Assembly: GCA_016165875.1 (NCBI GenBank)
Contig: JABBOT010000034.1
Span: 2,912,799-2,976,798, forward strand
Direction: 5' to 3'
Length of the DNA: 64,000 bases
From: Acanthopleura granulata
Taxonomy: Eukaryota; Mollusca; Polyplacophora; Chitonida; Chitonidae
Below, in pieces: positions 1 to 64,000 of this stretch. The position numbers were made by a program, and so were the translations under genes. Under the pieces are notes generated by a model. The model saw nothing but the letters and a program-made list of their open reading frames with translations, searched no databases and was not told the DNA's origin. Every line of letters begins with the position of its first letter. Within the stretch, counting starts at the first letter, position 1.

Positions 1-186
1 ACTGGTTCTCTTGGTCGTGGTAAAAAATGGTAAAAAAATGGCTGAATCAGCCTAAAATCAGTCTAGAGTTAGTTGCCGAAGCTGGTTGAAGACTTATGTT
101 CTATCACTGTGTCTAGGCTTCCTCACTTGTGTCAGAAATATAACACCTCCACGCATTCAGGCATGGTAAGGATATGCTGATTTCAG

Positions 187-1329
187 ACACAATTCTCGAC
201 AGTATGGAGCCGCCTCCAGCAAATCACAGGGAAAATCCATGCGCGTCACCGAGACTTTGTACACATACAATGTGGAAAGTCGGATGTGTCATGTGCACTA
301 TAGTCAAATGTCCCTGACGGAGTCTAGTCCAGGAGAAATTAAGATGTAAGTAAATTTGTATAACAGTCTTTGTAGGTATTCAAACAGCTGAGTGATGGCA
401 TCTATATTCGAATCTGACGCCCCCGCTGTCTGGAGGACCTGAATATTGATTGATTGATTGATTTGTCTGTTTATTTTTTATTTATTTATTTATTTCATTG
501 GCGTTTTACTCCACACTCAAGAATATTTCACTTATACGACGGCCGCCAGCATAGACGGAGCCATGTCTGTGTGCACATATCTCAACATGTCACACAGTGT
601 AAATGTAAACAGAAGCTTTGTTTGGTCACTGGGACGTCTGTTAAACTGAACAAAAAAACCAACCATATTACTTGAATTAATACTTGAAAAAGTAATAAAA
701 GAAAAATCTATTAACCGTCTGGATTTATTTCATTTTCGTTAAATACCAGAGGCTTGGCCTAATGAAAATTACACCGTTGCGTGCCACCAGATGCTCCAGA
801 AGTAGCTTTCTGACACTGGGACTGCAACTTGCGGGGAAATAGGACTTTTTGGCAGGGCGAAGAGCATAATAACCGATAACAAATGAAATACATATATATT
901 TGATCCACTATTTTTTTTATTTGTGTCTAAACTGGGACTTATGAATGGCCATATTGACAGGTGGGGATTGTGTCCTTTGTACCGCATCTACCTAATATTT
1001 CTGTTCTCATTTACATTTAGAAGTTGGAATCGTTTATAGCTGTTGAATATATCTGTGCTTATATCTATGGTAATTCTTATTCCACCGATGTTACATTGGA
1101 TAATTCTCATTACCTGAACACCCTTGTCTTGCCACAGTTTCTTCCAAATAACAATGTGTTTACTTCTTGGACACAGTTAATTGTACTTCGATGATTCTTT
1201 ACTTGTCTCTCTTTAATAAGCCTGGGCATGAGAATGGAGATATTGGAGGCAAGTATGCCACATTATATTACTTCTTCCTATAACAGGTTAAGGTCGGAGA
1301 GACCCACGCTGATGCTGCACGATGATTAG
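187..1329 (+). CDS. 3' end of an unidentified spliced gene (two exons: 187-345 and 1287-1329)
   Basis: Exon 187-345 (159 nt) sits between an acceptor (gctgatttcag) and a textbook donor (gtaagt). It is open in one frame for 52 codons; the product is Ser/Lys/Tyr-rich and includes TETLYTYNVESRM. It enters and leaves with the same codon split, its last two bases being AT. The next good acceptor (cttcctataacag at 1275-1286) opens an exon whose first base G completes ATG. That exon then reads 13 codons (LRSERPTLMLHDD) to TAG at 1327-1329. An AATAAA lies at 1458-1463, where a poly(A) signal would be expected. Upstream exons would lie left of the window. I do not recognise the protein. The case rests on splice signals, phase agreement and the poly(A) signal, not on homology, so chance is not excluded. 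Confidence 0.4.
478..562 (-). mobile_element. SINE fragment, V-SINE/RUDI-like family, 3' part
   Basis: Reverse-oriented 3' end: a TTTA-repeat tail, then the conserved block cattggcgttttact, actcaagaatatttcacttat and acgacgg-cgccagca. The tRNA head and central part are missing. It lies inside the intron proposed for the left-edge gene. Confidence 0.75.
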
Positions 1330-1457
1330 AGAACTGGCTGGATTTACAATGAGACACCTCTCAACTATATCTCTCCACAATAGGTGTTGTGAGGTGAGTA
1401 AGCTGGTTAACGGGAAGAGTTTATATTTCCTCTGAATTACATATGTCAAAAGCCAAA

Positions 1458-1463
1458 AATAAA
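1458..1463 (+). promoter_or_regulatory. AATAAA poly(A) signal candidate
   Basis: Canonical hexamer about 130 bases after the proposed TAG at 1327-1329. It is common by chance in AT-rich DNA; its value is only in agreeing with the proposed gene end. Confidence 0.3.
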
Positions 1464-2157
1464 ATTTAACGACTGGGACTATTCGTCACAACAAAACAAA
1501 CAAGACACAGAGAAGGGTCTTCCGTCCAGTCATTACCTGGATATGTACAGACACAGGCATGATATGTTACCAACAGAAGTCAACTCGTTCCTTGCTATGA
1601 GGATCTGTGTCCAGACTAACAGTTTTCAGATTAACAGTAAAAATGATGCAATCATTCTTGAGTTTCAAGGATAGACGTGCATAAAGCAGAACGAAGGTGC
1701 AGTCTTTTTTATTGTTTATTGCTCTCTTTTTTGTCATAAATCTGGTTGGTAAGTGTAATTAATCTGTGTTAGGGATTCATTGGTGGCCTAACTACTGTGA
1801 ACACACTGATGGCACCTGCTTTGAAGTCTTATCAAAAAGCCGACGCTAAGAAGCAAAGGTAGACTTATCCCATAATTTATGACCACTTTACAAGACGGTA
1901 AAACACGTCCAGAGAGATAAAAGAAAAACGCCACCTTCAGACATTGAAATTGTATTGTAAGTTGTGTGCCGTAAGCGCGGGTATACCTTTGATCATTTGT
2001 TTATCATAGTCAAACTTAACAGATTAAGGATTTGAGGATTTGTCAAGAAATTTGTCAAAATTATTCCAGGCCAATCTGTTTGTCTCAATCTATACAAGAG
2101 TAATAAGACTGCAGACTGGCTTCAGTTTGGTGATTTATAAACTTGAGTGTTAATATA
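1464..2157. other. Non-coding stretch
   Basis: I see no gene here. Bases 2041-2160 resemble 2316-2410 (shared elements include aaatttgtca-aattattccagg and a dttataa end), an old local duplication about 270 bases apart. Confidence 0.4.
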
Positions 2158-2233
2158 TTCATTTATTCATTTGATTGATGTTTGAGGCCGTACTCAAAAA
2201 TATTTCATTTATACGACGCCGGCCAGCATTATG
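2158..2233 (-). mobile_element. SINE fragment, V-SINE/RUDI-like, 3' part
   Basis: Reverse-oriented tail (atttattcatttgattgatg) followed by the diverged core block gccgtactcaaaaatatttca and acgac-ccggccagcattatgg. Head absent. Confidence 0.7.
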
Positions 2234-2927
2234 GTTTTACTTGAATGTTAATTAACGCGAGTTTGATCATTCGTCCACAGTTGACAAACGTATCATTTAA
2301 TGATAATAATAATTCATTGATAAATTTGTCATAATTATTCCAGGTACAACTATTTGTCCGGAGTGAGAACACTGCATACAGACCTGAACTTGATAATTTA
2401 TGATCAACGTTAATGTTGATCAATGCCAGAGTAGGGGTCTCCGTTATTCGGACTACCCGTGCACCTTTGACAAATGGTTCCCCAAATTCCCCAAATTTTT
2501 TTCTGATGAGAAACTCAAGAAACTCGATGAACAACGAGGCATGAAGGCTAACTCCAGCATGTAGTGGAGCTTAAGACGACTTTGTTGCATTTAGTGTTAT
2601 GTGACAAAGGCCGACTTTATTATAAATTCTATAAATTAAATCCACAGAGAAAGTAGAGAAATCCCAATTTGATTTGTTGAGAATAGTGACGTTGCGCAGA
2701 TTTTTCATTCACCCTAAAACAGAACTTTAATGTCATATTGCCTATTCCGTACAGACACACACATCACAGTACTGGGGTTGACAAGAAGTTTACTCACAAC
2801 TGAACATAAACGCGGACAACCAGTAATGTCAGTGTTAACATAATATAAATATGATCCATTAACCCTATCACACAAGCAAAACATTTGACTGCATTTAGTT
2901 CTGTGAATTTTTCCTTGAAAAATTATT

Positions 2928-3194
2928 GAAGGTAGGGGCTCAGTCGGTAAGCGTGCTAGCGCAGGGCAATGACCTAGTAGCCTCCAACGAATGCGATCGA
3001 TGTGAGTTCAAGTGCAGCTCATGCTGCCCTCTTCTTCGGCCGTACGTGGAAGGGTCTGCCAGCAACCTGCGGATGGTCTGGTTTCCCCGAGTTGTACCCG
3101 GTTTTCTCCCATCATAAAGCCGGCCGCTGTCGTATAAGTGAAATATTCTAGAATACGACGTAAAACACCATTGAAATAAATAAATAAATGAACA
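2928..3194 (+). mobile_element. Full-length tRNA-derived SINE, V-SINE/RUDI-like
   Basis: One of two near-complete copies in the window. The tRNA-like head has a box A (gctcagtcggtaag) and a box B (gtgagttcaagt). The body follows: cggccgtacgtgg, aagggtctgccagcaacctg, ggtttccccgag and ggttttctccca. The 3' block is gtataagtgaaatattct, a diverged acgacgtaaaacacca, then an (aaat)n tail. Order and spacing match a Pol III-transcribed SINE with a conserved central domain. The family name comes from recalled resemblance to molluscan RUDI V-SINEs and was not checked by search. Confidence 0.85.
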
Positions 3195-4225
3195 ACGCGA
3201 TGTTCGAAAATGTTCCATTTATACAATGTCGGTCACTTTTATGGGTGATGAAAACCGGAAACTACGGAATAAACCATTGACTATGGGCGAGTTACTGAGG
3301 AGCATCACAACGCATGTTATAAAATATACGCACTTCATACTGGTGCACTGAGGACAACTGGTCTTCAACAAGGGCTGTGAGAGCAGGTGAATCAAGATTT
3401 GTATCGTCAATACAGGGATTGAACTAATTCATCGTTATTCACAGCGATGGCATTGGTGAAAGCCTCGTGGTATATGCGGCATCCATGGAAAACGCTTCTG
3501 TTCTTCGTACGAAGTGCACCGTGGCTCATTCCAACGTGAAACAACATTCCAAAAGAGAAACACTGAACAGCGAAAACAGCAGACAACTAACGGTTTCACC
3601 TTGCCCGGGGTGCCTATAGCTTAACCCATTAACAAACTGGAATATTCTTCTGATTTCTTCTGGTGGTTGTACGACTGACTGCTTAATAAGTTTGTTTTGT
3701 TTGCTTATTTTTCCGAAGGAGACACGCTAACTTGCGCATCCCTAAACTTAACAGTTAATTAATGTGGAGAGGCTGACTAATTTTCAGCTGGGTACTCTTG
3801 TTAGAATACCCCGTGTTTTCACCACACTACCTCCGCTATTTCTTCTAAGGTTTTAGCACTACAGTCTCCTTAAGGATAATACTCTCGTAATAGAAGAAAC
3901 CCGTGATCTGTATGGGGTTCACATATTATTTCATATAATGATATTACGGCCATCATGATCGTTATTTTACAGTGAAAGAACATGGCAGCTTATTACCAGC
4001 TCTGTTACCCGTAATTAAACGAAAAAAATTATCACAGTGTGACATATAAATTCTGAGACCTTCTCGCTGATATATCAAGGTTAATTCCTGGGACACAAAA
4101 GTTGTAACAAAAATGACTCCGTAAGTTTGTTGTGTTTTCGTTATCCACAATTTCATTTTACGTCAAAAAATGTGTTCACTTTGCAATACGGAACACATTT
4201 CAAGGCCCGGTTTCAAGAAATTTCC
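3195..4225. other. Non-coding stretch upstream of the LINE
   Basis: No gene recognised. An acceptor-like cag precedes a 30-codon open stretch starting MALVKASWYM (about 3446-3532), too short to support. The last bases before 4226 are the original LINE target site. Confidence 0.3.
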
Positions 4226-4238
4226 TTCTTTTTTCAAC
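4226..4238. repeat. Left target-site duplication of the LINE
   Basis: ttcttttttcaac, repeated exactly at 10173-10185 on the far side of the LINE. It marks the true 5' end of the element at 4239. Confidence 0.9.
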
Positions 4239-4240
4239 CC

Positions 4241-4400
4241 CCGTGGGGTTCCCGGGAGTGAAAAGAATAGGGCCCCAGTTCTCTAGGCAAGCTTGTTGTA
4301 CAAGGCGACTAACCTAGGGCTCTCCCGTGTGGTTCCGGTGAATAGAATAGTTCCACAGTCTCCCCGGGCTTGTCGTACAAGGCGACTAAAAGGGGCAACC
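4241..4400 (+). promoter_or_regulatory. LINE 5' UTR: two tandem promoter-like monomers
   Basis: Two GC-rich units, each with a gtg-ggttcc start and an exact gtacaaggcgact core at 4298 and 4375 (77 bases apart). Tandem 5' monomers commonly carry the internal promoter in LINEs that have them. Regulatory function here is inferred from position only. Confidence 0.5.
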
Positions 4401-4782
4401 TGTTTGCCGTGGGTTGCGACCCGTGATGGGGGAGGACGGGATCCTGGTGGCTGAGGGCGGGTTGATCTTGCGAGATCCTCACGCCCAACACTCCACTTCG
4501 ACCCTTACTTCTCCAAAGACGGGCGGTCGGATGGCCCGCTCCGACCAATCGGCTGGTCACGCCTGCCTCTGCGTGGTTCCAAGACTTCTCTATATAAACA
4601 CTCTTTAGCGAACAAATGATTTTTCTCAAATTTCGTTCTTGGGATTCCGCTTGAGGCGGTGGCTGTAGGGTCACTCAAGTAGTCCGTGTCTAATGTGCAA
4701 CCTCCTTCATAGGGTGGGTGATGGAGGAGCTCGGGTGGGGAATAGGGTGTGCATATTAAGGCCATCTATTTGAGTATACCAC

Positions 4783-6232
4783 ATGTGGAATCCTTGGTGT
4801 TTTTCCTGCTGGGTATCCCCAGGTTCAGGCATCGCCCTTGTTGGCACTCCGTGGTGGGTGGGGAACACGTGGGGTGAATCCCAAATTATTTATTATGAAT
4901 CCCTAAATCTTTCACAAATTGTTTCTAATTTGCGATCGTCTTCTCCGCCAATTTCAGGGGCTGATAAAAAGAAACAGCTGGAGGCTTTATCAGATCCTCT
5001 AGACATAGGACAGGAAAGTTGGCCGGCTTTTATTGTTCTCTCAACAAAGAGTGAACAAAAGCCGGCCTCTAAAATACACCCTTTTCTTTTGACTTGAGGG
5101 CTTTGGAGGGTGCAGCAGGTACTTTAAAAAATGTTAAAAAGCTGCGATCCGGAGACATTCTAATCGAATGTTTCCGAAAACAAAAATTTACTATCATTGA
5201 ATAAAATTTCCGATATATCTGTTTTTACATCCCCTCACAATACCCTGAACAGTTAACAGGGAATAATACGTGACAGGGATGGGGATATCTTCGACCTATC
5301 TGAAGAAGAAATCTCTACAGAATTAAAACCACACGGTGTTGTCAGAGTGAAGCGTTTCACAACAAAAAAGCTGGCAACATCCTCAAATTAAACACATATC
5401 TGATAACCTTTAATACCACCTCTCTACCATCAAATATCTACATTGGCCCGTATAGGGTTAAAGTGGACTTATACATACCTAACCAACACGATGTTTTACT
5501 TTGCCAAAAAATTGGTCATGGCAAAGGCCAATGTAAAAATAAACTGGTTTGTTTCAGATGCGGCAATGAAGGTCATGATGGTTTTGACTGCAGCAGCACA
5601 ATCAAGTGCTGCAATTGCGGCCGAGATCACATGGCCTCCTCTAAGGACTGTCCTCTTTTCATTAAAAAAAACAAATAATCACTTTAAAAACTAAAAACAA
5701 CATTTCCTATCAGGACGCCCGCAAATTGGCCTCACTTTCGAGGACGCCACCGCAGACTTCATTTGCCAATGTAGTCAAGCGAGCTGCAACATCTGTTGCA
5801 ACTCAAACTTCCTTGACTTGGCCCATTGGAAACGACAAACCTAGTTCAGCTCAACCTGTCCGGAACTCCTGCTCAACCCAGACTATCACAGCACAAGAAA
5901 TAAAACCAGTAAAGAATACAGAAAAAAATGTCATACCTGAACCTCAGCCCTCTAAAAATGATAATGACAAAAACAAATCTAATAACAAACTTCAAAGTGA
6001 TGTCAAAACCAGTAAACCGAATGGCCCTACAGAACGTCTGTCTAAGGCCACAAGAGATCCTGTCCAAACATTTAACAGGTTTGGATCGTTGGAGGACGTT
6101 GTCCCTTTAACATCAGATGCGGATGTGATGGATACATCACCCGCCCCAGGGAGATCTTCCAGCCGATCTCCAAGGAAGGGTCGTCCTCGATCCAAACACA
6201 AAGACAAATCTCCTATACGCCTTCCTCCGTAA
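4783..6232 (+). pseudogene. LINE ORF1 (gag-like RNA-binding protein), frameshifted
   Basis: The reading frame opens at ATG 4783 (MWNPWCFSCWV). It then breaks near 5097, is readable again from about 5230 (GDIFDLSEEEIS, later VKRFTTKK and VDLYIPNQHDVLLC), and contains three zinc knuckles at about 5505-5660: CQKIGHGKGQC, CFRCGNEGHDGFDC and CCNCGRDHMASSKDC. Another shift follows in the A-run at about 5667. A Ser/Lys/Pro-rich C-terminal part (5726-6229) ends with TAA at 6230-6232. This is the usual ORF1 layout of I-group LINEs: RRM-like part, CCHC knuckles, basic tail. The protein would coat element RNA in the transposition particle. At least two frame disruptions make it non-functional. Confidence 0.85.
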
Positions 6233-9200
6233 TGTCTACATACGACAAAGTTATACAGTGGAATTGTCGAGGTCTTAAGGTTATTTTTTTTGAAATAACA
6301 CAGCTGGTCCAATCATTAAATCCTATTTCCCTTTGCCTTCAGGAAACTCACCTGAAGACATCTGACAAAGATAAAATAACTCTGAAAAATTATTCACTTG
6401 ATAGTATATTTTGTCACGAAGAAGAGCGAGCTGCAGGCGGCTGATCTATCTTCATAAATAACAATATTATCCACAGTCCTGTTGCTCTGGATACAGAGCA
6501 TCAGGATGTGGCAGTTCGTCTTTCATTGTCTAAGGCAGTCACTTTGTGTTCGGTCTATGTTCCTCCGAACACTTCTTTGTCAGCTTTCCAGTTACATAAT
6601 TTGAAAAAAACAATTACCTACACCGTTCATAATAATGGGCGATTTTAATTCCCATAACCCCTTATGGGGAAGTAACAACATAAATAATAAGGGCAAGGTA
6701 GTAGAAGATTTTTTAACCAAGGAGGAACTGTGTTATTTCAATGATGGTTCCAATACTCATTTACATGCGGGTAATGGGATTTATTCTGCTATCGATCTCA
6801 CTATCACCGATCCATCACTTCTCCCGGATTTTTCTTGTAGAGTGCATGAGGATCTTTGTGGTAGTGACCATTTTCATATTATCCCAGAGCATCTCACTTC
6901 TAATTCTTTAGAACGTGTAGCTAGGTGGAAGTTCGATAAAGCAGATTGGATGGCATTTGAGATGTTCTGTGAGGCTGATATCACGCCACACACTCTCAAT
7001 GCAGCAGATGACCATATATTTAAATTGAATGAGCTTACATTACTAGCTGCAGATAGAACTATCCCTAAGACCTCGACCAGTCCAAAATCCACAAGTAAAC
7101 CCTGGTAGGACAATGACTGTCGTAAAGCCAAAAAGAACCGTAAAAGGGCTGAACGCAAATTCAATCGTTGCCCTACTGATAATAATTTAAACCAGGTTCG
7201 TATTCTTGGAGCTAAGGCTAACCGATTACTTAAGTCCAAGAGACGATCTTGTTGGCGGAACTTCGTTTCAGGCATTACGTCCAAAACACCTATGCGTAAG
7301 GTCTGGAATATGGTTCAGAAACTTAAGGGCAAAAATAATAAAGCAAAAGTCCAGCACTTGAAAGATGGAGATAACAAACTAACTTCTCCATCCGATATAG
7401 CTAATAAATTAGCGGAATCAATTTCTAAAAAAATCTTCTTCTGAGAATTATACTTCACAGTTTCAGCATATCAAAAACCAGGAGGAGAAAATGAAGTTGC
7501 CCTTTTCTTCTAAAAACTTAGAAGATTATAATCGTCCTTTTAATGTCGATGAACTAAAAACTGCATTGAGAAAGGCACATGATACTGCATGTGGTCCTGA
7601 TGACGTATATTATAAATTTCTGAACCATTTACCACCTGAACCACTTGAGACTCTCTTGGACTTATTGAACGATATTTGGATAACCGGTAATTTTCCACCC
7701 TCATGGAGGGAGGCATGTATTATCCCGGTTTCCAAACCGGGTAAGGATCATACTGATCCAAATAATTACCGTCCCATAGTTCTTACCACTTGCGTCTGTA
7801 AGACTAGGGAAGCGGCTGATAAATGATAGACTTGTTTGGTTTCTCGAAACCAACAAGTTATTATCTAATATCCAATGTGGTTTTCATCAAGGTAGATCCA
7901 CAGTGGATCACCTTGTTCGACTTGAAAGTCTTATTCGCGATGGTTTTATTAATAATGAACATGTGGTGTCAATATTTTTTGACCTTGAAAAGGCTTACGA
8001 CACCACATGGAAATATGGCATTTTAAAAGACCTCTCGGATATGGGCCTTAAAGGCCGATTACCTATATTTATATCCAAATTTTTATCAAATGGTCAGTTC
8101 AAAGTACGGGTGGGGTCCACTCTTTCTGACTCTTATGAGCAAGAGATGGGTGTACCCCAGGGCAGTATCCTTTCACCAACACTGTTCAGGATAAAAATTA
8201 ATAGCTCGGCCCAAACATTCACATCTGGTACCGAGGGTTGTTTATATGTAGATGATTTTCTGATATGCTACCGGGCGAAAATATGAATAACATCGAGCGG
8301 TAACTGCGGCTTTGTCTCAGTAAGATCGAGAAATGGGCAGTTACCAATGGTTTTAGATTTTCTGCGTCTAAAACCGTCGGTATGCATTTCTGTAATAAAC
8401 GGAAACTTCATCTAGACCTTGAGCTTAAATTTTGTGGTGAACCAGTGAAGATTGTTGGGGAAAATAAATTTTTAGGGGTTATATTCGATAGTAAACTATC
8501 TTTTATACCTCACTTAAAAACGCTTAAAGTTAAATGTATAAAGGCTCTCGATATAATTAAGGTCGTGTCTAGCACCGATTGGGGTGCTGACCGATCTGTT
8601 TTACTTAATTTCTATCGTTCTCTGGTGAGGCCTAAATTGGACTATGGGTCCATCATTTATGGTTCCACTAGGAAATCATATTTTAAAATGTTGGATCCGA
8701 TCCATCACCAAGGTCTGAGGCTCAGCCTTGGTGCCTTTAGAACCTCACCAGTAGAGAGTTTATACGTGGAAGCCAATGAGCCATCTTTACATAACCGACG
8801 TATTAAACTCAGCCTTCAATATGCAACAAAGCTTAAAGCTCACCCAACAAACCCTGCCTACGACTGTGTTTTCAATCCATCATATGTAGATAAATATACT
8901 AAATGTCCTAACAAGATCAATCCGTTTGGTCTTCGTATACGGGACCATGTTGTGGAAGCTAACATCAAGGTAGAGGAGATAGCTCCGGTATCTTTTCGGG
9001 AGTCTCCTCCTTGGCTTCTTCCACAACCTAAACTAATATTTGCTCTACGTCAACATAATAATTGAATAATTGAATACAAATCCTCTTATAATTCAGCAAG
9101 CTTTTGCTGAAATTAAGGCTAATTATCCAAATTATAAATTTATATACACTGACGGGTCGAAGGATGGGGGCAGGGTTGCGGCTGCGGCTGTCTTAGTACA

Positions 9201-9932
9201 GCTGGTCTCTTCTCTTCGTCTTTCGTCTTCATCGTTTAACTTTTCTGCAGAAGCCAGGGCTATACTCCTGACCTTATCATATGTTTCATATCAGATGTCA
9301 CGACAATGATATACAGTGACTCGCTCTCCTGCCTTTTGGCAATGCAGAATAATAAATTTAAAAACTCGCTTATTCTGCAAATTTTGGCCATACATAGAAA
9401 ATTGATTAAAAGAGGCAAAGATATTATATTCTGTTGGATACCAAGCCATGTTGGTATCCATGGAAACACGGTCGTGGACTGGGAGACAAAGGCTGCCCTA
9501 AATAAATCCATATCAAAAGTTAAAATCCCGTATACTGACTTTAAATCTAATATTCTTAAGTATATTTGTCGCCTTTGGCAGGATGAATGGGACGTGCAGG
9601 TGTGTAATAAACTGCACGCTATTCACCCCGTCATTGGCCATAACTCTTATACACTGGGTATGTCTCGTAGAGACCAAGTGGTTTTAACAAGATGCCGTGT
9701 TGGGCATTCTCGTCTAACACACAATTTTATCCTGGATGGGAGCAGTGCTCCCGAGTGTGTTGGATGTGGTGCTGAATACGGCATCAAACATATCCTGCTT
9801 GACTGTGTGGACTTTGCCCATGTGCGGCAAAGATTCTACAGAGTAAACTGTATATATGATTTGTTTGACAGCATCGCTGGCGACGCTGTCATAAAATATT
9901 TGAAGGCCGTTGGCCTTTATCATAAAATATAA
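6232..9932 (+). pseudogene. LINE ORF2 (endonuclease-RT-RNase H), broken
   Basis: The ATG at 6232 overlaps the ORF1 stop as TAATG, a layout suited to termination-reinitiation. Endonuclease motifs: QWNCRGL, LQETHL, MGDFNSHNP (6635) and GSDHFHI. RT motifs: KPGKDHTDPNNYRPI, FFDLEKAYDTTW, GVPQGSILSP and YVDD (about 8248). RNase H: YTDGSK (9148), SAEARAI, YSDSLS (9309) and WIPSHVGIHGN (9438), then a tail with RCRVGHSRLTH and CVGCG. Breaks: TGA at 6442-6444, TAG at 7106-7108 where a Trp codon is expected, and frame changes near 6605, 7430, 7810, 8285, 9065 and 9300. The final stop is 9930-9932. Catalytic residues are mostly recognisable, but the protein cannot be made. Confidence 0.9.
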
Positions 9933-10172
9933 ATTTTATTCTCAAAAATATATATTTGTCATAAAATTTCCTAGATATGCTGGTTTTCGAGGGTTAACTG
10001 TTTTGGTTTTCTTATCTGATTTTAACTCATGTCCGAACATTTTTGTTTTCTTTTTAATGTTCTCACGTCACTATCGAAGACCTGAATTGTCTCGTGGTTC
10101 CACCTCGTTCTCGCCACGATATGTCTGAGATATTGCCGATGTGACGTTAAGCCATAATCATTCATTCATTCA

Positions 10173-10185
10173 TTCTTTTTTCAAC
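10173..10185. repeat. Right target-site duplication of the LINE
   Basis: Exact copy of the 13-mer at 4226-4238, directly after the (ATTC)n tail. Removing the element restores a continuous site reading ...cttcttttttcaac|agaaag.... Confidence 0.9.
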
Positions 10186-13100
10186 AGAAAGTTTCTGCTT
10201 AGTTGAGCAATTCATTTTCTATGCAATGCTTGACTCAAGCTACTGTCAAGACATGCGTCATGTTGGAAAAAAGTAGCAATTCAAGTCATATACTTAACTT
10301 ATAAGAACTTTTGTGAACTTATAAGAAGTTTTGTGAAAGCACACACAGTGCATAAGTTTGGTGCTTTCCGAAACTCTACTTCTGAAATCTTACAAGACCC
10401 TCTTCGTAAGATGTACCAAAATCATATGACTCCTATGTCCTGTAGAGTTTTCTGTGGCTATATAGGTAGAGTTTTTACACAATTTTAGCAGTGTGTCTCT
10501 GTCACCATTCTACGGCTTTTCACCGAAGTACATTCACAGAGCGCATGTGAGCGGAAGATTTTCTCGATCTTGTATAACGCTAAAGGCTTCTATTCGTCTT
10601 CAAAAAGGTGAGCTTATATTCCATGATCTTGTCTGATGTGCGATGGTCAAAGTCGAAGCCTAGCATGTTCGTGACGGGTTGGGGTAGTGGTAGATATGCT
10701 GGATTTCGTTACCGAGAGTGTATTTATTCAAATGAGCTAGAAGCCTGTCCTTCAGCAAGCATTGTAAGCTAAGCCCATATATTGAGATTAGGCAGACACC
10801 AAGCATATCTGGGATATTTTCAGTGGGCATGTGAACATTTTTGTAGTATGCCTGTTTATATATTCTTACCGTATTGAAAACAATAACAGAAAACAGACCC
10901 AGTGACTTCATTTTGCAATGTAAACAATGCCTAATGTACAACATGAGACATACATTTATATACACATATTTCAACAACAACATTAACAAGAAAACGTAAA
11001 CAAATGTTTTACCGGTCTTTACACCATTCAAATTCATCTTTAAATCAAAAAGAAGGTACTCCTGGAAATCCAGCAAATAGTCCATGGAATTATCACAACT
11101 TACAATTCACAAAAGTCACAAATTATTCCGATGAGCACAACAGAGTGTAAATCCAGGGACGGAGGTATAATCCACTTTGGAACAATCACAGTTCCTGCAG
11201 GAACCAACAAATAAACGTTCAGAGACGTAGAGTAATGTCACCTGGTTGCAGAACGAATGTCCTTCACAAAACTGATACTTCAGTTCAAAGACCCTGACGA
11301 GCTTGTTGGTCAGGTGAGGTCAGCGTGTTAAATGAATTACACAGTCAGCACTGTATAATAATAATCGTACACCCACAAACTTGACTTTCGCAGAAATTCA
11401 TTTTAAACAAACATCATTAAAACTGTTTTAAACAAACGGTGTCGGAGATGTAAAAAACTGTGCTCCCAAACAACTGGTATCACCAGCTTACATCATCAAA
11501 ATAAGGGACTCTATAACAGTGTGTCGAACACACGCCTAGCTCGTAATGGATATATATAAAACCCTCCGCTCTGAACAGAAATCACGGCTTATACAGGCTT
11601 TAGAAGGATTCAATTATTTCTCGACACACAGGCTAATCAGCCAATGAAAAATTAGAGAATTAAACGAAGAATTACACAAAGTGCTTTCAATCAGGTAGGC
11701 ACTATGTACATATAACCTCACAAAGACTGTTATATATCGACGAAGGCCTTGGCCACTTTTCTTAAAAGTTGTCGATGCTTTTAATGCATCAATAAAATGT
11801 AGTGAGAAGTAACATAAATGCATTACTGAACACGTGAGAAAATATTTATGAATATCTATATGCATGTGTTTATAAAAATTCCTCGACCAGTCAATCTCTG
11901 TTTCTATGGTTGTTTCTTGTGTTTTACCCGCAATACATCTGAGCTGATGTATTTTATCTTCTCCTATCTTTGTCTTGTCCATGTATGTTCTTCAGCTCTG
12001 CTCAATACATTCTATGTTCCATACATGTCGTAACACCCTAAGGCAGTCTTACGCCCTCCTTTCCTGAGGATCTACTCTAATACATATAGGCCTTATACCT
12101 ACGCCTTCTATTTGAATATATTGCTAATAATATTATTCAGCAATGATCCAACATATGGACTTTATTTCTACCAAGCCCAAAATTCAAGCTGCTTGTAAAA
12201 ATCGTTAAACTTACTTATTTACCATGTATACACCTGTGTGTTGTATTGTAGTTAGCTGGTGACATGTAACAGACAGATGTGTGCCATGTGTTGTGTCCCA
12301 GTGTCATTGTTATGGGCCACGTTATGGTCAGTATCCGTGTCGTCACTCTGGATAAACTGTTTTGGTAAAGTTGTGGACTTTCTGCGATATCCTAATATCG
12401 GTGTTGTGAATGAACTGTTATAGTCAATGGGAAATTCGGAAAATTTTGAATTCTAATCATTTGATCTGCAGTCCTGCGTTTATCGAACCGCACTATCAGA
12501 GCCAGATCTATAAAATACCTCTTTACAGTGATATACTAGTTCCTCAGTAAAGCACAATACTTCCATCAGTTTATATTGAGTCGTCAGCAATGAAAAATTT
12601 TCAAGAAACGCCCCCAAAACAATTAAACATATCCAAATGCTAATAGCAGTGGACTGAGAACGTTTCGTCATATCATAACTACTTAAATACGATACAATAA
12701 CAAAGGCGCGTTATCCAAAGAACATCCCGAAGTCCAATTAATCAGTATAGACGGCAAAGCGCTGATGGTGTTCAGAATTTCAAGCCAGTGCTTTGCAAAA
12801 GAATCGCGCTCATCAGGCTAACTTGGCTAGAGGGCAGCAAATTCGCATAAATGTACACGACGAAAACCTCAAAACAGCAATTAAGCTCTGGAAACTGTGT
12901 ACTCATGGAAACTAAATTCCGTTATTCGTGTTATCTCCATCCATAAATGTCAACGGCATGGTACAACAAAACATGCTTAACTATGGCATGAAACAGCAAT
13001 CAAATCAATAATATTTGTTTTATTGTTTTCAGAAACCCAGTATCACGCCCTGATATTCACTGGTGCCACAGAATATGTGCTTGTAATCCTAGGCAATCGT

Positions 13101-13686
13101 CTTAAAATATCAGACGACGTCTTGAAATGAAACACTAACCACGCCCACTCCTACTCTGGCATAATGATTGACACCGGCTTTACGTTAACTTGAGGACTTA
13201 ATCCCTCGTATGTTGTTAAACCAAATGAAAGCATTCCATTTGGATGCTGCAGATATTTATTGTCCTGTGAGCTACAAAAGCAAAAACACCATCTGAGTTA
13301 AACACTTTGATAGATGTACACGAATCTGTATTTATGCTGTTGTGAATTTGAGTAAATGATACCTAATGACGTAAGAGCTATCAGAGAAGCAAATTCAAAA
13401 AAAAAATCTGATAAAAATGTATACCGATTGTTTAAGTGTCTCATTTGCCAGTGTTCAGGTAAATATTTCAGCTGGAAAATGGAATGCACAGGTTATTTCA
13501 TACAAGTTGTAATATTAAATCCCTGCACAAACACTACAGTTGTCTAACTGATATTTAACGTAATTATGGTGTTACGTGTTCATTTTAATGTTCTGATTTT
13601 TGAATTAGGTATTCAAGTCATTTTATGTCATTAGTCACTTATTTTATGTTAGCCGTTATGTTACCTATTATCGCATTTGATACTCA
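10186..13686. other. Unassigned region with possible orphan exons
   Basis: No recognised gene. Coding-like pieces between splice-like signals are: 10491-10607 (+, 38 open codons before gtgagc); 11252-11313 (+, acceptor ctggttgcag, 20 codons including FKDPDELVGQ, donor gtgagg); about 12271-12355 (+, open in all three frames; one frame is Cys-rich); and 13033-13130 (+, after tattgttttcag, 31 codons beginning TQYHALIFTG then TGA). Their codon phases do not chain directly, so I do not assemble a gene. A TATA-like atatataaaa lies at about 11550. A 141-codon minus ORF (10660-11085) has one hydrophobic segment but no family signature. Confidence 0.25.
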
Positions 13687-13832
13687 CAGGGTCTACCAGC
13701 AACCTGCGGATGGTCGTGGGTTTACCCCTGGCTCTGCCCCGTTTCCTCCCACAATAATGCTGGCCGGGGTCGTATAAGTGAAATATTCTTTGGTACGGCG
13801 TAAAACACCAATCAAATAAATAAATAAAATGC
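13687..13832 (+). mobile_element. SINE, V-SINE/RUDI-like, 5' truncated
   Basis: Begins within the central domain (gggtctaccagcaacctgcg) and continues through the cccgtttcctcccac-like and gtataagtgaaatattct blocks to acggcgtaaaacaccaatc and an (aaat)n tail. The tRNA head is missing. Confidence 0.85.
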
Positions 13833-16316
13833 TCACAGATGTGTATACTTGTAGCCCACTTATTTCTCTTCTCTCCAGCATATGTCATCTTCGTGGCTAC
13901 CGAACTACGGTGATTAAGTCCAGAATGTACATGCAATAAGTATATACCATGCACAGGTACAATATTGAGTTAAGTTCGGTTTAATAAAGAAAAACCAAAA
14001 AGTCAAAAACAGTGAGGTTTTGCAATTAGAATGCTTCAGGATCGAACTCCGCTGTTGCTCAAGATAGTAATTGTGCATTGCTATGTAACTTGTGAAAATG
14101 ATAAGTAACGTTTCATTTCACTTGTCCCGCCAAAACACACGGCTTCTCAATATTCTCTGTTGTTCGTGTATACTATAAATAAAGTTTTAGTCAACATGTT
14201 ATAGTATCTGGCATGAATAACTGTTCTCAAGCATTTACGTCTTGGCGTCACTTGATGGTAAAGTGGAATTTATGGGTCATTATATGTTGTGCATTATATC
14301 AATGCAAATGGATTGAATGAATGAATGAATGTCAGCAGCATCTCAGTCAAATCATAGCAAATAGAAGACATATCCTTAATGTGCCAATATAGTTTTATGT
14401 TCTTATTCTGTTCTTGTGATATCTGAAACACATATATATTCAGAAAACATGTTGTTATCAGTACGGGTATAATTATTATTCACAAGCTTAATATGATGTA
14501 AGTTTGATTCTAACTGTTTATGTAAAAAAATGCATAAGTAGGTGCAGTTTAGCCTTCCCATGGCTTAGGCAGAATTAGGCATGGCGTTAGTGTCTTAATT
14601 TACTAGAAGTCATAGGTCTCTAAACCGCTCACGATGATGTGTTTTAGTCCCATTTAACAAACAAGAACATAAAAACAACGCAAATGAATCATATCTCGGA
14701 GAAACTTCGTTCAACAGATGAATCCTTATTTATGCTTGCATGCACCCACTCACATAATATTTTCAGTCCTTATTAATTAAGACACATCCAGTCTTCATAA
14801 AACAGTGTACATGTTCACTAGTTTTGTGTTAACTCAACTGCTTCAGTTGATAAATACATGTAGGATTAACCAGGAATGCAGTAGCTCGTTTTTCTGCAAT
14901 GGAAGGCGGCACATTTTTTTAATTTTTTTAGTTTAAAGCAGGACCCCGTTTCACTGATGATGTTATTTTTAAGTCGTAACTCATGTCCATTTAAAACGAC
15001 ATACAATTGTTCCATGAAACAATATCACCTATGCTTTACTGTGGACAGAGTAACGAAACTTAGACCTTGCGACTTAACATTAAGATTGGCGACTTAAGAC
15101 TTAGTGATAATGAAAAACTGAAGGCGTCACAACTTATGTTGTTTATATATCCACTAGTTATACACCCTCATGCTGAGAACTTTTTTATTTTTCTTTTTGA
15201 AGAAACGTTGGCATGAAGGTCGAAAACTAGTCGATATATGAACATCACATCACACCATACGCGGTGAGGCCTTGAGCTTTTCCCACCTACAGATATCAGT
15301 CTCAAGCATTATGCAATGAATTGAAGCTTATCACTGAAATTAGGCCCAGAACCCTGAGCCATTGTTACGTCAGAATTTAATTCTAACACATCTGAGACAC
15401 CCGTACTACATAAAGAATAGAGACGTCAACTGCATATACCATCGCGTATGCGCAGTGAATTTTTTCGCGTGACAAGCAAATAAACCCCATAGCGTTCACC
15501 GGGATTGTTCCAAGCGCAGACATTGATGGGGAGGATATGTTAGTGCTGCACATGTCGTCTGCCCGTATGAAAAAAACATTGACGTCACCAACTGCCCAAG
15601 GCCCAGTTTTTTCACGAAGAGTTAACTTTAACCCATTGACAAACACATATGATTTATTTTTTCAACATCAGTATAGCTTAAATACAGAAAAAAATGTCTT
15701 TCATGTTAGAAAAGTCGTGAATGATATAAAATAAGTGAGGAGTAATTGATCTATCTCACCTTCATCCATGGGTTAAAATTTAGTTAAAGCCAATTTAACG
15801 CAGGGTTAACTTCAACACCGCTTTGAACAACGCAAATTAAACGTAAGTTGGCAGATTTAAACGAGGGTTGATCGCTAACAACCTCTAACAATTCTACCTC
15901 TCGGATAACTGCGACCTGCGAATGAAGGGATTTGAACTTGTATACGTGGTACATTACTTTTATCATTCATATACTTTATATAACGGCGAAATATCAGGAT
16001 TTCTTTCAGCGATGAAAGTGCTACCTCGTTTAGTTTACGGATATCACTTTTGTAGATTCAGACGTTATGGCGTCGAAAAAAGATACATTTTGTTTCATGA
16101 CGTTCCATTCTGAGCTCAGCGGGATGATGTCACAATATACAAAGACATGGAACCTGTGGTTGTTTTCCTTGGACTCTCCCTTGGCAAGACCAAGGCAAGA
16201 GAAATGTATTCAAAATAACGGAGTGGATGGGTATCAACCTGAAAAATAGGAAAGGAATAAAAACTGAAAATAAATGTAAAATATATAAGATCGGATGATG
16301 TGCTAAAACAGAAACC

Positions 16317-16554
16317 GATACATTGTAACACTGTAAACGTTTCGCTACTATTAAAAAATAATGGCTTCATTCACTGTGTTTAAGCTGTGATAATTGCAGT
16401 AAAAAAAGGAAGTCTCCAGTATTTTTGAACTCGGCCGCCGAGTTTAAAAACACTGGAAAACTTTCTTGTTTACTGCAGTTATCACAGCACATATGCAGTG
16501 AATGAAGCCATTACTTTTAATAGTAGCGCAACGTTTACAACGTTACAATGTATC
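16317..16554. mobile_element. Palindromic MITE-like element, copy 1
   Basis: A near-perfect inverted repeat of about 238 bases with arms of almost 120. It starts gatacattgtaaca, reads inward through atggcttcattcactg and taagctgtgataa-tgcagt, turns around at actcggc-c-gccgagt (centre about 16436), and leaves in mirror order to gttacaatgtatc. There is no coding capacity. The same element in duplication copy 2 (60207-60445) shows it inserted before the duplication. Any transcript through it would fold into a long hairpin. Confidence 0.85.
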
Positions 16555-17240
16555 AGACTCTATTGTAACATAGTGCTGTCTTTTATGTGACGTCACCCTG
16601 AAGAACCTGGAAAGGAACATCTGATGTCAATAAAATGAGGTCAAGGACTAGCTGCCGGGCTCTTGATTGGACTGCATTCCTTTTGTTATCGCCAGAGAAG
16701 AAATCACATACTTGTGAAAACTTCGAGCTGAATGCGTAATCAATAATAATGACTACACGACACGTATGTAGTCACCCGAAACGGGCCGACGTGAGCTTTG
16801 AATAGTGACTTAACTTCCGCAAGAATCATATGATCTTTGTAAAGGTGCATGTATATACATAGGTTACCTACTGTACACTGTTTAATTTGAGGCGGTATAA
16901 AGGCGCTTCCTCACAGTGAATACCTAAAACCAGTTTTGTGTCCGGGAAAGACTAGGGTGACAAAGCAGATATCTTGTGCGGTAGCCCGTGGGTTCAGCAT
17001 ATAGTTCTTAACGTACAATTCGTGTATGCGGACAGACAAATTTGAGTACATTAAGAACAGACAGCGCACGTGCAAGTTTTCTGTAAACTGGGAGATAGGC
17101 ATATGTAAATACCCTTGTTTCTTCTGTGGTACATGTTTTGCTGTCCTTTCCATCAATCCCAGCTACACATTTGATTAGCTGATACATTCTTACGTTGAAG
17201 CACCGGACTAAAAACAAGGCACTGATCCCTGAGCTGCAAG

Positions 17241-19161
17241 ATGGCCACTGGTTTATTCTTCTTCAGTACAATTTGCTTGATTATCATCGCTCAGTTCACC
17301 CTTGCTGCAACTCGCAGGAACCTAACGGTGGATCCAGAAGGTAGAGTATGATATTATTTTTTATCTGCTTGAGGTATGATATCGTGTTTCTTTTTGTCAT
17401 TAAAGAAGCATTGGCATCAACCTAAAAACTCGACACACTTTTAAGTCGACCTCGACTTTTGGCAGGACTTTTTAGAGGTGAAAGCTCCAAAAGTTTCAAA
17501 ATACGACATTGACATTTTTTCCCTATCACATAAGGCAAATAATGTATGATGCTAAACATTTGCTATATCTGGTCTATCTTTAAAAGCTGGAAATTAATTT
17601 AAGCTTCTTTCAAAAGTAACATTCATATTTAACGCGGTGACATTTTCTCGGCTTTCAGGAATGTGAGAAATAGGCTGTAGCTCACACCTCTCACACAAGG
17701 CAGCCACCAGTTCGTAAAAATCTGACGTGCAAATAATGCAGTTTCAGCGCCACGTGATGTATTCGATAAAGCGCATTGAAGATGAATACTGCATTTTCCT
17801 GTGAATGATACACAATTAAAAGTTCACTCACATGATTGTTTGATGTTCAATCAAGGCCTCTTCGACCTGTTCATTTCTTTAAATCCATGGTGTTGATTTC
17901 TGTGTGATTTCTGTCGTCGCCTTTCGGAATGTTGCCAATTTTTTTAGTCGAGAGATGTCGTGATATCCGGGTCACGTATGCTATCGAACAGTGACATGCT
18001 TATCTTTATATATGCACAATTTTCCTATACCGTGACACCGAGGAATATTACATTTTTTTCCTGTAGGATGATTCCTGTACAAGCCCTTGAAAACATGCCC
18101 ACACACCATAATTAATTTCCCACTGACTTATATGTTAACGTTTGGCCTCACAGCAACGCCCCAAAATATGCAAGCCCTAAACCCCCCAGGCCTCATAGTG
18201 CTTGTCCCCTCATGAAACACCAGTCAACTTCCTGACAGGGCATGACCGATAAAATTTCTGGCAAATTTGCCAACAGCTGACACGGGTCAAATTCACCCAG
18301 TCAGGGGTCAGCGAACGCTGATTTATCCTACTTCTGCCTAGTGTGAATCCGCCTTCATTTCCTGAAGAACACACAAATTTATATCTGGAATGAAACTTTG
18401 AAGCCTGTTCTACAAAATGATTCCACCCATCAAGCAGAAAAAATTAAAAAGGGTAACCGAGGGGAGCAAAAGAAAATATCTGTAAAAAGAGAAAGGGACT
18501 GGCTTCTCTATCCGGAAGCACTAATTGAGGCGTGCAGCCACATGGGCTACCTTCAGTGTTTATATTCAAAGCGCCCTCTACCGGGTGAACACCTGAACTA
18601 ACGTCGTATTCTGGCATTGAATAACGATAACAATACCTTTGTGCGGTAAAGAAAACGCATTTAAAATGTTCATTTTAACATACACTTTAACACGTAAAAA
18701 GACCATCGCGTTTAATGGGCATTATACTTCAGACAAGCGAGTTTAATAAATATACGCATAGATTTAAGTATTAAACAGAAAGTGCCTAAGACATGTATAT
18801 AGGCCTATACTATACTGCTGTATGCTCAATTCTAACAGAGGCCTGCACGATAAAGTGACCAACGTCCAACGCGTTTAGTGTGTGATTAAACTTCAAACAA
18901 GCGTGCTTCATAAATATACACATGTATTAAGTAAATCACATCACTCAATAAAGGTATCAACTTTTCTATATTTTTACAGATCATCCACGTAGACTAAACA
19001 TAGATAAGTGGCCAGTAACCGAATCAATTCCGCCCATGGTTGAGCCGCCTCGAATGTTGTGCTCATTTTGTTCTTGGTGGAGATGTCCAGGGAGAGGCTG
19101 TAAGATTACGTGCTCACCCTGTCGCTGGAGGTTATGGCGCGATTTATTTGTATTTTTCTAA
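17241..19161 (+). CDS. Secreted six-cysteine cationic peptide precursor, copy 1 (two exons)
   Basis: Exon 1 is 17241-17340 and exon 2 is 18980-19161; the intron (1639 bp, gtagag...tttttacag) splits an Asp codon after its first base. Product 93 aa. Residues 1-23 form a signal peptide: MATG, then a hydrophobic core FFFSTICLIIIAQF, then LAA. Next comes a pro-region with a glycosylation sequon (NLT, 27-29) and PRR. The C-terminal domain has Cys 61, 64, 69, 74, 78 and 81 in the pattern C-x2-C-x4-C-x4-C-x3-C-x2-C, with WW (66-67), Trp 83 and 86, and many Arg. The layout (signal, pro-part, disulfide-rich cationic Trp/Arg-rich end) is that of secreted antimicrobial or venom-like peptides. I do not recognise the family and function is inferred only. 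A TATA-like gtataaagg lies at 16893-16901, suggesting a roughly 300-base leader. A near-identical framework in copy 2 strongly supports both exons. Confidence 0.8.
18660..18955 (+). repeat. Two ~160-bp monomers in the peptide-gene intron, copy 1
   Basis: Two imperfect units 156 bases apart, marked by gaccatcgcgttta at about 18701 and gaccaacgtccaacgcgttta at 18857. Each is followed by ttcaaacaagcg-like sequence and ataaatatacacat. The duplicate intron at 62.55-62.96 kb holds three units. Roughly 160-bp monomers are typical cores of bivalve pearl/BIV160-type elements; that link is a suggestion only. Confidence 0.6.
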
Positions 19162-19203
19162 TATGTGTGTACCCTGTCGCTGGTGGATATGGTATGATTT
19201 ACA
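19117..19203 (+). repeat. 55-bp shifted duplication of the CRW motif at the peptide-gene stop
   Basis: ccctgtcgctgg at 19117 (coding PCRW) recurs at 19172, just past the stop at 19159-19161. The match runs for about 30 bases (ggN-tatgg-NNN-gattta). The second copy is in another frame and would read PCRWWIWYDLQ in a 38-codon ORF beginning ATG at 19163. The same arrangement exists in copy 2. Confidence 0.6.
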
Positions 19204-19516
19204 GGTACACAAATTATTGGAGACTATACATTCTCTCCTTTTGCTTGTACAGATAAACAACCGGATATGTATAAGATAATACACAAAGTTGTGGTAGAGT
19301 AATTCACGTAGCTGTCAACAGTGTGAAATATTTGTACATGCATATGCGCAGTGTAAAATGCTAAATGCGATAAACCTATATATCTGTTCGCTCCGCAATG
19401 TGCCTACATGCACATGCTCTGTAAAACAACTGTGTACAAATTTGCACATCCACAATGCATGTGTATTAGTGGTATACAAATTGTGCATTGCTGATACACA
19501 CTTCGTTGTGAAAAGG

Positions 19517-19640
19517 TGCGTCAGCAACATGCGGATGGGCGTGGGGATCCCTCGGGCTATTCCGCCCGCTATGATGCTGGCCGCCTCCGTATAAGTGAAA
19601 TATTCTTGAATACGGCGTAAAACACCAATCAAATCAATAG
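19517..19640 (+). mobile_element. SINE, V-SINE/RUDI-like, 5' truncated (inside duplication A copy 1)
   Basis: gtcagcaacatgcggatgg, a diverged centre, gtataagtgaaatattcttg, acggcgtaaaacaccaatc and a short degenerate tail. The counterpart at 63590-63712 shows insertion before the duplication. Confidence 0.8.
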
Positions 19641-19975
19641 ATTAATTACGGGACATATGTTTTGAGTTTATTGAATATTTGGCCTGCCTTTACAATGCAC
19701 AAATTGAAATATTACTTATGTACAATGCAGGTGTTCTGGAATTTATTTGGTCTTGATCACCTTATGATCTGGAAATAGCTACTTCCAACATTACTGTATC
19801 CTTTATCAATGGTGAATTCAGCAAATTTGTAAACTTATAATTCATCCCATCAAGTAAAGAATTTTGGGCTTCTGTATATAAACTGCTTTGGAGTAGTCAT
19901 TTTTCTGAGGTTTTTGCCTATGGTCTTCCAAATGTATGTCATACAGCGCCCAATGCCACCGAGTGTCTCCTATGG

Positions 19976-20817
19976 CTGAGGCTGTAAGAAGAGAGTTAAT
20001 TGTTAATTGTAAATAAGTTGTCAGGCGATATAGATCTACTGTCACATATAAAAGATTGTGTTAGCTTCAAAACAATGAACATGCTCTATTACTCACTTAT
20101 ATATCCTTATCTCCTGTACGGTAATATTGTTCGGGGAAATACTTTCTCCATCCATTTGAAGCCCATTGCTACTGTTCAAAAAGGGCTATACGGTTATTAA
20201 ATTTTTCTGTTCATTATCACAGTTCACCTGTGTTAGCCAAACAGTTTGTGATGCTTACTCTTTCTGAAATAAATGATATCATACTCTTGCACATGTGTCA
20301 AAAGTTGATGTGTAAACATTTTGAATTACAAGAAATATTTATAGGGTATTTTACAAGGGTTTCAAATGTGCATTATTTTCAGACCACAGATAACAATTAA
20401 ATTTGTATAAACCATTCCATAGAACTTCTCCTCATGGTTAACAGATGAAAGGTCCTTGTATCTGGAACAAGCTACCCATTGAACTGAAACTAAATTCATT
20501 TACGTCCACTTTTAAATGTAGACTTAAGAAGTATTATTTAACCAGGAGTTGCACGCTGATTGTCACAACTATAAGCTCGAACTAACCCAACTAATGTTCT
20601 TTGTGTTAATCAAGCGTTTGTTGTACATATAGATAAGAATACAAGATGCTTTAGTGTCTATTTCGCCAAGTATGTACCATAACCGATCAAGTCATTCCTT
20701 GGGCGTGATATCATGGATAACTCGAGCCCTGTGAGGTTTCCCCTCACATTGTTGGCCAGTAGTGAATAGGGTCCATGTAATACCTTATTGGTGGTGAACA
20801 AATCTGAATCTGAATCG
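19976..20817 (+). mobile_element. Degenerate 3' end of a second non-LTR retrotransposon
   Basis: Reads as the post-RT region of a LINE. About 20000-20190: SGDIDLLSHIKDCV, MLYYSLIYPYLLYGNIVRGNT and HLKPIATVQK. About 20444-20545: KGPCIWNKLPIEL, then FTSTFKCRLKKYYL. These resemble the common LYYSLIYPHLxYGxxVWGNT and LWNxLPxxLKxxxSLxxFKxxLKxYL patterns of LINE polyproteins (clade not decided). It ends in aaatctgaatctgaatc (about 20801-20817), a typical short-repeat LINE tail. Frame breaks and 5' truncation make it a relic. Confidence 0.75.
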
Positions 20818-21036
20818 GGTCGGTTCCTTTGGTTTCTTCTGTCTGTTATATTCATCCATAAATCTAATAGCCGTTAGTGAAATACTGTAAATCACCTTAC
20901 AGTTCGTCCATAATGACAACGTTTGATCATTCGGCCCGATTTTGGAAGTGGACATTTTGTCAAAAACGGATGTTTGTGTAAGACAGAATGATACACTGCA
21001 ATAAATGATATAAGACTCCTTATCAGCAGGTATATT

Positions 21037-22405
21037 TTACCAGTTTATTTCCCTCTGAAAATACTCATACCCATTATTCAGGAGACGAACTATGTTGTCA
21101 TCCACAGGCGTCAAGAGTGGACTGGAGACACAGACAACGCCATTGCACACTGAAGGAATAAATAAAAGGGCATGTTGTTAAGAAAACTTCCTTTATAAAT
21201 GAAATCACAAGATGGAGACTACATAAGAGCATCCAGTGTCTCCGACAATCTTATTCATGTACTCGAGTAACAAAATCAGGATCTATTTCTCGGACTATAT
21301 GTACACACGTACTGATATATTCTGAAAGGCCTTTGACTTGACGAGTGCCGAGGCATACAAAGGAGGAAATAGATAATATGTGACAGAGAAAGGAAAGTTG
21401 GGCCTTGAAAAGCTCCCTATTTTCCATATTTTGTGCACCGCCTAAAAATAACACCACGTCATCGGAAAATCAGCAACAGTTATAGAAACTGAACACCTGT
21501 GCAGGAATACGTGATACACGTGACTTTAATGCTTATCTATTGCGACAATGGGATTGAATGGGATCCTTCCTCGTTCGTACCTGGGTTTGTTGATTGGATC
21601 GGATGTACATGCATAAATATACATATATAAATATTACTGAAAGAGGACAAAAGCTGTCAGAATCGTTGACATGCTGTCTAACAAATGTAAACCGCCAAAC
21701 CCGCTATTGGTGAATCGTCATTCATTAAAGTTAAAATAACCCACATCACTTCTGACCCATAACTAATGCATGTGTGTGAACTGTTGGCCCAGCCTCAGCA
21801 GATCGGCACTTGACTAGTGAGACCGGAAGCCGGAGTACAGACTTCTTTCTAGTGGCTGCGCATTTAAATCATGCAGATTCAGCAAGGTCATATGTATCGT
21901 CTGACAGATTGGTTGATTCATTGACTGGCTGGTTTGAACTCTGGAAAGTCCATTGTGGTTGTCAACTGGTACAAAAAGGTTTGTTTTGACGTTTAATATC
22001 AAACCTGTTTTACAAGTGATTGATTGGGATTGATTGAGAATTATTTGAATTCGCGAACGAGTTTAAATTCCCAGACACACGCTTCGGAATGTACTTACGT
22101 CACAAATCACGTCACAATACTTGACCTTGGGCGACGTCATTTCAACGAAGGCGTTCTCAAAGGTGTTTGTCCCACTTGTTAATCAAATTCATGAACACAG
22201 ACAACAATAAAGTCACGCGAATAAATAAGCCACTCGGCCGTGGCACATGCAAAGAAACTGAAAGGAAAACTATTACGAAATTCGCGAAACAAGATGGAAA
22301 ATCTACCTTTTTGCTTCACCCTCTGCTGTGAGTGGAAAGTTGTACTCCCAGAGCCTTGCGCACATGTGGTCGTAGTAGTAAGCAACGGGAGTTCGATAGG
22401 ATTGC
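21037..22405 (-). CDS. Candidate 3' exons of an unidentified spliced gene
   Basis: Four coding-like pieces with good splice signals on the minus strand. Exon a, 22405 down to 22320 or 22307, after tttatacag: 28-32 codons including YYYDHMCARLWEYNF, with donor gtgaag or gtagat. Exon b, 22174-22099: 25 codons, ending VKYCDVICD before gtaagt. Exon c, 21441-21313: 129 nt before gtacgt. Exon d, 21149-21037, after attccttcag: 36 codons ending NGYEYFQREINW and TAA. Two splice chains keep phase: a(22320)-c-d, all phase 1, giving the long C-terminus; or a(22307)-b-c-d, ending after 12 codons of d. I do not recognise the protein. The evidence is splice consistency and protein-like composition, so this is tentative. 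Confidence 0.3.
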
Positions 22406-22633
22406 CTGTATAAACTATATAAATGTTTTCGAAAGACAACAAAAGGTATTAAAAAGACGTTTTACATCCATAAACCGCCACTCCCACCATTGACGAATTG
22501 ACATTCATCAGCACTAGAGGTTTAGAAAGTACACCTGTCATGAGTTTGAAAACATCGCGACGAGGGCTCTAAGATGCAGTCACTTCCTGTTTTCTAGTTG
22601 CGTATAAATATACATTTCACTTAAACACTAGAC

Positions 22634-22803
22634 ATCCGCCCGTACGTGGGAAGGTCTGCCAGCAACCTTCGGGAGGCCGTGGGTTTCCCCCAGGCTCTGC
22701 CCGGTTTCCTCCCAAAATAATGCTGGCCGCCGTTGTGTAAGTGAAGTATTCTTGAGTACGGCGAAAAATACCAATGAAATAAAAATAAATATATAAATAA
22801 TAG
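22634..22803 (+). mobile_element. SINE, V-SINE/RUDI-like, head-less
   Basis: Starts cccgtacgtgggaaggtctg, continues through ggtttcccccaggctctgcc, ggtttcctccca, gctggccgccgt and taagtgaagtattcttgag to acggcgaaaaataccaatg and an A/T-rich tail. Confidence 0.85.
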
Positions 22804-25200
22804 ACACAAACATTTTATAATATGTAGAGATATTAACCTAGGTTGGGCGTAATGTTGCATATTTCACATTTTATTTCGAGGAATTACTTCAGTCTTTCTG
22901 TGTCCAATGAAAACAAACTGTTGACTGTTTTTCTTTGCTAAAATCCGACCAAATTTATTTTTTTTTAACATTTTCTCAGTTCCCAGTTGTTTCCTGGTGA
23001 ATGTTGTTTTGGAAATTGGCATTGCGAGAACTGACCGCAGAACGCCCCTTATTTTTGACAGTTGGTCCAGAACGCTTAGAATCAAGACTGTTTCCCATTT
23101 TATGACGGCGATCAGGTTAATCTCTCCCAAGGATGAAAACCACCCACCTATTCCACCCGACCCCTCAACCCACGGCCTGGCTTAATTGTCTGAAGTCTTG
23201 GTCTCGCCCAAGCACAGAAGACCCAGAGCTATGAGACTGGAAGCTCGAATGCAGATTTCATCATATTTATTTATTTATTTGTTTACATAATTATTTACTG
23301 TCTCTCTCCAACTGCCCGACGTTTTCATACACATGACATTTCAAATCACGAATTACAAATTTTTCACACATCTTTTCATTAATCAGATGCTGTAGAATTA
23401 TTGTCAAACTGTAGGTCTAATTATTGATGATCTCTACTAACAACAGTGGCTCGTTAATATAGAATGTTAGTACATGCATTTTTTTGAGCAGTGTTTTACC
23501 TTAAGGTGGAGGACCTAGAAGAGAGGGTTTACGAAATAATAAGAGAAAGTAAAGACAAAGAAATGTAGCAGGAGAAATGAGCCTTTTGATTTTGCTTAGA
23601 TTAATTTTGGCCAACAATAGATACATAGGTAATATGCCTGGATATAAAACGCCACATAACTGTACAAAAAAATTTGCCTTTTAAAACTTAAACAATGATG
23701 TGGTTTGTATTGAATGTTGTTTTGTAAAACAACATCGCAGAGAAACACACCGTTTTCTGCTGTGACGCTGCAGTGTTTGTGTACTGTCCAAGTGCTCTCT
23801 GAGCACACATACATCTAGAAGTTTGACGTGATCCAAGAAAGAACCAAAGAAAATACGGATTTGGTCTCCTTTTTTAAAGGCGAGAAGGAGTTTTACGAGA
23901 ATAAAATTGATCGTTCAATTTCCGATCATGAAATCCCCACTTTGATCAACGGCTGGTGTACGAAGGCCTAGTTCAACGTCCAGATTTCCACTTATAGGTG
24001 CACCTTCATTTATATATTGCTGTAAGCTGATCATAACTTATCAGAGAAATCCTCTTTTCTTCTCGACGACAGCGCCCTGCTGCTATTTCTAAGCGGAAGC
24101 TCTAAAAGTGATTCCAATAAATCCTGAAGAGTGTATTGATACACCTGTGTGTAAGATTCATGACTTCCTTTACGGACAAAAACTTTACACATTCTATCAT
24201 TCTTCTTCCCTTTTTTCCCTTTTTTGTAAAAGTATTTATCTTAAAAGCGAAAATAAAAACCGTCTAGCTAGCAGTGATTACGGCGTCTTAAGTGATAATC
24301 CGGCAAAATGATTAAGTGTTGTGATGCTAATCCGTTCTTTACCGACAAAATTTTAGACATTTTTTACGGTGACACGTTTGTGTGGATTCTGGGTTAACAT
24401 GTTTTTGTTCTCACGATGCCATTTACATTCTTCTTAAGAGCACAATCACAGATATGCACCAAATTTCTTCATTCATGAGTCAAATCCTTTCGTAACGATC
24501 CTTTGGATACTTTAAGTTACGCCAGCGGGTCGAGATATATACATATAAAATAGATTCACCGCGTCAGATTAAATTGATCGTCCGTTTCTTGAACGCGGAA
24601 GCTTATCTCGTGACGGCTATGCTATGGTGACAAAAGGGTTTAATTCGATAGTTAAGAAAGTCAGTGCTTGCCTGTGATTTTAAAAGAACACGGTAGTTTA
24701 TACCATGCAGACTGATCTATTCGAAGGACAGAATTAGAAACCGGTTGCTGTGACTAAGTACCAAATGACAGCTGCTTGTCATTTTTAGATTTTTCTGTAT
24801 ATTTTATTTACATTCTGTATTTTTTTTATATTTCGTTGCTGTTTAACACCACGATGAGGACTTTGTCACTAATATTATAGTGGTTAGTGTTATTGATAGA
24901 GGAAAATTTTCTCCATCCGTCGCCTGTTCTAAATAACTTTTTGTTTAACATTTTTGCGGTCGACCATATTATAGTCAATGTAACACTCCTTTTCAGCTAT
25001 AAAAGAGGTCAACTTCGCTACCTCTCTATTGTACAACAGTAACTTACTGTTTCTTATTCTATATCCATGTCCATGTTTCTCAATCATAAGCATTTTTTCA
25101 CGCATACACATGGCGCACTTCTAGAGCACTCGCAGCTACAGAGCATTTCCGGAGTTCAAGGAATGAGTTGGATTGCACAAACGGATCTACAATTCTCAAG
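22804..25200. other. Unassigned region
   Basis: No gene recognised. 22980-23185 is less AT-rich and open on both strands (+: MNVVLEIGIARTDRR...; -: KWETVLILSVLDQL...), which suggests an old repeat rather than a gene. After an acceptor-like cttacacacag, 24146-24033 on the minus strand reads 37 codons to a stop without other support. Confidence 0.25.
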
Positions 25201-25472
25201 AGCGATCCAAACATTTATATGATTTGAAAGTATGCCAAATAAATAGACAATGAAACAAACAAAAAACAAGCAACTCGTAACAGCGGAAGTTGCATTTAGT
25301 ATTGATCTGTGAATTTAATACTATGGGTGTCTAAAGAGAGATCCAATACTTTTATATAAGTCGGAAGCATATCAAATAAATAAAGAATCAAACAAATGAA
25401 AACAGGCCAACAACCCGTAACCGAGAAAGTTGGAGTTAGTATTAATCTGTGAATTTAAAACTATCGGTCTCC
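25201..25472. repeat. Tandem duplication, two units of ~137 bp
   Basis: agcgatccaaacatttatat...gaatttaatactatgggtgtct is followed by a diverged second copy from about 25338, with shared markers atcaaataaataaagaa, gtaac-g-gaaagttg-agttagtatt and atctgtgaattta. No coding frame is preserved. Confidence 0.7.
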
Positions 25473-25936
25473 ATTCATAACGCCAATAGAATAACCATCA
25501 ATAACGCCTTATGATTTCTCTGCCTCTAAATACACATGCAAGTTAGTAGAATCGGAATTACGGAATTCTTCCTGCTGCAACATTAAATTTCCCCGGCTAT
25601 AATAAAGCGATTCAGGAACAATAACACTAGAATTTAACGGCCTCTTGCTTCCTGTTTGAAAGCTGTTCTTTTTCCCTCATTCTTCATTGGGATGCTGCCA
25701 AAGTATGGTCATCCGTCAGTCTCAGGCCATAAACAGGCGTAAGAAAACCGTCTGCAAAATGTATCCAACTCATTTGGAATACATCCCGTTCCTCAACACA
25801 GTCCCATTTTCTCGCTAGTTAGCTGTTAACTATCCGCTGTTGAATAAGTATTGAACTATTGGTTAGTCATTTATAAAATTGATAAAATCTCTGTGACTGC
25901 CAGACATTTTACGTCTCTATCATAGTAATTACATAC

Positions 25937-26182
25937 TCCTCTATAAATACTGAAAGGCTGGTAAACCATTTATAAAATTATTCCTGTTTGACTTTGACTG
26001 GAAGACATTTTTTTCATAGTAATTAAGTGTATTCTTGTCGCTGGCAGCTGTGCTTGTCTACCCAGTATTACCAGGGTCAGATCATTCCGAGCCATCGTCG
26101 GTGGAATATTCAGAACAGTCCATACATCACGCTAGATCCGCTGACAACCGGCATGAATAAGACTGCTGCGTAAACGCCTTCC
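25937..26182. repeat. Direct duplication B, copy 1
   Basis: Matches 31137-31387. Long shared runs include cgctggcagctgtgcttgtct, cagaacagtccatacatcac and ctagatccgctgacaa/ctc. Non-coding. A shorter tandem repeat of about 95 bases precedes it (about 25856-26030). Confidence 0.75.
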
Positions 26183-27228
26183 GAGCGCATCAATAGAGGA
26201 ACAGATTTCATGAAGGGAACAGCTTGACGAGTCCTCTGTCATCTTACACACATATCGCCAATGTTAGCATTTATCATTTAATAACAAAGACATTGTGAAT
26301 ACCACCGGTATTTGCGGCTCGGCGGTAATGAACAGCTCTGTGACAAGGAACCTTAGGGCGGTGAAAAACGATGCTATCTCCGTTATACCGATAGTGCAGT
26401 GCGAGCTATACATCATCTGCTGATACTGACAAATCACTGGCCATCAGCTTTGTAACATGCAGTGTTTGCTTTGTTATATGAAATAAGACGGCGTGGATTT
26501 AGATGCGATATTTCGATTTCTGCAACAGAAGGTATTTACACAGAGAGGAGGCCGAGTCAGAAGAAAGATGACGTCTGTAACGTAATACAAGGGGGCAAGT
26601 CAGGCTGCGACCAAACATACATTCCATTTGTCCCGTGTCAGGCGTCACTGGATGTAAAATGCTGCATATATATTAGCATTTCTAAGTGAATATATACATG
26701 AAAAGAGATCAGCAAATCGTGGCCTTTCTATTCCAGCCAGTCTTTCTAAAATCAGTTATAAACTCGTGCCGTTTGGCTATTCCAGTACAGACAGGCATAA
26801 CCTACTTTCGGTCACCTCGCGGAGTTAGATGTCATGTCGTCAGGTCTGACGTAATCAGCCACCCTGCATTACTCGTGTCATGTGGTAATCCCCTGGCTGG
26901 AAAGTACGTGTAATTGCTCTTACCAGTCTAGGCACCCGTCATTTCCGGGTGGTCAGGGTCTGTGGGTAAAAGAGACAAGCACCAAGCGTCCAATCAGTCA
27001 GTCAAATGTATCCTTATTTTTGGCTAGATCGTGTTGTAGCTTTGCCGGTCATGTCAAGAACCAGTTCCAATACTTTAGGTTGACTGTTTCAGAATGTAAC
27101 TGATGATCCTACACTCACACACTGTCTACAGTGTGGCATGTGATCGCTACATCGGTGCATGTATGTATGTACGTTCGGGTTTTACTCAACAATTTTTTCA
27201 GTTATACGGTGACGAGGAGTAGTAAGAA
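26183..27228. other. Unassigned region
   Basis: No gene recognised. Open stretches are short and unsupported. A diverged SINE 3' end in reverse orientation may lie at about 27176-27225 (gttttactcaacaattttttcag and acggtgacg). Confidence 0.25.
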
Positions 27229-27264
27229 TATATATATATATATATATATATATGTGATCTATCT

Positions 27265-27300
<36 letters not shown>

Positions 27301-27358
27301 TATATATATATATATATATATAGATATATATATATATATAGATATAGATATATAGATA
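27229..27358. repeat. (TA)n microsatellite with GATA interruptions
   Basis: About 130 bases of (TA)n broken by gtgatctatctgg and by regular ga insertions. It directly abuts the 3' end of the reverse-oriented second-family SINE and probably grew from that SINE's tail, since tgatctatctgg echoes tgatgtatctgg at 27366. Open frames reading YIYIYI here are artefacts. Confidence 0.9.
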
Positions 27359-27680
27359 TGTGTGTGATGTATCTGGTTGAAGCAGGGCGAATCCATGCGG
27401 CTCAAGGGCTGCCGCCACTGGAACATCATACAGTAGACACCAGGTGTGACACTCCATTCAGTCACATTACACTGACACCAGGCCGACTAGTCCCGCTTCC
27501 TTGCTCTAACTTCTCAGTGGTAAGTGCCAACCGAGGCAGCAACAAGTTTTTGTATGACCTATACCCAGGTCTGATCGCGGACATCCCGACTCGCAGGACG
27601 GATGATCGCACCACAAGGCCACCAAAGCAATCGCCACGACGGCGTAATAATGTGGTGCTGATCACACTGGTGAACAAAAG
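27359..27680 (-). mobile_element. Second SINE family, near full length
   Basis: Read in reverse: a tRNA-like head with box A (tggtggccttgtggt) and box B (gtccgcgatcagacc), then ggtcatac, acttgttgctgcctcggttgg, agttagagcaagg, ggcctggtgtcagtgtaatg and tgactgaat, down to gcagcccttgagccgc, and an (ata)-like tail joining the TA microsatellite. The body matches 38310-38600 (ggtcataccaaagac; cggcccggtgtcagtataatg). This is a tRNA-derived SINE distinct from the V-SINE-like family; no name assigned. Confidence 0.75.
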
Positions 27681-28144
27681 TATGAATCTTATCAATTATA
27701 ATGAGCCTAGCACCTGTTCCATGCATAACATCCAGACTGATAATGTCACGACCAGACGATGTGAACTCACACATACAATCAAACGGTGAATAGCTATGTC
27801 CTCAAAGGCGGACGAAGGAGAGTGTTGAAGGCACCAATCCCAGCTGGTGATAGTTACAAATGACCGAGTCCTGAAGAGGACATTGTCATAGACAGACACA
27901 GTCTAGAGGCTAGACAATACTTCATCATGCGGTTACCAGGAAAATGACCCCGAGGCTAAACATACGGCAGCACAATGACGCCAAAATCTCCAGTGCCGTT
28001 GTGAAGGAATGTTAGAGCCTGCAAGCTAGACTCCATCCACTGAATGGAGATTACGTGGTTCCCTTTATTACGTCACAGGCTAAGCTAGGTTACATAACCG
28101 CCATCAAAAAAGAAAAAACATATTTATTTCGAAAGGAGAAGTCG

Positions 28145-28302
28145 TTATTTATTTATTTGATTGGTGTTTTACGCCGTACTCAAGAATATTTCACTTATAC
28201 GACGGCGGCCAGCATTATGGTGGGAAGAAACCGGGCAGAGCCCGGGGGCAACCCCCGACCATCCGCAGTTTGCTGGCAGATCTTCCCATATACGGCCGGA
28301 GA
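28145..28302 (-). mobile_element. SINE, V-SINE/RUDI-like, head-less
   Basis: Reverse orientation: ttatttatttgattggtg, ttttacgccgtactcaagaa, tatttcacttatacgacggc, ggccagcattatggtggg, aaccgggcagagcccggggg, accatccgcagtttgctggc, tacggccgg. Close to the apparent family consensus, so a younger copy. Confidence 0.9.
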
Positions 28303-30148
28303 CGGGAAAGTCGTTATTGTACACATTTGTAATAAAAAAAACTTTTATGGTTCATTCCTAACGCTTTCCATCTTGTGACGCATGTTCTTACATGTCAAAG
28401 AAATGCTTTCAGTACATTTCAATATTTTACACAAGTGATCAAGGCTCTTTCTTCACAACTGATTACATTGGGGATTTGTTCTCTTGAGTCTACTAAACTA
28501 AAACTGTGTTTTGAGATGACTTGCCCTCAAAACTTCAAATGTGTACACTGTGAAGACGGATTTTCGAAGACCATGAAGTTATTATGACTTGCTTTACATG
28601 TAGCTATATAAACAATAAGGTACAAAGCTGACACATCGGTATATGTCCCATCAGGGGTATTCGAATCTTGCTATCCTCTATTTTGAAATTGCTGACCACT
28701 GCCATCAATCGGAAGATTTCTGCTGCCTCGAATACTTCCACAGGCACTGTACAAAACGAATGTGAGGAATGCTAACATTTTCCCTTCTTTCTCACAGGAT
28801 CGTGTGTAGAACTAACAGCGTCACACCATATTCAGTCTTCCACAGAAAGGGATTTGAGATGCGGATTTAGATGTGATTACCATGTCACTTCCAGCACATC
28901 TGTTGCTGGTCTAAATAAACAGGGAGTTACGCAGGGCCAAAAGTAGATAAAAAAAAGAATGTAGAAAATAATGAGTCTTTATCCCGATACTTGTACTTGA
29001 ATTTATTCTAGGCAATAACTTAAAGAATACCTTATTCTGTGATATAGAAACCCAATTGTAGTTCTTGAAAGACAACCATAATGTTGGCCGACGCCGCATA
29101 CATATAAGTGAAATATTCGGCGCAAAAAACAGCAATAACTCGTCACGTAAATCCATCCTTACAGCTACTGGTCAGCCCTTACATGTGGCTTCAAATCGTA
29201 TGTCAAAAAAGCGAGGACAATTCTTTAGTTCTAAGGTGCCCCACTTCCTTATTTCAATATCTATAAAAGTAAGCTTACACCTATGATATCGTTCATCCAC
29301 AAAAAAGCGATATTTTTTCTCTTTCTCCTGTTTACCTCAAAGCATTAATCCTGGACACTCCGTTGAGAAAGCAGTGATGCCGGAAATTTTTTTGGAGATA
29401 ATCCTATTTGTTGAGAAAGGATTTTTCAAGCGAATCCCTTTTGTTCTAGAAAACGGTTAAACTAGGATGTTCTGTGAAATTTGACTCAGCAATGCTAGGT
29501 GCTCAGACTGGCATTTGTGCCATCTCTAGCGTCATGGGAGAGCGTGATCCGCTCAGAAGCACAACTGCAACACATTTCAGGCGTGTCTTTTATTCCTAAG
29601 CTTATATTTCCTAAGACAGGAAATATTTAACGTACACCGCCACTGAAAAGTTAAACCAAACATCTAGGCTTCAATGAATTCAACAGACTAGCTCATCAAG
29701 AAGTTTGAGGATAATCATGGCGTGGATGTTCTGGGTAAATTGGCCAACATGATGGGGCGAAACAAACCTTTAACTGATACAAGCGCATCCTCGTATAATT
29801 CTCAACAGGGTCCCTCATGCAGTGATAATGTAGTGGTCTCTGTGTCCCTCTCGTGTATGCCTAGTATTGTTATTGCAATACATGGTACTGGCTCTAAGGA
29901 TTCAGGGTGTGTTTGAATAATACATCACTTGAATCATGTAATTGTTCTCTTTAAGTAACGCTGCATTTTTTGTTATTCTCATTGGCTCATAGAACCTGTT
30001 AAATCCTGTACATATGATGTGTACTATACTCCTTAGAAGTCTCATAGGACTAAAAAAAAAGCACAAAGTAAACATTTTGTGGAACTAAAGTCGTAGAAAA
30101 CATAAAAATTACATGAAGTTCAGATGAAAGTGAGCGAAAAGTTAGCTG
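28303..30148. other. Unassigned region with one exon-like piece
   Basis: After a strong acceptor (ttcccttctttctcacag), 28798-28946 stays open for 48 codons to TAG with three Cys (CVELTASHH..., LRCGFRCDYH...). It resembles a terminal exon of a small protein, but I find no partner exon in phase. A short diverged SINE piece lies at 29081-29131 (+; gtataagtgaaatattcgg-like). Otherwise I see nothing. Confidence 0.25.
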
Positions 30149-30594
30149 TAAATATGGTCTTCAATACCTTTTTTCGATTTTTTAAAGAAAAAAACACGCG
30201 AAAATAATTTTTGTATGGTGGGTATTTGGGACCACCTTTTGGTGTTTATAGTCTTTGTTTGATAATGTGATAAATGAGGATGTTCAATGAATATTTTTAC
30301 ACTAGAATTTGTAGTTTTCAGGTAACAAATGTGCTTAACCTGGACTTGGATAACATTTATTTTATTAACATTTTCATTAATGTTATCACAATTCAGGCTA
30401 AATGCGTATGTTTGGATATAAAAAAACAAATTTGCATTCAAAAAAAATCTATTAGACATGCACCACATCCTTATTTAAAGCATTATTATGCAATAATACC
30501 AAAAGTTGATCCTAAATATCCACCATACACAAATATTTTCAATTACCGGTATCCTAAAAGAAAGTATCTAAAACAACATTAAAGACCATATTTG
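30149..30594. mobile_element. Large imperfect inverted repeat (fold-back/MITE relic)
   Basis: Arms of over 200 bases meet near 30370. Left end: taaatatggtctt. Right end: aagaccatatttgc. Mirror pairs include gtatggtgggtatttgg / ccaaatatccaccatac-like, aatgaggatgt / acatcctta, and cttggataacattta / taatgttatcac. This mirror structure explains why both strands carry similar hydrophobic open frames. No transposase. Confidence 0.75.
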
Positions 30595-31136
30595 CAAATA
30601 AGTTTTGACCCTCTTTTATCTGATTTTGGCATCATTTTATGTTTTCTTTTCAAACTTTTTCAAAGTCTTCGGGAACAGTGCGAAGATTTTAAATCTCACG
30701 CAATTAGGCCTAACATGTCAAGGTATTCATGCAGTGGCTGCTACATTCGTAAAACATGGATTTATGTTCCTAATGCAAAAGGCTGCCATTTGTTTAACTT
30801 GGTGCAGCTGTCTATTCCAGACGAGATACGCAATGAGAAACTGCCAGAACCCATTTCTGTCAGATTTGACTTTGTCGTCTAGTATGCAGGTTAGGGAAGA
30901 ATACAATTCAGATTTTAAAAATTCCATGTGTCTTCTTATCAATCGATTATTCGCCCGTACCTTGTCATTGGAAATATGTCTCCATAACAAATGGCCATCT
31001 ATCAGTCCTAAATCGGGAACAGGTGCCTGAGAACCGTTAGCTGAATATATCCCTTCTCATTTGTTACCAACCTTTATGCAGCCCGTCTCATCCACACCTT
31101 CCCATTTGCTTTAAACATGTCCCGTAACGATCCGCT
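30595..31136. other. Open stretch of uncertain nature
   Basis: After a long pyrimidine tract (ttatgttttcttttcaaac) the + strand is open in two frames. One reads NMSRYSCSGCYIRKTWIYV and LPEPISVRFDFVV before TAG at about 30882; the other reaches 31030. A single exon or an old repeat are both possible. No family recognised. Confidence 0.2.
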
Positions 31137-31387
31137 GTTCTATAAATAATGAAATGCTGGTAAGCCATTTATAAATTATTCCTGTTTGACTTTGACTGGC
31201 CGACATTTTTCCATTTTTCCATGGTAATTAAATATGTACTTGTCGCTGGCAGCTGTGCTTGTCTGTCCAGTTGTACCAGGGTCAGGCCAGCCCGTGCCAC
31301 ACCGTCGGTGGAATACTCAGAACAGTCCATACATCACACTAGATCCGCTGACACTCTGCATGAATAGGACTGTCGCATAAACGCCAT
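31137..31387. repeat. Direct duplication B, copy 2
   Basis: Counterpart of 25937-26182 in the same orientation. Confidence 0.75.
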
Positions 31388-31479
31388 CCGTTGTCAGGAA
31401 GAAAACGATCCGGAAACTTAAATATACACTTAGGCGTGTGACAGCTGTGTTTATTTTAGAGTTGTCAAAAACTGCCCCA

Positions 31480-32480
31480 GTGCCATTTTGGGAATGGACA
31501 GAGCTGTTCCGTTGCCAACGTTTGAAATGCTGCTCTCCCTTATCCGTCTTATCCGTTGTCTTAAGTGTTCTGAATGCTTTACACATTCGGCTTTAAGAAA
31601 GACAATACCCTTGTGTTATACAAGGTGGTGACAAGACGTCTGGCTTTTATTGATAATACAAAAGACTGATGTTCACCCGGACACCTGCCCCACGCATATC
31701 AACTTTGCTTGTTCCCGGAGAAGGTGATATGAATACACAAACAGGGATTGGTTGCCGAAAGGTTTGTGCTTACAGTGAGTATGACTGACTGTCCGTGAAG
31801 TCAGGGTGCTCTACATGCCTATATCACCCCGTACAAGGTATGCATAATAATGCACATAGTCAGACTACCTGACAATTACGAATAGTCTGAACGGTAAATG
31901 CAGTAGATTAAAGTTGCAACATTAAACTGATGAGGGACCGCCGCTATGAATATACGGAATCGAAATGGCGACGAAAGGCCATTTCTTGTCACACATTTGA
32001 TTTATGTCAAGGTAATCAAATTTATGCTTTGATGAGAGCTAGCCTATGAAATTCAAAACGCAAATATCATGCGTTGTTCTAAGCACATTGTGATACAGTC
32101 CATGGATATTATTCTGTTTTCCTTTTAAGGGTAAAATGCTAACCGGAGAAAACCTATATGAAATTTTGATATCAAGAGAATAGATCATCTTTAACCAACA
32201 TAAACATCATCATGTCGTGTTGATTCTAGATGTGGTCTTTATTATTTTTGTCATTTGTTTTTACAGTGACTAAAATGGAAATACAGATAGAGGTGATAAT
32301 TTGAACTTTTTGCCCCGTGTTGAACACAGATTCCTTTCAGCTGCTAAACATCCTCTGGTACTTATATCTCTGCGTTCTACATAAATATACCTGTAGCACT
32401 ACGTCTGTGTCTGCATTTAATGTGGAAATGTAACACGTACTGTATGTTAAGCATCCACAAAGAATCTTTGATGTCACTGT
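31480..32480. repeat. Direct duplication D, copy 1
   Basis: Resembles 34190-35090. Shared stretches include gctatacaagg-ggt-ac, agacgtctggct, aaaagactgatg-tcac, acacctgccc, acaaacagggattg and ttatttttgtcattt. Heavily diverged, no preserved frame. Confidence 0.65.
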
Positions 32481-32789
32481 GTGATCTGGCCAGGTTAATG
32501 ACGGTTATGGTTTTTAATTTCGTTTAGAACCCCAACAAGTACTCCCATAGAGTACTCTGATTATCCATGGGGCTAAAATGTGGGAATGCCATGCGTTGTG
32601 TACAAGACATTCACACGTACATTCGTTCTCAATTCCATGATTTACCGACCGAAATCCGTCATACTTCCATCTTCGAAACTTTCCCCTACCTGGGTGCAAC
32701 TCTCTCAGTCTATATGCGAATCGGTATATCGGTTGCACGGCAAAATATATTTACAGGGCATCGTTAATTGAAAATAAGATTAGACCTTC

Positions 32790-34150
32790 AAATAAATTAA
32801 TTTTCCAAAAGAACAACACCTAAAAGTGTGAAATGCGGATAGGCTTAATTCGATTTTGACGTTCTTGTGGGTTTTAAATCAAATGTAACAAAGCTAAGAT
32901 CGTCGTTAACCTTTATCAGTTGTTCGGAATTCTTGGGGAGAACGCGTCCTCGATGGCATTTGGCTTGAATGTTAATGAAGTTTTTGCAATGGTGTTTTCA
33001 GGCGTGAGCGTATAATTGACACCTTCACCTGCCATTCATTTTTAACCACACCTTCGTTGTTGGGTAGTATGTTGATTGTAAATGCGGAACACATATCTTG
33101 AAAGTCCGATCGAGATTTCGGCATAAAAAATGAACCACGATATATTTTACTGATTCATTTTATTGCGGCTTTTAAGCTGTTTTCAGAAATATTTCACTTA
33201 TACGACGGCGGCCAGTAATGTGCTGGAAGGAAACCGGACAGAGCTCGGGGGAAACCCATGACCAACCGCCGATTTATGGCGGACCTTCCCTCTTACGGCC
33301 GGCATCACGTTTTAGAAGTCGATAGTCCACGGGGCAAATGTATATTCCATGTAATTGTAACCTGTAATACGTACATTAAAAAGTTTGTTTATGTTAGGGA
33401 TAAATCTGAAACTATCTTCAGTTTTACGTTTGGGCGTATGTAAGACCCTTTGTGTCGAACTGAAGTGGAAAGGAACAGTATATGTGCCTAATTCTTATGC
33501 TGATTAGCACCTGGGTCCAGAACGAGACAAATTGGGACTGAGATCCCCAAGTCACATTTAAATGTGAGAATCTTCGGTGACGAAATAAGTTCTTCAGTTA
33601 GCTATATATATGTCCAGTTGAATTCCACCTAGCGCTACACTGAAAGAAAAACCGCTGTAATCCATTTTATCGGCAAGTGTGAAAACGCAAAATTATCTGC
33701 CCATATTTATGTCACCCATGCCCAGCTATTATTCGAAATCTCATTTTCACCTGTCTCTTTTGGAAAACATTTCTTGTCTTGCTTCATCTCCTACTAGGGT
33801 TTTTTCAATGGCTATAACTACTGTTAAATTGGATTCAGAGCTTCCAAGAAATCAAAATAAAACCTTTTGTATTTTCACCAGACGATTTCTTTTGACCTCA
33901 GCACACGGTGAACAGCGCAGGCGACTTGCAAAGTTTGTTCCTTCGTCCCAGGAATATTAGTCGAGATTGATACCTTCCCCTCAGGGAGAGCGCTGGAATG
34001 AGAGAGAAACGTGCGCTCGCGAAGTCATTTCTAATTTAGATTTGTGCCACCCCGTTCCTGCAAGTTGGTTTCGTTTGAACGAAAAAGCGGGTCGGTACAA
34101 ATTAAAGAGGGAATTGGAAATAAGGAGCAAGCCATTGAATACGCCAGGGT
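32790..34150. repeat. Direct duplication C, copy 1
   Basis: Resembles 48020-49700: attttccaaaagaa-a, cctaaaagtgtgaaatgcgg, aattcgattttgacg, later caagtgtgaaaacgc and cacggtgaacagcgcaggc. It contains a SINE (33186-33302) at a position analogous to the one in copy 2. One frame (about 33807-33960) stays open to TAG in both copies. It is flanked on both sides by duplication D. Confidence 0.75.
33186..33302 (-). mobile_element. SINE, V-SINE/RUDI-like, head-less
   Basis: Reverse: agaaatatttcacttatacg, acggcggccag, ggaaggaaaccggacagagc, tcgggggaaaccca and gcggaccttccctcttacgg. The 3'-most block and tail are lost. Confidence 0.85.
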
Positions 34151-34189
34151 ATGAGCTATGAGATAGGAATTCTCGTGCTATTTTGGGAA

Positions 34190-35090
34190 TGAGCTGTCGG
34201 GTTGCTCACGTTTGAAATTTTCCTTTTTCTTTGTCTTTTGATAATGTGTTGTGAATGCTTCATCAGGCTGTAAACAGACAACACCATTGTGCTATACAAG
34301 GCGGTCACCAGACGTCTGGCTCTGATTGATAAAACAGAAGACTGATGGTCACTCGACACCTGCCCAACACATGCCCACCTTCTTTGTTCCCCGAGAGGAC
34401 AACGTGAACACACATACAGGGATTGATTATGGAAAGATTTGACTTGAAGTGCTTTCGGTGAGGATGGCTGACTTTTCATGGAGTCGGGATTCTTTGCATG
34501 CCAATACCCGCTCATGCTAGTCACATAGGCGATGGAGACCAGCCTTTATGAAAGTCGGGAAACAAAACGGTGACCACAGGCCAAGAATCTTGTATATGTT
34601 ACGAAATCTGCTTTCTGTTAAGGTAATCAAAGTTATATTATCATTCCAGCTCGCCCATTAAATCCAAAACGTACAGATCATGCGTTGCTCCAGGCGCAAT
34701 CCATGTATTCCTTCAAGAAGATTCTTCATAAGTATATAATTCATACAGCTGATAAAACGTTTGAAATTTTTATAACAATTAAGAGAACAGATCACCTTTA
34801 AATAACGAACACATCTTCACTCCATGTGGATTCCAGATATGACATTAGATATGCGATATTGTTATTTTTGTCATTTTTTTGTACAGAGATTAAAACGCAA
34901 AGACCGATTGAGATGCTTCTTTGAACCTTTTGTTTCATAGTGAACAGTGACGTCAGATATTCCTCTTTAAGTGCTAAACACCCTCTGATTGATATACGTC
35001 GAGGTTATCCCTGAATAAACGTGTATTCCTATTCCTGTAACTGTATTTAATGTGGAAACTTGTTTAGCAAGAATCGCTGTATCTTTATGT
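34190..35090. repeat. Direct duplication D, copy 2
   Basis: Counterpart of 31480-32480. The order D-C-D suggests nested or tandem duplication of a larger unit. Confidence 0.65.
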
Positions 35091-35299
35091 AATCCACCAA
35101 AATTGCCAGCCGACTGTCTGCTGTTATGCTCAAAGTTTGTGTTGTTATCGGTCAGCCATCTTGCTGGCTATACTCTTCCATAAGAACCTATCTAAAGCCT
35201 ATTGTTATCGTACGAATGTTTAGGCCTCTAAGATGATAGCTTGCAAAACCTGTTGTTATTGTACGTGATATTGTAAGTGTCTGTATGTTATTGTAAGTG

Positions 35300-38200
35300 A
35301 CAAATAAGTGATTGCAAATTGCAAGTGGTTTTCTTCTGAAAACCGTAACCACAACACAGTTTAGAGCCACTGGGCCTTAGAGACTATCTATGGGAAAGCT
35401 TTTATGCATAATTTCGAACTGTCTGCGCAACCTACTTTTGCCGCCATCTTGATATCCAAAGAAAATTTTTAAACATCTTCTTGTTAAGAACGGCTGAACC
35501 GATTTGCTCCGAAATTTAATACGCTGATGGAACGTGATGGGGCAAACGTGACGTGGCAAGTATGCTTGGCATATTTGTCACGTGACAAAGGTACTTGAAA
35601 CTGAACATGGAAAAAACCGAACTTGGTACAACTTAAGCTTCTCGTCACGAATCTGTTGTTGCTGGGTTTTTTGGGTTTTTTTTTTCATATCTTCTATAAT
35701 TTGCGATTAAAGTTGAAAATCGTTAAAAAGCATTTTTCGAAGATGTTCTGACAAAAAACTGATGCCACCCAAGAATTGCAAGTGATATAGTAACGGTGTT
35801 TTGCAAATTGCTGTGACCTATATAGTTCCGGCGCTGTGGTGGCTGAAGTTTTGGTCGTAAGCGATCTTTGGTTAACGTTGTTTTTCTAAGAAGAACTTGT
35901 CTGGTTGAACTGAAAGTCTAATGCCGGATATGCCAAGTAAAGGCAAAGAAAAAGTCAGAAAAACAGGGTTGATATCTTAAAAATTGTAGAAATAAACTAA
36001 TTTATATGCTGGTCACGTGACCACAACCTTTTGAAATTCAACATTAACAGTATCCTACGTTGTGGACCTTGACCTTCTGATTGCGAATCTGCTTTTCTTT
36101 TTTACCTTACTTACAAATCTGTTCTTAAATTACGACTGAATTTCCTAAAATGGCAAATTTGGAGGTCACGTGACAGAAAACCGTTCTAAGTGTGAAACTG
36201 AAAACTGGTGAGTAGAAAGGGCATCGAATTGTCTGTCTGTATGCAATCTGTAGCAATCCTGATTGCAAATCTTCTTGTAAATTCTGCTGATTACTCTGCA
36301 TTTTACGTGTAACGACAGCATAAAAGCTCACAAAGTATTCAATAATTTGTGAGAGACATTTAGGCTTATTAAATAAACTGGACCTGTCCAGCTTCGTAGT
36401 GTAATGCTCTTATCGAGAATCTGGCGTTGTTTCTCCTCTTTGATGGACAGTTTACTTGCCAATTTAAATCAATTCACGTTTGGATTTATTTGAAAGTTGC
36501 GTGCTGATTTAAGCGTAAAACTGCAAAGTCGTATGTGGAAAGGGCTATATTTGTACTCAGTGTGTGTAGATTCCTGAACTACGTTGCTGTGTGCAAAAAT
36601 TGTAGCGCTTCAATCATTTTCAAAATGCTGATAAACTGTGTTTTGGAAGTTTTTACATGTAAGTACAAACTTACAGTAGAGCTACATACACAGCGCCGTG
36701 TGTGCACTAAATGTTTATGTAAACGTTTTAAACTGTGTAAATGAATACAACACTCGTAGGGCTTCAAACATTGACAAATAGCCGATTTGCTATATTTCGC
36801 ACATTTACACAGACATGTTGTTTGCTGTATATACAATGCATTGATTCGCAAAGGTTTCTCAAAATACCAGCATCGCTACTCTGGACAACTAGTGGAACAA
36901 ACCTGACAGTATCCAGTAATCGCTCTGTACTGATACAAAAGCTGAAAACAACGTGTGACGACGACTTGGAAGCCTTATAATTCCAGGCAGTTCTAGTTAT
37001 TATTATTATTATTGTTCTCAACAAATTTGTCACGCGTTTCTTGAGAAAAGGGCAAACCATAGAGTTATGAAACCTCCGTATGTTTGTGGTACAGATCTTA
37101 GGATTTGTAACTCAACTTTTGGAAAGTTTTGCTCACGTATCTTGGCGGCCATATAATGCAGTTTGGGACGCTGATTACGAAGAGGCGAATTTTTGAAAGC
37201 GGAAGTGAAGTCATCAAAGCCAGAAGTGGGTGTATCTCCAAAGGCCTGACATCATCCCAAAGCATGGAGACAAATTTGACATAACCGGGGGTGAAGTCAG
37301 CAAACCGGAGGTAGTAGGCCCGGGATTGTCTTTTGTGAATAAAAGTTTGGATGTTCTCGATCACGTGACGTGGCTGCCATATGGGGTTGATGGGAAAACT
37401 TTTGAGAGGCAATTTCATCCGAACGCCAAATGTAATTGTTCTGAAATTTTGCACAAGTAACAACTGCTGCCTCTGAATTATTTCTGCAGGAAAAAATTAC
37501 AACTTGTGAGCAAATAACCGCAACCGGAAGTGATATCATGTGAAAACAAAATTTCGAATTTGAATTTTTTAAATATGCCACCCGACGTAGTTTGGCAACC
37601 TGATCACGAATCTAATGTTATTTCTTTCACACGATACATACTTCTGTAGCAAATTGCGATCAAAATGCGAAAAAGAGCAAATCTCCCCATATGGACACAT
37701 CACGTGGTTAAAGATATAAATCTCAAGGTCGCTTAGTGGAAAGGGCTATATATGTAGTGTATGTGTGCTGAAAATCTTTGAGCTGTTTTAAGAAATGCAG
37801 GATGTACAGGGCTTCAAAAGTTTTCAAAAGGCCGACTTACTGTATTTGGCACATTTTCATCTCTATGCTATAGAAGAGCTATACAATGAATTCGTGTTCA
37901 GGATGAATGTACAAATATCATAAGTATGCTGCCCGCCGTAGTTTGACGTCCTGATCACGAATGTGATCTAATTTCTTTCCTCTCATGCATTCTTTCGTCG
38001 CTAATTACGTTCCCAATAGTGAAAAACGCAACTTCCTGCATATTTGGAGGTCATGTGACGGAAATACTTTACAGCCGTACGTAGGATATGTGCGCCTAAA
38101 TTCGTTGTGCTGTGTTAATAAATAGAGGACTTACAAGGCTTCAGATATTGTTCACAGGCCCATTTACTACATATGGCATTTACATCTATATGCATGCTAA

Positions 38201-38300
38201 ATAGTGTATATGCTCCAAACAATGCACGCTTTTTAATTAGGTCATCCTTGTACTAAAGCATTAAGATACCATTTAGTCAACACAAAATGGCGACACATAG
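35300..38300. repeat. Degenerate repeat array, spacing of ~330-440 bp
   Basis: Recurring landmarks in the same order. (i) cacgaatct/gcgaatct/gagaatct followed by tttctt-rich sequence, at about 35647, 36083, 36414, 37603 and 37955. (ii) ggtcacgtgac-like sites. (iii) ggaaagggctata at 36538 and 37738, with a weaker one at about 36210. (iv) agggcttcaaa...ttgctatattt-gcaca at about 36762 and 37809, with a diverged one at 38138. Identity between units is low, so the array is old. No coding function is evident. Confidence 0.5.
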
Positions 38301-38309
38301 ACCGAAAAT

Positions 38310-38600
38310 ACCGGCTTGCACCCAATCATTGCTGATTTAGCAGCTATATTTCTTATTTGTTTTGACTGGGAGATCTGGGTTCAAACCAGGGTCGGGTCAT
38401 ACCAAAGACTTTAAAAAATGGTACATCCTGCTTCCTCGCTAGGCGCTCAGCAATAAGAGGATAAAGGGTGGACTGGTCGGCCCGGTGTCAGTATAATGTG
38501 ACTGGGTGGGGAGGCTTGTTGGGTGTCTTCGGCAAGTCGTCTCGGTGAGGCAGCACCAGATGAAAGATACGGTGGCAGTCCGTCCTGCGCCAAGGAGACA
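38310..38600 (+). mobile_element. Second SINE family, plus orientation
   Basis: Partial head with box B (gggttcaaaccagggtcggg), then tcataccaaagactttaaaa, tggtacatcctgcttcctcg, gcgctcagcaataagagg, ggactggtcggcccggtgtc, agtataatgtgactgggtgg and gtgaggcagcacca. Same family as the reverse copy at 27359-27680. Confidence 0.75.
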
Positions 38601-38649
38601 CCGCCTTATTTGTTTTTGCGCTAACCGGGTCATTGTCTGGACTTTTTCC

Positions 38650-39445
38650 TTCTGCGTGCGTCATTGGCCTGTCTTGGAATTCAGTCGCGCGTTCTCGAGG
38701 CTTCTGTCTTTATCAGTTTCACGTCCTTGTACATAGAGCCTACATTCTGGAAAAATTTATTTGTGTAGTAACCATGTTTACGATCAAATCATCCAGGTTT
38801 TCCTTACGTTGATCCATAAATATAAGCAACGATGCTGTAAAGCTTGCATTGCTTGACTCTTTGACGTCTCCTTGAGAACAGTCATATTTACTGTCGTCCA
38901 ACTGGAAGAATTTTCCCAGGTTTGGAGATATCGGCTTTCACGCCGTTGAACATATGTCAATTTGTGCTCTATTTTTCTGTACGTAGCACTTTACGAGTTG
39001 GTGTTTCGTCACTTGCTATTTTGTTTGAGACGTTATTTTAGAGCTTGTATCGGTCATTGTCTCTTTGTGCGATTACAATCATTTCATCCTAGTTTACCTT
39101 GAAAGCGACTTTGTGTATGTTTCCGAGGAGTGGAACATACATCTGCGGATTTCATATTTACGTGGACTGACTCGCCTTTGGAAGCCAGAATATTCCATCC
39201 GAATTTGGACGCTGCCACCAGTAAGAAACTATATACTTTTGTATTTAACTGTATTGTTTTATATGTTATTATCAGTTGTACTATTTGTCTATTTTTTTTC
39301 AAATATATCTATTGAACTTATTCAAGCGCCTTCGTACTTCTTTGTTTGATTTTGTGTAAGGTCTATCGCTGTCTGAGAGTTGAACAAGCCTTTTGTTTAT
39401 CATTTTCTTCTCCGATAGTGGTACCCTTACACCTGGTGCCGCGTA
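38650..39445 (+). mobile_element. Possible LTR relic with primer-binding site
   Basis: A pyrimidine-rich stretch ends ...agtggtaccctta-ca and is followed at 39434 by tggtgccgcg, which resembles the TGGTGCCG primer-binding site used by many BEL/Pao and some gypsy elements. The upstream text (gacgctgccaccagtaag and ttgtatttaactgtattg) has LTR-like character. I see no gag-pol, no second LTR and no certain 5' boundary, so this is tentative. Confidence 0.25.
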
Positions 39446-40174
39446 CACAAAGGGGTCGTTGCTACAAATGAATGTACACCTTACAACTGACTTTACTGTG
39501 GACTACAAAAATATGTTAGGTCCCTAGATATTCTAATGTGGCCATAAAATGTGATGCACTTGATTCCGTGTTATACACAATACCTGTATATAGTGCGTGG
39601 ATGAGAGGTGAACCTTGCCGATCGCCCATTGTTTCCTGTTTGATGTGATGATAACAGGTACGGAAATTGGTGTTAACAGGCTCTATGTACACATCTATAA
39701 AGCTCCCTTAATTGTCTGCACACTCACATGTGCACATGAACGCATCAGCGCATCGTCCATTACATTAGGACTGTGCCAAATCAATGACTGTGGCCCTGTT
39801 AAAAGGGGGGTAAACAATGCATTAATAAGTTGGCTCGTTTCTGTGGTTAGCGTCAGCAGGTCAGTCCATTCCACGTGAGATAACCGCCGTTTGTGTATGT
39901 GCCATTCTTCGTGGACACTTCATTTATCAGACATGCTGGATTAGGGACAGTGCGTTTGATTCGTTGTACATGTAGCGTGCGCTACCGCACTTGTTTGAAA
40001 CTCTGTTGACATCAGCGTCATTTTCTCTTTCAACACCTTATGCCCTGGATTGCACTTGTTGTAATGCACTTTGAACGTTGATAACTCTCAAGCCTTATCA
40101 CGAGGTGTTCATCGCGCTCTTGTGAAGCCTGGGTGATGGTTTAAACACAGTAACAATTTACATCTGCTTTCAGC
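39446..40174. promoter_or_regulatory. Upstream region of the GPCR gene
   Basis: No coding exon recognised. A plausible 3' splice acceptor, catctgctttcag, ends at 40173, one base before the GPCR ATG codon begins after C40174. This suggests that one or more 5' UTR exons lie upstream and that the coding exon starts right at the junction. In frame, the nearest upstream stop is TAA at 40151-40153. Confidence 0.4.
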
Positions 40175-41086
40175 ATGAGTTTCTGGCAGGGTCTGGTTGC
40201 AGTGTGCGTGCTCCTATCCTTATTCGGGGTTTTCAGTAACACGTCCTTCATCTTCACAATAATCAAGCATCGGGATCTCCAAACAGCGCCCAACAAGATA
40301 TTGCTGTCTCTGGCCGTCGGCGATTTTCTCGTGTCATCATTGGTGTTCCCTCTAAGCCTGGGCAACGAGGAACGACTCTTTGAAGATTATTATCTCTGCG
40401 TCATTTGTCACAGTATAATCATCGGTCTTTGCTCAGTGAGCGCGCTTCACCTTTTGACCGTCTCGGCGGAACGCCATATTGCCATCGTCTATCCGCTGAT
40501 GCATGTACGCTGGGTGACGAATTCGAGACTACGGCTCGCTATACTAGCCTGCTGGGGAATATCCTTCACAGTTGCGGCTCTGCCAGTTCTAGGGTGGCGA
40601 AATCCTGAATGGAATCATAATTTGAACAACACATCAACCGACGCTACCACTTGCGACATTTTTAGTGTGCTACCATGCAGTTACATGTGCTTCGTAATGA
40701 CTCCGCTTCTGATAATTTCCTTGTTTATACCTGCTCTGTATGTGAAGATATTTACCGAACTTCGCGCCCAAGTGAAGAAAATCCGACCCAAATCCAAAGG
40801 GACTCTGCACATGCCCTCTCGTGTGGACATTAAAGGTGTCATTGTTATATTTGTGACGGCCGGCCTTTTTGTTCTCACCTCCTCCCCGCTTGTCTTGGCT
40901 GTTTACATGGCCTGTACAGTGTTCGTTTTACCTGTGGAAGCCTGGTTTGTCATTATGTTTCTGGCGTTTTCCAACTCCCTAATAAACCCTCTCATATATG
41001 GGCTTGGCAACAAAACCATTCGACAAAAATTCGTCTCGTGTATCTCTGGTACAAAGTTCAACGCTAGAACGGCGCATGCCCGGTGA
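40175..41086 (+). CDS. Class A (rhodopsin-family) G protein-coupled receptor, orphan
   Basis: 303 aa, intact, single coding exon, seven hydrophobic helices: about 5-30, 41-62, 73-97, 119-139, 169-192, 219-247 and 256-277. Hallmarks: Asp50 in LAVGD (2.50); Cys75 or Cys78 pairing with Cys160 in loop 2; Trp127 in ACWGISF (4.50); NPLIY (271-275) in helix 7; a basic short tail. LPVLGW (136-141) and the loop style recall adenosine/amine-type receptors, but I cannot assign a ligand. Oddities: ERH (99-101) instead of DRY; helix 6 has TSSP where CWxP is usual; Ser21-Asn22 at helix 1; only four residues before helix 1. NNTS (151-154) offers loop-2 glycosylation. The start has A at -3. It would act at the plasma membrane. 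Confidence 0.9.
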   Translation: MSFWQGLVAVCVLLSLFGVFSNTSFIFTIIKHRDLQTAPNKILLSLAVGDFLVSSLVFPLSLGNEERLFEDYYLCVICHSIIIGLCSVSALHLLTVSAERHIAIVYPLMHVRWVTNSRLRLAILACWGISFTVAALPVLGWRNPEWNHNLNNTSTDATTCDIFSVLPCSYMCFVMTPLLIISLFIPALYVKIFTELRAQVKKIRPKSKGTLHMPSRVDIKGVIVIFVTAGLFVLTSSPLVLAVYMACTVFVLPVEAWFVIMFLAFSNSLINPLIYGLGNKTIRQKFVSCISGTKFNARTAHAR

Positions 41087-42057
41087 ATTGCTATCGCCCC
41101 TAAGGAGAAGATCTCTGGAATGTTCCGCCATCCGCCGGATGTTAATCTTCTTGGTAATGCTAGTTATGAGCAATAACTCTTGGTGTGGAGCTTTTGAGCA
41201 GAATGAAGTTGTATTTATTACAATGGCATACATCCAATACCCTTTTCTTTAAATTTAGCGAAATATTACGCGTCATTTCTTGTAAAAATGTAAACGTGAA
41301 CGTACAAATGTGTACTGTGCCACATTAGTACGGTAGAACATATAATTACATTTTTTAATATTACTTTAATTTTTCTCTAAAACTGATTTTCAAATAGCCA
41401 GATTCACAAATTTCCTATCATGTGCACTAACTAAATACTATGAAACTTACTGCATGTTATACGCCGTTCAGGAGGCTGAACTTGGATTTTATTAATTGGC
41501 CCTATCAATCTTTTTTCTCTAGCAGCGTTTGTATCAACTTTTCCAAATACTTGAAACCATTTTAAAACACTTTCGTCATTACGGATGCTTTGCTGAATAT
41601 TAATAGTCAATTGAATGAAGTTTTTTGCAATTTCCTTTAGCTTAATCTATGGCTTTTCAGCTTGTTGAGAGCATTTGTTACTTTGTTGTGTGCAGAAAAA
41701 AGAACCAACCGGTAGGACATATCTTTTAAAAAATTGGGTTTTCGGGAAGAGTTTTTTGGTTTTAATGAGGCTATTAAACGTAATCAAAGGTATTTCATTT
41801 TTGTGATAGAAAAAGCACTGTTGACTTTTTACACCATAACAGAGAAAACATCCCCATTGGCAGTCAGGAATCAGTCACAAACCAAGCTGAATCATTCATG
41901 TCTGATGCTAAAATAAAATATCGCATTTGAGGAAATAATTATATCGCCAGAAAATCGACTTGCTATTTTGTGGTTTGGAAGATAAAGCTCTTAGAGGAGA
42001 AGAAAAAAGGCATTTTATATTTTCCCCAGTTTAGTTGAGTAAATGTTACATTTATGT

Positions 42058-42145
42058 ATTTGTATGATTGGTATTTTACGCTATACCTAAGAATATTTTA
42101 CTGATACGACGGTGATCAGCATTATGGTGGGGCGAAACCCATCAC
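42058..42145 (-). mobile_element. SINE fragment, V-SINE/RUDI-like
   Basis: Reverse: tttgtatgattggtatttta, cgctatacctaagaatattt, actgatacgacggtgatcag and cattatggtgggg. Old, diverged copy. Confidence 0.75.
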
Positions 42146-42164
42146 AACTGATCGTACGATTACA

Positions 42165-42265
42165 CTGTGAAATAACCAACGCCCAACTCGTTAATGGGTG
42201 ATCAAACTACTGACAAGCGTGTTCCATAATTGTACACATCCGGTTAAGTATTCCACGTAAGAGTG
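42165..42265 (+). repeat. Dispersed copy of the ~160-bp monomer
   Basis: cactgtgaaataaccaacgc, ccaactcgttaatgggtgat and acaagcgtgttccataat match the monomers in the two peptide-gene introns. This shows the monomer is a dispersed repeat and not specific to that gene. Confidence 0.55.
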
Positions 42266-43689
42266 TAAAACATGTGCATCATCCATGAGTATAATCTTCA
42301 AGTGTTTAATATCTGACGCATAAAAGTGTTTTTAAGTTAAACATCAAAATTTACAGCGCACGAAAAATTTTGCCATCGATCGTCTCCAATCGTTGAATGG
42401 TCAATCGTACTATAACATAAAACCATTCTTGAATCGCAGTTTGTGACCACGAATGGGCACCGTAGCAAACCCTGCTCACTGATTATTTCTTGTGGTCTTT
42501 TCTTTTAAGAGTTCAGGCGTAAAGCACATCCTGTAGCCTCAGTGCTCTCTTGATGAATATAACGTGGCCACCCACGACCTCATTTGCAGCATAATCTTTG
42601 GCAGGATTACCTTGTCAAACAGGACCACGACATTTCTGTTCCTTTCGACCTGGTCAGCGTTATAACGGTTAATTTTTTTCTAATGTGGTCTAAACCATCA
42701 AAAAATCCTCACTCTTCGGTGAACAGAACTGTCAAAAGAGGGTTCTGCACAGCTGTCATTATCAACAAGTTTATTTCTTGATTCCTTAGTAAAATACCAA
42801 ATCAATTTAAGACACGAATTAGTTTTCAGTTTTGTATGTTTTCTCACCTTTCAGTAACTTTGTTCATCAGAGTGTTATACCGATTTATCCAATAAGTCGA
42901 TTGAGACTGAGTGTTGTGTGGTGGGATTTACAGAGGAATGCCCCCACCACATTTAATAGGCAAATCCACTCGAGAGTTTCCCATTTCTTACTCCCAGCAT
43001 GTGTATGATGTCCATTTATGAAAGGAATGTGGTATATTGCCGTTTCATCATTCATACTGCCCACCCTTAGAAATACATGTTTGTGGGGGAAAAAACACGC
43101 TTTTTTCTACCAATTCTTGACCGATAATTATTTTGTTTTATCGATAGAATATATAACAATTTCCACCGGATGCCTCAGGCATTGTTTCATAAATGTTGAT
43201 AACAGATCTGCGCCCAGAAATAGTGCTGAGTCTAAGCCTAAGCAACCCCAACTGCGTCGTTAAAGGTCAAACTTGATTAACCGTATCCGCTGTGAGATGT
43301 ATGCTTATACCCAATACGTATATGAACGGATAGCTAAAATACATTGAAGGACATGCATGAAATATGGTAATATTTCAAATATGGCATACATATGAATAGG
43401 CTGTTTTGTTTCTTTCTACTCTCTCAACTGACATAGCTTCGTCCAAAAAACGTTTCTTTCTGCAGGTGCAACTGGTGCTTTTAAACTCAAATCTTGTACC
43501 TTGTGGTGCTTCAAATACGGAGAATTGCAAACATGTTATCAAAGAAATAAGCAATTATGCGTTGCACTATGCTGGTTTTAAGTGTCTTGGTTTACAAAAA
43601 GAGGTCTTATTTACGTTGCAAATGTTTCACATTCTACCCAGCTGTCAATTGCGCGTCGTGTGCAAATATGCATCTTAAATGACCTTTGA

Positions 43690-44020
43690 AACACCATCGA
43701 GCTTTTCACCGAACATACCGACCGGTACGTTTACCTTCCCGAATAATATTCAGAATATGCTGTTTACTTCCATAAATAAAATGATTTGAACTTGTATACT
43801 TGGTACATTTACTTTTATCGTTTACATAATTTATAAATTATCTGGATTTTCTTCAGTGATGAAAGTGTTATTTCAAATGACTTATACACATTACTGTCAT
43901 TACATTTTTCCTGCTGCAAACGCAAGAGCCACGACGTCGGAAAAAGAAACATTACGTTTCGTGATGTTCCAATATGAGCTCAGAGGTATTACGTCACAAT
44001 ACATGTGGAGTAAACTTTTG
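43690..44020. repeat. Partial third copy of duplication A
   Basis: Matches about 59720-60020: gtacgtttaccttcccg/tcccg, taatattc-g-atgctgttta, gatttgaacttgta, cttttatcg-tt, tcttcagtgatgaaagtg, gtttcgtgatgttcca and gagctcag-g-gat. It ends before the palindromic element and peptide gene, so it carries neither. It is more diverged than copies 1 and 2. Confidence 0.7.
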
Positions 44021-44469
44021 CATTCCTACATCACGCAACAATACGACACGACGTAATACAAACGACGTCATTGAAATATCTAGGTCAGCTTCAGTGGTCT
44101 AAGTTTGCCGTTGGTTGGTCTATAAATAAAGTCTAAAAAGAGTAAAAGAGATCAGCAGCATAAAATGTGCCGTTTTTTACACATTTTGTTCAGTTCTGGG
44201 GGTAGAATAGGCTTTAACATCTTCATCAAATCCCTCGAATGATGTACATTATCGGGATTTGACTCGGTACGAAACTAAGTTCAGTGATAGCAGGCTACAC
44301 AAGGAACACTTCTACAGTGGTGTTAAACCGTTAACCCATTCCATCAATATTACTCTGGCACTGGGCAATCTCGATCTTTACTTATGTTGTAAAGGCAAAT
44401 CGAGGTTATCTATAGGAATAAGTCGAAGTACCCTTCCCAAGACTCCAGTATTGTCCTACTCGGTGCTGC

Positions 44470-47400
44470 ACTGAGATAGAGAGAGAGAATCAACTAATAT
44501 TCACTTTGAGACAGCGTGTCTATATATCAATAATGGACAAGGTAATTAACAGAAAACATTCCGTCGCACAGAACGAAATACATATGTTATTTGAGGACAA
44601 GGCATTATGATTTCAGATCCTCTGAAGTAAACAAAATATATTAGCTCCTTGCAAATGGAGATAAGGTTATAATCAGAGGGGATAAGAGAGGCTATGGCGT
44701 TGTAGAGTTGTAAATAAAACCCAATTATAGCCTGTCTGACTCTTGTCACCTCTTATTCAACATGGACTAATGCAAGTCGAGAAAATTATACACTTTCTCT
44801 ACAGGTCCCGTTAGAAATCGCAGAGCCGGCACACAACAGAGCCTTAATCAGAAGAAAGCGCCGTCGAAACTATGGAATTCCAGAGCGGTAATAACAACAC
44901 AAATGCAAATAAACACACTGGTCTTTCAAACCAACTTCATCTTCTTCGTGGACACACGTAATACCAATTTGTCGTCAAAATTGCTAACATTTATATATTG
45001 GTAAGGCAAATCACAGAGCAGGCAACAAACCACAACAATATGACGGATAATTTTACGAATATAGACAACCAGTAATGTATCTTTAGATAGCTTTTATTGT
45101 TGTTTTTTGTTCCTGCCGCTGACAGAAAATCCACCAACAATATATTTTTGAACTTCCTTTTTTAGCTCGAGCACTTAGGTTATGTAATCTAATTATTTCC
45201 TGGGCAACAAACTAGACACAAATGTATTCTGTGTTATAAGGCCAGATTTCAGCGTACACATACACTCTAAACAGATTTCTTTCAACTCGACGTTTTACGA
45301 GCAAACACATAACTCATGTAAGACTCGTGTTAATTGAGCTGTTGTTCCCGCATTTTATATCAACGTAGTCCCAATACCCTCGATCATTCGTAACAGAGTG
45401 AAATATATTATAAGAGGAAAAAAGAGATGAAAGGGCTGATTTCTTGAAACTCTGAAAACGAAGATGAAATCGTGTACATCATATCAACCACTATATGTAT
45501 GATGACAACAGTTCCGGAAAGCAAGCTCCTAATTTCTGATCATTTTATTCTTCTCAAACATCACCTCTTTGTGTCGCACAAATACATTCATTCTCGCGTT
45601 ATTTCCCCGCCCTGTCGATATTAGGTGTGATGGATGTTGGGTAACTCTGCGAAAATGGCCCACATTACAGCAGAGGAAAGATATGACCATTGTTGACATA
45701 AGAAGTGTTACGAATAACAAATCTTTTGCCCCAATTGTCTTAGAAAGTTTTTATTTCACGATTTATAAACTACAGAAATCGAGAATTTCATGCACACAGG
45801 AAATCACTTACTATCGTTTGCTATATGAGTCCTTCATTTGAAAAATTAATCCGCTACAAATCAAATTTACCAGCAGCCACAATAGGAAAAAAAACATTTA
45901 AATTATCCCGTTTCTGTTTCTTGTCCGCTGCGAACGAACGCGATAAGTTCTACAAACATTCTGATGACATCAAATCGTACTAGTCTAGTCAATTACTGGT
46001 TTCTTGTCGAAGTCATAATTCTCATTTTATGCTATATTATTCACAAAAGTGGAAAATAATCCAGTTGTTTGATATTTCTCAAAGAATGCGGCGATGTAAA
46101 TGAAGGAAAGTAAAGGGCCTGTCATAAACGTTTCACGTATATTATCTCCCCATGGGATGTCTCGTTATTATTGATAAACTGTTTATGTACTTACACATGT
46201 TGAACATTAACAGTTGTGAGTCATTTCCTTAGAATATCCCATAGCTATATGAAAAAGATGTATCTATATTTACATCGCAACCAGTCTGAAGTTCGAACCC
46301 TGGTCCAGGCTTTTTTTGTCCTTTCTGATCATTTTAGATTTTCACTCGGCACAGAACGTTTTCCACTCACCTTCACCGAAGCATATAAATCCTCATTCTA
46401 CACGTCAAAGCTGATCGGGTTCAAATCGTTCACGCCAGGTAAGAAATTTGTTTGTCACATTCTCTCGGCACGTTTACCCTCGCTCAGTGCTATGTTCAAG
46501 TGTAGCTATTAGTCCAAAGCTTTCACTTCCGAGTAATTAGCTAAAAAAGAAAGCATGGCCTTAAGTGTGCATACAGTGAGTGTTGCTGAAGTCTATTACA
46601 CCATTCAAAAAAATACCTGCTCGAAGATGTAGAGTTAAATTGTTAATGTCAAGGGTGACTGCCAGGGTGATGCATTGATTTCACCGTGGCTTCGAGGATA
46701 CATAAGACAACGAGATCGCCTATGTGTTCCCGTTACCCTATGCTGACACATCTGTGACAATTTCAGCTTACATGTGCCTTCAAACATTGGCCACTATTAT
46801 GCTGTGTTTGGTAACCATTTTTGTGAGCTTTACCTTTGTTTTATTTATGGGCTCTTTGAAACCCCTAAATTTTAATATGTATGGGTTTGCTTTCATTACA
46901 AAACCATAAATTAATAAAGCAACTTATACCAGCGGGAAAAAAAACTAGGCTATATATTCATGGTTCATTTCTCTGAATAAACTCTTTTGTGAAGTGCTCA
47001 CTTGACCAACCAAATGTCAAATCGTGTGATTCAAGTAAAAACTGGAACACCATATGCAATGTCGATTCTCTGTTAAGATGATAAAGACAACTGGACATTA
47101 TCCGCATGTGGTGTCCGTTAATTGACTGTTGACTCAAAGATACAATGTCGCCGGTTTCTACTTTTCCAAATTGAACAAACCTACGGATTGTTGTGGATTT
47201 CCCCCGGGCTGTGTCGCAAAGATGGTATTAGTGAAGTATTCCCTAGTATGGCGTTAAACACCAATCAAATAAATAAATCAATTACCTTGAACAAATTAGG
47301 CTGAGAGCAAGTTATCAGCCATAAATTTCAGTAAAGTGTTTAATGGTCTCCGAACAAGTTTATATAAGATCACCGAGGTGTGTCGAATGCTTATTTTCAC

Positions 47401-47745
47401 TACACAGTCCCCGAGGACTGTGGAGGATACGTAATCACCAAATTTCCCGCACGTTAAAAGTAAGAATTGAACCAATTAACCTTGCACAATTAAACACATG
47501 GATGAATTTAATTACACAATGTACAACTTTCCGAGAAAGCATGTTGTATTGTTAGAAGATGCACTCGGTGCCTCACAGAGTACACCCAAACGACGCCCAC
47601 GTTCAAAACGTCTGGGAAGCTTGGCTTTTTCGAGCAAATATCACATCATTGTGCTTCAATCATTGTTATCACGGATGATTTCATGTATAATTCATTTATT
47701 TCATTGCTTAATTTTTTAACCGGCCGAAAACTAGCCTTTGATCCT
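44470..47745. repeat. Direct duplication E, copy 1
   Basis: Resembles 51000-54460 over about 3.3 kb in the same order: ggtaattaacagaaa/aattaatagaaa, aaacccaattat-gcctgtctg, cctcttattcaac, tataaatcctcattctac, tcaaagctgatc, and aaccttgcacaattaaacac. No open frame is conserved convincingly across the pair. Confidence 0.75.
47163..47283 (+). mobile_element. SINE fragment, V-SINE/RUDI-like
   Basis: ctacggattgttgtggattt, cccccgggctgtgtcg, tagtgaagtattccctagta, tggcgttaaacaccaatcaa and ataaataaatca. It is absent from the matching place in duplication E copy 2, so it was inserted after that duplication or lost there. Confidence 0.75.
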
Positions 47746-48233
47746 TGAGTTTCTAAACCGAAAGTACATTCCATGTTCTAGTACGACAAATAGTAATAAT
47801 ATAGAGAATAAAAGAACTACTGGAACGTCTTGTGACTCCATTTTTGAGTTGAATTAGTTCTATTGGAAAACTCCCTCCTTTTGCTTTGTTGGCCCAAATC
47901 TTTCTCTCAGTGTATTATAAGTTTAGTCAAAAGAATTACCTATCCTCAAGAGTCTCGGAGTTTACGAGGCCGTGGGTCTACGCCTTTCGGATTAGCATAA
48001 TCGACCCCTCTACAAAAGTTCCCGAAGATTTACGCCTTAAATTAATTTCATTTTCCAAAAGAATACTCCCCAAAAGTGTGAGATACGGATAAGACGAATT
48101 CGATTTTCACGCTTTTTCTGGGTTTTGAATCAAAAGTATCGAAGTTAAGATGGTCAATAACCTTAATTGGCTGTTCTGAATTTTTGGGTAAACTCATCTT
48201 CGATGAGGTTTCGTTGTAAACGATATCATGTTT

Positions 48234-48400
48234 TATTTATTATTTATTTATTTATTTCATTGGTGTTTTACGTCGTATTGAAGAATATTTCACTTGTGCG
48301 ACGGCAGCCAGCATTATGGTGGGAGGAAACCGGACAGAGCCCGAGGGAAACGCAAGACCATCTGCACGTTGCTGGCAGACCTTCCCACGTACGGCCATTA
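48234..48400 (-). mobile_element. SINE, V-SINE/RUDI-like, head-less
   Basis: Reverse: (ttta)n tail, ttcattggtgttttacgtcg, ttgaagaatatttcacttg, gcgacggcagccagcattat, ggtgggaggaaaccggacag, cacgttgctggcagaccttc and ccacgtacggcc. Confidence 0.9.
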
Positions 48401-48466
48401 ATCATGTCTTTGGGATGCTTTTGCCATTCATATCCGTCGGTTGGGTGTCAAATCTCGGTTTTTCGT

Positions 48467-48480
48467 GGGGGGGGGGGGGG
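48467..48480. repeat. G14 homopolymer
   Basis: Fourteen consecutive G on the + strand. The length is likely unreliable in sequencing. Confidence 0.95.
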
Positions 48481-49700
48481 TCGAGATGACAGACGTAGTA
48501 AAGTACAGCAGGACTCTTCCGGGACCGGCTTCGAATCGGGTCGATGATAATTTCTTACACTCCTTTGAACATACCATGCTTTCTGAACGCGTTTATAAAT
48601 GCGTTCCTAAAATGGGGTAAAAAACCTGCGTACTTTCGAAGTGATATGTATCACATTGATCAATCAGCTAGATACTATCTCACTTTTAGTCTGTTTATGT
48701 TCTTTGTTGGGAATTATATTTCAATGCGGAAAAACATCCGGAATTGTATTGAAATTAAAGTTGCCCTTTACTTGTTGGAATTTAATCCATTCCACAAGTG
48801 TTTTAAGATATCATTGGCAAAACTATATATATATGTGTACAGTAAAGCTGTTCTGTGATCAATACACAAAGCGCTAGCCTCGGGGAAAGCAAATATTTCA
48901 TGTCAACGCCACTGTAATTGTGTTTTAATGTGTTTCATTGGGGATGTTTCGGTTAACACTAAAAATATTTTCAGTTTTGTGTTTGGGCGTATGCAAGAGC
49001 CTCTGTGCCGAGCTGAAGAGGGGAGGCATAACACATATTCTTAGTTCCTGGTCTAATTAACACCTTTGTCAAGAACAATATAAATTAGGAATGAGCTCTT
49101 CAAGCCTTATCTGTGAGAATTTCCAGCGATCAGATAAGCATTCAATTTTGATGTGTTTGCTCAGTTGAAATCAAGTCAGCACTTCATTGGAAAAAAAGTC
49201 ATTCTAGGCCATTTCATCCGCAAGTGTGAAAACGCTACCTGCCTCTTATTTATGTCCCAGCTATTATTCTAAATCTCAATTTCACCTCTCACTTCTGGAA
49301 AACATTTCTTGTCTTGCTTCATCTCGATCGTAACAAAACGACTAGGTTTTTTTCAATGGCTGTATCTACTGTTAAACTGGATTCGAAGCTTCAAAGAAAT
49401 CGCACAGGAAATCAGCATAAAACCTTTTGTATTTCCGCCAAACGGTTTCTTTTGACCTCATCACACGGTGAACAGCGCAGGCAATTTGAAAACCTGGCTT
49501 CATCGTCCCAGGATTATTAGTGGAGATTAATAGTTTCCCATCACCGGAAGCGCTGGCAGAAGAGAAAGCGTGAGCGCGCTGAGTCATTTTCACCTCAGAA
49601 TTGTGCCGCCCCGATTCTGCCAATTGGACTCGTTTGACAGAACAAACGGATCAGTGTAAATTAGAACAGGAGTGCCGGAAGCAACGGTCGAGCCATTTAT

Positions 49701-50496
49701 TACAGCATACCAGAGGCTATAAAGGGAGATCACTCTTTAACAGACGGAGGAAATCAATACTGTTTGCAATGCAATACATGCTACAGCATAGAATAGTCTT
49801 CTCCAAATCGGAAATGAATCAAGATGAACGCGTGAATTCCTTACGCGTTCAGCTGAATGACAAGACCGCCCACTGAAAGCTGCAGTATTGAGGTTCACAC
49901 CGATCACATGCATAGATGAATCATTCTTGTGTAAATCAACTGAATTGCATCACTCCATTTTTCAGTTCGTTTGCTTGAATCTTTTCTTCTAGTCATCATT
50001 CAAATGACGCACACCGGTTCACGCGCCCCTCTCTATCTCGCCATCACAAAAACAACCAAAACTCTAACCCATAACTTTCTGGTGGTGACGTTAAGCACGC
50101 GTAAGGTGTGTCTCATGTGCCGTGAGAAATATGTTTTTATCCCAATCGCTCACACATTTAACAAAAGAAAAGCCATGGATCAAGTACGGTTTGCCCTGCA
50201 CTCTTGGGCATTAACACTGTGACATAATGAAGTTGCTACATGTACCAAAGGTGACAGTTTTTGAGGGAATTGAAGTGCGGTTGTATCGCAAACCGTAAAA
50301 CATACATCGGGTGTGAAGAGCTCTGTAGCTCATATGGCTCAGCCCCAAAAATGTTTCCTCCGGCGTCTAAAGATTGATTGTTGAAAGAAGATGAAAGATG
50401 CTTTAATGTTCCTTTGTTGTACTTCCGACTCATTAGAAGTGGATAGTTACTGAGTATTAGAAATAAACGATTCCTTATCATATTGCATTCGGTTCG
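49701..50496. other. Unassigned region
   Basis: I see no supported gene or named repeat here. Confidence 0.3.
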
Positions 50497-50752
50497 GTTA
50501 GCGTCCTCAGCACAGCGTAATGAACCAGAAGCCTCCCTCCAATGCGGTCGCTGTGAGTTCAAATCCAGCTCATGCTGGTTTCCTCTCCGGATGAACGTCA
50601 GAAGGTCTGCTAGCAACCTGCGGTTGGTTGTGGGTTTCCCGCTGGCTCTGCCCGATTTCCTCCCACCATACTGGCCGCTTAATTTACTGGTCGTAAAAGT
50701 GAAATATTCTTGAGTACGGCGAAAAACACCAATCAAATAAATAAATAAATAA
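50497..50752 (+). mobile_element. Near full-length SINE, V-SINE/RUDI-like
   Basis: tRNA head: ggttagcgtcctcagcacag, cgtaatgaaccagaagcctc and tgcggtcgctgtgagttcaa (box B). Body: tcatgctggtttcctctcc, agaaggtctgctagcaacct and ggtttcccgctggctctgcc. The 3' block is aagtgaaatattcttgagta, cggcgaaaaacaccaatcaa and an (aaat)n tail. A second aaat-type run follows at about 50771-50795. Confidence 0.9.
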
Positions 50753-50999
50753 CGAGTGAGAAAGTGAGTATCAAATAAATAAATAAAATAAATATTACAT
50801 TCTGACTGTGAAGTGTCAAAGTTTACCAGATGTCCTATTTAAACGCCATGCTGAGCATACGCAGCAAATATTAAACTTCAGTCAATGATGGTTGTACTAT
50901 CACCGCGCCAATCCGTTCACTCGTTATGTTGCACATCAAGGTTAACCATACCAATCATTGAAAGCACACAAAATCTCCCACATTGACCGACTACACTGA

Positions 51000-53900
51000 G
51001 AGAAAATCAGCGAGTCTTTATTGTGAGTCCGTGTGTGTATAACTTAATAATAGAAAAGATAATTAATAGAAAGCATTCCTTGGAATTTGAGGCAATGCGC
51101 GAGGCTATGGCAGCGTGAAATGTATATAAAACCCAATTATGGCCTGTCTGGCTCTTGTCACCTCTTATTCAACACGGACTAATTCCAGTCGGGAGAATGA
51201 TACACTATCTCCGCCAATCCCATTAGAAACCCGAGAGCCAGCACACAATAATCATTGAAAAGCGCCCACGAGACAAATAAACAAATTGGCCTTTCACGCC
51301 AACTTCATTTTTTGGGTGCACACACGTAATTCCAACTTCTCGCCCAAAATGTTTGTATCAATATTTTGGTAACGTCTATTTATTACAGAGCAGCAGTTAA
51401 AAAATGAAAACATGACAGATAATTTCACGGAAATGGAGTACTAGTGACGAATATTCAGCTCGTTTTCTTTTCTGTACGTACTACTTCAGGAAAATCAATC
51501 GGGAAAATACTCTTTATGATCACGAACCGATTACGTGGGACATATATTCTATAGCCTAGGTTATTTGTTGACTTTTGGTCAGTTTTATACTTTCTGAGTT
51601 AAAAATTAATTTTAAACTGCTGTAAGCTAATCCGATGCTCCCATATTATATATCGCCATGCAAAGAAGAACTTCGTATGATGTACGATAGCAGAATAAAG
51701 CACAGAAGAAGAAAAAAAACACGGAAATGGCGGCTCTTATGACGCTGCAAAGGTGAGGATAAAATCGTCTATATAATGTGACCACTATACTCATTACTCT
51801 CCCTAAAATCCACTGGAAAGGAAATGGCTTATTTACTGATTCATGCAAAATACACAGTTGTAAACACATTCAAGTTAGTAGTTTCCTTCGAGCATTCTAA
51901 GGTTTTCTCCACCCATAAAACCTGCTCCACACTGACAGAAGACACCGTCTTCCTGTGCAGGCCAATTACACGGGGGATGCCGATTGCTTAAAGTCACCGA
52001 CACCTCACCAGCAGCGACAGCGCGGCAATCCCAAGGTCTGGTTGGAATGAGCTTGTCGTGTGTCTGAAAAGCGACAGAAATGCAAGCGCCTTAACAACTG
52101 CAGAGCGAAACATCTGCTTTGTTTCGATGTCAGTCGGGCACGATGATCTAGAAATCCGCCTCAAAACTAAACGTTTATTCCTTGGTCTTCTTGCTCTCTC
52201 CTCATATCCCTTCTTATTTCGAAGAAATGCACTCGACCTCGGGTAATTTCCCGCCCTCCCGTTGTCAGCTGTGATGGATTATGGGTAATTAGAGGAAAAT
52301 GGATGACATTACACCAGAGGAAAAAAATTAACAAGGACTAAAATAAGAAGTGTTCCGAATGATATAAGGAATACAAGATCGCCTGATATTGCCTGGATTG
52401 TCTGGTAGAGTAAAGTGAAAGTCAACATGACTAAGTGTTTTTGCACCGGTTGAACGACGTTTATGTCAAAATTTATACGCTAGAAGAAATCGAGAGTTTC
52501 ACGCATGTCGGTGATCACCATTCTGTTGCTGATCCGCTACAGATCAAATTTACACACAGCCACATTGGTGATCAAAATAAATAAAAAAGCAAAACCGTTT
52601 TAATATAAATTGACCCATTTCTGTGTAATGTCCGGTGTTCAAACATTCTGATGAAAACATCACATCCTGACAGTCTAGTCAATTACCATTTTATTGCCAA
52701 AATCATAAGTCTCACTTCATGCTCTACCATTCAGTAAAATAGAGAATATTAAAGATGTTGATATTTCTCAAAAACTTACGACAGTGTAAATGTGAAGGAA
52801 GAAGGAATATTGTTAGACTGTTTATGTATATTATCGCCTTCATAAGATGTCTCACTATTTTTGATAACCTTTTTATGTAACTACGTATTTTAACATTAAT
52901 AACCATTAATAATTCCATATCTTTAGTCACATGGTATATCTGTATCGTATATCACAGCCAGTTCGAGGTTAGAATCAAAGTCATGGCTATTTTTGTTCTT
53001 CCTGACCTTTCCACACTTGCGCTTGGCACAGAAAGTGTTCCGTGCACCTCCAATGAAGTATATAAATCCTCATTCTACATGTCAAAGCTGATCAGGATCA
53101 AATCGTTCACGTCAGATAAGAAATTTGTGGGTGATATTCTTTGGTCACGTGTAGTCTCTGCTCTGTTCAAGTATAGCTATCAGTCCAAGACCTCCACCTC
53201 AAAATAATTAGCTAAAAAGAAAGCAAGGTCTTTGGCGTGAATAGAATGAGTTTTGCTTAAATCTGTCACACTGTAAAAGAAAACCTGTGTGAAGAGGTAG
53301 GATAATGCTGTTAACGTCAAGGGTGTACCTCTGGATGCCAGGGCCATTGATTTTACATTGGTGTAGAGGAAACATAGGCGATTGAGGTCGTCTGTGTGCC
53401 CTTTACACTATGTAGACACATCTGTGATATTTCAGCCCAGCTTTGGGTCAAATGCCTCAATAAGCTAGGCTTATGCTATTTATAGTAATCATCTTTTATT
53501 TATCTGTTCATTTGATTTGGGTTTTACACCGTACTCAAGAATATTTCATTTACAAGTATACAGGACGACGGCCAGCGACCATCCGCCCTTTTGCTGACAG
53601 ACCTTCCCTCATACAACTGGAGAGGAACCCATCGTGAACTCACAGCGACCACACCAGTGAGAGGAGGCTGTGAATAAACGTGAATAAGTATGGATTTGTT
53701 TTTATTGCATGGCGATAGATCCGTAAAGGAACTTGTTTGATCGAAACAACACTATTCTGAAAGGAAAATACTGAGCGTCCAATTCATTGGACAACCCTCA
53801 CTTGACTAATCATCTGCAGTATAGAGTGATTAAAATGTCAGCTCATCCAGCATATCATGGGAGGGCTCGACGTGCTTCCTATAATATGGGAAAATTCTAT

Positions 53901-54460
53901 GCCTATATGAAATGTCGACTCTATTTTCGCTTGAACACTATTTGCATTTCAGTTAGCTGGCTATGGCTTTAACAAATACAAGTAAACCAAATTACAGACA
54001 GGTGATTAATCAATAAATTGCCTATTAGTCCTCATTGTCCTCCAAAGATGTTTATAAAAGGTCACCCAAACGGCCCTCTGTGGTGTCCTCCAGAAAAGTG
54101 CAGCCTAGGTACTCCCGAAATCTGCCTGCGCGTTAAAAGTAGGAATTGAACCAATGAACCTTGCACAATTAAACACATGGTATAATTTCATTGTCTAAAG
54201 TAACTTTTCGAGCCGGCAGAATGTATGTCGGTATGAACGCACATTGTTCCTTTATAGTATGAAACCAGAAGGCGATCACGGTTTAAGTCTGCTGGTATGC
54301 TTTCATTTTTTTTTTTTTGTTTTTTTTTTGTTTTTGGTTTCAATTATCACTTCTCTTTGCTTACATTCATTGTTTACCACTGACAAGGGTAACATTTACA
54401 TGCACAGTTCATTTATTTCATTGGTTCACATTTTGGCCGGCCCAAAACACGTCCTTGGTG
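51000..54460. repeat. Direct duplication E, copy 2
   Basis: Counterpart of 44470-47745 (see there). It includes a SINE at 53499-53672 not seen in copy 1 and a T-rich run with G interruptions at about 54306-54335. Confidence 0.75.
53499..53672 (-). mobile_element. SINE, V-SINE/RUDI-like, with part of the head, internally deleted
   Basis: Reverse: catttgatttgggttttaca, ccgtactcaagaatatttca, gacgacggccag, then a deletion of the G/C-rich centre, gaccatccgcccttttgctg, acagaccttccctcatacaa and gtgaactcacagcgaccaca (part of the tRNA head) ending gtgagagg. Confidence 0.8.
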
Positions 54461-55044
54461 TATAGGCTAACTGGTGGTTTGAGTTATTTGTCGTTTTAGA
54501 GATCTTATCACGCTGTTATTGACCCAGAGCGCTTATTTTGGTTGACGGTTGGTGTACGAATGTCGGTTTCGACACCTAGGTCCACCGTGGTGACAGGCAG
54601 TTAATGTTTAATTTCCGGGACGTGTTTACATTAATTTATCACCAGTCGGCTTTATTTTGATAATCTCATCTTTCTTGAGTCGCGATGCTGAGGAGGGATG
54701 GCTGGAATGCCGCCAGTGACGGGAAACAAAAAATTAAGTATGAATGGCCTAAGGGGTCCCCAATCAAGGTGTTCAACATTGACAGCATATCGAGGGACAA
54801 TGTTTTCTGGCAGGACTTTGGCCTAAGTAGGCCTAGTCAGAATGAAATAGGAGTAAAATGTGACGCGATCTCCTACTTTTCCAGAGAATGGGCTCTCTTA
54901 ATTTGCCATAGTAAGAGAAGCCACCAAGTACATCAACATATATGGCTTTGGCTGAATTTATTTTCGTAATAAAATACAAATGTAACAAAAAAAAATACGA
55001 AGGGTACCAGTTCCGTGCGAAAGTTCACTATAAGCCAAATGGGA
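54461..55044 (+). other. Open stretch of uncertain status
   Basis: An open run of 94 codons starts at ATG 54685 (MLRRDGWNAASDGKQ; later VFNIDSISRDNVFWQDFG) and ends at 54969. The first 45 residues look protein-like, the rest less so. No family recognised and no splice partner found. Confidence 0.2.
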
Positions 55045-56112
55045 ATTGAAACCGTCTCGCGAAATTAACGCTGCTTGGGCGAGACATGGGTGGATACTCT
55101 CGCAAAAGGAACGCAAAATAACGCTAAAAGACGTGATTTCCGGTGGTCGCTACAGAATACACATCTGATAGACAATCCCACGACCCTTTTTCAGTCAATT
55201 TTTCTTCGTTATTTTTCTGAACATTGCTAACACAAAACATAGGTGATTAGAGTTTTCACCATAGGGTGAGAGCGATTGCCCTTTGGTCTTAAAGTACAAG
55301 ACAGCTCATGACTGAGGCACTCTTCATTACAAGTATTACAAAATTCTCACCTGATTGCAAAAACCTGCTTGAATTTGTATGAATTCGCTGCTGAATTATC
55401 TTTGTCTCAAGTGCAAGGTACTTGCTGCCGACTGGGGATCTGCGGGCGCCCATGCTTTTAAGCTGATGAGAGACTGGCCAATCAGAGAGTTAGGAGATAT
55501 CAGCTGTTTATAAACTGTTATGTAAATGCTCAGGGTTGACTGTGAATGCAGCGCGTAATAATATAGGGACAGGACACTGTTTGAGTGTTATATATGTCAA
55601 TTATAACAAATACATGCGTGAACAATACTGCAAAGTATTTCCAGACCATTGTGTTGTGGTGAGAGTAAGTTTCTGGATCATTTCATGTTATAAATTTACA
55701 TACCATACTTAAGTTTCAACCATAACCCTAGCAGCTTACTACAGTCTCACGGGACAGGAGTGTTCCGTACTTGGAACAATTACGTCACAGAACAGGTATA
55801 ATAGATGTGTTTCATGTTAGTCGAGGGAGCATGGTCAAATGTCATTTTCCACTGTCATAGTAGCTGTTTGGATTGAAATAAACATAATATTGTTCAACCT
55901 TTTTGGCAAACTTAACTTTGAACATGCGCTGTCTTCCACTTTAAGTTAAACCAAAATGCCCTGCATTGGATTGTTGCCGTCGACCCTAACAACATTCTAA
56001 TGTATAGCAACTACCGAAAATCACGTCTTTTAGCGTTATTTTGCAATAGTTTGCGAGAGCACCTACCCATGCCTCACCAAAACAGGGTAAATCTCCAGAG
56101 ACGGCTCCAACG
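55045..56112. mobile_element. Inverted-repeat element of ~1.07 kb
   Basis: Arms of about 110 bases. Left: accgtctcgcgaaatta, ggcgagacatgggt, ctctcgcaaaa, gcaaaataacgctaaaagac, gtgatttccgg. Right, in mirror order: gaaaatcacgtcttttagcg, ttattttgcaa, tttgcgagag, acccatgcctcacc, gagacggc. No transposase is seen inside. It is probably a non-autonomous DNA element; no clear target-site duplication was found. Confidence 0.7.
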
Positions 56113-57199
56113 ACGATTCGGATTATAATAAGGGGAGTAACTCTGAACGACATTTACAGAAACTTCATCAATAAAAGAGCAGACAAGCGTGTTGTCTGTC
56201 CTCTACGAATCACACAGATATCGGGTAGATTTTGTAGCACTATTTATCCACGTTATATGACTCCTATATTGTACCTGCCGAACTGAAAATCACGTTAGAC
56301 ACGCAAGCAAAAATGAGAATATAACAGAAAAAATGTACAAAAGTTACATGAAATGTAAGGAAATAAATCATAGAGCTGTACTGACAAATGTACAGCTTAC
56401 GCCTCTGTAACATGCCGTAAGACATATAAAGACTGATTATTAAAAGAACAATAAAACAAAAATAAAACAAAGCCAACTGATGATAAATACATACAATTTA
56501 TATATCATATAATGGTCAAATATGGGCTTTCATTAAAACAACACATAAACTGCAATAAGCACTTGTCTTTCTTTCTTAAAAGGAAAACCTAAAAGTCTGT
56601 CCTACTAGAAGGATGGGACAGCCTATTCGATCAAATCCACTGTATTTACACAAATGTCTCAATAAACAACAGTTACATCAGGAGATAATACAGGTAAATT
56701 CTGTAATTACATGGAACACTTCAGTGAAACTTATAAAAACAAAATAACACCAGCAAAACAATGATATAATTTATCACATTAACAGCCATTGTTTTAAAGG
56801 TACAGGCCCAAACCTCAAACTCTGTCTTTACACGTACCTGTGTATCATAAAGCATACAACAAGAAAAGAAAAAAACACTAAAAAAAGCGCATATGAAAGG
56901 TCAACGAAAATTAACTCGAATGGGCAGTATCAAATTTGCATAATTAGTCAAGGAGCCAGTAATTCATAGACATTCTTACAATTTCAAAATGATTAAAAGG
57001 TATAGTTCTCACCTTAAGTGTTTCAAAATTACTGAAGAAATACATAAACATAATGTTAACATTTTAATCCGCCAACACAAATTAATAAGTATGTTGTGGG
57101 GGACTAAACAATTTGCTTCATTGCTGAATCAGCAGTTTCTATGTTATTTTTAAGTTGAAAAAAAGGTATAGAACAACCAGGTCAGAGATCAAAACGAGG
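56113..57199 (-). other. 3' flank (3' UTR candidate) of the LANCL gene
   Basis: AT-rich, no open frames of interest. On the minus strand an ATTAAA-type signal lies at 57063-57068, about 130 bases after the LANCL stop. No canonical AATAAA was noticed on that strand. Confidence 0.35.
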
Positions 57200-57276
57200 T
57201 CAGAGTTCAAATGTGGGGAACCTGGCCAGGTCTGGGTGTAACATGTCAGCCAGGAAGTAGATGGTGCCGGCAATTC
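57200..57276 (-). CDS. Last coding exon of a LanC-like protein gene (LANCL family)
   Basis: Read on the minus strand after a strong acceptor (tccctttttttctcag), the exon completes a split Gly codon (x|GA) and encodes IAGTIYFLADMLHPD, LARFPTFEL and TGA. Animal LANCL1/2 proteins end in a closely similar segment of the form G-x-AGT-IYFLADLL...A(R/K)FPAFEL, so the match is specific. LANCL proteins are cytosolic, zinc-binding, glutathione-binding relatives of bacterial lantibiotic cyclases; animal members act as glutathione transferases on dehydro-amino acids. The earlier exons, with the zinc ligands, are not visible anywhere from 57277 to 64000, so either the last intron exceeds 6.7 kb or this is a stranded exon. 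Whether it is LANCL1-, 2- or 3-like cannot be told. Confidence 0.75.
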
Positions 57277-58150
57277 CTGAGAAAAAAAGGGAGACAAAAA
57301 CAGAGGCGATGTCAGCACAGGCTAATATATGCAAAACTTATGGGACGCGTGGAGCAAGCTCGTTTTCTAGCTTGATTTTAATAGAGGCCAAAATACCTGC
57401 AATGTGGCTATACACAAGAAAATCCATGGAAACCAAGAACCAATGAGAATCAAGTTTTTCACAAAACTTAGTAAGTTACTCTTTTCATAACTGTTCTCAT
57501 AAAAAAAGGGTGACTAGGTTATAGCGCCATAATGCAATGTGATTTACGAAAAAAATGATGAGAACTTGATTTACGAAGTTTTGTACAAGTAGGCCCTGTA
57601 AGCCAAACTTACGCTTATACTTCAGGTATCGATTTACAGGTTGACTACGTTTTATGTGAGTAGGAATATACACAGAAAAGACCTGTAATCAAAATGACTT
57701 GCCTATGCCTACTTTTTATGTATAAACACATGTAAATACATTTGAGAATACAGTGATCTACATTCAACAACATCTAGAAATAAAAGCTACTGCATACTGG
57801 CCGCCTCATTTTTACTTAAACTATCTTACTTCTAGTCATCTCTGTTCATTTTATGGAGGATTATGCTTGCTTTCAGCATACTTCTAGAACACAGGTGTCT
57901 GCATTCAAGTCACAGTACAAAGACTCTGGGTTCCATGATCAGGTGTACTTGGTCTATTCTCAAATTAATTTCCACACGTCTTTCTTTCAATTTAAAACAT
58001 GTAGCAGTGGAAAACCAACAGCAATTGTGTTTGTTAAACACCAGAGCTCAAGGCCCAACTCAACTCGACAACTTGTGGATGCGAAACAACAACGCCACTC
58101 AACTAGAGTTGTACGTGTATGCTGGTCAGCTTAAAGGCATATGTTCTACG
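57277..58150. other. Start of the putative long last intron of the LANCL gene
   Basis: No coding exon recognised on either strand; AT-rich and repeat-poor. It ends at the left boundary of duplication A copy 2. Confidence 0.35.
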
Positions 58151-60206
58151 TCGGCAGCATCTCAGTCAAATCACAGCAAATAAAAGACATATCCTTAATA
58201 TGCTAGTATATATTTATGTTCTTATTCTGTTGTTGTGATATCTGAAACACATATGTATATTCAGAAAACATGTTGTTATCAGTACGGGTATAATTATTAT
58301 TCACAAGCTTAATCTGATGTAAGTTTGATTCTAACTGTTTATGTAAAAAAAATGCATAAGTGGGTGCCTGGTCCCACGGATCAGGCAGAATTAGGCATGA
58401 AGTGAATGTTAATGATGTTAGTCGCAGTTTACTAGACGTCATAGGTCTCTAAACCGCTCACGATGATGTGTTTTAGTCCCATTTAACAAACAAGAACATG
58501 AAAACGACGCAAATGAATCATATCTCGGGGAGTCTTCGCTCAACAGATGAATCCTGATTTATGCTTGCATGCACCCACTCACATAATATTTTCAGTCCTT
58601 ACTAACGTTGACACATCCAGTCTCCTTAAAACAGATGTACATGTTCACTAGTTTCGTGTTAACTCAACTGCTTCAGTTGATAAATACATGTAGAATTAAC
58701 CGGGAATGCAGTAGCTCGTTTTTCTACAATCGAAGGCGGCACATTTTTTAATCCTGTGTGGCGGGGCTTGTTTAAAGCAGGACCCCGTTTCACTAATGAT
58801 CTTATTTTTAAGTCGTAACTCATGTCCTATTTTAAAACTTACGACATACGATTGTTTCACGAAACAATATCAACTATGCTTTACTGTGGACAAAGTAACG
58901 AAACTTAGGCCTTGCGACTTAACATTAAGATTGGCGACTTAAGACTTAATAATAATGAAAAACTGAAGGCGTCACCACTTATGTTGAGCCATTGTTACGT
59001 CAGAATTTATTCTAACTAATATGAGACATCCGTACTACTTAAAGAATAGAGACGTCAACTGCATATACCATCGCGTATGCGCAGTGAATTTTTTTCGGGT
59101 GACAAGCGAATAAACGCCATAGCGTTCACCGGGATTGTTCCAAGCGCAGACATTGAAGGGGAGGATATGTTAGTGCAGCACATGCCGTCACCCCGTATGA
59201 AAAAAACATTGACCTGACCAACTGCCCAAAGCCCAGTTTTTCGATGAAGAGTTAACCTTAAGCCAGGGACAAACATATATGATTTATTTTTCCAAAATCA
59301 CTATAGCTTAAATACAAAAAAAAGAAATTTTTATTTCATGTTACAAAAGTCGTGAATGATATAAAATAAGTGAGGAGTAAGTGATATATCCCATCTTCAT
59401 CCATGGGTTAAAATTTAGTTAGGGCCAATTCAACGCAGGGTTAACTTCCACACCGCTATGATTAACGCAAATTTAACGTAAGTTGGCAGATTTAAACCAG
59501 GGTTGATCGCTAACACCCTTTTGAACAACCGGGCCACATATGTACGTGAAGATGTAAAATTTGAGAGTACGAAGCGGGAGTGTAGCATTCCGTAGGAAGT
59601 GACGGCGTTACGAACTTATTTCTACGAGCAGTCTTAAGAATAAAGAAATGTAGACAATTCTACCTCGCGGATAATTGCGACTTGCGTGCAAATATACATG
59701 TTACTAAGACAGGGAAGCTTTCAAACAACATCGAGTGCTTGTGTAACGCAACACACAGGCTTGTACGTTTACCTCCCGGGGTAATATTCTGCCATGCTGT
59801 TTACTTCTGCCAAGGAAGGGATTTGAACTTGTTTATGTGGTAGATTACTTTTATTTTTCATATATTTTATATAGCGGCGAAATACCAGGATTTCTTTCAG
59901 CGATGAACGTGCTACCTCGTTTAGTTTACAGATATCACTTTTGTAGATTCAGACGTCATGGCGTCGAAAAAAGATACATTTTGTTTCATGACGTTCCATT
60001 CTGAGCTCAGCGGGATGATGTCACAAAATACAAAGACATGGAACCTGTGGTTGTTTTCCATGGACCCTCCCTTGGCAAGATCAAGGCAAGAGAAATGTAT
60101 TCAAAATAAAGGAGTGGATGGGTATCAACCTGAAAAACAGGAAAAGAATAAAAACTGAAAATAAATGTAAAATACATTAGATCGGGTGATGTGTTAGAAT
60201 AGAAAC

Positions 60207-60445
60207 TGATACATTGTAACACTGTAAACCTTGCGCTACTATTAAAAAATAATGGCTTCATTCACTGTGTTTAAGCTGTGATAACTGCAGTAAAAAAGGA
60301 AGTGTTCAGTATTTTTGAACTCGCCCGCCGAATTTAAAAACACTGGACACTTTCTTGTTTACTGTAGTTATCACAGCACATATGCGGGGAATGAAGCCAT
60401 TACTTTTTAATAGTAGAGCACCGTTTACAGCGTTACAATGTATCA
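60207..60445. mobile_element. Palindromic MITE-like element, copy 2
   Basis: Same element as 16317-16554: outer ends tgatacattgtaac / gttacaatgtatca, with the centre near aactcgcccgccgaattt, where two point changes weaken the turn-around. Confidence 0.85.
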
Positions 60446-61126
60446 GACTCTATTGTAACATAGTGCTGTCTTTCATGTGGCGTCACCCTGAAGAACCTGG
60501 AAAGGAACATCTGATGTCAATAAAATGAGGTCAAGGACTTGCTGCCGAGCTCTTGATTGGACTGCATTCCTTTTGTTATTGCCAGAGAAGAAATCACATA
60601 CTTGTGAAAACTTCGAGCTGAATGCGTAATCAATAATAATGACTACACGACACGTAGTCACCCGAAACGGGCCGACGTGAGGTTTGAATAGTGACTTAAC
60701 TTCCGCAAGAGTCATATGATCTTTGTAAAGGTGCATGTATACACATGGGTTACCGACTGCACACTGTTTACTTTGAGACGGTATACACGCGCTGCCTCAC
60801 AGTGTATACCTAAAACCAGTTTTGTGTCTGGGAGAGACTAGGGTGACAAGGTAGCTATCTTGTGTGGCAGTCCCTGGGTTCAGCGCATAGTTCTTAACGA
60901 ACAATTCATGTATGCGGCCAGACAAATTTGACTGCAGTAAGAACAGAGAGCGCACGTGCGAGTTTTCTATAAACTGGGAGATAGGCACATGTAAATACCC
61001 TTGTTTCTTCTGTGGTACATGTTTTGCTGTCTTTTCCAACAATCACAGCTACACATTTGATTAGCTGATACATCCGTACGTTGAAGTGCCGGACTAAACA
61101 CAACGCACTGATCCTTGAGTTGCAAG

Positions 61127-63203
61127 ATGGCGACGAGAGTATTCTTCTTCAGTACTATTATTATTATCATCGTTCAGTTCACTCTAAGTGCAAGGGTGAA
61201 TCCAGAAGGTAGAGTATGATATTATTTTTTATCTGCTTGAGGTATGATATCGTGTTTCTTTTTGCCATTAAAGAAACATTCGCATCAACCTCAAAACTTG
61301 ACACACTTTTAAGTCGACCTCGACTTTTTGCAGGAGTTTTTAGAGGTGAGAGCTCCAAAAGTTTCAAAACACGACATTGACTTTTTTGTCCAGTAGACGT
61401 TCATTTTTTCTCTATCACATAAGGCAAATAATGTATAGTTCTAAACATCTGCTACTTCTGATCTATCTTTAAAAGCTGGAAATGAAGTTAAGCTTCTTTC
61501 AAAAGTAACATTCATATTTAACGCGGTGACATATTCTCGGCTTTCAGGAATGGGAGAAATACGCTGTACCTCACACCTCTCACACAAGGCAGCCACCAGT
61601 TCGTGAAAATCTGATGTGCAAAAAATGCAGTTTCAGCGCCACGTGATGTATTCGTTAAAGCGCATTGAATATGAATAATGCACTTTCTTGTGTGGATGAT
61701 ACACAATTAAAAGTTCACTGACATGATTATTTGACGTTCAATCAAGACCTCTTCGCCCTGTTAATTTCTCTATATCCATGGTGTGGATTTCTGTGTGATT
61801 TCTGTCGTCGCCTTTCGGAAAGTAGCCATTTTTAGTCGAGAGATGTTGTGATATCCGGGTCACGTATGCTACCGAAGAGTGACATGCTTATTTCTTATAT
61901 ATGCACAATTTTCCTATACCGTGATACAGAGGAATATTACATTTTTTCCTGTAGGATGATTCCTATACGAGCCCTTGAAAACATGGCCACACACCACAAT
62001 TAATTTCCCACTGACTTATATGTTAACGTTTGGCCTCACAGCAACGCCCCAAAATATGCAAGCCCTAAACACTCCAGGCCTCAGAGTGCTTGTTCCCTCA
62101 TAAAATTCCAGTTAAATTCCTGACAGGGCATGGCCAATAAAATTTCTCGCAAATTGCCAGGCAGCTCACACGGGTCAAACTCACCCAGTCAGGGGTCAGC
62201 GAACGCTGATTTATCCTACTTCTGCCTAGTGTGAATCCGCCTTCATTTCCTGAAGAACACACAAATTTATGTCTGGAATGAAACTTTGAAGCCTGTTCTA
62301 CAAAATAATTCCATCCCACAAGCAGAAAAAATTAAAAAGGGTAGCCCAAAGGAGCAAAAGAAAATACCTGTAAAAAGAGAAAAGGGCTGGCTTCCCTACC
62401 CGGAAGCATTAATTGTGGCGTGTAGCCACATGGGCTACCTTCAGAGTTTACATTCAAAGCGCCTGCTACCGGGTAAACCCGTGAACTAACATCGTATTCT
62501 GGCATGGAGTAACGATAGCAACACCTTTGTGCGGTAAACAAAACGCATTTATAATCTTCATTTTAACATACATTGTAAAAAGACCAACGTCCATCGCGTT
62601 TAATGGGCATTATACTTTAGACAAGCGAGTTTAATAAATATACTCATAGATTTAAGTATTAAACAGAAAGTGTCTAAGGCATGTATATAGGCCTATACTA
62701 TACTGCTATATGCTCAATTCTAACAGAGGCCTGCATTGTAAAATAACCAACGTCCAACGCGTTTAAAGGGTATTAAACTTCAAACAAGCTTGTTTAACAA
62801 ATGTAGAGGTAGATTTAAGTGTTAAACAAAAAGTGTCTAAGGCATGTATACAGGCCTATACTACAACGCTATTGCATCCATTTTAACATACACTGTAAAA
62901 TGACCAACGTCCAACTCATTTAATGTGTGATTAAATTTCAAACAAGCGTGCTTCATAAATATACACATATATTAAGTAAATCACATCACTCAATAAAGGT
63001 ATCAACTTTTTTATATTTTTACAGGTCATCCACGTACACTAAACATAGATAACCGGCAAGTACCCAAATTAGTTCTACCCATGATGAGGCCGCAACTGAT
63101 GTTGTGCTCAGTTTGCTCTTGGTGGAGATGTCCAGGGAGAGGCTGTAAGGTTACGTGTGCATCCTGTCGCTGGCGGTTATGGCAGAATTCTTTTGTGCTT
63201 TAG
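61127..63203 (+). CDS. Secreted six-cysteine cationic peptide precursor, copy 2 (two exons)
   Basis: Exons 61127-61208 and 63025-63203; the intron (1816 bp, gtagag...tttttacag) splits a Gly codon after its first base. Product 86 aa. Signal peptide about 1-22: MATRV, core FFFSTIIIIIVQF, then LSA. A pro-region containing HPRTLNIDN follows, then Cys 55, 58, 63, 68, 72 and 75 with the same C-x2-C-x4-C-x4-C-x3-C-x2-C spacing. The core CSWWRCPGRGCK is identical to copy 1, and three Cys/Arg codons in the domain differ only synonymously. Compared with copy 1, exon 1 is 18 nt shorter, the NLT sequon is lost, and the C-terminus after RWRLW differs (QNSFVL). AATAAA lies at 63323-63328; copy 1 has AATACA there. 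The TATA-like box of copy 1 reads tatacac here. Family unknown; a secreted effector is inferred. Confidence 0.8.
62555..62960 (+). repeat. Three ~160-bp monomers in the peptide-gene intron, copy 2
   Basis: accaacgtcc landmarks at about 62583, 62746 and 62903 (spacings about 163 and 157). Units share ttttaacatacactgtaaaa, caaacaag, ataaatata, tttaagt-ttaaac and aagtgtctaaggcatgtata-aggcctatact. One unit more than in copy 1. Confidence 0.65.
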
Positions 63204-63322
63204 GAAAATGTCTGTACCCTGTCGCTGGTGGATATGGTATGATTTACAGGTATACAAATTATTGGAGGCTATACATTCTCTCCTTATCCTTGTACAGACA
63301 AAAATCCGTACATGTATAAAAT

Positions 63323-63328
63323 AATAAA
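63323..63328 (+). promoter_or_regulatory. AATAAA poly(A) signal candidate of peptide gene copy 2
   Basis: 120 bases after the stop at 63201-63203. The aligned position in copy 1 (about 19277) reads AATACA. Confidence 0.4.
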
Positions 63329-63589
63329 CAAACCTGTGGTAGAGTCATTCACGTAGCTGTCAACAGTGCAAAATATTTGTACAAGCCCATGCACAGTGTA
63401 AAATGCTCAATGCGATAAACCTATGTCAGCGAAGTGCAACTTACATGCATATATCTCTTCACTCCGCAATGTGCCTACATGCACCTGCTCTGTAAAACAA
63501 CTGTGTACAAATTTCCACATCCACAATGCATGTGTATTAGTGGTATACAAATTGTGCATTGCTGATACACACTTCATTGTGAAAAGGTG

Positions 63590-63712
63590 CGTCAGCAACA
63601 TGCGCATGGGTGTGGGGAACCGGCGGGTTCTTCCGCCCACTATGATGCTGGCCGCCTTCGTATAAGTGAAATATTCTTGAGTACGTCGTAAAACACCAAT
63701 CAAATCAATAGA
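63590..63712 (+). mobile_element. SINE, V-SINE/RUDI-like (inside duplication A copy 2)
   Basis: Counterpart of 19517-19640: gtcagcaacatgcgcatggg, gctggccgccttc, gtataagtgaaatattcttg, agtacgtcgtaaaacacca. Confidence 0.8.
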
Positions 63713-64000
63713 TTAATTACGGGACATGTGTTTTGAGTTTATTGAATATTTGGTCTGCCTTTACATTGCACAAATTGAAATATTACTTATGCACAATGCT
63801 GGTGTTCTGGAATTTATTTTGTCTTGATCGCCTTATGATGGGGAAATAGCCACTTCCAACATTACTGTATCCTTTATCAACGGTAAATTCAGCAAAATTG
63901 TAAACTGATAATTCATCTCATCAAATAAAGAATTTTGGGTTTCTGTATATAAACTGCTTTGGAGTAGTCATTTTTCTGAGGTTTTTGCCAATAGTCTTCC

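Follow-up and report, generated by a model that had tools for sequence, protein, structure and literature searches.

The analysed window, a stretch of 64,000 nucleotides from the genome of Acanthopleura granulata, contains two candidate two-exon genes, A and B, both on the forward (+) strand. Exon 1 of gene A (17241..17340, 100 nt) encodes a hydrophobic leader and the start of a linker. It is followed by a predicted intron of 1639 nt (17341..18979) and by exon 2 (18980..19161), which encodes the rest of the linker, a six-cysteine core and a tail. The donor site is AAG/GTAGAG, and the acceptor at position 18980 is TTTTTACAG/. Joining 17241-17340 to 18980-19161 across this GT-AG, phase 1 intron produces 93 residues followed by TAA. 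The same join had been suggested in the original prediction, and it is exact to the base, with an open frame and the predicted cysteine spacing. Gene B consists of exon 1 (61127..61208, 82 nt) with the donor AAG/GTAGAG, a predicted intron of 1816 nt (61209..63024) and exon 2 (63025..63203), which is 3 nt shorter than exon 2 of gene A; the joined frame (GT-AG, phase 1) encodes 86 residues and ends with TAG. Genes A and B had been expected to agree in phase, framework and stop codon; they do agree in the first two, but the stop codons are different (TAA and TAG).

In both joined frames the hydrophobic leader and the linker precede a core with the framework C-x2-C-x4-C-x4-C-x3-C-x2-C. The core spans 28 codons, from MLC to RLW at 19054..19137 in gene A and at 63099..63182 in gene B. 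WWRC, PGRGC and RWRLW are common to both predicted peptides, so that the motifs WWR, PGRGC and RWRLW reported earlier are indeed present in each. Each core has a net charge of +5, four tryptophans and six cysteines. The best 15-residue Kyte-Doolittle means of the leaders are 2.41 and 2.43 (A and B, respectively), and the signal peptides of both are predicted from hydrophobicity only. No dibasic site common to the two predicted precursors was found. A six-frame scan of the window with the strict spacing retrieves only A and B, with no matches in the reversed window. With a much looser spacing, A and B are accompanied by two places in the reversed window, and thus only the strict count is telling there. 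A structure prediction from the two-row alignment of A and B exons 2 was uninformative (mean pLDDT 48.8).

The window contains several other features. A single-exon frame of a rhodopsin-type GPCR (310 residues, 40154-41086, + strand) lies between genes A and B; it matches Pfam 7tm_1 (E 1e-30), and its best PDB match is the adenosine receptor A2a (E 7.5e-23). A broken LINE-like retroelement (5304-9932, + strand) comprises frames that by eye resemble a zinc knuckle, an endonuclease, a reverse transcriptase and RNase H. A repeat of about 150 bp, which probably represents a short transposable element, is dispersed in many copies on both strands, its sites including 2944-3189, 13690-13828, 22635-22800, 28145-28300, 48240-48396 and 50595-50752. 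There is also a degenerate AT microsatellite of 65 copies (27228-27359). Neither Rfam nor tRNA scanning found anything in the window.

Genes A and B reside in two arms of one duplication of about 8 kb. The first arm (14331..22394, + strand) carries gene A, and the second one (58150..64000, + strand), which extends outside the window by about 2.6 kb, carries gene B. Since both genes belong to one duplication, their agreement by itself is not independent evidence. Unlike the agreement, the pattern of differences between them is independent evidence. The arms differ at 605 of 7733 aligned bases (7.8%). In exon 2, 36 of 182 bases differ (19.8%), and none of the 1386 overlapping 182-nt windows outside the exons is that diverged, the maximum being 14.8%. 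The divergence of exon 1 is also raised (15/82). Alignment gaps are divisible by three in both coding cases (2/2) and in 8 of the 40 non-coding ones. Within the coding sequence the core is the slowest part (7 of 84 bases changed versus 41 of 174 elsewhere; Fisher P 0.003) and the linker is the fastest one: dN/dS is 0.68 for the entire coding sequence, 0.30 for the core and 1.92 for the linker part of exon 2. In a simulation, 36 random changes in exon 2 retained all six cysteines without creating a stop codon in 0.4% of cases. The synonymous divergence also exceeds that of the intron (13.5 of 57; P 9e-5), and thus selection alone does not explain the A/B pair. One possibility is that the introns of A and B have been homogenised by gene conversion.

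Two more repeats were observed in the duplication. Just past both stop codons there is an out-of-frame second copy of the end of the core (PCRWWIWYDLQ; 19166-19207 and 63217-63255, + strand). In gene A it is 55 nt from the first copy, and over about 40 bases the DNA of A and B is identical. The intron of gene B contains a 163-bp tandem repeat in 2.6 copies (62560-62978), which is the likely source of a 157-nt gap in the alignment with A.

The translated exon 2 of A was searched against the whole genome (606,523,666 bases in 87 contigs; PMC7850002 gives 606.9 Mb in 87 scaffolds for the published assembly), which produced eight matches: A and B themselves, four matches on another scaffold, C6 (E 8e-4 to 0.026), and two matches, on C1 (E 0.95) and C10 (E 6.6), taken as chance. 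The 200-kb stretch 15,020,001-15,220,000 of C6 was then read directly; adding 15,020,000 to the offsets given below yields scaffold positions. It contains a mixed tandem array of relatives of four types, I to IV, with many decayed copies. Types II to IV were missed by the protein search and are known only from reading this stretch, and the family count, being based on the exon-2 search of the genome and on 200 kb of C6, is a lower bound. The array (C6:15020001-15220000) repeats in tandem, its units measuring tens of kb; every unit has exons of types II, I and III on the + strand, and in most of them type IV exons are present on the - strand. In several units a second leader-like exon (MKRFIVKRR...) is located upstream of type II.

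Type I (+ strand) is represented by five exons 1 and five exons 2, the latter lacking Cys3. Homologous exons 1 are located about 4.4-4.5 kb upstream of the four exon-2 matches, and together with their flanks they have 69-71% DNA identity to exon 1 of A over about 200 bp. We do not consider these copies to be working genes. The donor position aligned to that of A is AT in all five copies of exon 1, in none of the four loci examined can the entire exon 1 be joined to the conserved acceptor, and one of them has an in-frame stop codon. Only one locus (L012) allows for a longer join, to a different acceptor. The exons 2 of type I, although probably dead, also differ more than their introns (32 of 750 positions versus 485 of 25,740, these counts being pooled over six non-independent pairs). 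These genes may also contain a middle exon, unseen so far.

Type II (+ strand) consists of six exons 1 and six exons 2, and five of the six have lost the ATG codon. The exception, II_c (offsets 80305 and 82271), is intact and has a phase-1 join; its cysteine part is preceded by QKKR, and the last cysteine spacing is x1 instead of x2. Type III (+ strand) is represented by five exons 2. Four of them lack the full framework and one, at offset 89946 (C6:15109946), has it exactly; no exon 1 for this type was found in the 200 kb. Type IV (- strand) comprises five exons 1 and four joined open frames, IV_a to IV_d, no exon 2 for the fifth exon 1 having been found in the same stretch. The exact framework occurs in IV_a and IV_b together with four extra cysteines, three upstream of it and one in the first loop. 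In IV_c eight residues around Cys3 are missing in the alignment, with loss of framework cysteines, and IV_d has lost most cysteines. CC pairs occur in type IV, but elsewhere in the exon than at Cys5-Cys6.

A, B and several of the C6 copies share their gene structure. Exon 1 of type IV is 100 nt long, ends in phase 1 and has the donor CAG/GTAGAG, the length, the phase and the hexamer GTAGAG being the same as in A; it also shares with exon 1 of type I a stretch of 36 bases with 83% DNA identity. Read by eye, the type I and type III acceptors are in phase 1 too, and for type I a frame test gives the same phase. Clean joins of a leader exon to a terminal cysteine exon in phase 1 are seen in A, B, IV_a to IV_d and II_c, and are absent in type I. 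The exact framework C-x2-C-x4-C-x4-C-x3-C-x2-C is present in A, B, IV_a, IV_b and one type III exon, and is broken in the other C6 copies. A framework absent or broken in relatives had been named in the original prediction as an argument against the family. Breakage is observed in many C6 copies; on the other hand, the framework is exact in IV_a, IV_b and the type III exon.

The framework is found in 200 kb of C6 three times with the strict spacing and not in the reversed sequence or in five mononucleotide shuffles, while the looser spacing matches ten places and none in the reversed sequence. The tblastn matches between the types, such as that of the type III exon to A (E 8e-8), were computed with neither masking nor composition correction, and scores obtained in this way are inflated for cysteine-rich sequences. 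Thus our argument leans more on the framework, gene structure and DNA similarity. Given the scans of reversed and shuffled sequences, the divergence scan of the duplication and the simulations, a chance or non-coding origin is unlikely.

Exon 2 is the most diverged part in all six pairs of type IV copies (20.5 to 41.9%). The intron differs by 5.4 to 12.1%, exon 1 by 3 to 11%, the upstream region by 1.7 to 9.0% and the downstream region by 2.8 to 12.3%. The exon-2 lengths (179, 176, 167 and 167) are equal modulo 3. For exon 2 of the intact copies IV_a and IV_b, dN is 0.30 and dS is 0.074, giving a ratio of 4.0 (P 0.012 in a one-sided Fisher test with rounded counts); dS is close to the intron divergence of this pair, 0.084. 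All ten cysteines are retained in this pair, the outcome of 27 of 20,000 simulations in which an equal number of changes was placed at random, only 6 of which were also free of stop codons. The remaining five pairs, each with a damaged copy, have dN/dS between 0.63 and 1.91, the lower value being that of exon 2 in IV_c and IV_d. The cores of types II, III and IV are strongly different from one another.

No relatives were found in a collection of 5.8 billion proteins; this and the collections named below give only a weak test of the family's absence outside this genome. In Pfam, A and B matched no family at E values of 10 or less, IV_a and II_c matched none, and IV_b had one unrelated match below the cut-off (E 0.077). 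Four PDB matches (E 0.079 and above) were taken as chance. A pattern search of IMG/VR viral contigs gave 57 matches, none of them relatives. The strings WWRCPGRGC, CSWWRC and three spellings of the cysteine spacing were not found in the searched literature, nor was a published account of the family found in the titles and abstracts searched. The proposed two-exon precursor and undescribed family are supported, and the family extends beyond the window, with members on another scaffold that share this framework and intron phase.

Several known peptide families share features with the predicted products. The molluscan mytilins and myticins are also cysteine-rich and cationic, but have eight cysteines, compared to six in A and B. 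The beta-defensin array ends in adjacent Cys5-Cys6, whereas the core of A and B contains no adjacent cysteines. The cationic six-cysteine C-terminal part of secreted beta- and big defensins is described as encoded after a phase I intron (PMC7203481), which is analogous to the phase 1 joins predicted here. However, the big-defensin precursors of the same account include a hydrophobic N-terminal domain as well as a prodomain that contains a dibasic site (PMC7203481), whereas A and B lack both a shared dibasic site and a Pfam match. A big defensin transcript is listed for Chiton olivaceus (PMC7203481). CRP-I of Mytilus is reported as a large tandem family of hypervariable secreted cationic six-cysteine peptides with decayed copies (PMC10138031), and is thus similar to the A/B/C6 family in the six cysteines, tandem copies, hypervariability and decayed members. 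On the other hand, CRP-I has a knottin-type array, C-C-CC-C-C, whose loops vary, and its signal and pro-parts are conserved (PMC10138031); in A and B the core lacks CC, and it is the linker that evolves fastest. Type IV, with a slow leader exon and a fast cysteine exon, is nearer to the CRP-I mode.

The same contrast between exons could also be produced by other kinds of secreted peptides. The toxin families of cone snails and snakes combine a conserved leader exon and intron with a fast mature exon, as in type IV, and the peptides might be a defensive or offensive secretion, such as a mucus or gland toxin, that acts on predators, parasites or competitors through one of their receptors or channels. 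Acceleration of coding regions in snake venom phospholipases, as cited in PMC3745941, would agree with that. However, neither PDB nor Pfam searches linked the A/B family to a solved toxin or a known toxin family. Moreover, no venom organ is known in chitons, and we consider a toxin rather unlikely. The rapid divergence of exons relative to introns and the tandem duplication are also compatible with reproductive or pheromone-like peptides. Gamete recognition, a seminal function or a water-borne signal, with diversification driven by sexual selection or conflict, would fit these features, but the cationic Trp/Arg core is less typical of such peptides, and this is an unlikely explanation.

A precursor of a peptide hormone or neuropeptide, with the core as the signal and a drifting linker, would be consistent with the slow core and fast linker of A and B and with the KKR site of II_c. 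However, the strong differences between the cores of types II, III and IV are not what is expected of a receptor ligand, and A and B share no dibasic site, making this variant quite improbable. Finally, A and B themselves might be dying copies or accidental open frames, as could be suspected from the numerous decayed copies on C6 and from the synonymous divergence exceeding that of the intron. However, both genes have open frames, undamaged splice sites and the full set of six cysteines, the coding gaps are all multiples of three, and six-cysteine, stop-free outcomes are rare in the simulation; we regard this explanation as very improbable.

The most economical account of these sequence data would be that the genes form a family of secreted cysteine-rich effectors, which evolves by gene birth and death, with diversifying selection acting on the terminal exon. 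On balance, we lean towards A and B being paralogous two-exon genes of a diversified chiton family that likely encode secreted six-cysteine, Trp/Arg-rich peptides, with host defence as their most likely function. The more specific proposal of a hypervariable effector arsenal restricted to the chiton lineage, in which the leader exon and intron evolve slowly and a new six-cysteine framework is held under diversifying selection and birth and death of genes, is tentative, its chances being nearly balanced. An antimicrobial role of the A and B peptides is plausible, this reading being suggested by charge, Trp/Arg content and hypervariability. The leader would direct secretion, and the linker would then be cut off; the KKR site of II_c would suit a furin-like protease. 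The six cysteines may pair into three disulfides, and the cationic Trp/Arg surface could bind anionic microbial envelopes. A large number of variants would arise through birth and death of genes together with diversifying selection on exon 2.

The family appears to be new as a framework, whereas secreted cysteine-rich effectors under diversification are of a known kind. Judging by the searched literature, immune effectors of chitons have been little studied. Decayed and intact copies occur side by side on C6, so that birth, loss and selection of effectors can be measured there, and the short length of the intact members allows for their synthesis and testing. If the interpretation is true, Polyplacophora would have a host-defence system that has not been described earlier.
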